Shown: positions 1-64,000 of the stretch, in pieces
Position numbering within the stretch: position 1 is the stretch's first letter
Layout of the letters: every line of letters begins with the position of its first letter
NCBI GenBank assembly: GCA_963965975.1
Contig: OZ014416.1
Location: 1,488,001 to 1,552,000, forward strand
Origin: Xestospongia bergquistia
Taxonomy: Eukaryota > Porifera > Demospongiae > Haplosclerida > Petrosiidae
Direction of reading: 5' to 3'
DNA length: 64,000 nucleotides
Made by a program: the position numbers and the translations under genes
The notes under the pieces: model-generated
Database searches by the model: none
What the model saw: only the letters and a program-made list of their open reading frames with translations
What the model was told of the DNA's origin: nothing

Positions 1-1318
1 TTTCTCTCTATCTCGTTCCTAGCAAGATCAGAGTTAAGTTATAACACAGAGTTAGTGGTCTTTGTCAACGTAACAGAGTATTATATCAGTTTCTCCAGAC
101 GTTTCCTCCCCTTAAGAAACGTTAGTTTTCGACCCTTCGCTACGAGAAGAAGGGCTTGGAAACAAGGACTCGCACAGCTGAAATGGGATGTGGGTAGAGC
201 AATCTTAGACCTGAGTATGTGCTAAGAAAATGAAAAACGCAAAACGGCTGTTTGTGATATTCACTTGTTGTGCATGGTATGATCGTTCAAATAGAAGCAC
301 AGACCGTCTTTTACTAACTGGTGCTGCCTCGTGTGACATACTGCTTTAGAGCAGAATTTTTAAGCAGCTTCAAAGGATTCATTGACTTACGTTGAATAGT
401 TGTTAAGTAAAAGGACGTTTCCGTGGCCTGCAATATTTTATATGCGCTTATCTTCAGACCCTTCCTCTCTTAGCGAAGGGTCGGCAACGCCAGACTATCT
501 GGTACCGAGACTACTACCCTCTATAATATTTCATACTCTATAATTAGATACTTACATTTTTGCCACCCATTTTCACTTTACACACTTCTGCTCTGGAGAC
601 AGGTAACCCTTGCAGCACTAATATGATAGTTAAACTAATTGTTCCTTGTTTTATTTGTACAATATCATAGTAATGGTATCGTCCGGGTTCGCCTACTCGA
701 TATAAGACTCATACAAGCCACGAAAACGCCTCGTCCTCCTTTTCATTCAATACCTATTCAACGCGAGTCGATGAATGGGTATCGTCAGGGTTCGCCTACT
801 CGAAATTCAATACCAGTACGGGTTTGCTTACGGATACAGTAATTGTAGAAGTTCTTGAATTTTTTATTGTAGTTATTATTCAAAAAATTGATTAAATTTG
901 AAGAGTAGTACTTTTAGGTGAAGGTCACAGATATGTTATAAACAGTTAACCACAAAGATAATTATAATAATTGATTTAATTCCATGCATGATAAATTGGA
1001 CAGGACTCTTTCCAATTTGGTAATGATAAATCAAAAATATATTCAAGTTTGGTCATTCAAAATTCCCTCTGTCTGAAGCATCCAAGGATCACATATCTTT
1101 GGAGTATACTGGTGATGTTGTACTAGCCAGAGTGCATGTTGTGTAATAAACAAAAGTAAACTAAATATGAATATTAGTATGGAATGATATAGTAAAGTTT
1201 ATTAATTGAATTTGTTTAATATTCAAATTTTTTGGAGTGTTTGATTTTATATAGTTTTCTAATTTTGCATTCAAAAATATAACAGATATTATAATATATA
1301 GTAGATTGATTTTGAAAA
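1..1318. other. Gene-free stretch left of MIB1
   Basis: I see no convincing coding exon or RNA gene here. Short open frames, for example around 639-842, have no family resemblance. The only structure I can point to is a pair of inverted ~24-bp segments (130-153 and 460-483), plus two copies of a short motif containing ggttcgcctactcga near 684 and 788. The part next to 1319 is the 3' side of the MIB1 gene and probably holds its 3' UTR. Confidence 0.5.
130..483. repeat. Separated inverted repeat, possible MITE-like element
   Basis: Bases 130-153 read cgacccttcgctacgagaag followed by aaggg. The reverse complement of 460-483 is the same string with only about two mismatches (ctaagagagg in place of ctacgagaag). 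The arms are about 300 bp apart. This could be the terminal repeats of a small non-autonomous DNA transposon, but I see no clear target-site duplication, so the assignment is tentative. Confidence 0.35.
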
Positions 1319-4300
1319 TTAGTCAAACATGATTATCTTCTTTTCAACTGGTTTACGACATATTGGACACTCAGTGAGTTTATCAGCACATGGTTGACAT
1401 GTTCCATGACCACAAAGAAAGACACAATTTTTACGACGATCCATACATACCACACAGAGGGACTGAGAAAGATATAGGGTCTTGTAAAGATGTAATGGGT
1501 GGAGTTTACTAATTACCTTTTCTTTGAGATCTTGGAGTTGTTGTTGTAGAACTGTCACATCTTCGGACCCAGTGGTAACCACACCCACTTTGCTAGTGTT
1601 ACGACGTTTTGTAGCTATAGAAAAATGGATTGCCAAGTAATAGAAGAACAAGAATAGATAACTATCTTACGTTTTCCACCTTGACACACAATACGAGGTA
1701 CTATTTGTTCAATCTGTACACGACACTGAACACATTTCTTCATAATAGCAGCACAACCTAATAGATTCATAGAAGTTCTAATTATCAGTAGAGAAGAAAT
1801 AATTTTCTTACTTTCACATGCCACCATATGTAGACAAGGATGAAAAAGAACATTGGCCGTTTGCTCAGAACACACAACACACTCCTCAATCTAATGAAGA
1901 ATTAGAGAGAAACAGATAACAACTAAGTTACTAAATAAATATTAACCTTTCTTTTTTCCGTGATCTCTGCTTGACATCTACTACAAGAGGTCATACGAGG
2001 GGCACATATTGAACACACAACATTGTGACCACAAGGTAGATAGAGTATATCACGAGGTAAAAAGTGACATTCAGCACATGTTTGTAAATCAGTGTTGTCC
2101 TGTTGTAATCCTATAATATTATATTTATTGATGTAACTTAATTCACTGTGTTCACTAGTTTAGAGCTTATTAATGGTAGGTCACTGTGGTAAGTACTGAT
2201 GTTCACTAGTCTAGAGCTTACTAATGGTAGCTATCCTAGGTCATTGTAGTAATTAATGATGTTAATTAGTCTAGACCATACTCTGGTAGCTATCCTAGTT
2301 TCCTGTATATACTACAGTAGTAATTATATTAATGTTATTATTTACTATAATTCATAATTATATTAAATTATTTACAAACATACCATTACTTCTGCTCAGA
2401 TACTCTTCCTGACACTTCTCCAATAATTTAATTAAGTTAGGATCAGAGCAAAGATCAAAAGGAGTTTGATTACTTGAATTACGTAATGTAAAGTCAGCAC
2501 CATGTGATGCTAACAGTATAGCAGTAGATGATGTACCTTTCCTCTGAGAAATACTCAATACCTAAGTTGTTACATGTCAGTATATCTCAGTATATTTTAA
2601 CATCTTGTAATTTGTATATTTCAGTATATCTCTGTAAACTTTTGTATACCTACCCTGGACACATCTTGTGGTGACTCTTTTAATTCTTTAAGTTGTATTA
2701 GTGTATGATGACGCAATGCACTGTGTAGAGGAGTGTCACCATAGCGATCTACTGGATTGACATTAGCCCCTTCTTCAAGTAATAACTATGATGTATTATG
2801 AAAACTGGTTTTACTGGTTATTCTAGTACACTTACTCGAACAATCTGTGTATTTTGTCTCTCAACTGCTAAATGTAATGGAGTCTGTTTATTTGAGGTCT
2901 CAGCATCAACATTAGCTCCCTAAATAATATGATATTATTATTATTACTATCAGTATAACATTGTCTGTTATATAGCTTGTTCTCTTCATCCATCTGTCCA
3001 TCCATCCATCCATTCATCCATCCATTCTTCCATCAGTCCATTAATTCACATGTTGTATAATGATTTTAGCCACTTCAAGGTGGTTGTTAAGTGTTGCTAA
3101 GTGAAGTGCTGTAAATCCATCATCTTTAGGTATATCCACAGTACATGTAGGAGGTAAATACTGTAACATAAGACGTACTGCCCCTAAATTACCCCTATAA
3201 TAATAATAATAATAATTAATGTCAACTGCATACATTAAGATATTGGACATTAATATAAAATACTATAACTTTCCAAGAACACTAAATATAGACATAATAC
3301 ATTTAATATATTAGAACTAATTAATACATTCATTGATGACCCACAATTCAATACATAATATCATATTAGATATCATGTCTTCAGCTATAATTCATTATAT
3401 TTACATTGTTAGTCTTAACAACAACTCTATACAATACTTCATATTATATATTTTCTTACTTATTATAATATTATCTACTGATATACTATAAAACAAGATT
3501 TATATGACCAGTATTGTAGTATATTGTATAGTATACCTTAAGGCAGCATGATGTAGACAATTGAATCCGTTGTTATTGGTAACAGTGATATCGGCTCCAC
3601 CCTCTAATAATAACTCTGTGATGTCATCACGTTTCTTACTAATAGCATCGTGAAGAGGGGTGTCTCCGCCAGAGTCCTAAATGGGTGTGGTCACCATTAA
3701 TCATGAAGTATTAACAAGATTACTTGTAAACTGGGGTGACAGTTATTTTCTAAGAGAACACGGATGATAGTCACGTGACCTTTAGTGACAGCTATATGTA
3801 ATGGTGTCTGTTGCCGTCGGTTACGAGCATTGAGATCCACTCTATGGGAAGCAAGTAGTTTAACTACATCAGGTTCATCCCCAAATGTAGCATAATGGAT
3901 GGCCAGATCACCATCTTTATCCTAAATGGACAAATAATGTATATATTGTAAGAAGAATCTAGTAAGTTAGTAAAGAATGAGACACAAATACATCTACAGC
4001 TAAACAGGTACTAAACATCTATATGTAGTGACCTCTTCCTCAAAGTTAGCTCCTCTGTGGATCAAACAACGTATGACATCAGTGTAGCCATTTTGACATG
4101 CTACTTGAAGAGCTGTCTGGCCGCAAAATGTGTCATCAACCAAACAAAGTCCTTGATTTAATACCTATAGATTGATAGATAGGTAGATATGGATGAATGG
4201 ATGGATTGTATGATGAATGATCAGAATGGATGGATGGGATAACTGAGTGATAATGGATGGATAATGACTAAATGGACACAGACATCAGAAAAATGGACAT

Positions 4301-5464
4301 ATAAATACAGACCTCCTCGACTCGTACAATATCTCCACTAGCAGCTGCTTTGAATAATTCTTCAACTGGATTGGATGCCTGATGACTCTCAAAAACATGG
4401 CGTAACATTACTGATACATTATCTATAAAAACATTACATGGGAGGAATTATTATGAGTGTGGTCAACATACGGCTAGTGCCAGGTGTTAAAGGAGCTCCA
4501 TCTGTGTCTACTCTAACCAAAACAGCTGGTGAGTAAGTCCACTCACCACCACATACTTCAACTTTTATATCACCATTAGGACATACATCAATTACACGAC
4601 CGACTTGACCTAATGTCTGTTAATAAAAGTTGTGTCAGCTGTGTTCAATTATGAAAAGCATCCACGTGTATAAGTAATGTTGGACTACATCAAAGTAAGT
4701 TATTGAATCACTTGATATCATCTACCATATCTCCCCTTCTCTCTCTGTGTCTCTCTCTATGTCTCTGTCTCTGTCTCTGTCTCTGTCTCTGTCTCTCTGT
4801 CTCTCTCTCTGTCTGTCTTTGTCTCTGTCTCTCTCTTTCAGTTGTTTGACAAGAATAGATAGCTAGACAAAAGGTCTATTAAACCACACCCACTTACAAT
4901 TGCCATTGATTCCACCCAATCTCCATGTCCACGTTGTTGTTTCATAACATATTCTCTGTCGCTAGACACTCTCACAACATCGCCAGTTAGAAAATGGTCT
5001 AGCAAACCAGATAGCGTTAGAGAACCTACTGATGTTCTATGAGGGCTATGAGCCCTAGGAGATGATGGTGTAGGAGATAATGCAACTTTCTTAAGTGCTA
5101 TCGGATTAAACGTCCAACGTGTTCCAGAAGGGTATTGAATAATAATATCACCATCTTCGTCAATAGCAGTGACCACACCCACTACACCTATTACCTAAAA
5201 ATAGATCATTTGATTTAACCTTTTATTACTCAATCTAAAACTCCCATATGTTGAAATGTTGTGTACTTTGTACTCTCAACTGTTAGTTATATATATATGT
5301 AGTGTATTTACATATCATGTCATTTAAAGTAACTATAAAAACTTACTTCTCTCATTCCATCAGCCCATCCTCCATGACCTTGTTGTAAAAATCTGACAGT
5401 TTCTGGATCAGAATCAACACAGACATGATCACCAACTTTATAATATCCTTCAGGAATCTGACAG

Positions 5465-5521
<57 letters not shown>

Positions 5522-6199
5522 TGATGGATATAGAAAATACCACAACACATGCATTTTCACCTGTATATCTTCTCCAACCAGTGGCAAGTGGTCACGATAA
5601 AAAGGACTCCCTTTAGCTTCAGTTATAACTTTAACATCGACCTGTAGTACCATAAAACCACACCCACTAAATAACAATACCCAACTAGCACAAATCAGAT
5701 CATACCACTTAATTATATAATTAGGGGTGTGTGGGCGTCTAATTACACAATGCCTACCATTCCTTCAAATCCAATCCGATAAAGATTTTCTACACCATTC
5801 TCCCAAACGACAAAGGCACCACTTCGAGGACATGTTGAGGTCCAACATTCAACTTTTGTTACCTTGCCTTTATGACCATCACCACCTACATAGAACAAGA
5901 CAACCACCATTAAAACAATGTTTACTATATTGTTGAGTGTTCATAGATACAACAAACTTCATGCAAACTACAAACACAAGATAGCATTCTCAATGTGTAT
6001 AAACTAGTCATTATCACATTAACAAACAGTAGCCTAACATAGCTGCTGTCCTTGTTCTCACCATCTTGATCTTCCCAGTTCCAATCATGTCCTCGTAAGA
6101 CTTTGGCTCCCGGGAATACTCCTCGAGCAAAAATCTTTTTACTCTTCTTGCGAACAGGTACACTGACCCTGTAACAATACATATATAGTTATATACACA

Positions 6200-6281
<82 letters not shown>

Positions 6282-7480
6282 GTATGCTTTGCTCATGTTT
6301 TGCTCATGTTGAGAATGATCACTAATGGTTTGCATTATCCAAAATGCCTTGAAAGTTCTCAAATTTTATCAAAAATCAGGAAAGTTGTGAATTAGAAATC
6401 CCATATAAAGTGAATGATGTTCTTAGTATTCCAACATGACCTGACATCATGTATAATTTGTATGTTATTAACAAACACTCAGACAAGCAAGCATTCTCCA
6501 GCTTCAGCAGAAAAGTTAAGAAACAGCTGAAAATACCTTCATTAGTAAATGTAGGATAGATTAAGAGACAACTACATAAGAATCATGAAAACTTCAACAT
6601 GATTCACAAAAACTTAGCAACTATGACACCATGGCCAAGTTTGGTTGATGACATTATCTCATTATGGAAATTCCACTAGCCATCCTCAACATAGTCTGAC
6701 CAGAACATACAAACATGTTCTTCTGGTGTACTAATGTCTTTAAATATGTCTAACTATTACAAAAATGCAAACACTTCATTATAAGTCGTACATGTATAGG
6801 TACATATACATATATGTACATGATTGGAGAGTCAAAGACAAGTGACTCTACAAACATTGGTCATAACTCATTAACTGTTATACCATATATGGTATGTACC
6901 TGTAATATACTCACAAATTGTGAGACTAGCAACCTAACTGTCCATCCATCCGTCTATTCATCCATCACTTCATTACTTTCTAGAAGTAGGCCTTGACACT
7001 CGAAAAAACTGGTGTCGTAAGGAGTGTTTGTCACCATGGTAACACAAAGAACACAAACTAATAGTAGGGCACTCGGCACACTCCCATCTTATTCCATATA
7101 TGGGTGTTGCTTGACAGCCATCACATGTGAACCCCTCATGACAGAGTCCTGAAATAATATTTTAAATAATGACATTCATAATTTGTAACAGCTGCTAGTG
7201 AGAATGATGAATTCAATCAATAAAATAAACTATATTATAACAATGGATGAATATATGAACAGATTGATAGCATTGTAATACCTGCTGGTGCATTATCAAG
7301 TATTCTGAGATCAAAATAGGAGGCACAACGGTAATTAGCAGCTGTACCATTGTCCCAGATAACCAAGACTTCTTCATGACTTTCATAACTTCGTAATGTT
7401 CCTACCCTTCCTTCTCCTCCATCTTGCTTGCCCCATTTCCAATGTGGTCCTCTCACGACTCGACTTCCAATCCCTTCCAT
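1319..7480 (-). CDS. MIB1: E3 ubiquitin-protein ligase Mind bomb (MIB1)
   Basis: RING E3 ligase that, in the known family, ubiquitinates Notch ligands (Delta/Jagged) to trigger their endocytosis in the signal-sending cell. I traced 21 exons: 7480-7282, 7148-6977, 6168-6062, 5885-5758, 5641-5561, 5457-5347, 5194-4898, 4616-4472, 4422-4313, 4164-4033, 3921-3724, 3676-3537, 3194-3050, 2919-2836, 2785-2654, 2561-2384, 2110-1947, 1890-1812, 1757-1671, 1614-1517, 1462-1319. They sum to 977 codons with consistent phases (human MIB1 is about 1,006 residues). Order: MIB/HERC2 domain ([17 protein letters not shown]), ZZ zinc finger ([19 protein letters not shown]), second MIB/HERC2 domain, MIB repeats ([18 protein letters not shown]), ankyrin repeats, then three RING fingers, the last with CGHGTCQPC and CPICRKP. 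The start is the first ATG after an in-frame TGA. It matches MIB1 better than MIB2. Confidence 0.95.
2150..2300. repeat. Imperfect ~60-bp tandem repeat in a MIB1 intron
   Basis: Three degenerate copies of a unit containing ttcactagtctagagctta and ctatcctaggtca lie within the intron between the exons at 2384 and 2110. No function is visible. Confidence 0.6.
4735..4835. repeat. (TCTCTG)n microsatellite in a MIB1 intron
   Basis: Imperfect tctctg/tctc repeats fill part of the intron between the MIB1 exons 5194-4898 and 4616-4472. Confidence 0.85.
5468..5521. repeat. (TG)n(AG)n compound microsatellite
   Basis: About 15 TG units followed by about 11 AG units occupy most of the 103-bp MIB1 intron between 5561 and 5457. 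On the minus strand this is a CT tract followed by a CA tract just before the acceptor, so it partly supplies the polypyrimidine tract. Confidence 0.9.
6187..6287. repeat. (TA)n tract flanked by inverted CATA/TATG repeats
   Basis: A run of about 30 TA units is flanked on the left by catacatacata and on the right by tatgtatgtatgtatg, so the whole ~100 bp is close to a perfect palindrome. It lies in the ~800-bp MIB1 intron between exons 2 and 3, the largest intron of that gene. Confidence 0.85.
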
Positions 7481-7672
7481 ACACAACTGTCCACTAGCTG
7501 TAGGTCTTCTGCAATGTCAGGGTTTATAGAGTCAACAACTTATGTAATAATTACAGAGCCAGCTGGTCTAGATATTTCAATATTTCATTAGATTAAAGTA
7601 GGGCTGTGATATCGAATAATTACGGTATAACAATTGGTGCAACCCTTGACAAGGTAATTGGTGTGCTGCAAA
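7481..7672. promoter_or_regulatory. Shared divergent promoter region, MIB1 / fucosyltransferase-like gene
   Basis: Only about 190 bp separate the start codons of MIB1 (-) and the O-fucosyltransferase-like gene (+), so both promoters must lie here or overlap the 5' ends. No core motif can be assigned with confidence. Confidence 0.5.
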
Positions 7673-9674
7673 ATGAATAGCAACAGGCGACGTTTTCCTT
7701 CAACTCGAGCTTGTCTGCCCTTTTCTCTTCTACTAATTTTTGCACTTTTTGGTCTACAACAATGGCAACTCAATCAAGAGATGCGCATGCTGCAGTACAA
7801 TCGTCGAGATATTGTACCATCAAAAGAGGAGATGTTGTCAATTAAAATGGAAATGTTACTGAAAATGAGGAATCTCTTAATTGGATCAGCTGATAATAAT
7901 ACCAAATTAACCCCACTGGACAATTTAAGTAATACTGAAAATAGATTGAAAAATACATTCTCCAATGACCATGCTGCTTCACAACCTCATAGCTGGTGGC
8001 TGATCCAGCATGACCAGTTTAACTCGTTCCACAATCCAGTTTGTAAACGTGTACTGATAGAGAAGAGCATATCAACATCAAAATATATCATTGCATTGGA
8101 TTATTGGGAAGGTACCACTATGGCTACCAATAATATGCTGAAACTAGTTTGCATAGCAGAAGAGATAAAAGCTAGGTTGCTGCAGCCATTTACTCGAAAT
8201 AGTTTTCTGTTTGGACTGCCTCAAGTCAAACTATTTCAACGTCCTCTTATGTTTACTCAGCCTTTAGAACTCCTATACAACATGACAGCCTTTAATAGAC
8301 AGTTGTGCGAGTAAGAGCATAGTTGTGTTTGTCTTGGAATATCATACTTATAACAATCTATCATCAGGCTGTTATAAATTCTTACCTTTTTTTCAAATGT
8401 TAATCCAGAAGAACACACCAAAATTAATGATAAAAGCCTTGTTTACTAGTATTGGATTGAACAAAATTCTGCTAAGTCACAACACTTGGGTTGGACATTT
8501 AGTATGATTGTGCTAGCTTGGGTGTTGGACAATGGTCAGAGCACCCTGTATTTATAATTAAAGTAATTATTCATAAAGTGTCTGCTTCCAGACACAGCAT
8601 TGTAATTTATAATTAGAATAAATTAAACAGCATTACACCAGGATTATTTAATGATCACTGCAATTTTTTTCATTTAGTTATTATCGTGTACTTTGTCTTT
8701 CTAGATATGGTCATCCTCCCTTAGCTGGATTATCAGAGTTCTTATCTAATGCTGATCGTCGTGTTCTCTTCATACATTTTATTTATATGATTATCTATCA
8801 TCCTGGTCAAACAACATTTGTAGGCTCTGGTACAAGCAAAAAAGAACTACGTAGGTTATTCAAACAAGGACCAATCATCAACTGTACAGGGGTAAAGTTT
8901 ATGATGAAAATGGAGAGAGATACCCTGAAATCATTAAATAATGAGGCTCATACATTCCAATTGCCACCATTTCGAGCAACACATCGTCACTGTTGTGTTA
9001 ATGCAACCTTACAGACCTCCATGCAACATATTCTCCAAACTTGTGGCTATAGTATGCAGGAGAACTATACTCTTGTTATACCTTACTGGCGGGGGACAGC
9101 ACCCCATGATCCTAAACACTTACGAACACATATCTTTGGCATGCATGAAATTGATAATCCATTTACACTACACAAACAATTATATCCAGTTAGCTCTCAT
9201 GTATATCATGCAGTAGATGCCTTCTTAAGAAGACATACAAATGGGAGTGACTTTATTGGATTTCATATCCGAAGTGAAAGACTAGGGCACGTGGAAAATG
9301 TCCATCCGGGAACATTTGCTTCATGTCTTAAAGTGGCAATGAAGAAACTGAAGGAAATACGTGGGAACTATACAGGGCTGTCTGTAGTTTCTATATCAGA
9401 CATGGGACATTTTGGAAGCCAAACATGTCATAAATGTCTTGGACAATCACTTGCAAAAGCAGAATTCTTAAAATACAATTTGACATTGACACCATTTCAA
9501 CCAGAGATGTATCGTAGCTTTGATGATGCTGGATTTGTTGCCCAAGTTGAAGGTGAAGTGTTATCACGTGCTGTTTATTTAATAATGGTTGGAGGTGGAT
9601 CATTTCAGAGAAAAATACTTCAACAAGCTCATGTGAATGGTCATGTGATGAAATTTGCTCATATTTGTCCTTGA
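7673..9674 (+). CDS. O-fucosyltransferase-like type II membrane protein
   Basis: Two exons, 7673-8310 and 8705-9674, join in phase to give 535 residues. Translation starts at the ATG of MNSNRRRF. A short basic N-terminus is followed by one hydrophobic segment (about residues 12-26, LPFSLLLIFALFGL), typical of a Golgi/ER type II glycosyltransferase. The C-terminal half has features of the GDP-fucose O-fucosyltransferase superfamily: GFHIRSERL (the H-x-R-x-E strand that contacts the nucleotide sugar), SDMGHFGS, and VEGEVLSRAVYLIMVGGGSF near the end, resembling the acidic/SF motif. Several N-x-S/T sites suggest a lumenal domain. The acceptor substrate cannot be told; it is not obviously POFUT1 or POFUT2. 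The family call rests on motifs only. Confidence 0.65.
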
Positions 9675-10992
9675 GATGGACAAGTGCAATCAAGTTATTC
9701 TGATTAATTATGTTAATTTTTAGGAGTAAGGACTTCAAATGTTATTATAATATCGAACTTTGCCTGAGGCTACAGTTCAAAATGTCTTGATTGTTTGTGG
9801 TGATGTTATTTATGTTCCAGATAGCTACACTATAACTATCTGGTTTATATTTTAATAAGGTGTGCACTAAGTATGTTGCATAAAATGAGTACAATTAAGT
9901 AACCCTCTCGTTAATTTATTGTTAATTAAAGAGCTAAAATAATGTTGTGATAGAGAGTTGATGTCTTATATTTAATAGTAAAACCATGTAAAATCAAAAT
10001 TCAGTTTGTGTCTTTAAATGATAGCTTCTATTAATACTGATAGTCAGTAGTGGGTGTTTAAATTGAGTCACAATAAAGTTTGATGAGACATGTCCAGAAG
10101 TATTATTTACTCAAAGTTTACAGTGTGAACTAGCCATGGCCTTGCCAACTATACTAAGTCTATCAATTACTTTATACTATATATATATATATATATATAT
10201 AGGCCCATTGAGAGGAGGGAGCAATCAGGGATATTTCCCCAGGGCCTCATTATGTCAACAATATACTTATGAATTGATGAATAATAATATCTACTTAACA
10301 CAAGAACTATATATATATATATATATACTACTTCAATGAGCAGGCTAAATTAGGTGTTCTTTTCTGGCCTTTTGATGCAGAAAGATGTCAATAATGTCTT
10401 TAAGTGTTTCAAAAGATATCTAAATCTATTAGTTGATCCTGTGTGATGGTTGAACATAGGAAATTTTAATTAATTTTAATTATCTCAGGTACTGTTGCAT
10501 GAATCAAGCAAAAATACATAAGACAATATGTAGATTAGGACAAAGAGGTTGTAGCTTAAATTTAAATTTATGGAGAAGAGATTAAATGGAGGCAGACTCT
10601 TCTCTTATCATATCTTTTACATTTTTTGAGGTGTTGATAAATTTTTAATATTTTGTCAGTTCATCTAGAAATACTCATTCATTAATTATTTATTTATGAA
10701 GTTATTATTTTTATCTTAGTGAAGTAATTATATACCACATAAACTAGTACAAAATACAGCAAATCTTTTGTTATACATTCACAAAGTTTCAGCATTATCC
10801 AATGAACAGTTTTCAGGTAATGGCAGTTTGAAGTGTTTTGTTAGGGTAAAAAACAAACAAACAAAATAGAAAAAAGTTTTGGACCCCTCACTCATACAGA
10901 GGAGGTGAGGCTTAATAACAAAGTTAGTGCATATACTAAAATAACAACATTATATTACGCTAATAAAAATATATTATTTAATACAATATTTG
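9675..10992. other. Convergent intergenic region
   Basis: This lies between the 3' ends of the fucosyltransferase-like gene (+) and the GCKR-like gene (-). It is AT-rich with two short (TA)n runs (about 10178-10201 and 10307-10327). No gene recognised. Confidence 0.6.
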
Positions 10993-13900
10993 TTATGTTA
11001 ATGCTTTCCTTAATATAGGTGTTGACTTAAGAAGCTGACGTGCTTCTAACAGTGAACATTTTTTCTTTATCATAAGAATAGCTGAGGGGACAACCTGCAA
11101 TAAATGTGACAATATTGTATTGCACAGTGTCGGATCATGCTTTTGTATGTACCATGTCTTGTGATGTAGCAGCTGCAATATGACAGATTATGTCATTACG
11201 GGTTGCAGGTGGGGTTAAACCATTTCCATATATGGATAAAAGGAGATGATGTTCAGCAACATCCTTTTCAACTCCAGTTAATTCCTACATCACAAGACGT
11301 ACATGCACATGTACATGTGCATGTATGTATTTGCTGTTATACTTACCTGAATAATTCCTATAGTTCGATGATACAATTTTGTGTTACTACAGTTATAAAG
11401 GAACATTCATTTAAGTCACATGACATCACATGACCCTCACCTGACATATAAATCAATCATTCTATTACCCAGGACTTTCCCCTTCATAATGTGAGCTCCA
11501 GTACTGATAGCATTGAGGATCCATTTAGTACTCATTTCAGTCAGGGTTAGAAGAAACAAGGAGAGGACAGACGAGGGTACATGTGGGAACAATAGAGTCC
11601 TGATAACATCAAAAGGTAACGTTACAATCACAGCAATGCTTTTCTCTGGAGAGTAATAACTTAACTGCATTAATATTAGTTATTATTTTTGAATATACAT
11701 TATTAAAATTACCTGATTAATATCAAAAATATTGACCATACCCACTAGACAATGACACTCCTGTACTTTTTGCAACAAATTTTCAGCTCCTATAAAATAC
11801 GGACAATTTAATTAAAAGAGGTTTTACAAGTGCTTACCTGTAATGTCTCCTATAAAAATAACTAGATCTTTCTCAGTTAGTTGTGGTACCACTATATCTT
11901 CAAAATAGTCCCAATCTAATCTGTACTCAGAACCCTATAGGAACATAGAATGGAACATGAGAGATTAACATGGAAAATGTCCTTCCTACTTGACCAATAG
12001 ATATGTCTCCCTCTATATTGTTCATGGTTAGCCATCCACCTTTTAAGAAACCTCTGACATCATCAAACTCTACAAAAATAGATGGATTGATAACAGAATA
12101 TGGATTACTAGGGAAAGCAAATGGATGCATACACATGAGTAATGGATGAGACCTAAAACCATAAATTCTCAAAATAACGAATAGTATAAGAGTAAATTAA
12201 ACGAAATTGAACAAAAATGTAAAAATAAATGTCTGATAACAACAACGGAGTAGTTATGGTAATAAACAGTTTCCTTCCTGTATTAAAAGAGAATGGTCAC
12301 TTTCTTCATAATGATCACTTTGATCATAATGGTTACTGTGATCATAATGGTTACTGTGATCATAATGGTTACTGTGATCATAATGGCATTGTGATCATAA
12401 TGGTTACTGTGATCATAATGGTTACTGTGATCATAATGGCATTGTGATCATAATGGTTACTGTGATCATAATGGTTACTGTGATCATAATGGTTACTGTG
12501 ATCTTAATGGCATTGTGATCATAATGGTTACTGTGATCATAATGGTTACTGTGATCATAATGGTTACTGTGATCATAATGGTCATAGTGGTCATAATCTT
12601 CCAATTTCATTAGTAAATTGTTTTTTATCGAAATATGTCAATTATGAGTGAAAATTGATCAATGATATCAAAAAATATTTGGTAGATTTGTCTTCATTGA
12701 CAATAAAATACATAGTTACAAATAAATACTTATAGATACTTCTAATATAACTAGTACACATTAAAGATACTAAGTGGACATGTATTAACATACTTGAACC
12801 ATATGTCAGAAGACATTCTGATGCATCAATCACGGACATGATCCCTTGCTCCTTCTGTCCAACATAACAGACACGCCCACCAGAGCATAACCTATAAATG
12901 TCACATGACTATCACATGACAAAGTCATCTCCTTACGATTTTCCAGCAGCTTCTAACAACTTAGCAATGTTATGAGATTGTAAATAAGTATAACGGTAGG
13001 TGAGTTCATATGACAATAATAGATCATCTACTGGACTAAAATGGATGAATAGATAGAAAAATGGATGGGTTATTAATTGAATGGATGGATAAATTATTTT
13101 AGTGATAAATAAATGGACAGATACCTAGATAGATTTGTAACTGGTTGTAAAAACCCGTTCAGTGAGATCATAAATAAAGTCTCTAATATGATCTTTGTTG
13201 CACTACCACTTTTCATGCGAGATGAACCAGTTATAGGTTCTGGCTACAATATAGCAGCTGTAATACTAACACTACAACTGTATTTCACCTACCCCTACAA
13301 CTGGATTAATAATGAAGCAATTATCACTTAATGCTTTCATTGCCATAGCAACTAAAACAAGAAGATGAGTTAGTTGGTTACCTTTTCTATATAACCAGAC
13401 ACTTTTACTTACCATCATAAAATGTCTTCCCATTCCAGTTATGTATTGGTATTTTCCTAATAAGGAAGTTATGTACATATACATGTACAATGAAAAGTAT
13501 TACCTAGATTGTTCAACTGGATTGAATCCTAATAGAACTGGTGTGTACTTGTCTAAGTGTTGCATACAATAGTCCAGTTGACCAGCTACATAGGGCGCCT
13601 GAAAAAGGGAGAGAGAGGGGGGGAGGAAAGAGAGTTAAGGTGATGACATAGTAAATGTACCGATAGTCCACACGTAATACCAATGAAAAGAACTTGAGTT
13701 AAGTTTCCAGTAACCTAAGCAACAGAAAGAGTTCTAATATACATCACTAATCAGCTGATTATTGCTATATTACCTCCACAAGATCCTCCATGCCGTGTTT
13801 CCATGAATCTTCAATAGCTTCAGTTGAGAGCAACAATGCTCTGTCTCTTCCAGCAATAGTATAATGAAACTTATTATGGCCACAACACAGATTAAGGTAA

Positions 13901-15052
13901 AGATTGAAAGTGCGCTAGAAGAAACAATTAATAAACTAACACACATGACTCTTTGTTCTTTATATCATAACTTAAAGATTTCCATCAATCAATTCACATT
14001 AATAGTGTATACTTCATTCATATTCACATAAAATATGGAATTGTTTTTTACCAAAACATAATGACAGTTGACTGAACAATAACGTAAGATTTAATTTTTG
14101 GTAGGTTTCAATATTACTTAAACAATATTAAATAATTATAGTATCACAAACAAAGATAGCAATTCATATAATAGGATCAAACTTTAATAGGTAGTGCTTA
14201 CTATTCAAATTAAAGAAATTTAAAAATAAGAAATTTAAGTTTAAATTTAAACACAACCTAAGGCTATATATTAGGTGGTTGATGTAACAATTAAAACACT
14301 CTTATATAGGACGCTCACTGCAGTTATAAAGGCTAGACGACCTGATGTTCCACAACCAGACAATATTATACCTCCTTGTTCATTCTGTAACACAATAAAA
14401 TATTCTCCATTGTTACAATAGTAAGTACCTTTAATATTTCTCCTGCAATGTTAGCCACTTTGTCAATAGTAGCAGTGACCTCTGGACTATAAAGAGACTA
14501 TAACAATATAACGTTAGCTCAGTGATTCTTAGGCTATAGCCCCATTCCCAGACTCTATACTTGTAAACCCGAGAATGTGGCTAACAAATCATGAAGAAAT
14601 AATGGCCCAATTTGTACAGCATTCCTTTAAAAAAGGGGAGGGGCTGCTTAAAATTCCTTCAACTCAAATGTTCCATGTTCATGCAGTTACTCCTAATCTG
14701 TGTAATTTTATCCTGAAACTGGCATTCTGGGGATGAGACCAGTTAGCCCCTCCCTCCTCCAAGTAGCTGCCTAGGGGAGGGGCTCAATTGGCCAGACAGT
14801 CAGAGTATACAGCTTATAGTTATGTGAGCAATTACTGTTCATCACAGTAATGGTATTTTTAATGTACCTGATATAATTTCCATCCTGTAAATATCTGTGA
14901 ATCACATTGCTGCAGTAATGCAACAATTCCTACAAACAGGAAGACAGGAAAGACTCAATAGAACAGATCTCATTGTTCTAACCTTCACTGTCAGCTAAAT
15001 CAATGTCAGCTGTAATGCTGTTAGATGCTTCTGTAACTAGTTCAGACTCCAT
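10993..15052 (-). CDS. GCKR: Glucokinase regulatory protein-like, double SIS domains
   Basis: In vertebrates this protein binds hexokinase IV (glucokinase) in a fructose-6-phosphate-responsive way. The gene has many small exons starting with 15052-14983, 14929-14868, 14497-14429, 14384-14319 and 13915-~13774. SIS domain 1: GGIILSGCGTSGRLAF, then YTIAGRDRAL, FIGITCGLSAPYVAGQLDYC and GFNPVEQSR, then NPVVG followed after an intron by EPITGSSRMKSGSATK. SIS domain 2: EFDDVRGFLKGG and later STKWILNAISTGAHIMKGK. The C-terminal helical cap ends ...EARQLLKSTPILRKALT. Both SIS domains and the cap distinguish it from bacterial MurQ etherases, which have one SIS domain, though the families are related. 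Whether the sponge protein regulates a glucokinase is unknown. It is divergent from the Ig-protease gene (ATGs 548 bp apart). One intron (around 12.2-12.8 kb) holds an 18-bp tandem repeat. Confidence 0.85.
12303..12595. repeat. 18-bp tandem repeat (tgatcataatggttactg)
   Basis: About 16 copies of ggttactgtgatcataat, interspersed with a 17-bp variant ggcattgtgatcataat, lie in a GCKR-like intron. Each unit contains the palindrome TGATCA. The short open frame across it is a by-product of the 18-bp period. Confidence 0.9.
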
Positions 15053-15600
15053 TGACACACCCTCTCATTAAAAAGTTTACATAGGATCAGCGATAACGTT
15101 CCTTGGACCACGTGTGTCAGTCTTTGCTTACAGCAACACAGAGAAAGTAATTAAATAAAACTTTCCTGTATTTATATGCTACTTTTGGTTCATCATTTCC
15201 ACGTGGTAAGAGCTTATCAGTATGATAAAAAGCTACATGTAACTATAGATACTTATCTTTTTATTAATCAAGTTTTTACTAGTCATGGAGACTTATACTA
15301 TAGATATTGTTTACAATAAGTAATATTAGTCGTATTCCAATAATAAACAATACATTAATAGTTTTGGTAGTTATTAGATGATGTGTCCAACTCCCCATTT
15401 TGTCTACAAGTTCAGATTAGAAGTTAGAACTATGCATATTAAGGAAGAGAAAAGGATAATTATTAGCTTACACTGTCCTCAATGTAATATATGATGTTGA
15501 CTGTTTTTTTTTGTCTTTTTCCCTTTATTTACACTAGAACTTAATTGATAATTTTAATATATATTATAATTATTTTTTAATTTTATAGACATCCAGTGCT
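15053..15600. promoter_or_regulatory. Divergent intergenic region, GCKR-like / Ig-protease
   Basis: About 550 bp between the start codons of two divergent genes. It is AT-rich and no specific promoter element is recognisable. Confidence 0.4.
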
Positions 15601-15799
15601 ATGTTGTTGATAAACAAGTTGTTTTTTCTGTTGTTTTTTGGTGTTGTTTATGGTCTAGTGATTGAACCAAATGAATTTCTCATTTCAACAAGATTACCTC
15701 ATCACATTGTTTTTACTTGTGGAGAGAGACGTAATGGTACTCTTAATCGTCCAATGTTTTTTGTTAGTTCTTTTAGAATGAAAAGACTTCTAATGTGCA

Positions 15800-15834
<35 letters not shown>

Positions 15835-18800
15835 GAGAATGAGACGGTGAACTGTAAATAGTCTGCTGTGGAAAGACAAGTACTTGATAGAAATTTGGTG
15901 TTCTGTTCACTTTAGGTAAGATGGGAAAAAGATGGCCTCCCTTTGAATCATTCAATGAAGTATCGTATCAAAGGTCTGAAAAGACAGCTGCGTATCAATA
16001 AGATTGAGAGCAATGATACTGGAACTTATCACTGTATAAGCTTAGTAGATCAACATGTACAAACCACTGCTAAATTATGGGGTGAGCACTGCTTAGACAT
16101 AGAGAGTATTGCAAGTTCTCTCTCTTTCTCTCTCTCTCTTCAGTTCGGCCAGATGTAACAGCTGTTACTCCTCAAAGTGTTGCTATTGGTTACAAGGGGA
16201 CAGTTCGATGTATTGTCTCTAAAGGAGTGGAACAAATTATGTGGAAAAGAGATAACAAAATTCTCACACTGTGGCATGCTAAAAAACAATGTAATTATTG
16301 CAAATACAGTAGAACTAGAGGACACATTAAATAAAGGACACTTGTTGTAGTCTCATGTTAATTATTAATGTACATGTAGCATCAACCTCAATTTGAAAAT
16401 ATCTTTATACTGAAGACAGTTTTAAGATACCATGTGTCCCCAGTCATCTTTATGTGTTGTATATGTAGCTTTATTCTAATTTTTTGATTCCCATATCAGT
16501 AATGCCTGTAACTCTCATTTTGACTCTGATATGATGTGAGCACTGATTCTCTTTTCTATAGTTCATAAAAGAGCCACCTATGTTGCCTCTAGCACTGGTG
16601 TGTTAGTCATCAGAGAAGTTAAAATTAGAATGGATGGTGTATACCAATGTATTGCCTTTAATAAAGCTGGATCTAATTCAACACAATTCAAATTGAGTGA
16701 GTGAAAGAATTAGCTAATGTTGGTTTCCTAATTATGTTTAATAGAATATATATATTTTGTTTATTTGTATAAAAGATATTAAAGATAGTTTAGTAGATGT
16801 GTTAATGATCAGCACCATAATCCTTCTGGTAACTCTTCAGTCTTCAAAATCAACTAAAAATCCAGTCCTTTTTAAAATACAAAAACAACAATACTATCAA
16901 AATAATTTCAGGACAATTTTTATAATTATGATCTGTTAGAATTGTACTAAGAATTTAAATGAAATCACTTGTTATAGCCACCATCATATGAGATATATTA
17001 TTACAGTATGTACATCACAAACTACACATTTTTTATTTCAGAGCACTTCAAGTAACATGATTATTTTGCAAGTAATTCATTGTTATAACTATCAATTTGT
17101 CTTGTATATAGATCTACATTGGCCTAGTGACATTTATCCTCATCAAGAGTGTGGCACATGTGATCTAGAACAATGCAAAAAGAGGACCAAACGTCAAAGT
17201 TTGAACGCTAATGAACATTCTATATTAAATGCTGAGAACAGTAGTATTATTGACTATGGAAGAAGATTAAAGAAAAGGTATATGATTGGAGAGCAAGGTT
17301 TCACTGAATATTTTGATTTTAAAGATTGGACCAAGAATGATACATTGAGTAAGAATTGTTCTCTCTTAATTCATCCATACAGCCATCTTGCCTTGTAGGA
17401 TGGAAACATTCTCCAGTCTTTGTGACTGCACCTCCATCTTGTATGACAGTATGGGCTGGTAAAACTCTTTACATACCCTGCCATGCTATTGGGTTTCCTT
17501 ATCCTAGAATGCTTTGGTCAAAGGTATAAAAATAAATATGATGTCATCATTATGTCACTAGTGACCAATCAGACCGGTGATTTTGATTATGACGATTTCT
17601 TAAGTACTAGATTAAGAGCTAGGGAACATGGATTTAAAATTTTCAGATTTCAGCCCAGAGACGAAGGGACTTATATGTGAGTTATAAATCAAAGTTTAAA
17701 CATCAGCACAAAATTAACATTAAGCAATGTCCATCATCAAAATTGTTTTGTTAACTTCATTAATAATGTAAATGATTACAGTGGTTAGACTGTATATCTA
17801 TTGTTAACTGGTTCTAATGTTTTTAAATACTTTTATTGACAAGAGTTTTAATTTGGGGATTTGTTGACTTGTATAGTTTTCCATCTAATTTGTTACAAAA
17901 TACAACTTAAAGTAGAAACATACACACACTTCTCGTTTAATATACAAGTTTTACTTTTTAAGAAGGATTAGGGTTAAATTTGGATATTAATAGTATACAA
18001 AGGTTACATGACACACGACCTTTAACAGCATGGACACTGTTGTTCCCTAACTTAATACAGTCCTGATTAAAGGAACTTCCTCTTTTTCAAAGGGTGAAAT
18101 ATCAGATATAATCTATGTTCCAATCTCTATGGTAATGTTTATTGTTTAACAATAGTTGCAAGGCATGGGAGTCTGGAAAAATAAAGATATTCTCTCCTTC
18201 TTATCGAGTGAAGGTAAAAATGAAAACTTACAGAGATATATGTGGAAAACTATCTGAGACATCAAATCGTCAGACACGAATAATCCAAGGAACCAAAACA
18301 CAATCAATAAGTGAATGGCCTTGGCAAGTAAGTCACATCAATACAAGCTCAAAGGTACTAAATTGTATTTGGTAATGCTTAGTCTCATGCCCAGACATCC
18401 ACTCACTTTCAACACTATAAAATAAACTCATAATTTATCAGTCATTAATAGATTATGGTTGCATTACTATCTCAATGTGAATGAACTCTGGTAACATATA
18501 AATACTGTATTATATACTGTATTATATACTGTATTATGTACTGTATTATATACTATATTATATACTGTATTATGTACTGTATTGTTTACTGTATTGTTTA
18601 CTGTATTATATACTGTATTATATACTATATTATATACTGTATTATGTACTGTATTGTTTACTGTATTGTTTACTGTATTATATACTGTATTATATACTAT
18701 ATTATATACTGTATTATGTACTGTATTGTTTACTGTATTGTTTACTGTATTATATACTGTATTATATACTGTATTATATATTGTATTATATACTGTATTA

Positions 18801-20505
18801 TATACTGTATTATGTACTGTATTATATACTGTATTATGTACTGTATTATATACTGTATTGTTTACTGTATTATGTACTGTATTATATACTATATTATGTA
18901 CTGTATTATGTACTGTATTATGTACTGTATTATGTACTGTATTATATACTGTATTATATACTGTATTATGTACTGTATTATGTACTGTATTATATACTGT
19001 ATTATATACTGTATATATACTGTATTATATACTGTATTATGTACTGTATTATATACTGTATTATATACTGTATTATATACTGTATTATGTACTGTATTAT
19101 GTACTGTATTATGTACTGTATTATATACTGTATTATATACTGTATTATGTACTGTATTATGTACTGTATTATGTACTGTATTATATACTGTATTATATAC
19201 TGTATTATATACTGTATTATGTACTGTATTATATACTGTATTATATACTGTATTATGTACTGTATTATATACTGTATTATGTACTGTATTATATATGTTA
19301 AGTTGGTGAGGTTGTGTTAGGTGAATTATTTCCATGTTAGTGTTTGATGGGTTTAGATTTATTAATAACTACTGTATTATCATACAGTAGTTATTAATAT
19401 TACTATGAACGGTAGTTAATAAATTACCAGATCACCAAATCATCAATTTTTCCTTAATTGAGTGATATCGTTAAGATCTTGTACATTTTGTTACTTTTAT
19501 TAGGCACTGGTTCAATATAATCCCAATATATGGTCGGAAAAATCATTTTGTGGTGGTGTGATCATTCATCCATACCGAGTACTTACAGCTGCACACTGTA
19601 TTAACAAGAATACCAAAACATCCGAATTGTTTAATAAAGAAGATATCATTGTTAGTGTGGGCGTGTACAATCGTTCCTTAGCTAACGAGACAACACGACA
19701 GGTGTTAAGTGTTAAGAAGATTTATCAACCAGCATATCACATTGGCATACATAATGATTTAACAGTCTTGGAATTTAATGAAGAGATACAATTTAATGAA
19801 AATGTACGACCTATATGTTTACCACGTATGCTGGATACTGTACCAGATATAGGTATGTTTAAAATGGATGAATGGTGTTTAAGAATGTACCAAGTAACAA
19901 TGGACATTTGAATGGATTGATGGTTTCAAATCTATTGTTTATAGTATGTATATTGAAAATAATACTAAATATCACTTTCAGTTTCAGTATAGTATACCAC
20001 TAGTTTTAAAAGTGACATACAGTAATAAAGTAACATGAAATAGAGCATAGTCATAGTATCATGTAGTCAATAAAATGTTCTATAGGATTGTTGTTGTTGA
20101 TTTGTGTATTCTAATGACATATACCATCATATAGGAACTGTTTGTTATGTTAGCGGTTATGGCTTACTACATGAAGGTGGTCCAAATTCTGATGTTTTAA
20201 GAAAAGCAGCTGTGCCTATTGTTAATTGGATTGATTGCAAGAAGCGGTATCCCTATCTTCCTGTAAATGCATTTTGTGCAGGTTACAAAGAAGGAGGTGC
20301 TGATGCTTGTCCTAACGACAGTGGAGGACCTCTGATATGTCAACGTTCCAATAAACGATGGGTATTAATGGGTGTGGTTAGTGGAGGAGAGAATTGCGGT
20401 GATCCAGGATCTTATACTTATTATGCTAATGTTGTTCATAGTCGACGATTTGTAAGATTTCCTGATGCCAGAGATCCTTTTAAACCCCCAAGGAAGTCAC
20501 CTTGA
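15601..20505 (+). CDS. Secreted immunoglobulin-domain trypsin-like serine protease
   Basis: Ten exons (15601-15762, 15916-16081, 16144-16290, 16562-16696, 17112-17348, 17399-17523, 17573-17676, 18156-18327, 19504-19852, 20135-20505) keep frame for 655 residues. A signal peptide (KLFFLLFFGVVYG) is followed by three Ig domains: WEKDG..DTGTYHC, KGTVRC..DGVYQC, and LYIPCHA..DEGTYICKAW. Between Ig2 and Ig3 lies a furin-type site (KRTKRQS). The C-terminal part is a chymotrypsin-fold protease: linker Cys in DICGK, activation site TRIIQGT, His in LTAAHC, Asp in HNDLTVLEF, Ser in ACPNDSGGPLIC. The residue at the base of the pocket is Asp (D189), so trypsin-like specificity is expected. Oddities are Asn for Gly193 and Gly for Trp215. 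I do not know a named orthologue. The 1.2-kb intron before the His exon is mostly a 12-bp satellite. Confidence 0.85.
15797..15838. repeat. (TG)n(AG)n microsatellite
   Basis: A short TG run followed by AG units lies inside the first intron (15763-15915) of the Ig-protease gene. Confidence 0.85.
18503..19290. repeat. 12-bp minisatellite (tactgtattata), ~65 copies, with higher-order structure
   Basis: The whole stretch is built from the 12-mer tactgtattata and variants ending atg or gtt, or reading tactatattata. At 18540-18765 a six-unit, 72-bp block recurs three times; near 19079-19200 a 60-bp block recurs. Because 12 is a multiple of three and few units contain stops, long frames of 150-257 codons are open on both strands. 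It lies wholly inside the intron 18328-19503 of the Ig-protease gene. Confidence 0.95.
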
Positions 20506-20791
20506 ATCGCAGTGTGGGTAACAATGTATACATTAATAACATATAACCATGTATTGTATGGTGACATGTTACTATGGCAATCATTTATTCAGTTTTTCAT
20601 TTTATTGTAATAACATCATGTAACCATGACAACCATTTATTCAGCCTTTTCATTTTGTACTATTTTTAGAATTTATCCATAAATGATCACATAATCCAAT
20701 TATCCTTCAAAACTACCAATTATTAACCACACCCACCATAATTATTATAATTATTTTAAGTACTTAAAATGTAGTGTAGGCGTTGGTTATA

Positions 20792-23700
20792 TCAGTCTTG
20801 TTTAACAGCTGCATAAATGCGACGAATGAAGAAGAATGTTGCATAGAAACCTATTGTTCCTGTCAGTAGCCAGAATCCTATTACCATGACAAATGTGTAA
20901 CCGAAATACAACATGGTTGGTATAAAATCTTCAATCTCAAGCTACAGAAAAAAGAAAGGTTTTGTTAAGAATGTTTCTCTGTGATGATGTATATGTACAT
21001 GTGCTGTTATATGAAATACTTGAATATATATGGGTGGGCGCTTATCATCAGATTGAGATCATATCATTAGATTGAGATTCAGGCAGAAGTAATCTCTTAG
21101 AGAATGGAATGCTCATTATTTGTGTGTTGCCTGGTGAGTTACATAATACAGTATAGCTGTTCAAACTGAAATAGTTCTATGCCAATAGTCCTGATCTCTG
21201 CCAAGTACTAATCTATTTGTGTATGAGTACAACTTTTATAATAACATTATTTTACTATATATCATTACTACATCTATTATAATAATTTCAATATCTCACA
21301 TATTATGATATTTACATAATATATAGTGTAGTATATCAATACTGACTGACCTTAGTATACTATATAGTATACTGACTGACCTAAGTATACTATATAGTAT
21401 ACTGACTGCCTTAGTATACTATATAGTGTATATCAATACTGACTGACCTTAGTATACTATATAGTATACTGACTGACCTAAGTATACTATATAGTATACT
21501 GACTGACCTTAGTATACTATATAGTGTATATTAATACTGACTGACCTTAGTATAGTAATAGATCAACGAATACGCAAGAACATAGTAACTCGGAGAGCCA
21601 GAAATGAATATTGATCTCCACCACCAGTGGTAGTTCTATGGGTATATGAATGGATAGATGGTACATGTAAATGGATGGATAAAAAAATCAATGGACAGAT
21701 AGGTAGACAGAAGAAGGACGAATAGATAGATAGTTTGACTGAATGGACAGATGGGCAGACAGAGACTAAATTTTATAAGTCAAACCTCAGCACAAAGTTG
21801 AAAGTAGGTCATCGCTATGGCAACCTCAGCACAAGCGATAATCAGGATAATAAAGACGAGGTAGAGAAAACCAAATAAGTAGTAAAACTGGTTTTCCCAA
21901 ATTGCCTGGAAAAGATAACTATATATTATACACGAAATGGAGGATCTACAACAAAAATGTTTTCAGCTGGTACATAATCTATAGTGTTAGATTATACAAT
22001 ATGTTTGTATTAACTAGTTAGTAAAGGGTTAAATATATAGACCTGCAGTACAAGTGTACATTGTACTTGATGTAGAGGGAAACTAACAAATGACATGTCA
22101 TGTGACAAAGATTATAGTATTAATATCATGAGGTGGTGGTCCCTTGTAGTAAGAGGTTCTATACTTGACAATTTTAGTAATTACATTTTTTATAAAGTCA
22201 AATATCAACTGTTTTTTTGCCAAACTTTCTATAACAGTTATTCATAATCTCTATAATATAAGAATTATCTATGATATAAGTGATATAAAGCTTGGTTTAA
22301 CAAATGCTATTCATTGCATTGTATTAGAACTAGAGTACTAGAGTAATAATGGAGTTAATTCAATTGACTTACAGACAGAATAAAAAATAACTCAACAAAT
22401 ATTGCGCCAAAAGGTAATATTCCCGCAACAGTAGAACTCAAAAATGGATTTAAATACCATGGCTGTTCAGGAATTTGACGAGGGATTTGGTTCGTACGTA
22501 CAGGTTGTTCATAAGGCTGTTTACGATAACCAAAATAGAACCCTCCAAAAACAAGTGGGAAAGAAATACCAAACCAAAGCAAGAGAATGATGACCATTGT
22601 TGTAAAGGGTACCTGCAGAGAAAGTGAGTCATAATACATAGAGAAAGAAAAGTTGTACTTACAGCTCCCGATGAATGCTTCCCCCAAATAAAAAAGTTCA
22701 TTAAGAAACCAGAGCCAAAAAGGATTCCTGGATACAATGTAGCAGTCTAAATGGAATAAGTCAAATATATCTCAGGATATCTTAGTAATCTATCCTAGTA
22801 TATTTTGTCTTACGAACCAAAGCAGCTGCAACTTTCCAATCTGATCCCTTCAAAGTTCGGAACATTCGAGCTGCATGAAATCCTGCAATTATTCTGGAAG
22901 ATAAAATGGGTGTGGTCATCCATTACACAGGATGTAATGAAGTGGATGTGGTCTTACCCCATAAACATAAATAGTAAAATACTAGCTGTCATTAGCGCAC
23001 CACGACTAGCTGGACTAAGCATACCAAACATTGCAAACACTGGATAGAGTGATAAATGCACAAATGAAATGGATAAATTAAAGAAGGATGGACGGAGTAA
23101 TGAATGGATATATAGAAAACGATAGATAAATGGATGAAAATTAATGGATGTATAAACTAATGAATGGATAAATAACAAACACATGGATATAGTGAAGAAT
23201 GATCAATAGAGTAACAAATGGACAAATGAGAGAAAATGGATGGATGAATGCAGAAACAAATGGATGCATGGAATGGACAAGCAATGTATGAGGCCACATA
23301 TATACTTACTTAATATAATAATAACCATACAGAATAGCTGGATTCCTGAGCCTAAACAAGCTACTAATAAAGTGGGATAACGTGGAGGACGAAATACATC
23401 ACCATGTACTAATTTCCAACCAGTCTCCTCTAATGTATCATCCTAATAATAGTGTATAATGAATACAGTTAGAATATAGGATCAATTAAAATTAATTACC
23501 AGGAGACACACACTATTATATAATGAGGTTATTATAAACCCAGTATATGTTAATATGTATTACTCTTAGTAAGTGGTACACGCACTCATGCAGACAATAG
23601 TACTTGTTACCATAGCAACATATTGTATTTACCAATTCTTCATCTCTCATGTTATAACGAGCAATGTCTCTTCGGAGAGTTCGAATAAGAATAAGTGCCA

Positions 23701-25139
23701 AAATACCTATATGTGAAGACCACATGACAATCATGTGACAATATAAAGAATAATCGAGGCAAGTGATAATGTATCACATGATCATACCAATAGAACATGA
23801 TAGTCCATGACATACCTGTCAAGAAGAGAACAATAGCGACAGAATTACAGATAGCGAACCAATGAATCTGGACGTCACTCATTCTAAGATATGTGTCCCA
23901 ACGTGACGCCCACGCAACATCACTCGCCTTAAATTGGACACTGAAACTAAATCTCACTGTGTTTTGAGCTAAAAGAGTTAAAAATAGAAACTCATAAAGT
24001 ATTATACAATATATGCAGATAACACTAATAACATTGATGAGTTAGAGTGATCACATTAAGTGAGCGAGTAGATTTAGTGTTCCTTAAGGATATTTTTACT
24101 GTCATTAGTTAATATCTAAAAAAATATATTTTTTGCTGTTTAACAATATATACAATAGTCTATTAATAGTTCATTGAACAAGGAAGAATTATCTCTGATT
24201 ATCTAAGCAAGCTGAGATTTTCTTACCATCTTTCTTTATTTCCATAACTTTAGGCTCTCCTTTAGATGACAATGCGCACTGGGTCTTGCCATCTTTCTTA
24301 GACGTAGTCATAGCTTCCATTGCAATACTTTGAGGTTCAACCTCAAATCCAACAATACGATAGAGTTCTTCATTTGTACTTCTAAAATAACAATAAAACA
24401 AAATCTTATTACAGACTCATACAAAAGGGTTAAATATTCATCCCCATAATAATTTTAATAATTACTTTTCAACATTAATTTTACACAAAGTTACTTTAAA
24501 GATAGTACATAAGATAACATCTCAAGGATATGCTATAAAGAAAAGACTATTATTACCAGAAGTGATATATAACAGTGTTAGTAGTAAATAGATTACTTAG
24601 TGAGTGATCCACTACCTTTTAAGTGGATGATAAAGAACAGTAATATAGAGATGATTGTTGACTAAGTACTTGTCGCCAATGGCAATACCAAGTTTAAATC
24701 CATCTTCATATTGTATCTACATACATACGAAATGGATGTATAACTTAACAATGGATGAATGATGTAAAGATAATGGACACACAAGGAATAAATGGACAGA
24801 TAGATGAAAACATCAGAAATAAACAAACTTACATCTCCAGTTTTTAGGTTTTTAAAAACCGATGCAGCTGGTAAGTTATCAAGTAACCTATTAGAGACAT
24901 TATTAATATACTGTATGATACAGTACTGTATCATATAGTGCTGTATCATACAGTACTGTATCATATAGTACTGTATTATATAGTACTGTATTATATAGTA
25001 GATATATTACTAGTTACATATACTGACATGTGTAAAGTGTATTCTTGACTAATTCTCTCAGTAAACTTGTTTGATTGTTTCGCAGTGAGTATGTTTTCAC
25101 ATACAACTTGACAACCAATTTCAGATCTCATTGAAAACT

Positions 25140-25170
<31 letters not shown>

Positions 25171-25896
25171 CAGAAAGAGACAGAGAGAGAGACAGAGAGA
25201 GACAGAGATAGAAAGAGAGACAGAGATCAAACTTTATAAAAGCAATCAGTAAGTTCACTTAATCAACACTTATCTTTAGGGACAACCCCTAACAACTCAC
25301 CTTATAAAGAGTATTAACAATCCTATCTCCTCGAAGTATTTCACCCAGATTTAACGACTTATAACGAACATTATCTTGTGGATAACAAAAAGGTAAACTA
25401 TAATAATCAAATGGTAACTGAGTTTTAGAACTGGTCATTGACATAGCCTAGAAAATAAGAATAGCATCAACTATAATAGACTACTCATTATCATTAATAA
25501 CAATATACTATAGATCATATGTTATACCAAACACATGTTATGTATACAACAGATTCTATAATAATAATGTTATGTATAATATTTCTATACAAATTGGGGG
25601 TGTGGTATCCAAAAATATCCACCCAACGTAATGACTCCATCCACTACAAGTACAGGTCCTGTTAACATTAATATTACAATTTAAAATTAATGATCTTCTC
25701 CATCGACATTGTATTACCATTAACATCAATATTGGAGGGTATTTGTGGAATTTACCTTCAATTCTAATAGATCTCCCGCTTTGAACTCTGAGGGCGCTAC
25801 ACCAGGTATATAAAATGCTCTACATGGCGGGGATATAGCTAGGATGAAGAAGAGAAGACAACAGGCTAAGATGTTGGTTAAGACTCTGGGGGCCAT
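20792..25896 (-). CDS. TM9SF4: Transmembrane 9 superfamily member 4 (nonaspanin)
   Basis: Multi-pass endosome/Golgi membrane protein; in the family it acts in sorting of membrane proteins, adhesion and phagocytosis. The N-terminus [13 protein letters not shown] plus a hydrophobic stretch is a signal peptide, cleaved before [11 protein letters not shown]. The lumenal domain has [16 protein letters not shown] and [14 protein letters not shown], then [20 protein letters not shown] before the first transmembrane segment. Further family landmarks are [109 protein letters not shown], and the ending [17 protein letters not shown]. The N-terminal FYIPGVAP block and SSKTQLP fit TM9SF4 rather than TM9SF2. 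Many exons with ~50-bp to ~1-kb introns; several introns hold tandem repeats. The ATG is only 105 bp downstream of the PPP1R8 stop. Confidence 0.92.
21330..21548. repeat. Tandem palindromic repeat (agtatactatatagtatact)
   Basis: About seven copies of a ~30-60 bp unit combining the palindrome agtatactatatagtatact with gactgacct lie in a TM9SF4 intron. Single copies could fold into hairpins. Confidence 0.85.
24905..25002. repeat. Tandem repeat (tactgtatcatatag/gtactgtattatatag)
   Basis: Five or six ~16-18 bp units, related in wording to the 12-bp satellite at 18.5-19.3 kb (shared core tactgtat), lie in a TM9SF4 intron. Confidence 0.8.
25139..25225. repeat. (GA)n / (GACAGA)n microsatellite
   Basis: A GA tract grading into gacagagaga units, in a TM9SF4 intron; on the minus strand it is a CT-rich tract. 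Confidence 0.85.
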
Positions 25897-26001
25897 TTTC
25901 CAACTCGCATGTGTTTCTAATTATCCGAAAAATTTAAAATTCCATCAAAATAGTTAATAACAATAATTAATTTAATATTATTATTATTATTATTACTATT
26001 A

Positions 26002-28145
26002 TTACACTATTAAATGCGATGGTTTCTTGCCAGGCCACGCCTCTTTGGCATATTTCTTTTTCCTAGGAAATCTAGAGTCTTCAAACATATCTTCAGATAC
26101 AGTCCATGATGGTAACCGTGGTGTTGGGACTTCATGATTAGCGGGATTATCAACAGGAGGAGCTAAATAAATATAAAATGAACTTTATTATATTTGAAAT
26201 GACTCAGTTACATAATAAATAGTAAAATAATTTAATTAACACTATACATTCAGCTCATTTACATGTAGAATAAACACAACAACAAATTACTATGTCAACA
26301 ACAATTCATTATCCTTCTGAAATTTTTCTATAGTATGGATTGCTTATAAGTATATATTGTTATAAGCAAAAAATATTACTGGACCTTTATCTCTTTAACA
26401 TTAAAGTCTTTGTTTACTATACAATTAGCATTGTGATTATTTGTCATTTGCAAAAACGTTTATTTTATCTAGCAATATTTACAATGTTTAGAAACATAAA
26501 TGTTAATTTATATTATATGTTGAGAACTTCCATAGCAACCAGTACTGTCTTACCAGAAGTGATGCCACGAGGAAGAACAGATGAGAAAGAGAAGGTCCCT
26601 CTTCCGGATGGAGAGGCTAGAGGCATATCAGAATAGAGTTGAGTTGAAGGAGCATCTGTTGGTGAACTAAGAGGTTGAGTGAATGGAAGAGGTTTAGATG
26701 GAGAAATGGGTGTGGTTGGTTGATTGTTATCATCTTGACGAGGACGCTAATAATAGGAGTCAATATTATGATTATAAATTAGTAGGTGGAGTTTCTACCT
26801 TTGCGGGTATGACGACTGAAGATTGAACTAAGTTTCTGAAACGACCGATACTTGGATCTATATCCTCTAAAAGTTATGATGTCATAATGATGTAACAGTG
26901 ATGCCATTAATTATTACCAGGATTGATAATTTCTTCAGTCTCAGAAAATGTGACAGAATGACTTCTACGATGTCGTTTTCTTGAACTATCTTCTACAATA
27001 CCAATAGTGCTAATTTGTCGATTGTGAGCAGTATTATACTGAGTGATATCCTAAGTCAGGTTTAATTAATGGGTGTGGTCAAAAGTAACAACTCACATCA
27101 ACTTCATTGTCTAAGTCAGCAATACCCAATAAGGTACCTCCCTCTCCTTCAGTCCCCTCCTCCTGAACTAACGAAACTAACTGAGGTTTTTCCCTGTAAA
27201 GAGAGGAACAAAGAACATTACATCCTCTATATGTTAAAGAGTCAATTTACTCTAGTACCAAAGTGTTACTTAAAGGTATTAGTTAACCTCTGTATTAAGG
27301 ACACTTCTGTATTTAGGATAATTCTAATGTCCCCTAGTGTCTACTATAAAGGGGTTGACAACTCATTGCTAGCATATTAGTCCATTTCAAAACATGCTAA
27401 AATTACATGTAATGTACATGTTATTGTCACATGATGCATTTAAAAAACCTTAATGTGTAGCTACGTGTTGAGGCTCCAAAACTAAATGTAGAATCTTCTA
27501 ATAGTTGTTGTGGTTTGTGAGGTTCCAAACGCATACTACCGACAAATGTACCATGAGCTATATAAAAAAATTTAGAGTCATATATACCACAAAATTAATT
27601 ATAAGCCCTTAATATTATGCATGCAAGTTAACTAGGAAATATTACTAGGGAGTATGGTCATTAGTTCTGGTACATACCTGATCCTAGATCAATGAGGAAT
27701 GGTCTATTGAGGAACTTATGGTGTACTAGGGCAGCGTGAACTCGTGAACATGATTGATGTTGTAAAGGAAAGTCACATGTATCTGTATTTCGACCGAATA
27801 AGTAATAATTCTTTTCATCGATGAGGAGTTTCTGATTCAAATAAATAAATGTAAGCATATGGATTTAAACTATAGTGATATGTATAATGATTATTACATA
27901 AGATGGTCTAGTACAGATATTAAATAGCACTTTATAATTATTATTAATGATAAAATCCTTTTAATATTGTAGTATCTATGTTTTCTGTAACTCACCTGAA
28001 GAACGCTGTCTTTTTTCACGACATCTAAATGGAGTCCAGGTTTAGGATTGCCTGCCCTGTTTATAAAACGAAATTTCTCATAATAACAGAAAAATACAAC
28101 GTGTAAGAAACATTACCAACTGGGAAGTTGAAATTCAGACGCCAT
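26002..28145 (-). CDS. PPP1R8: Nuclear inhibitor of protein phosphatase 1 (NIPP1)
   Basis: Nuclear PP1-binding regulator of splicing and chromatin factors. The first exon, MASEFQLPSW, is followed by AGNPKPGLHLDVVKKD. The FHA domain reads LIDEKNYYLFGRNTDTCDFP, HQSCSRVHAALVHHKFLNRP, FLIDLGSAHGTFVGSMRLEP, HKPQQLLEDSTFSFGASTRS; the conserved GR, S-x-x-H-A and HGTF residues are present. The PP1-docking region is RKRHRRSHSVTFSE, followed by EEIINPEDIDPSIGRFRN. The C-terminus KKKYAKEAWPGKKPSHLIV closely matches the human ending. Human NIPP1 docks PP1 through RVTF; here the equivalent is HSVTF. The gene sits co-oriented between the oxidoreductase (160 bp upstream) and TM9SF4 (105 bp downstream). Confidence 0.93.
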
Positions 28146-28305
28146 TTTCTTATTGGCCTACTAAGTTACTCTTACAAATGGGTTAAAAATTATTTTCCAT
28201 CACTAATAAAAACTCAATCAACTTAAAATATCCAACACACTTTTAAAAATATTCCTAGTTCTAAAAAGTCAATAAATTTAACATATTTTTAAAGATATTC
28301 ATAGG

Positions 28306-29629
28306 TCATTCTCTTTTATCGGTTGCCCTCCTAATAGCCCAAGACAATTCATATGTTTTGGTAGCATCTTCATATAAAGACTCAATTCCATCAGATTTTC
28401 CAGACAAAATTGCTTCAATAAATATTCGATCTTCTTCAAGATAAGGATCAGCTTCAGGAAATTTTTCAACACTTTCTTGATTGCTACCACTCCGACGTAT
28501 TGTCAGGGTACATTCTGGAAAATATACATTAGTAAGAGAGATACGTAACCCGTCACACCAGATATCAATACTGGTTTCATATTTTAAATCATGTAAAAGA
28601 AGTGTGTGAGTCAATGTCCCTATACCACCAGCAGTAAACTGCCACACACACTGTGTACTACGAGGAACATCATTCTCTAAAGGTATATTAGCTTCTTGAA
28701 CAATAGATGGTAAAGATGCTAGGTAGCCTAGGTTTTGAGGAGAACTTGAAGGAGGGATGGAATATCCAGTAATGGAATCTAGGACTACTTCTCCTCCAAA
28801 GTAACGTATTAGGTCACAAAAGTGAGTAGCCTGCTCAACTATTGGTCCACCAGACTGAGTCTTATCCCACCAGAATGGCTTAGCTATGTTGGTGTATGTA
28901 CTCGCATAGCGAACATTGATGGCATTTAATGGACGACCATGTTTGGTTAATTCTTCTTTAATCCTCCTTACAGCTGGATGATAACGGAGCATATACCCCA
29001 CACTCACCAGACACCCACGTTCTTGACTTACTTTGGTCACCATGGTAACATAGTCTTTGAATTCCTCAGGAGGGAGGACCGAGATAGGTTTTTCCACAAA
29101 GACATGTACACCAGCTTGTAAGAGCCTTATCTCTAGGTCTTTACCATCAGAAAATGACCCATGACAAAATGGAGGTACTCCTAAAAAATAACATGCATCT
29201 AAATGCAATAAATATTTCAGTTGAATACTGTCAAACAAATCTTGCATAACCAGTCCCTTCCAAGAAGCCAGCCACTCCCTCAAAATTGGGAGGGTTTACT
29301 ATGCAATATTTTTTCTTAATTCTTGATTTGTATATTAAATACCATTCCCTCTTAATAACAAACAACTTACCTACAAATGCAACATCGATTTTCTTCTCCT
29401 TCAAGGCTGTAACAATTTCGCTATAAACAGTGCAGTTCTGATATAAGTGGGCGTGGCTGCCAGACAACTTTTCAGCTAGTATTCGATCTGCTCTCTCTTT
29501 CAACGGATCAACAATGGCAACTATTTTCACTACTCCTAGATTTTCTAGTCTCAAAGAGTGGTTCCAAGGGTCATTTGAACCACCAAAGTTGACAGTGCCT
29601 GCACCAACGAAGCACACGTTTAGGGCCAT
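28306..29629 (-). CDS. Gfo/Idh/MocA-family NAD(P)-dependent oxidoreductase
   Basis: Two exons (29629-29371 and 29180-28306) give 377 residues from the ATG of MALNVCFVGAGTVNFGG. The Rossmann nucleotide-binding loop is VCFVGAGTVNFGG with VAIVDP at the end of the second strand. The family hallmark is VFVEKPISV. The C-terminal alpha/beta domain includes GYMLRYHPAVRRIKEEL and GGPIVEQATHFCDLIRYFGG, where the H-x-C-D element is the usual catalytic/substrate region. Members oxidise or reduce sugars and related compounds; the substrate here cannot be inferred. Only one intron, the fewest among its larger neighbours. It is divergent from MRGBP with a very short spacer. Confidence 0.85.
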
Positions 29630-29740
29630 TTTTAAGACCACGTGTATAGCATTTACGGAGAGAAAAGGAGGACTTAAGTAAAGAGAATTAATTCCGTATA
29701 CTAAATGAGTGTAATTAACCCTTTGTTAACTGTATTAGTG
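29630..29740. promoter_or_regulatory. Divergent promoter, oxidoreductase / MRGBP
   Basis: At most 111 bp separate the two start codons (75 bp if MRGBP starts at the upstream in-frame ATG at 29705). Both promoters must overlap here. Confidence 0.5.
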
Positions 29741-30543
29741 ATGGAGGAGGTGACAGTGGAAGATGTGAAATGGACTCCAGAAATGGAAGTTGCCCTCTTC
29801 AAGGCGATGCAAGATCATAAACCAGTTGGTATGGCAACACAATATAGTCTACATGTTATGTAAAGTGATAAAACAGATCATAAAATGACATAACACGATA
29901 TCATAATGATGTCATCAACACTTCTGTTTAACATAAAGGTCTTAATAAGCATTGGCACATGCTATGTATTCATCATCGTATGATAAGACAAGGAGGCGTG
30001 GTTGTGACAATAAAGGCAATATGGGACCATTTACAATCTTTATATGATCTTGCATCTTTAGTAAGTCACATGATTGTCACAAGATTCATGACATGTATTG
30101 AATTGATTAGGATGAAACTGATACAACATCTTCATTTTTAACTGAAGAACAGGAATTTGAATTGCCACATTCATTTTTTGAATCAGGTACATCAAAAGCA
30201 TTCACACAATTATCACTACTTGTAATGTCATTAAGTGCTAACTATATCATAAGAAGAATTTAAAACTGCCTTAATTTTACTGATTGACATTTTCTATGGG
30301 ATATAATAGGCAATTGATGTAAGTATTATCTCAACACAAATATACTTATAAATAATATTATAGTGAATTAAAGAGTATTTCACTCACAAAACAACATATT
30401 ATGTATAGTAAATTGTTTATCATCATCTAGATGAGAGTGATGACTCCTTTTTAAATATTGTTAGAAAAAGGGGGCGGGGTTCTATGAGTCCTTCTCCATC
30501 AGCATCTCCTCATAATGTGACTAAGAAAAAAAGAACACAATAA
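29741..30543 (+). CDS. MRGBP: MRG/MORF4L-binding protein (NuA4/TIP60 subunit)
   Basis: Homologue of MRGBP/Eaf7, a chromatin subunit of the NuA4/TIP60 acetyltransferase complex that binds MRG15. Exons 29741-29828, 29939-30060, 30111-30186 and 30431-30543 give 132 residues; an in-frame ATG at 29705 would add 12. Family landmarks: VKWTPEMEVALFKAMQDHKP, then GLNKHWHMLCIHHRM and IKAIWDHLQSLYDLASL, then an acidic stretch with ESDESDDSF and a basic tail RKRGRG..KKKRTQ (nuclear localisation). It is convergent with the small gene at 30605-31191, whose stop is only 61 bp away. Confidence 0.88.
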
Positions 30544-30604
30544 TAATTATGTATTAAATGTGTACACACCTCCTCATATTTGTGAAGATCATTTTGTGTG
30601 AATT

Positions 30605-31191
30605 TTACTTTTTCTTATGGTTGATAATATCTGAAACTACTTGTATTGATACTTTGGATGATGATAGTAATTTTATTTCATTGCTATCTGTAGAAAAGAA
30701 AGTTAGATACATTTAGTTGCTTGGGAATGTATTAATTTGATTGATAGTGTGAATGTTGGGTCCTTCTTGGTGTAACTTGTATTGATGATGTAACTTGTAC
30801 TATGATGATGACATCACATGTGTCATAGGGTTAATAATGGTAGTGTGAATGTATGCTTTGGATGATGTTATCATATATGATGACATCACTATGTGTCATT
30901 TCATGATGATGTCATCGTACCTGAATGGGTTTGTGCTGTCGATTGTACTGAAGTTGATGTATAACTTGAAGTATACTCTAACCTGCATAAACAAGATGCA
31001 CTAAGGTCACGCGATTATCATGTGATTAAGTACATTTCATCCAGAAGTTTAGTAAGTATTCTTGCCGGCACATCATTGTGATCATTTTTCTTGTTTACTA
31101 TTTTATTTGGGTCTTTTGAAGTAATTTCCGAGACACCAGCTGTAGCTTCTTTTAGTCGAGTCATTTCTTCATCTTCACTGGTGTCCGCCAT
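30605..31191 (-). CDS. Small acidic/basic protein, possibly CUSTOS-like
   Basis: Three exons (31191-31034, 30982-30921, 30687-30605) with good splice sites and a 51-bp first intron keep frame for 100 residues. Translation starts at MADTSEDEEMTRLKEA and ends NHKKK. The N-terminal SEDEE..RLKEA pattern and the ARILTKLLDEM helix faintly resemble CUSTOS (C12orf43), which has S/D-rich segments followed by R-C-R-E-A-A and a short helix, but this is a weak likeness. The tight packing between MRGBP (61 bp) and SMAP (140 bp between start codons) supports its being a real gene. No domain with known function is visible. Confidence 0.55.
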
Positions 31192-31331
31192 CTTTAGAGC
31201 AGTTTGGGAGTGGTCTCTAAAGGGCGTGGCACCTATGATATCATCATCTGACGAACAAAAGCCATAAGTCAAAACTGAAAGAGCGACGTAGCAAAACTGA
31301 AGTGAAGGTTTGATAAAGGAAACGTAACGTT
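31192..31331. promoter_or_regulatory. Divergent promoter, small gene / SMAP
   Basis: 140 bp separate the two start codons; it must hold both transcription starts. No specific element recognised. Confidence 0.45.
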
Positions 31332-34093
<2,762 letters not shown>

Positions 34094-34457
34094 ACCACAC
34101 CCATAGCCCCTCACAATTACTGCTCATTTTTGTTACTGCTTTAATAGCTAGCTCTATTATAATTGGACAACGATTATTTATTGATAATGAATATATTATA
34201 ATTATTAATTATTATGGTCAATTAATTGTAATCAATGTAATATAATATAATATAATACATGAAGTCTTGTTTTTATAATTATGATGGTTATGTTAAAAAT
34301 AATGGACATTATACTTGAATGATCTGAACATGTCAGTATCAATTTGTGATACAATGATTGCTGCTGTATAAAATGGTTGACATAAAAAAAGGTGATTGAA
34401 ATGATAAGAATTAGAATTGATATGCTTGACATGATCATGTAAATATAATGTGATTTT
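34094..34457. other. Convergent intergenic region SMAP / PCMTD
   Basis: 364 AT-rich bases between the two stop codons, containing the 3' ends of both transcripts. No gene seen. Confidence 0.6.
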
Positions 34458-36424
<1,967 letters not shown>

Positions 36425-39400
36425 ATGGCAGCTACTTCTGTGCACAAACTTTGGTCTCTTCGCTCTACATCTGTTGCTTTGGTCCACCATCCACTTCTGC
36501 CAGGTTAGCATTATAGATATTCGGTATTTAGCACTAATAAAGCAAGTTCAGAACAATAATGTGTAATGTGGGTGTGACTGTGGGCGTGGTTATAGTTTTC
36601 TCTTTATAGTTAGATATGCCAGTTCATCATCACGTCGTACCAAGACCACACGTTCAGGTAACAGCTGACGCATTTCAACTACTTAACATCAGTATTAAAC
36701 CATATTGATTCTTTATAATTATAATATAGCTACTAACAATGTTGTCTTTGTTGACGGTGTTAGAACACCGTTCTTGATGGCTGGTACTGAGTAAGTAACA
36801 CACCATTCATAAAAAGCAGCTGTCATTGACTCTTCTCATTAGATATAAAGATTTAATTGGCTATGACTTACAACGATATGCCCTACAGTAAGTGCATATG
36901 ATGTAATACAGCTCCTTCTGGATGTAATCATGCAATTACTATAAATAGTAACATGAGTGATTACATGCTACTATATTTAGGAACTAGGAACAGTGAACAA
37001 TTGGATGACATAATCCTGATATTCATTATTGCCATTAGCATGTTGTTATAACACACTGTAGTAAGGAGTATATAATGTAGTTACAACATACCACTAATTA
37101 TTGTATAGCCTGTTAATTGCTTTTAGAATTTTGTTATAGGCTAACAGCCTTCTTGGTTTTAATTTGTTGAATATTTACACTAATCACTAGGGGTTTACTC
37201 CATCGTACCAATGTTTCACCCTCTGATGTTGACCATATTGTTGTGGGGACAGTCATTCAGGAAGTAAAAACTAGTAATATTGCTAAAGAGGTTAGCAAAC
37301 AATGCAACCATGGTGATTATCAATGATTGTTTAGGCATCCTTGTCAGCTGGATTCTCAGACAGAACTCCTTGTCATACTGTGACGATGGCTTGTATTTCA
37401 TCTAATATGGCCATTGCTACAGGTAACAATAACCACACCCCTTAATTTAAAAGAGACAATATACCTTCTGTATTCTCGTTGTCGTGGTCATCCTCCCTCC
37501 TCTAATTCAAAATAAAAATACTACATAGAATTATGTATTATGGAATACTTACCAATGTATGTCAGGGACCTGAACATTTTTTGGTGATATATGTCTCAGA
37601 CCCCTTTAGGAATATGGACCCCCCAAATATAATCTGTCTACTGTATATAACTTACTTGTTGTTGTCTCAAATATTACCTCATACTTGTTACCACCTGCCA
37701 TAATTTTAGTGTTCACTACATTCTCCCATGTTATCTGTTGGCTTACTACATCATACATTGTAGGTATTGCCCAGATTGCCTCAGGAATGAATGATGTGGT
37801 CATTGCTGGAGGAGTGGACATCATGTCTGATGTACCTATTAGAGTAAATCGTGGCATGAGGAAAGGACTGTTAGCACTAAACAAGGTACAATCTCCATAT
37901 TAGGAAATGAGTTGACCTATTGTTTTTATTATGAGCAATATACTGGCATTAGAATCATGTATTGTAATTTGGTTTTATAATACTTCATCAAACTTTGTAG
38001 TTGTTATAATATGACCTTTGGATTATTGACCTATTGTTATATGTCTTTCCTTTGCAGGCAAAGAGTGTTGGTGCTAGAATGAGATTAATGATACCAATAT
38101 TAAGAAATCTAGGACTAGAGGTATGTTGTGTGAAAAGACATTTTAAAAAACTCCTTTATTGAATTCTGTTTGACTGATTGTAGTTACTACAGAGTTAGTT
38201 TTTGATAGTTATTACATTCTTGTGGTTTTTACAATAATATTCATAAAGTGATTGGGATTTTATTAGTAAATTAATGTGCATGTGATCTCCCATGAGGATT
38301 CATTTCCTGTCAAAACTAAAAATTATATGTATCAGAGTAGGAAATTTTGTGCATATAAATTATTTCAATACTCTGACAATTATGAATATAATTTACACCA
38401 GCAATTTATGATTTGCATAGAAACTTATCACTATAACAGACTATGAACAGATTTAGAGTAGAGTCTGTCCAATACATGTGTCACTAATTAGAATATACAA
38501 ATATGTGTGAATTAAGATCCTCTTAACTTAAGTTGCTTTATAAAGTAACAGAACAGCTGTTCTTACTAATAATTATATTCAATAACACTATATCTACATT
38601 AATATACTAATATACTTACTTAACTTGAACTCCTCTAGTTACCTGGTATAACTGAATTCTCTACTAACGAAACTATGGGACATAGTGGAGATCGGTGAGT
38701 TAGCTCCACCCGCTATGATACTCTTGTCACACATGTGGTTGCTAGATTGGCAGCTGCTTTTAATGTGAGCCGATTGGATCAAGATGAGTATGCCTTACGC
38801 TCTCATACACTTGCTCATGAGGCAGCTGAAAAAGGCTTTCTCTCTGATGTCTTAAGTCTGAATATACCAGGTAAGAGAGGAAGATAGAGTGGATATATAT
38901 CATGTTCAATCTTTTAGGTAAAAACAAGTTAGTATCTAGAGACAATGGCGTTCGTCCAACCAGTATGGAACAGATGGGGAAGCTTAAGCCTGCCTTTGTC
39001 CGACCACATGGTACCATTACAGCTGCCAATGCATCATTTCTAGTAAGGCATCATCATACTATAGAAGTCACATGACTCAAAAATATATAACATAACATCA
39101 AGTGACAACAATTTCTTTTTTAGACTGATGGTGCTTCAGCTACACTGTTAATGAGTGAAGATAAAGCTCTGGCTTTGGGATTTAAACCAAAGGCTTATTT
39201 AAGAAACTATGTCTTTGTCGCACAAGATCCAAAAGATCAGTTACTTCTAGGGTAAGGAGAGAGAGAGAGAGAAGCAGCTTTTCTACTTCTACATATATCA
39301 CTGACCTTTTGTACACATATTGTCTGACCTTTATTTCCTTGCCAGAGCAAACATGATAAGTATATACTAACAGTTAGTACCACACATATGTATGAATAGT

Positions 39401-39618
39401 AAACTTCACTTTTATGTCTTCCATATATGGTCATAATGTTACAATACATATATATTAAATATTTTACAGACCTGCATATGCTACACCTAAACTATTGGAC
39501 AAAGTTGGAATGAAGTTTTCTGATATTGATGTGTTTGAATATCATGAAGCATTTGCAGTAAGTGATTATGTGTTTGTAGATACACATATACCTCTGTCTC
39601 TCTCTCTGTTTCTCTCTC

Positions 39619-39665
<47 letters not shown>

Positions 39666-40393
39666 AGGGTCAAGTTCTTTCTAATCTCAAAGCCATGGAT
39701 TCAGATTGGTTTGCTCAAACTTACATGAATAGAAAAGAGAAGGTATGTATTCAACTGAGATACAAGATGTAGTTAATATACATACTGTATACATGTGTTG
39801 TCAATTGTCATATTGTTACTGCTTTGTACATATACAAGTACCATGTTACCATAGTTACAGTTACCATCCATACATGTTGTACAAACAAGTATTATTACAC
39901 AAATATTTTCTTGTAAAGTAGATATTAATTGTGTACAATAATTTTAGTAATGTAGTGACAACATTAATAACTAATAACTATGATATAATATGATATATTG
40001 TCTCACTTGTAATTGTTGTAGTTCCATAGGATGTGGCCTCAAAATAGTAATTGTACTTAATTATGGTTACCTTTAGTAAGAATAATTAATAGTCAGTTTA
40101 TTTTATACACCCACACATTGTAATCAAATATTACTTACAGGTCGGTCAATTACCTATTGAGAAATTGAACACGTGGGGCGGATCTCTTTCAATTGGACAT
40201 CCATTTGGAGCAACTGGTACATGATCAATGTTCACTGTCTGTCCATTTGTGTCTCCATTCATCCATAGGTGCTCGTCTAGTTACAACAGCTGTTAATCGT
40301 CTCCATAAAGAAGGAGGTCAGTTTGGTCTTGTAGCCGCTTGTGCTGCTGGAGGTCAAGGTCACGCCCTCCTTATGGAACGATATCCAAATTAA
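36425..40393 (+). CDS. HADHB: Mitochondrial trifunctional enzyme subunit beta (3-ketoacyl-CoA thiolase)
   Basis: Catalyses the last step of long-chain fatty acid beta-oxidation, cleaving 3-ketoacyl-CoA in the mitochondrial trifunctional complex. The N-terminus [20 protein letters not shown] is Arg/Ser-rich without acids, a likely mitochondrial presequence, followed by [13 protein letters not shown]. Thiolase signature residues are all present: nucleophilic Cys in [67 protein letters not shown], His in [23 protein letters not shown], and the second Cys in [19 protein letters not shown]. Over ten small exons. One intron, between the [10 protein letters not shown] exon and LAAAF, is about 50 bp. 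Confidence 0.95.
39595..39666. repeat. (CT)n microsatellite
   Basis: CT-rich tract in a HADHB intron; it ends at the acceptor before the [14 protein letters not shown] exon and serves as its polypyrimidine tract. Confidence 0.85.
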
Positions 40394-41027
40394 CAATCAG
40401 AATATTTATAACTACAACACATGTAGTTTAATAATATTTGTGTTAATAACTTTACTAACAATGATTGACAACATATTAGTACAACAGTTAGTACCAATAG
40501 TTTGAATGTCAAGTAGTGAATTATAAACTATACATGTTTTAATACACATTGATTATAGAATTAACTTAGTTTGGTGTGGTAGTATGTGGTCAACTATATG
40601 ACTGTTTATGTTACAATTGACCAAATATAATGTTTAGCATAAATGATGATACAAGGTAAGGATGGAGTTACAACTCTTGTGTAGTGTAGCCACCCATTGT
40701 GTTAGTAGTAATGTTCATTTGTAAGTCATACTAAAACTAGAAATGTGTATGCACAATATATATTATAATATTGTCTAAATAAGAGAACAAAATAATTACA
40801 TTTAAAATGGTGCAAAGCAAACAATTAAGTATATTAGAAAAACACAGAAGGTTGTTTAAGACTACAAGTTTCATAACGACACAAAAGAATAGTGAAGATA
40901 CTAAACACTATAAAATGATAATGTTCATGGTTTAATAAATTGAAAGTATTAATAATAATATTACTATTATTATTACATTATTGACGATATAATAAACCTC
41001 TAATATTCTTCACAAGTTCATATCAAA
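40394..41027. other. Convergent intergenic region HADHB / Rab10-like
   Basis: 634 AT-rich bases between stop codons; no coding or RNA feature recognised. Confidence 0.6.
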
Positions 41028-42522
<1,495 letters not shown>

Positions 42523-43664
42523 AGTTACAATTCAGTACTTGATTGTTCAGAAACAGAGCAAGCAATTTTTTGTTAGGGTTGTGCAGCCACGCCTATCGTA
42601 CATCTAAGCTATGACGTCACATAATGAGAAAGGTGTGGCTGCAATATTGCTATCATTGCATATCTCTAATACAATTGAAGTGGTTGTTATTATAGCCATG
42701 ACGTAATCTATACTTGAGAACATGAACAAATGGCCAATGTCTTGGTGTTGGTATACTACAACACACATTATATAATACCATAACAATAAGGATTTATGAT
42801 ATTGTTAAATAAACTATTTTCTTAACTACTTTTCTGGGAATTTATAGGAAGGAATAACTGGAAATGTAAAAAGGGAATGGAAACAAGAAACTAAAATAGC
42901 ACCTGACACGCCCACAATAATCAAGATAATATGATTATGTAGCTTCTTAATAATGTCAGCAACATATTATGTAATACTGTCTATAGTTTATAGCAGTGAT
43001 CATAATAAGTGTTGTTATTAGTAATGCACTTCTCAATTCATATTGTTTGTATATTTATGCAAGAATATAAACTAAACACATGGAAAATAAACTACATCAA
43101 AGTAACACAAGGACATAAAATAGTTTTATTTTTTAATCAAAAGTACAACTGTTTCATTTCTATTCCCTTTTCTACTTTTTCCAGTTGCCTTATTAACATA
43201 TGGAAAGCTACTCCTCCTCCAAAATGTCTGATCATATGTTTAGCAGATGCTTTAGGGAAACAAATCTCCTACAGATACACACAACATTAAATATCCTTCC
43301 TGAGGAGCTAGACATGAGAAGAAATGTCTGTCAGAAATCACTCAAAATGCTAATTTATGTCAGCATGCAAGATCCATTATAAAATTTTGAAATCCACAGA
43401 CATTTTTACTTTATTCTGCTTTGTATGACTGGCCAATCTAGCTCCTTTCAAAGGGAAAGACAAATAAACATATCTGGCCAAGTGCATGGGAATAGAAACT
43501 GAGTAGAATAGCTGAAATTTATCTTGCTAGTAAAAGCAATCATTGAATAACTCAGCCTTGGACCTACCCTAGGTCAAGTCAAGTAGATATATTCCTGCAT
43601 GTAATCCTTACACAACTACTAGTACTACAATCAGTTCATTAAATTTTAACTATTAAAACTTTAC
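42523..43664. other. Stretch between Rab10-like gene and isolated Rab exon
   Basis: I searched this for the remaining Rab exons (IDFKIK, DTAGQE, NKxD blocks) on the minus strand and saw none. Open frames such as the one near 43009-43290 (+) do not resemble any family. Confidence 0.5.
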
Positions 43665-43818
43665 CTATTGTGGTTATGAAGGTAATGGTGAATGTGCCTT
43701 CAGCATATCTCAAAAGAATACTGGATTTGCCTACTTGTGTATCACCAATGAGAAGTATTTTAAAAAGAATATCATAGCCTTTGTTCAGTCCTTTTGAGTC
43801 TGAAGCAACATTAGCCAT
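43665..43818 (-). CDS. Isolated Rab10-like first exon (alternative first exon or remnant)
   Basis: Open from the ATG at 43818 ([19 protein letters not shown]) through an intact P-loop variant GDTQVGKSS and switch I ITFITTIG, ending at a good donor (G|GTAAAG) in phase 1. That is the same position and phase as exon 1 of the Rab10-like gene 1.1 kb downstream. No further Rab exons lie between, so it is either a second promoter and first exon spliced onto Rab10-like exon 2 (acceptor at 42214), which would give a protein with a different P-loop, or a relic of a partial gene duplication. Its reading frame is undamaged, which favours use. The likeness to Rab10-like exon 1 is clear ([13 protein letters not shown] versus [13 protein letters not shown]). 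Confidence 0.7.
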
Positions 43819-44906
43819 TGCGAGTTACTACTGATATGAGTAAGGTTTCAGCTGTAGTAGTCAAAATGAAGGTGTGGCAAGACAGCCTGGGTCAGCTCCT
43901 ACTCAAATATGCATCAATTAGTTTCATAAGGGAAGTCACCAGTTTAATTATCTTTCTCAAATTTCCAATGTGACTAAGTCACTGTAAATACTGCCAAGTT
44001 ATGATAGATCAATAGATTGCAAAATAATGAGATGTAACTATGATTATTTCATTATCTCATTGCAATGTTGTCAGCCAATGATTTCTTTTGTCATAGTTGT
44101 TACAGCAATAAAGAGATCTAGGTTTTTTAATGTCAAGATAATTGACATTGAAAATTTGTATCTCACATAATAAACCAAAATTTACTGCATATTGTGATTG
44201 AATCAATAATGACAAAGAAAACTAGTCATAATTATGACCAAATATTCAACACTAGCTAACACATTCATGACATGATCAAATGGAGTTTGGTTTGTCTATT
44301 CTGTCTATTGTGAACTCACTTACTCTATTTCATAACATGATGAGAGAGAACAATTACTATTATCAAAAAGAGAACTTAATACAATACTACAATATGATAT
44401 CATACTGATTCAATTGTTATCATAATAGTGAGTTTGGATTGATGTTAGTAATAAGTGCTGCTATTTTTAGTTCTTTTCCAATCAAATCATAAGAATAACT
44501 TCATAATATGTTTGTTTCACTCAAATCAACTAATAATATACAAGTAAAAAATAATTATAAAAATCATTAAAAAAGTCAAAAAAATAAACCTCTATGTCAC
44601 AGTTATTAACTATGCAGTTATTAACTATGCATAGTTAAATAATAAAAATGGGAATTGGTTCAGCTGTAGCATGTACCTTGAAAGAAAGAATATTGTGTTA
44701 ATCAGTTTTCTTAATTGATTTGATGCCATAAAGAATTTTGTGATACCAAAGTAACATTTCTCTCACTAAACTAACTATTAGTATGAATAAAGAGCCAATA
44801 AACAATATACAATTAGATTATTGATAAATAACTTAGTGATTTGTTTACATACTAACATTAACCAAACATACCTCTTTTTATGTTGTATATGTGATTGTGA
44901 CTGCTA
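43819..44906. other. Gene-free spacer 3' of ROCO gene A
   Basis: AT-rich, no convincing exon. It contains the 3' end of gene A and the upstream flank of the isolated Rab exon. Confidence 0.5.
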
Positions 44907-47900
44907 TTAAGAAGTACTGCTGTGAGGTTCATCTATAATAATAATATGAGATATAAGGCAATTACAAATTAGAAAAAGTGCTACTAAATTAAAACAAGGT
45001 ATTCGTTCAAACTTATTAACTTTACTTGCATGTTTGGATAGTATTAGAGCAATAATTAAATGACACACCTGATTTTACACCAAGGAATTGGCAGATTTCA
45101 GTAGCTAGTGATTTTTTTTGTAGAGGACCCTCTATAATACTGATGATGTTGTTCCATGTAGCAGGAGTGGGTTCATTATCCAACCAGCTCTGTAACATCT
45201 TGGACATCTTGACATCATCAGGGAAACTAGAATAACACAACATCTCAATAGTGTTAGGATGCACTCCAAGTAGATCTCCCATCTGTTGCCATTTAGCAGT
45301 AATAGAAGAAAGCAACCTAAGCAGCACATGTTTCTCTGGTTTGCTAGCTATAAAGCAAAGACATTATCAATGTAATGAAATAACTACACAGACAATGCTT
45401 GAAGTAGTCTAGTATTGATAATGAGATTTTCTTCATCATACCTTTAATGTTAGACAGTGGTGATGATGGTATAAGAGAGAGATAGTTGCTTGGTGCCAGA
45501 CCTTTTTGATCTCTGTAATGTACTAACCACCATCCATCTTCTTCTGTTTCCATGGTGATGACATCAACAATGTCACCCTCTTTGATGGTAATCTCATCAT
45601 CTTTATCAGCAGTATAGGAGAACAAGACTTTAGCTTTTAACTTGTTGACCTCTTGTTGAAGTTGACCTCTTGAATCAGGCATTGATGAAAGAGGGACAGG
45701 CTTATCTAGAACTAGAAAATGAAAAAACAACTTGCACCATTATTATTGATGTTTGCATACTATTGATGTTCAATAGTCTACATTTAGTGAAAAGTCATGT
45801 TAAATCAAATTTATTACATCAGGTAGACAATAAAAAGACAACATCTTAGCTATAGGAAATCTCTCTCTATATAGTAGACATTGCAATCATAATAAATGAT
45901 AATAGGGTAGGTTGGCTTATGATCAGTTGATTTAAGAGCTAGAATATATTTGCAAGATAATATCTTGTTTAGATTGATTATACATAAAATGTCATCTATC
46001 AGGAGGCGCACAAGCAAACTATCATATAAATATATATAATCTAAAGATATATTCACCATGTAATAGTCTCCATTACCTGTTGAAATTTCATGTACATTTT
46101 CAGAAGTCGACATTACACTGTCATCAATTTCTATATAAATAAAAGTTAAAAGATACATTATCAATTCTAAATCACATAGATATTAATTACTAACAAGTCT
46201 AACATTCAGATAATTAAAAGTTATCTATCTTACCTTTATATGGTATGAGAGAAAGATAGTTGCTTGGTGCCAGACTTTCTTGATCACCATAATGTACTAA
46301 CCACCATCCATCTTCTTCTGTTTCCATGGTGATGACATCAACAATGTCACCTTCTTTGATGGTAATTTCATCATCTTCATTAGCAATGAAGGAGAAAATG
46401 ACTTTAGCTTTTAACTTGTTATGAAGTTGTCCTATTGAATGACATAATGATGACGGGGAGACAGATGTCTCAGGAACTAGAGAATAAAAGAATTTATGCT
46501 ATTGTTATTAACATTTACATGTTACTGATGTTCACTAGTCTATATTTAGAAATGTTTATTTCAAATTTATGGTGTTAGGGTCACATGTCAGACAGACAAT
46601 ATCATAGCTACAGGAAATCTTAGAAGTGGACATTGCAAGCATAATAGGGTAAGTTGATTCATGATCAGTTGATTTGAGAAGACATTAAGTTAATCTGCTG
46701 GATATGCATGTCATCTATATATTAACAATAATAAGCAACCACAAAACTACTCATAAAGACCTTAAACTACTGATGATTACATATTTATGTAAACCTTCAT
46801 GTAAAATAACTTTAAGCATCATACCATCATTAGTGGACTCAAACCAAGACCAACAAGGATGAGAACTGTTTTCTGGAGTATGTTGGATGACATTTTGTTT
46901 GCTTGAGCAAAGAAGAATCCATTTGTCTTCTTCCCAGACAGTAGCAATATGTGTGCCTTCCATTTCACATGGACAGTAAAAGGCAACTTTAGGTTGCATT
47001 TCTTTAATAATTTGTCTAGTTGTTATAGTTTCATTGATGGTATCGACCAGATCTTTCTTTACTTCAACTTGATCTTTAGAAAATTCACAGTGAATCTCAA
47101 ACACATCATGATCTTCTATGAAACTGACTTTCCCACCAACCAACTTTTTCAATGTTATGTAATTTGAATACATCTTGGAGTCAGACTCATCAAGTATCCA
47201 TAATGGCATACCATTAGGATGTGTTGTGGAGAGTAGGTGAACTATCATAGCACAAAAGAGACCAATTGGAACACCTTTTTTAAAGTAAAACAGCAAAGGA
47301 CATGAGGTAGAATTGTGTACAGGATTGACTTCTGATGGATCAATTAAAGGTAGCAATGCTGGCATGAAAAATTTGTTTTCAGGTAATTCTGTGGCAATCA
47401 AAAGGTGCTGGAATATTTTAAGCACTTCAGTGCTAAAGGATTGGAAATAAGAAGATATCTTAACACTTTTTTGAGACTTAGCAAAGACATCTTTTGAGAT
47501 AATACCATGATCAGCCATTTTCTTCACGTCCACTGCCCCTCGACCAACCTTAACTCCATTTCGTATTTTACAGACAAGTATCATCAGTTCACTGACTACT
47601 TCAATCAAACTGTGGGGGAGGACAAACACTAAATCACTCACTCCAGGGTAATATAAGATGGTGTTGAGGAGATAGAAGAACTTAAGAGCACTCTCTATTT
47701 CTTCTATATGCAAACCCAATCCTAGACCAGTAGCTTGACACTCTTGCAAGCTAAGTACTCCACAACCTTTAATGGCTTCTTGTCGTAATAAAATTTCAAA
47801 TGCATACCACCTTAATGGAATGTTAACTTTAAAAGCTTGATCCTTTAATTCAGCACGAATCTCTTTAATCACTGGATCATCAAACACACCTTCAGAAGCT

Positions 47901-50900
47901 TTACGACCATCAACTTCAGACAATATCTTTCCACTAGTGACATCATGATAAGACAGATTACCTTCAATAGATTTAAATATCTTAGCAAGCTTTTGTTCTT
48001 TCTCTTCAATGCTTTCCAACACTTCTCTATTTTTAAGTTGTTCTTCATACTTGTCACGATGGGTAGCAAGGGTAATGATTTTAAGCATTTCTGGAGGCTT
48101 GATAATGACTTGAGATAACTTGGTATCACTGATTAACTTTTGTTGTTGAGCACTAGAATTAACCATGAGTATGAGACGTTTGAGGAGAGTCTCAACAGTT
48201 GGTGAGTGACCACTGACAATGTACTCTCCATCTTCACATTGTAATACAGTAGAGGATTGACTAGAGAGATCTTCAGCTAGATTAGTAACTAACATAAGGA
48301 CTGATGCACATGGTATAAAAGCTTGTAACAACTGTTGAAACTGAATTTGTCCTCCAGAGTCAATAAAGTAAAGCCATTCTTTGTGTAGAGTAAGCTTGAT
48401 ACCCTTAGCTGAAGCTTTGTTGACAATATCAGACAACTCTCTTGTTGCACTGTCATTTACGTTTGGTAGCTGAACAGGAGGTTCCAATGATATTTGAGGA
48501 GGAGCTGTGTTACTACTGTTTGGATGTTTGGATTTTGGTTTACTGATGGTAACTTTAGAGTTCTTTGCTGTATAGTCTATATCTTCATATTCATTGTTAA
48601 TATCTTGACTTTCAAGGAGAGATCTGACTTCTTTGGCAAATTTTTCAATCATCTTTTCATCATTTACTAGTTCCCAGTGGTATTCATTCAGCTGACCATA
48701 CTGACTCATAATGAATTCTCCAATAGCAATTTGTGGAGACTCAACACAACCTGTACTGATATTACTCTCATAAGGGTGTGAGAGAATTAGACATTTGACT
48801 GATGTTTTACCAGCTCTAGCAGGACCTTGAACAACTGCTTTAGTAATACTGGTTTTAACAGATCCACTAGCTTTCATAGCATTATGAAGATTTCTTTGAT
48901 CTATACAAAGATTGCAATAACAACTTAATTCATCATAACACCTTTATTGATTTCTTACATCTACAATTATATAAGACTTACCAATTTCAGTAAATTGATT
49001 ATTTGTTTGTGAAGGTGGTATCTTTAAAGAGAATGAAAAGCTAAATAGTACTCATTACAATATACCTTTTTAAATTTAAGAGCTGCACTTGTTGGCTTTT
49101 TTAAATCAATAGAAAATGATTTCCTCTATAAACAATAAAGTTATTATCATTGTAATCATACTAATAAAAAATGTTTACCTTTCCCCGAAAAAGTTTGCCA
49201 ATATTTCGAAGAAATGATGGCTCTCTTTCCTGTAGAAAATTAAAGACATAATATCTTACATCATTAGAAATATACTACTCATACAACCACTATTGTATAC
49301 CTTTAAAACTTGTTTTGCCAATATTTGGAAAACCTTGTCAACACTAGCTTTGTCTTTTGATGATATCTCAAAAAATAGCATGTTTAGTTTCTTTGCCAAT
49401 TGTTCTCCTCTCTCTTTAGAAACTTGTCTATCAGACTCCATATCTAACTTGTTACCAACCAAGAGACATTGTACATCTGGTGAAGCATGCTAAAATTTTA
49501 TGATTAAGAAATACTTTAATTATTTTGGTGAGTAGCTACTTACTGCTGTAATATCCTGTAGCCATTTTGTTATATTATCAAATGACTCTTTACTGGTAAT
49601 ATCATATACCAATAAAATACCCTATATAGGAAAGTAAATGTGTTTGTTAATAATCTGAGGTATTCTGTACCATAGCGTCTTCATAATAGGATGTGGTAGT
49701 AGTGGCATCTATGTGTAGTATAATTTTTCGATTTTCTTCATCCAAATATACTTTCTTGGTAATCAATTCAATCTCTGAATCTATCAAACCAGACACATAA
49801 TACAATAATAATAACTCATATACTTGTAAGGGAATAAGGCGATCCATTGTTAAAGATTTGTAAAATACTTGTTTTACCACAACCACTATCACCAATTACT
49901 AGAAATTGCATATTGGTTTGAGCGACTACAGTATTCTAATAATAAAAAAAGTATCTCAAATGAATTAAACTATATTATATACATACATGATAATTTCCAA
50001 CAGCCAAGCAAATTGCTGCATCAAAAACAATTGTAAGTCCCTTTTGAGTAAGAGCTGAACACTCTAAATATTTTACTGCACCAATTTCCTTCATCATCTT
50101 AAGCCCCTATAGAAAACCATCTACATTTATATATGCAAAGTATATGTGCAGTTGGTAGCACAGCAAACTGTGGGTCTTTAATTATGATCAATCTCTTGAT
50201 TGCTTCCAACCAAAGCAAATATTTGACTAGTACTAAACTAACCACATTTGAATTTAACACTAAATTCCACAACAATACTATATTTTAAATTATATTATAT
50301 AATCATATAAACAATAAAAGGAAGTGGTTGATAACAATCTGACCTACTGGAGTTAATATGAATAAAGATCTTATATATCATCATTGAATTCAGTAATTAA
50401 CATGTAATGAGAATATATACCTCTTCATATGACACTGGCTTTTTTTTTCTTTCTTTAAGTTTCTCAATTGTGCCCATATCATCACGTAAGTCCAACTTAG
50501 TACCAACCAGAATGAAAGGAATGTTTGGACAATGATGATGAATTTCTGGGTACCACTAGAATATATAAAATTATTACTACAACTACCAACTATGTTTTAA
50601 GTACCTTCGTCCTAATATTTTCTAGTGATTCAGGTGAAACAAGTGAAAATATTAACAAGAATACATTCTGAGGAAAACCAAATTACAATTCTAATTGACA
50701 CAGTAAATATAGTAATGTTTGTTGCTAAATAGCTTTTAAATTATAATTAACTATAATCCTTAATAAAAATCATGAACTTTTAAATAGATACATATAAAAC
50801 TTTTTATATTAAAATAAATTATGATACTCACTGTTTCAGGATAAGACAAAGGTCTAAATCTATCATAATCCTCAACACCTATATAAATACATTAAACATC

Positions 50901-51395
50901 CAATTAGTCAATAAAATCATGTAGTTATAATACCTGCTGTGTCAAATAGTCCAAAAGTGTAAGGCTCATCATCAAACATTACATTCACAGCATAGGTATC
51001 AAACCTACAAATTATTATTAGTTGTATCATGTGATTTAGTGAAGTATCTGTTGATAACAATATTGAATGGTATATGGGTATGTGTGTGACATAATGACTT
51101 ACGTAGTTGGTACATACTCATGTGGAAACCTGCTTGTTGCATAACTGATCAACATATAAGTTTTACCTACAGCTCTACAAAAAAGGAACTTATTATCATT
51201 GTTTTTAAACAGTAACTACTTGTCCAACTGGAAATCTTTACTCTATTGTGTATAGTTAATTAGAATCAGTATCATAATACATAGACTACCTAACTTTATC
51301 AGTCCTCTTATAGCATATATCTGTAGAAACATCTTATATGAATATATTTATAAAACTTACCCATCACCAACAAGAACACATTTAATAGACTGCAT
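44907..51395 (-). CDS. ROCO gene A: Rac-like + Rab-like + ROC-COR + 2x SH3 + death domain
   Basis: My exon model reads 1,376 codons in consistent phase. (1) Rac-like domain, exons 51395-51361 to 50106-49987: [25 protein letters not shown]35 in YVPTTFD, G3 DTAGVEDYD (Gln61 replaced by Val), G4 [10 protein letters not shown]5 CSAL; no CAAX. (2) Rab-like domain, exons 49935-49301: [32 protein letters not shown], but the DTAGQE segment is missing ([17 protein letters not shown]). (3) Short linker exons. (4) A 692-codon exon 48900-46825: ROC P-loop [10 protein letters not shown]3 FIDSGGQ, G4-like THRD, COR ([18 protein letters not shown]). (5) SH3 exons 46476-46234 and 45711-45442 ([20 protein letters not shown]). 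(6) Death domain exon 45347-45069 ([19 protein letters not shown]). Tail DEPHSSTS. Function unknown; death and SH3 domains suggest a signalling scaffold. A model split between Rac and Rab is possible if the 51-bp intron is not spliced. Confidence 0.8.
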
Positions 51396-53330
51396 TCTGT
51401 GAAGTCCACAGGTCAAAAGTCATTCAAAAGCTTTCCAATAATCGAGAACATGTGAAATGCTGAACTAAGACATGGTAGGTGTGGCAGGTTACGTAATTAA
51501 GAATACCATTGTTTGTCAGTTTTACTATATGCTTTTAATGAACATAATTAAGTATATTTATGATGAATTCAATCATAATGAATCATTACAGTATATACTA
51601 CTAAAATGCAAGTAGTTTTTTCCATTTAAAATGATCGTTAATAGTGATTTTCCATCTTTCATCTATATAATGGTTTCATATAAGAATGCAAAACCAGACA
51701 TCAGCTCAGTTTCATGATAAAATGTAATGATAAATCAATTGAACACACAATACTATTGGAGGTACTGTGACAGTTCCAATAAATCTGCTTAGCAAGTTAT
51801 TCCGATTAGCAGCAAATTATTACCCTTCTGATTATTAACTGGTAATACTACATATACAGTCATATGAAGTGAAAGGCTATTTTACTTGATTTGTATAGTA
51901 AGAAGTGTGTGTGTGTGTGTATTTTATGGTATATGCATAGTTAATTGAGTAGTACTTAAAACATACCAACTTTGTTAAGGCAGTAATTAGTTGCAGTTTG
52001 TAGTGAGTTATTGACATTGAAAATCACTGCAAATTATTGCAAGGTGTGTTGTGTTATTTCATATAAGGATTGATTTAATTAACATGGTCACATCTGGTAA
52101 ATCCCTATATACTGTGATGTGTAATTTAATATATAGTAGTTTACTGGCCATTAGTTCAACTATATACATCAGTATGTGCTTCCTCGTATTTCAAAGGAAT
52201 AGTTAGGCTTGGAGTCATTAATAAAGAATGCATTCAAATACACAGTACTAAACACTCCCTCAAGGGTGTAGCAAATGAATTAACAGCTGCTACTACAATA
52301 TAGCTATAACTAAATCACTGAAAATTGACAAATATATGACTATGAAGTTATTAACCTATAGTGTCTGCAGATACTGAGTACAGAAAAGGTCTAAATTTGA
52401 AAGACTTGTAAATAAAGATGTATTTTATGAAACACATTTGCTAAACAGCAATTCACTACTATATAGAATTTAGATTTAGAATTTATTTATTTCAGTTACA
52501 GATCTACATCAATAAATCATGTACATAATTAATCAAATAGTGCCTAAAAATACCTACCTCAAACTCTATTTAGGCAATTATTAGTTGCAATACGTAATAA
52601 GTTATTTATGTTCATTATTGGTAGGCCAATTACCTCCTCTATCACACATGTTATGCAATCAGTGGTTGCATGTACAGATTATTCATTACAGACACTGCCT
52701 TATAAGGTTAAAAGACTATGTTACTATATATGGACAACGTTTAAAAATAGCAACCTGCCAGGTCAATTAATGAATGCCAATTAACAGTAAGTTGTAAGAA
52801 ACTCTATTTTCAAATTACTATCTTATGAAATGTTAGGTATCATAGAATTGAAAACACAATCATTTCAAAAACATTGCTGTCTCTACATCTGTTTATCTTT
52901 CCATATAGTTACTTGATATTAGTAACTGAATTAGTAATATCATTTTTAGTGGTAAAACAATTGTTTTTCAAAAATTAAAACAATACATAAACATTAAATT
53001 ATATATTTTACTCAGAAGAAATGGAACTAAGTAGAGCAATATAAAATAAATTTTTTAAAATAAAAAGAGAAGTATAATTCATCAGTCAATCATTATATTA
53101 TAATAAAGATAATATCAGTTACATAGTATCTGTAACAGATAAACAAAATATAGTAATACATCATTGTATGATATTATCTGTTATAATATACTACACTATG
53201 TACATATTTACTTAATAATTTATACTAATTAATACATTATTATTAAAGTATAGGATAGTATGTATATATGTTTTATCTACAGACAATATAGTACTAGTAC
53301 TGTAGTATCATACCTCACATGTAGTGGTAT
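51396..53330. other. Spacer between ROCO genes A and B (duplicated upstream region)
   Basis: No coding exon seen. Much of it aligns with the spacer 5' of gene B (60970-62932), for example the blocks around catggtcacatctggtaa (near 52083 and 61657) and the stretch 53100-53330 versus 62700-62932, so promoter and spacer were duplicated with the gene. It carries two copies of an ~80-bp repeat (near 51955 and 52540). Confidence 0.65.
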
Positions 53331-54014
53331 TTACTGAGTAGTACTGTCAGTAGTAGGTGCTATTAAAAAGAGATAGTAAATGTTATGTTAAACATATAAA
53401 GTATAATACATTTATGTTATTATTAATAACATAAAAGTTAATTATAAGAGACAGTTGTACAAACTATACTCCAAATAAGAGTTAACTATATTTTATGTTC
53501 TAATCCAATAAATTAGCTGACACTTACATTAGTCCATATATTATAATAAAAGTATAGTTAACTATATACCTAGTAATAATTGACTAATGTCATTAGCCAG
53601 TGATTTCTTTTGTAGAGGACCCTCTATAATACTGATGATGTTGTCCCATGTAGCAGGAGTGGGTTCATTATCCAACCAGCTCTGTAACATCTTGGACATT
53701 TTAACTTGGTTAGAAAAATTAGAATTACATAATCCCTTAATAATATCAGGATCAACTCCAAGTAGATCTCCCATCTCTTGCCACTCAGCAGTGATAGAAG
53801 AAAGAAACCTCAGCAATATATATTTCTTTGGTTTGCTAGCTGTGGATTATAAATTATCATCAATAAAATCTATACAAATCAATTAAATATTCTACATGGA
53901 GAAACGAACTATGTTTTATTATGCTACATTCAGTATAAAGTAATTATAATCAATATCCACAAAAGGTCAAGTATAACAGTAATGTTAAATTAATTAATGT
54001 CATTATTTTATTAG

Positions 54015-54055
<41 letters not shown>

Positions 54056-57000
54056 GAATTACATCTTCACTTACCATGATTAACTTCACACAAAATCCAA
54101 CAAGGATGAAAACAGTTTTGAGAAGTATTAGTATGAGACTCATATTCATCTATACAGGTAATAAGAAATATATAGCATGTCATGTTTGGGACTAAAGAGT
54201 ATGGTAGTGACCAAAACTGACACAAGACTATGTGCAATCTTCACAAATACTGATAAATAAAATTAACTTGTTTGCTTCTACTATATACATAATATCAATA
54301 AAATAACATACCTGGCTTTATTCCAAGAAAAGGGCAGACATCAAACTTAAGAGATTGGCAAATTTTAATGGCTAGGGTTTTCTTCTGTAGAGGACCCCCT
54401 ATCACACTAATGATATTGTCCCACGTCACTGGAGTAGGTTCATTGTCCAACCAGCTCTGTAACATTTTAGACATTTTGACCTTGTTAGAAAAATTAGAGA
54501 CACATAATCCCTCAATAGTATTAGGGTTAACTCCAAGTAGATCTCCTATCTCTTGCCACTCAGCAGTGACAGAAGAAAGTAATCTGAGCAGTACATGTTT
54601 CTCTGGTTTGCTACCTGTGACATAAAGTATGAAATAAAATATTAACATCACACGTACACTTATAATGATTACAATAAAATTACTATACTAGTCAACATCA
54701 ATGTACTTTGTTTCTTTCATACCTGTTGATATATCTCCCAAACATTCATCATTATCTATAGAATGTTTAATGTAAACAGTTAGTATAATAAGTATACTAT
54801 ATATACCATCATTAGTAGACTCAAACCAAGACCAACAAGGATGAGAACTGTTTTCTGGAGTATGTTGGATGACATTTTGTTTGCTTGAGCAAAGAAGAGT
54901 CCATTTGTCTTCTTCCCAGACAGTAGCAATATGTGTGCCTTCCACTTCACATGGACAGTAAAAGGCAACTTTAGGTGACATAAAGTATGAAATAAAATAT
55001 TAACATCACATGTACACTTATAATGATTTCAATAAAATTACTATACTGGACAATACTATGTTTCTTTCATACCTGTTGATATGTCTCCCAAATAGTCATC
55101 ATTATCTATAGAATGTTTAATATAAACAGTATAATATAATAAGTCTACTGCACATACCATCATTAGTGGACTCAAACCAAGACCAACAAGGATGAGAACT
55201 GTTTTCTGGAGTATGTTGGATAACATTTTGTTTACTTGAGCAAAGAAGAGTCCATTTGTCTTCTTCCCAGACAGTAGCAATATGTGTGCCTTCCACTTCA
55301 CATGGACAATAAAAGGCAACTTTAGGTTGCATTTCTTTAATAATTTGTCTACTTGTTATAGTTTCATTGATGGTATTGACTAGATCATTCTTTACTTCAA
55401 TTTGATCTTTAGAGAATTCACAGTGAATCTCAAACAAATCATGATCTTCTATGAAACTGACTTTCTCACCAACCAACTTTTTCAATGTTATGTAATTTGA
55501 ATACATCTTGGAGTCAGACTCATCAAGTATCCATAATGGCATACCATTAGGATGAGTTGTGGAGAGTAGGCAGACAATCATAGCACAAAAGAGACCAATT
55601 GGAGCACCTTTCTTAAAGTAAAACAGCAAAGGACATGAGGTAGAATTGTGTACAGGATTGACTTCTGACGGATTGATTAATGGTAGCAATGCTGGCATGA
55701 AAAATTTGTTATCAGGTATTTCTGTGGCAATCAAAAGGTGCTGGAATATTTTAATTACTTCAGTGCTAAAGGATTGGAAATAACTTGATATCTTTTCACT
55801 TTTTCGAGACTTAGCAAAGACATCTTTTGAGATGATACCGTGGTCAGCCATTTTCTTCATGTCCACTGCCCCTCGACCAACACTAACTCCATTCCGTATT
55901 TTGCAGACAAGTATCATCAGATCACTAACTACTTCAATCAAACTGTGGGGAAAAATGAATACTAAATCACTCACTCCAGGATAATATAAGATGGTGTTGA
56001 GGAGATAGAAGAACTTAAGAGCACTCTCTATTTCTTCTATATGCAAACCCAATCCTAGACCAGTAGCTTGACACTCTTCCAAGCTAAGTACTCCACAACC
56101 TTTAATGGCTTCTTGTCGTAATAGAATTTCAAATGCATACCACATTAATGGGATATTAACTTTAAATGCTTGATCCTTTAATTCAGCACGAATCTCTTTA
56201 ATCACTGGATCATCAAACACACCTTCAGAAGCTTTACGGCCATCAACTTCAGACAGTATCTTTCTACTAGTGACATCATGATAAGACAAGTTGTCTTCAA
56301 TTGATTGAAATATCTTGGCAAGCTTTTCTTCTTTCTCTTTAATAGTTTCAACTTTATCTCCACTTTTTAGTCTCTCGTCATACATATCACGATGGGTAGC
56401 AAGGGTAATGATTTTAAGCTTTTCTGGAGGCTTGATAATGACTTCAGATAACTTGGCATCATTGATCAACTGCTGCTGTTTAGCATTAGAATTAACCATG
56501 AGTATGAGACGTTTGAGGAGTGTCTCAACAGTTGGTGAGTGACCACTTACAATATATTCTCCATCTTCACATTGTAATTCAGTAGAGGATTGACTAGAGA
56601 GATCTTCAGCTAGATTAGTAACTAGCATAAGGACTGATGCACATGGTATAAAGGCTTGTAACAACTGTTGAAACTGAATCTGTCCTCCAGAGTCAATAAA
56701 GTAGAGCCATTCTTTATGTAGAGTAAGCTTGATACCCTTAGCTGAAGCTTTGTTGACAATTTCAGACAACTGTCTTGTTGCACTGTCATTTACGTTTGGT
56801 CCCTGAACAGGAGGTTCCAATGACATTTGAGGAGAGGCTGTGTTACTACTGTTTGGATGTTTGGATTTTGGTTTACTAATAATAACTTTAGATTTCTTTG
56901 TAATTGCTGTAGCTGAGCCAAGAGGTGATTTCTGGGTTTGTACTGAATAGTCTGCATCTTTACCCTCGCACATTTTGTTAACATCTTGACTTTCAATGAG

Positions 57001-60000
57001 AGATCTGACTTCATTGGCAAACTTTTCGATCATTTTTTCGTCATTAACTAGTTCCCAGTGATATTCATTCACCTGACCATACTGACTCATAGAGAATTCT
57101 CCAATAGCAATTTGTGGAGACTCAACACAACCTGTGCTGATATTACTCTCATAAGGTTGAGAGAGAATTAGACATTTGACTGATGTTTTACCAGCTCTAG
57201 CTGGACCTTGGATAACTGCTTTAGTAATACTGGTTTCAACAGATCCACCAGATTTCATAGCATTATGAAGATTTCTTTGATCTACATAAAGAATGCATAG
57301 TAATATCATAATTACATATTTAATAATTTCTTAGATCTATAATTATATAAGACTTACCAATTTCAGTAAATTGACTATTGGTTTGTGAAGGTGGTATCTT
57401 TATAGAGAATGAAAAACTAAAGAGTCTAAAGCTCATTACAATATACCTCTTTAAAATTAAGAGCTTCACTTGTTGGCTTTTGTAAATCAATAGGAAATGG
57501 TTTATTCTATAAGCAATAAAATTATTATCATTGTAATCAAACTAATTATAATAAAAAATGTTTACCTTTCCCTGAAAAAATCTACCAATATTTTGAAGAA
57601 TTGATGGTTCTATTTCCTGTAGAGAATTAAAGACATAATATCATACATCATTAGAAATATATACACTCATACAACCACTATGTATACCTTTAAAACTTGT
57701 TTTGTCAATATTTGGAAAACCTTGTCAATACTAACTCTGTCTTTTGCTGATATCTCAAAAAATGGCATCTTTAGTTTTCTAGCCAACTTCTCTCCTCTGT
57801 CTTTTGGAACTTGTCTATCAGACTCCATATCTAACTTGTTACCAACTAGCAGACATTGTACATTTGGTGAGGCATGCTAAAATTTTATGATTGAGAATAT
57901 TTATATTATTTTGCTGAGTAGCTACTTACTGTTGTGATATCCTGTAGCCATTTTGTTATGTTATCAAATGACTCTTGACTGGTAATATCATATACCAATA
58001 AAATGCCCTATATAGGAATGTAAATGTGTTTGTTAATAATCTGAGCTATTCTGTACCATAGCATCTTTATAATAGGAAGTAGTGGTAGTAGTGGTATGTA
58101 TGTGTAAATTGATTTTTCGATTTTCTTCATTCAAATACACTTTCTTGGTAATCAATTCAATCTTTGAATCTATCAAACAAAATACATAATACAATAATGA
58201 TAATTCATGTACCTGTAGGTGATCCATCATTGAAGGTTTGTAAAATACTTGTTTTACCACTACCACTATCACCAATCACTAGGAAGTGCATCAATACAGT
58301 ATTCTAAAAATAAAAGAAGTACTTAACTTAATGAATTAACTGTATTATGTATGTACATTATGATCTTTAAAAACTGAACGAACTGCTTCATCAAAAACAG
58401 TTTTAAGTCCCTTTTGAGTAAGAGCTGAACACTCTAAATACTTTACTGCACCAATTTCCTTCATCATCTTAAGACCCTATAGAAAACCAAAGTACATATA
58501 TTTACATTCATGCAAAGTATATGTGGAGTCAGTTAGCACAGTGAACTGTGGGTCTTTAATCATGATCAATCCAAGTAACTCCTTGATTGCTTTAGAACAA
58601 AGTAAAGATTTGACTAAACTAACTACATTCAAACTTAACACTAAATTCCACAACAATACTACATTTTAAATTATATTATACAATCATACACAGCAAAAAA
58701 CACGAAGTTAAAATTACCCGCAATGGTTGTATCAACTACAATACAAATGGATTATATTAACCTACATGTAATTGAATTGACACTCCTGGGTAACTTTAAC
58801 TAAAATGGATTAATGTAACTAAGTTGGTTGAAGCTACCATGTTGACTGACTGTTACTATAACTAGGTTAGGTAGTTTAACACCAAAATAACAATGTAATC
58901 TAGTTATTAAAACAAATTGGTAAAAGGGAGACAAAGGAATATTAGTTTACATAACATAGTGTTTTAGATAAATATAAGTCAAACATTCTGTTAGTTTATG
59001 ACCATGATAAACATTGTAATCAAATAAATCAGATATTAATGACTGGTGTGAAGAAACAGAAATGACATAGGTATAATAATGCACTTAAAATAGCATTTTG
59101 TCATTTCAACTGTTGTCCTTGTTACCAGAATCTCATAAGTTGATATGAGCCCAATATTGAGTTACCACAAAGCCAAAAACTGGTCTAACTTAATATGTGA
59201 AAAGCCAACTAAAAGCCAAAAGTAGTCTTTGTAGTTTATGTCAAAATAACGGAAATTATGAGGAAGAGATAAATACTATTTCAACTTAACTAACTTAGTG
59301 TCCACTTGTAGCTTCAATTGAAGCCATGATTCAACTACTATAGCAAAGTGGGAGTAAAACCAATGTGGTTGTAGATGTAACTACTTTGCTTCATGCTTAT
59401 TGAGTTACACTAGTATTGGCCTTGTAGCAACTTTGCATTGGGCTTACATCATATTGATTGTAGTAATGAAGACCTTAGTTAAAATGACAACATGCTTTTT
59501 TCAGTGTGGCTATCAAAATAAAGTACATTACATGATGAAACCAAAAAAAAAGAAGCAAGTCACCACCAATGATTTACATTAACAATATTAGTTATAACAA
59601 CCTATTTTGTTATTTATGATAACTGCAACATATGTTAGAATCAAACCTACTAAGTGTTACAGTAACCACAGTGCACGAAGTTAAAGTAACAGCAATTGTT
59701 ACATCAACTACTTATATCAGATGTTACTTTAACTATAGGTGTGGGTTATAATTACCAGTACATTTGACAGTTGCTTTAACTATTATTTTCATTGGGTTAT
59801 TTTAACCCAAGACACAGGTTACCTGAGTTGCAGGTGTTTGACCCAAAAGTTTGGGTACTTTCTACCCACTGTGTATATATAAACAATAATTGATAGTATG
59901 TAAACAATCTGACCTAACAAGATTTAATATGAATAAAAAACTTGTATCTCATCATTGAATTCAGTAATTAGTATTTAAAGGGAATATATACCTGTACATA

Positions 60001-60969
60001 TGACACTGGGCTTAATCTTTTCTCTCTAAGTTTCTCAATTGTCTCCTTATCATCACGTAAGTCCAGTTTACTACCAACCAGAATTATTGGAGTGTTTGGA
60101 CAATGGTGATTAATTTCTGGATACCACTAGCATATATAAAACTATTAATACAACTTATAACTATGTTTTAAGTACCTTTGCCCTAACATTTTCAAATGAT
60201 GAAGGTGAAACAAGTGAAAATACTAACAAGAACACATCCTGAGAAAATAAATTACAATTTTAATTGACATTGTAAATATAGTAATGTAAATAGCTTTTGA
60301 ATTATAATTATTTATAATACTTAACAAAGATCATGAATAATACATATATAAACTTTTTATATTAGAATAAATTATGATACTCACTGTTTGAGGATAAGAT
60401 AAAGGTCTTAGTCTATCATAATCCTCCTGACCTATATAAACACATCAGACATCCAATTAGTCAACAAAATCATGTAGTTATAATACCTGATGTGTCCCAT
60501 AGTCCCAACTTGACAGGTCTACCATCAACCATTATATTTACACTATAGTTATCAAACCTACAAATTATCATTAATTGTAGCATGTGATTTAGTGATTTCA
60601 GTATATGTTGATAACAATATTGAATGTATAAGTGTATGTGACATGATGACGTACACAGTTGGTATATACTCTCCTGGAAATGTCATTGTTGCATAACTCA
60701 CCAACATTCTAGTTTTATCTACAGCTCTACAAAAAAGAAACTTGTTATCTTTGTTTTTACATTGTGACTATTTGTCCAGTAGGAAGTCCATACTTTATTG
60801 TGTACAGTTAATTAGGATCAGTGCCATAATACACAAATGTAGTATGGCCTTCCTGCCAGACTGCTCATTTTATCAGTTCTCTTATAGTACATATTTATAG
60901 AAACATCTTATATGTATATATTTATAAAACATACCCATCACCGACAACAACACATTTAATAGCCAGCAT
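53331..60969 (-). CDS. ROCO gene B: Rac-like + Rab-like + ROC-COR + repeated COR tail + 2 death domains
   Basis: Paralogue of gene A. Rac-like part starts at the ATG at 60969 ([12 protein letters not shown]); the P-loop continues AVDKT, so Gly15 is Asp. Other motifs: [33 protein letters not shown] (Gln61 kept), [28 protein letters not shown] 1.5-kb intron (58.5-60.0 kb) splits it. Rab-like part: [25 protein letters not shown] (DTAGQE again missing), [20 protein letters not shown]. Main exon 57281-55158 (708 codons): [23 protein letters not shown]. After a [11 protein letters not shown] exon, the COR-tail exon ([20 protein letters not shown]) and its partner ([11 protein letters not shown]) occur a second time at 54968-54807 and ~54760, from an internal tandem duplication. 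Then death domain exon ~54615-54312, an exon [18 protein letters not shown] at ~54150, a second death domain at ~53839-53570, and tail APTTDSTTQ. No SH3. Confidence 0.8.
54009..54051. repeat. (TA)n microsatellite in gene B intron
   Basis: About 20 TA units. The equivalent tract in gene C (63622-63671) is a few units longer, while the flanks are near-identical. Confidence 0.9.
54616..55330. repeat. ~355-bp intragenic tandem duplication adding exons to gene B
   Basis: Segment 54616-54974, beginning gtgacataaagtatgaaata, is repeated with few differences at 54975 to about 55330. Each copy contains the end of the COR exon (from [11 protein letters not shown]) and the small DND..LGDIST exon with their introns. 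The join falls inside coding sequence (ctttaggtgacataaag). It left an AG in the AAA-G of the former coding sequence, which in my model now serves as the splice acceptor of the extra exon. Confidence 0.8.
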
Positions 60970-62932
60970 TCTATGAATCAGCAAGTCAAAATTCACTAAA
61001 AAGCACTAGCAGGTGTCAATTATAAGTCGTATGGGCAAATCCACGCCCGTGGCTTCGCCTACGCATTGATTGCTGCAACGAAACACGTTGTCTGCTGGAT
61101 TGTACTATTCTGAAGCAATGAACGCTTCCTTCTGGATTCACCAACACTGCTAAAAACAGTGTTATTCAACGTTTTATTAATCATACAACTTTTTTTGTCT
61201 AACAAAAACAAGAATTGAAGACCACAACATTATTAAATGAACATTATGCTATGAAAATAAACCATCAGCATAATTGTTATAAATGATCCACAAAGATTCA
61301 TTTCTGCCAAATGTTTTTCATTTATTAACTGAAGAGTATAGTTCAGGATGTCTTTGTCCGTGATGCCATCAGACCCAAATTGTAGAATGCTTAAAATAAT
61401 ATCAAAAAATCTTATGCATAATAATAAAGTAGTACCTAAACATACCACTCTCAAACTTTGTTCAGGTATTAATTATTAGTTGCAATATGTAATGAGTTAT
61501 TTATGTTGAAATTCACTGCAGAATTATTGCAAGACATGTCATATTACTTGATAAAAGGTTAGGTGTTAAAATCATTTAGAAAACATGCTATCTCTTTATT
61601 TGTCTATCTTTCTATAACTATGATATGACATTCAAAAGCAATTGATTTAATTAACACATGGTCACATCTGGTAACCCACAAACTGTGATATGTAATTTAA
61701 TATATAGTAGTTACTGGTCCATTAGTTCAACTATATACATCAGTATGTGTTTCCTCTTCTTTAATGAAATAACTAGTCTTGGGGGCATTAATAAAGAATG
61801 CAATCAATAATACTCAAAGACACAGTACTAAACACTCCCTCAAGAGTGTAAAAAATGAATTGGTAACTGCTACTACAATATTTATGTAACTATATAGTAA
61901 GATCACTGAAAATTGACAAATATATGACTATAACAAAGTCTGCAGATAGTGAGTACAGAAAAGGTCAAAATTTGAAAGATTTGTAGATAAAGATGTCTTT
62001 AGTAAGACACATTTACTAAGCAGTAATTCATTACCATAATTTCATTAGAATTTAGACTTATGATTTATTTATTTAACTTGATGTAGATCAATAAATTATA
62101 TGTACATAATTAATCAAGTAGTACCTAAAAATAACTCTCTAATCTCAAACTCCATTTAGGCAATTATTAGTTACAATGTGTAATGAGTTAGTTATGTTCA
62201 TCGTTAGTAGCATGTATGGGATTATTCATTACATACATTGCCTTATAAGGTGAAAAGACTATGTTACTATACATAGATACAGTCTTAAAATAGTAACCTG
62301 GCAGTCAATTAATGAATGTCAATTAACATTATCCAAGTCGTAAGAAATTCCCATTTTCAAATTACTATCTGATGAAATGTTAGGTGTCATACAATCACAA
62401 ATGAAATCATTTCAAAAACAATGCTGTCTATGTACCTGTTTATATTTCTATATACTTACTTGATATTAGTAAGTAATGAAATAAACTAGTTCAACTGACA
62501 GTTTAAGATGTGGTAATTATACAATAGATATACAAGAATAATCATATAACCTTCACATGTTATATAAATTATAAACATAATATTAAGTTTTTTTAATGAT
62601 AAAAAATCTTGTTCAAAAATTTAAACAATCCATAAACATATATAGATAATACATTTCACTTAAAATAATGGATCTAAGTAGAACAACATAAAAATAAATT
62701 TTAAAAAATGATAATATCAGTTATATAGTATTTGTAACAGATAAACAAAATATAGTAATACATCATTGTATGATATTATCTGTTACAATATACTACACTA
62801 TGTACATATTTAATTAATAATTTATACTAATTAATACATTATTATTAAAGTATAGGATAGTATGTATATATGTTTTATCTACAGACCATATAGTACTAGT
62901 ACTGTAGTATCATACCTCATATGTAGTGGTAT
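60970..62932. other. Spacer between ROCO genes B and C
   Basis: Mostly homologous to the spacer 5' of gene A. The part 61020-61430 has no counterpart there that I can see. It includes a GC-richer patch (61030-61160) and a minus-strand open stretch reading FDIILSILQFGSDGITDKDI at 61233-61430 that could be an exon remnant. Two ~80-bp repeat copies lie near 61430 and 62118. Confidence 0.55.
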
Positions 62933-63618
62933 TTACTGAGTAGTACTGTCAGTAGTAGGTGCTATTAAAAAGAGATAGTAAGTGTTATGTTAAACATATT
63001 AAGTATAATACATTTATGTCATTAATTAGATTTGATTATTAATAACATTAAGAGACGCTTGTACAAACTATATTCCAAATAAGAGTTAGCTATACTTTAT
63101 GTCCTAATCCAATAAATTAGCTGACACTTACATTAGTTCATGTATTATAATAAAAGTATAGATAGCCATATACCTAGTAGTAATTGACTAATGTCATTAG
63201 CAAGTGATTTCTTTTGTAAAGGACCCTCTATAACACTGATGATGTTGTCCCATGTAGCAGGAGTGGGTTCATTATCCAACCAGCTCTGTAACATCTTGGA
63301 CATTTTAACTTGGTTAGAAAAATTAGAATCACATAATCCCTTAATAATATCAGGATCAACTCCAAGTAGATCTCCCATCTCTTGCCACTCAGCAGTGATA
63401 GAAGAAAGAAACCTCAGCAATATATATTTCTTTGGTTTGCTAGCTGTGGATTATAAATTATCATCAATAAAATCTATACAAATCAATTAAATATTCTACA
63501 TGGAGAAACGAACTATGTTTTATTATGCTACATTCAGTATAAAGTAATTATAATCAATATCCACAAAAGGTCAAGTATAACAGTAATGTTAAATTAATTA
63601 ATGTCATTATTTTATTAG

Positions 63619-63673
<55 letters not shown>

Positions 63674-64000
63674 GAATTACATCTTCACTTACCATGATTA
63701 ACTTCACACAAAATCCAACAAGGATGAAAACAGTTTTGAGAAGTATTAGTATGAGACTCATATTCATCTATACAGGTAATAAGAAATATATAGCATGTCA
63801 TGTATGGGACTAAAGAGTATGGTAGTGACCAAAACTGACACAAGATTATGTGCAATCTTCACAAATACTGATAAATAAAATTAACTTGTTTGCTTCTACT
63901 ATATACATAATACCAATAAAATAACATACCTGGCTTTATTCCAAGAAAAGGACAGACATCAAACTTAAGAGATTGGCAAATTTCAGTGGCTAGGGTTTTC
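62933..64000 (-). CDS. ROCO gene C, 3' part only (two death-domain exons), cut by window end
   Basis: Same exon order as the 3' end of gene B. From the right edge: end of a death-domain exon ([17 protein letters not shown], running off at 64000), exon [18 protein letters not shown] at about 63680-63757, second death domain at about 63442-63172 ([29 protein letters not shown]), and tail exon 62961-62933 (APTTDSTTQ, stop). Sequence is nearly identical to B over introns as well as exons, so the duplication is recent. Whether C has the Rac, Rab and ROC-COR parts lies outside the window. Confidence 0.8.
63622..63671. repeat. (TA)n microsatellite in gene C intron
   Basis: Longer allele-like counterpart of the TA tract at 54009-54051 in gene B, in the same intron position. 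Confidence 0.9.

Follow-up and report, generated by a model that had tools for sequence, protein, structure and literature searches.

The DNA analysed here (the window) is a stretch of 64,000 nt from Xestospongia bergquistia, and its genes A and B belong to a tandem array that comprises 15 ROCO-family genes (A-O). Gene A (44907..51395, minus strand) was modelled with 20 exons encoding 1376 aa, all introns being GT-AG, the frame being free of internal stops and the stop lying at 44907. It comprises a Rac-like head (exons 1-7, 49987..51395) with Val at the Q61 position and no CAAX, a Rab-like head (exons 8-11, 49301..49935) with the P-loop and NKLD kept and the switch II DTAGQ lost, a linker of three exons (48982..49229), a ROC-COR core in a single exon (46825..48900), two SH3 exons (46234..46476 and 45442..45711), a death-domain exon (45069..45347), and a last exon including the stop (44907..44932). 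The SH3 and death exons are all of phase 1-1, and the second linker exon is homologous to the C-terminal exon of a stand-alone Rab gene minus its GCC-stop. Gene B (53331..60969, minus strand, 22 exons) likewise has a Rac-like head (58357..60969) with Asp at P-loop Gly15, a Rab-like head (57688..58303) that has lost the switch II motif, a linker and a ROC-COR core exon (55158..57281), followed by a repeated C-terminal piece of COR as its own phase 1-1 exon (54807..54968) and two death exons (54312..54614 and 53570..53839). As the frame is open across a 48-nt 'intron' placed by the aligner in the ROC exon of B, we disregarded this gap and counted one exon.

The order, strand and exon phases of the Rac, Rab, ROC-COR and death modules in A and B are as given by the initial annotation, and the third copy that it saw starting at the window edge was confirmed as gene C. 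The head, core and two death exons of C, also on the minus strand, span the window edge and the flanking contig, with death exon 2 at 63178..63444, the end of death exon 1 at 63934..64000 (extending to 64230 in the flanking contig) and the head start at 1557119 of contig C6. The stand-alone Rab gene next door (41031..42522, minus strand) has five exons and ends in KSKGCC-stop; its motifs are intact, switch II included, and its inner exon boundaries match those of the fused Rab heads. A second Rab-type first exon with its own ATG and P-loop was read at 43665..43818 (minus strand) and is possibly an alternative first exon of the same gene.

The 14 head intron phases are identical in five of the eight Rac-Rab copies (A, B, C, E and F, the ROC exon of B, C and F showing an additional aligner gap), while G and H differ from these solely at the Rac-Rab junction and D is damaged. 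As a control for chance, the 394-aa head of A scored 587 to 1670 on five true regions (A's own included), against -162 to -63 on 20 windows of 4.2 kb in unrelated sequence. Across the array we found three head types: Rac then Rab, two Rabs, and a Src-type SH3-SH2-kinase (K-O). In four of the five Src-type copies (K, L, N and O) the kinase exons run stop-free into a common linker that ends in FTEI and a phase-1 donor. Most of the 15 genes carry swappable C-terminal SH3/death tails.

It had been inferred from A and B that the modules form one polypeptide. This is well supported because the introns are short (43-123 nt from Rac to Rab and each at most 94 nt from Rab to ROC, in 8/8 copies), no prenylation box closes the unspliced Rac frame in any of the seven copies examined (D left out), no ATG precedes the P-loop in Rab exon 1 of C, F, G and H, and Rac and ROC-COR share one chain in P0214, a protein predicted for Dysidea avara. 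Judged from these sequence features, each array gene very probably encodes one polypeptide. Two neighbouring genes, one for Rac and one for Rab/ROC-COR, that merely appear joined would agree with the stop that the unspliced Rac frame reaches shortly after the donor in A and B; we reject this arrangement as highly improbable since the Rac-Rab junctions are so short, and the missing prenylation box, the missing ATG and P0214 speak against it, as does the joining within an exon in the Src copies.

Pfam searches of A matched Ras twice, in the Rac part (E 1.7e-43) and in the Rab part (E 1.4e-36), and SH3 (E 4.7e-10). The ROC-COR exon matched neither Roc (PF08477), COR-A (PF16095) nor NACHT/NB-ARC, and a PDB sequence profile of the core reached no better than E 0.13 for LRRK1 and E 0.095 for the P-loop of a Rab. 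We therefore abandoned Pfam as the sole ground for the ROC-COR identity and turned to the predicted fold, by which the core of A is a Roc G domain directly followed by COR and not the NACHT or NB-ARC ATPase core of an NLR. The HMM check of A thus bore out the small-GTPase and SH3 modules, while ROC-COR was confirmed later by fold and Death stayed under the cut-off. The P-loop GxxxxGKT and DSGGQ are kept in all 15 cores and ATHRD (G4) in 12, the exact string being absent in F, J and O. Among relatives of the core COR-A is above the cut-off in P0214 and below it in P0093 and P0002. PF05729 (NACHT) is also present as a precomputed match in 8 of the 120 listed relatives of the core. That the core of the array genes is ROCO seems to us close to certain.

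The death exon of A gave a weak Pfam match (E 0.041), and the best single-copy score to Death (PF00531) was 19.0 bits against a cut-off of 22.6. Death was the best family for four array copies of this segment type, and the J/K-type segment had no match. As the structure prediction of the death exon had low confidence (pLDDT 60), too weak for a fold search, we used profile-profile comparison, which matched the array death segments to sponge Death domains across 76 columns with a probability of 97.7%, as against 0.3% and 0.1% for two unrelated controls. A search of the array copies for the death exon found none in D and H, and only a partial one in G.

The initial annotation spoke of three GTPase domains. 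One intact-looking Roc remains of these, along with two degenerate small GTPases, since the Rab heads lack the switch II motif and Asp replaces P-loop Gly15 (Rac1 numbering) in half of the Rac heads. A GTP-site residue is altered in 8/8 Rac heads and no CAAX or prenylation box was seen at any Rac end examined, so that both the intact GTP-site residues and the C-terminal CAAX of a functional Rac are missing. The Rab heads retain the P-loop and NKLD, and the switch II DxxGQ motif is missing in all seven readable heads of A-H (D being damaged); the C-terminal cysteines of a functional Rab are gone as well. Damage, as counted over motif residues, is slight in the Rac heads of A, which differs at position 61 only, and H, which differs mainly at G4. 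Among the Src-type heads, L and O have NFG in place of DFG; in K and N the lysine, HRD and DFG are all present and the change lies in the glycine loop. Four of the five full-length stand-alone kinase neighbours are canonical (J1, J2, O2 and O3), and J3 has an odd activation segment. The kinase comparisons exclude two fragmentary copies, located near 178-181 and 192-195 kb, whose glycine loop is altered (GAGQFNEV). The heads thus have the look of ordinary signalling proteins that were captured and disarmed. That they sense as functional small GTPases, as first proposed, was rejected for most heads as unlikely because their nucleotide-binding motifs are degenerate, and bait or decoy sensing fits better.

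Over 21 pairs the median dN/dS was 0.83 for Rac, 0.47 for Rab, 0.66 for the linker, 0.35 for Roc and 0.26 for COR, the Rac heads thus changing faster than the other parts compared; close pairs of fused kinases gave 0.54-0.96. Copy D, with its damaged Rab exons, was left out of all dN/dS estimates and of the Rac and Rab trees, and J3 out of the kinase dN/dS set. An excess of amino-acid changes in Rac reached an uncorrected p<0.05 in two of 21 pairs (C-E 0.014, B-E 0.040), and two others went in the opposite direction (A-F 0.037, F-H 0.034), hence positive selection on the Rac heads is suggestive only. Head and core trees conflict for F and for L/O, and on the sequences heads are swapped between cores.

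One may ask whether the array is simply debris, with recombination capturing neighbour genes and the heads drifting under weak constraint with little function. The Rac dN/dS near 0.8, the interruption of copies D, J, M and O and the core fragment at C6:1641605 would suit such decay; we still give it little credence, as the cores evolve at dN/dS 0.26-0.35, 12 of the 15 are open, the frame from head to core is open in nine (A, B, C, E, G, H, K, L and N, with provisional first exons in K, L and N), and a similar Rac-ROC-COR protein is predicted in another sponge. The heads also seem still to be constrained since dN/dS of the Rab heads and fused kinases is below 1. These values agree with a regulatory scaffold, in which the heads would be built-in regulators instead of bait: they would bind partners of the cell's own Rac, Rab or Src, such as exchange factors, GDI, effectors or phosphotyrosine proteins, and so position or gate ROC-COR in ordinary signalling. 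The P-loop and NKLD kept in the Rab heads favour such a role, and the SH2 and SH3 modules of K-O, like the SH3 tails, point to partner binding. A housekeeping scaffold should not need tandem expansion, swapped heads and recurrent, varied loss of active-site residues, though, and we regard the scaffold as rather unlikely, if worth keeping in mind.

The related P0214 (1004 aa) has a Rac-like head without CAAX followed by a ROC-COR core homologous over 195-898, so this kind of architecture, of which the initial annotation knew no described example, is not entirely without precedent. P0214 differs from the array in that it lacks a Rab head and no SH3 was found in it, and a death domain was not recognised at its C-terminus (4.5-5.2% against the Death profile, leaving that assignment unsupported). 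Among the 115 listed relatives of the Rac-Rab head, P0214 strongly and P0211 weakly carry the core, and no others do. Src-head fusions in other organisms were not supported, as none of the 120 listed relatives (of 2862 matches) carried the core. All 12 organism-named relatives among the 120 listed for the core are sponge. ROC-COR and death matches are very numerous in this genome. Besides P0214, the same idea recurs in Rab-like exons that precede a related core on C5. No Rac-Rab-ROC-COR and no integrated-decoy ROCO in sponges was seen in the excerpted open texts searched, which is no proof of absence.

We put it at an even balance that the array genes are immune-type ROCO receptors with integrated bait domains, by analogy with the integrated decoys of plant NLRs, as defined in the excerpted part of PMC11781737. 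Each gene combines a conserved ROC-COR switch core with an exchangeable head at the N-terminus, and most genes also have an exchangeable SH3/death tail. The heads, apparently captured from Rac, Rab and Src, have lost membrane anchors and parts of active sites, while intact Rab and Src genes stay in or beside the array; degenerate copies together with intact paralogues were indeed found for Rab and Src. For the array proteins we infer expression, nucleotide state, bait function and signal output. A disarmed head would imitate host proteins commonly bound or modified by microbes, and its binding or modification would change the ROC-COR switch; the core would then dimerise or oligomerise, and the clustered death domains would give a cell-death or defence signal. 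Several observations run counter to the bait function: a Rac dN/dS near 0.8 is also expected from decay, and the degeneration of the heads could reflect relaxed constraint; some heads are barely damaged (Rac of A and H, kinases of K and N); the stand-alone J3 is odd, D, J, M and O are interrupted, D and H have no death exon found and G a partial one; and among the listed head relatives elsewhere the core is absent behind Src heads and rare behind Rac-Rab heads. The modular variation of a tandem multigene array and its death-domain tails would also suit allorecognition receptors, the other role that the initial annotation suggested, where variation of heads and tails between individuals marks identity and a mismatch triggers death signalling. 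The domains found imitate intracellular signalling proteins and not surface molecules, which makes this very doubtful.

The array resembles plant integrated-decoy NLRs, in the portion of PMC11781737 used here, in its NTP switch, its degenerate copies of possible targets beside intact host copies, its variable modules and its expected cell-death output. It differs in that the switch is ROC-COR and not a STAND/NB-ARC/NACHT ATPase, no LRR was found in the array genes, the bait function is putative and the genome is that of an animal. Mammalian pyrin and NOD/NLRs guard Rho GTPases, attack on which leads to immune or cell-death signalling (excerpts of PMC11781737 and PMC8084149). This is a precedent for sensing attacked Rho GTPases, but in those accounts the monitored GTPase is a separate protein, and in the array a copy of Rac forms part of the putative receptor itself. 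The LRR-ROC-COR proteins of brown algae likewise form an expanded family of ROCO proteins, for which a role as immune receptors that diversify through exon shuffling has been proposed; their diversity lies in LRR exons, however, and the excerpt of PMC11378527 names no GTPase, Src or death modules. The sea anemone 'Novel Gene 3' in the excerpted report (PMC5094078) combines a protein kinase (by a tyrosine or general model), Roc/COR, SH3, death and TIR in one predicted protein. Unlike the array it has TIR, and that excerpt mentions no Rac/Rab head and does not present it as a head-swapping array.

ROCO proteins are known mostly through LRRK2 and Parkinson's disease. Another member, DAPK1, is a calmodulin-regulated Ser/Thr kinase with ankyrin repeats. 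The DAPK1 group has kinase, ROC-COR and death without LRR (excerpt of PMC6337361), and the array shares ROC-COR and the C-terminal death domain with it, likewise showed no LRR, and has a kinase ahead of the core in K-O. K, L and N, with kinase head and death tail, match this layout in outline with a Src-type kinase and SH3-SH2. As a whole the array is not DAPK because A-J have no kinase head and the kinase of K, L and N is Src-type; it also differs in its Rac+Rab, Rab+Rab or SH3-SH2-tyrosine kinase heads, its SH3 tails and its tandem arrangement of 15 genes.

Tentatively, and a little short of an even balance, we suggest an animal counterpart of integrated decoys built on ROCO instead of NLR, where one locus has repeatedly captured Rac, Rab and Src as disarmed, unanchored baits, shuffled them between ROC-COR cores and linked them with death/SH3 tails, the intact originals remaining alongside. 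If the heads do serve as baits, an early-branching lineage of animals evolved integrated decoys on a ROCO scaffold, and the heads reveal which host pathways (Rac, Rab and Src) its microbes attack. The policing of symbionts and pathogens in animals without adaptive immunity would then become testable gene by gene, and ROCO proteins would gain a role as receptors whose inputs and outputs can be seen. Should the heads not be baits, a locus with captured, disarmed copies next to their intact parents is still a natural experiment in building multidomain switches.

Open gene models were obtained on the minus strand, which carries all genes of the array, for both complete genes that the initial annotation had read as phase-consistent series of exons. 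Gene A (minus-strand reading of 52.8-44.6 kb) has 20 exons and encodes 1376 aa with a stop at 44907, and gene B (60.6-52.8 kb) has 22 exons with a stop at 53331. Every intron 3' of the ROC-COR exon in the two tails is of phase 1, thus the modules can be shuffled with the frame intact. The domain content expected of the product of A was recovered in part by Pfam: Ras matched in the Rac and the Rab part and SH3 in the SH3 exon, the death domain matched weakly, while neither Roc nor COR was matched in the big exon. One Rac intron of B (1515 nt vs 314 in A) holds approximately 1.2 kb of extra sequence at 58.7-59.9 kb, likely an inserted element.

Exon searches of the window and its flanks revealed 15 ROC-COR genes, A-O, that extend from about 44.9 to 201.5 kb; a further close copy (78%), the sixteenth, is located at C6:1909308. 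The window is G000:C6:1488001-1552000; its coordinates are continued past 64000 into the flanking contig, and adding 1488000 gives the contig position. As a control, the A head as query scored 587-1670 on five true copies (1670 on A itself) and below 0 on 20 unrelated windows. The heads are Rac then Rab in A-H, two Rabs in I and J, and Src-type (SH3, SH2, tyrosine kinase) in K-O; the second Rab of I reads open only with a lower intron cost in the aligner, and for J the first Rab could be resolved only in part. Assigned by position, death exons were found by exon searches in 12 of the 15 tails, with none found in D or H and a partial one in G, and SH3 exons in the tails of A, L, M, N and O. The frame from head to core is open in nine genes: A, B, C, E, G, H and, with their first exons unsettled, K, L and N. 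It is also open in F, but the first exon there lacks an ATG; in I openness varies with the aligner settings, and in D, J, M and O the frame is interrupted. A Rab-Rab-linker piece at 122-126 kb (contig 1610-1614 kb) has no adjoining core, and a fragmentary COR/SH3/death copy is seen at 151-154 kb (contig 1639-1642 kb). Elsewhere in the window there is a long minisatellite at 18467-19368 with open frames in several frames on both strands, and by eye the exons at 19504-20505 and 28306-29725 resemble a trypsin-type serine protease and a dinucleotide-binding oxidoreductase.

That head and core form one polypeptide, as had been proposed, gains support from several sides. The introns from the last Rac to the first Rab exon measure 51, 53, 123, 50, 123, 46, 43 and 43 nt in A-H, and those from Rab to ROC at most 94 nt, leaving no space for a gene end and a new gene start. 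When the Rac frame is read on past its donor, no prenylation box precedes the stop in the seven copies read (D left out), and none of C, F, G and H has a Met before the Rab P-loop. The kinase exon of K, L, N and O extends beyond the normal kinase end, via SSQGNEL-type repeats, to the linker FTEI and then a phase-1 donor, and the intron to the core measures 212, 259, 202 and 166 nt, respectively, from the exon ends. Together with P0214, a predicted Rac-ROC-COR protein of the keratose sponge Dysidea avara, these features make it very likely that a Rac/Rab or Src head and ROC-COR belong to a single predicted product.

The heads seem to be disarmed copies of host signalling proteins. Motif residues of the Rac heads were counted in an alignment and are numbered as in Rac1. 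The changes are Q61V in A; G15D in B; G15D and D118H in C; G12P, Q61M and K116Q in D; G15D, T17A, T35R and D118H in E; G15D and T17A in F; K116Q and a switch II deletion in G; and K116Q in H; changes at residues 59 and 115 are also seen in several copies. The P-loop and NKLD are kept, and the DTAGQ motif is lacking, in all seven readable Rab heads of A-H, the Rab of D being damaged. A stand-alone Rab at 42522-41031 is intact, its inner exon boundaries match those of the fused Rab heads, and its last exon (22 residues) matches the fusion linker exon (18 residues in the example from C); hence the fused Rab resembles a gene of this kind whose prenylation end has been erased. Upstream of the stand-alone gene, a second first exon of Rab type (43665-43818) could be an alternative P-loop exon of that gene.

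Among the Src-type heads, the kinases of L and O have NFG in place of DFG, with the glycine loop altered in L and lost in O, and in K, M and N the third glycine of this loop is substituted. Four of the five full-length stand-alone kinases in or beside the array (J1, J2, O2 and O3) are canonical, and the fifth, J3, has kept the motifs with an odd activation segment. The myristoylation start MGC lies upstream of O2 (207474) and of a fragment at 181 kb; K, M and N have other residues in its place. The array holds 10 of the 13 best tyrosine-kinase matches of the genome. Two fragmentary Src-type copies at 177.9-181.1 and 192.1-195.3 kb have kinase exons split over frames and the glycine loop GAGQFNEV.

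Module trees are in conflict, which indicates that heads have moved between cores. The Rac and Rab heads of F group with those of G and H (1.00 and 0.999), and its core with that of B (0.994); the kinases of L and O group with O3 (1.00), the core of L with the A-F cores (1.00) and that of O with K, M and N (1.00). Since the kinases of K, M and N are placed with J2 and O2, and those of L and O with O3, the Src heads derive from two or more local kinase lineages, through either capture or conversion. Median pairwise dN/dS among seven copies (21 pairs, D left out) was 0.83 for Rac, 0.47 for Rab, 0.66 for the linker, 0.35 for Roc and 0.26 for COR. With p-values uncorrected over the 21 pairs, amino-acid change in Rac was in excess for C-E (p 0.014) and B-E (p 0.040), with B-C at 0.075, and the reverse direction was found for A-F (p 0.037) and F-H (p 0.034). 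Close pairs of fused kinases gave 0.54-0.96 vs 0.26 for the stand-alone pair J2-O2.

Further we consider the relatives. P0214 (1004 aa) has a Rac head (Ras, E 4.8e-42) and COR-A over the cut-off, and its residues 195-898 match the core family of the array (E 4e-53, search of 235 proteins). Of 115 proteins retrieved by a search with the Rac-Rab head, the core was matched in P0214 and, weakly and in pieces, in P0211. The genome holds at least 146 COR-A and at least 150 death matches, both lower bounds as the best candidates alone were scored, and the array itself is too divergent to figure among the COR-A matches. At a possible second array on the plus strand (L037, G000:C5:7555822-7600590), Rab-like exons that keep DTAG precede a related core (53%), the last by about 1 kb, and exons of the switch II type appear seven times across 45 kb in steps of about 7 kb; both features suggest a candidate second head-bearing array. 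Tandem runs of Ras-family exons are seen at G000:C9:3041820-3063319 and C5:2506386-2523984, and three long open frames at G000:C8:7277719-7298911, each with Roc, COR-A and kinase matches, resemble ROCO kinases. Eight open frames of about 1700-1900 aa (P0039, P0046, P0051, P0065, P0068, P0071, P0073 and P0075) combine a core relative with PF05729 (NACHT) and are possibly a ROCO-NLR hybrid in sponges. Two predictions from Macrostomum lignano (P0121 and P0122), each matching Rho-type GTPases several times, could be merged gene models; one carries PF00656 (caspase) and the other is named CASPASE_P10.

In the available sections of the cited papers, the DAPK group comprises ROCO proteins with a death domain (PMC6337361), AP-GTPase/COR in conflict systems is discussed (PMC8195603), and a Dysidea NLR paper mentions COR once, among the abbreviations (PMC12909245). 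A sea anemone gene is described there with a protein kinase, Roc/COR, SH3, death and TIR (PMC5094078), so a layout of kinase, ROC-COR, SH3 and death is not new in itself, TIR being a feature of the sea anemone gene. The layout of Rac and Rab before ROC-COR had been thought undescribed; P0214 removes the Rac-ROC-COR part of that claim, while neither Rac+Rab nor Rab+Rab heads on ROC-COR were found described in the PMC literature searched, nor were Src heads traced to neighbour genes or head-core shuffling in ROCO. As far as that literature shows, the two Rac and Rab combinations, the tracing of Src heads to adjacent genes and the shuffling are new.

In the array, host signalling proteins are thus present as degenerate copies that lack membrane anchors, joined to an NTP switch that looks intact and to death tails, and intact parents lie nearby. 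A regulatory scaffold is one explanation, which we regard as rather unlikely. An integrated-decoy receptor, in which a degenerate host-protein copy is built in as bait, predicts such heads, the NTP switch, death tails, intact parents, shuffling and faster evolution of the heads, and we give a bait function of the array genes an even chance. A touched head would then activate ROC-COR, after which the death domains would cluster. Attack on Rho GTPases leads to immune signalling through the mammalian pyrin and NOD/NLR pathways (PMC11781737; PMC8084149), and for ROCO genes of algae a role as immune receptors has been put forward (PMC11378527), which makes it plausible that the heads may serve as bait in this sponge.
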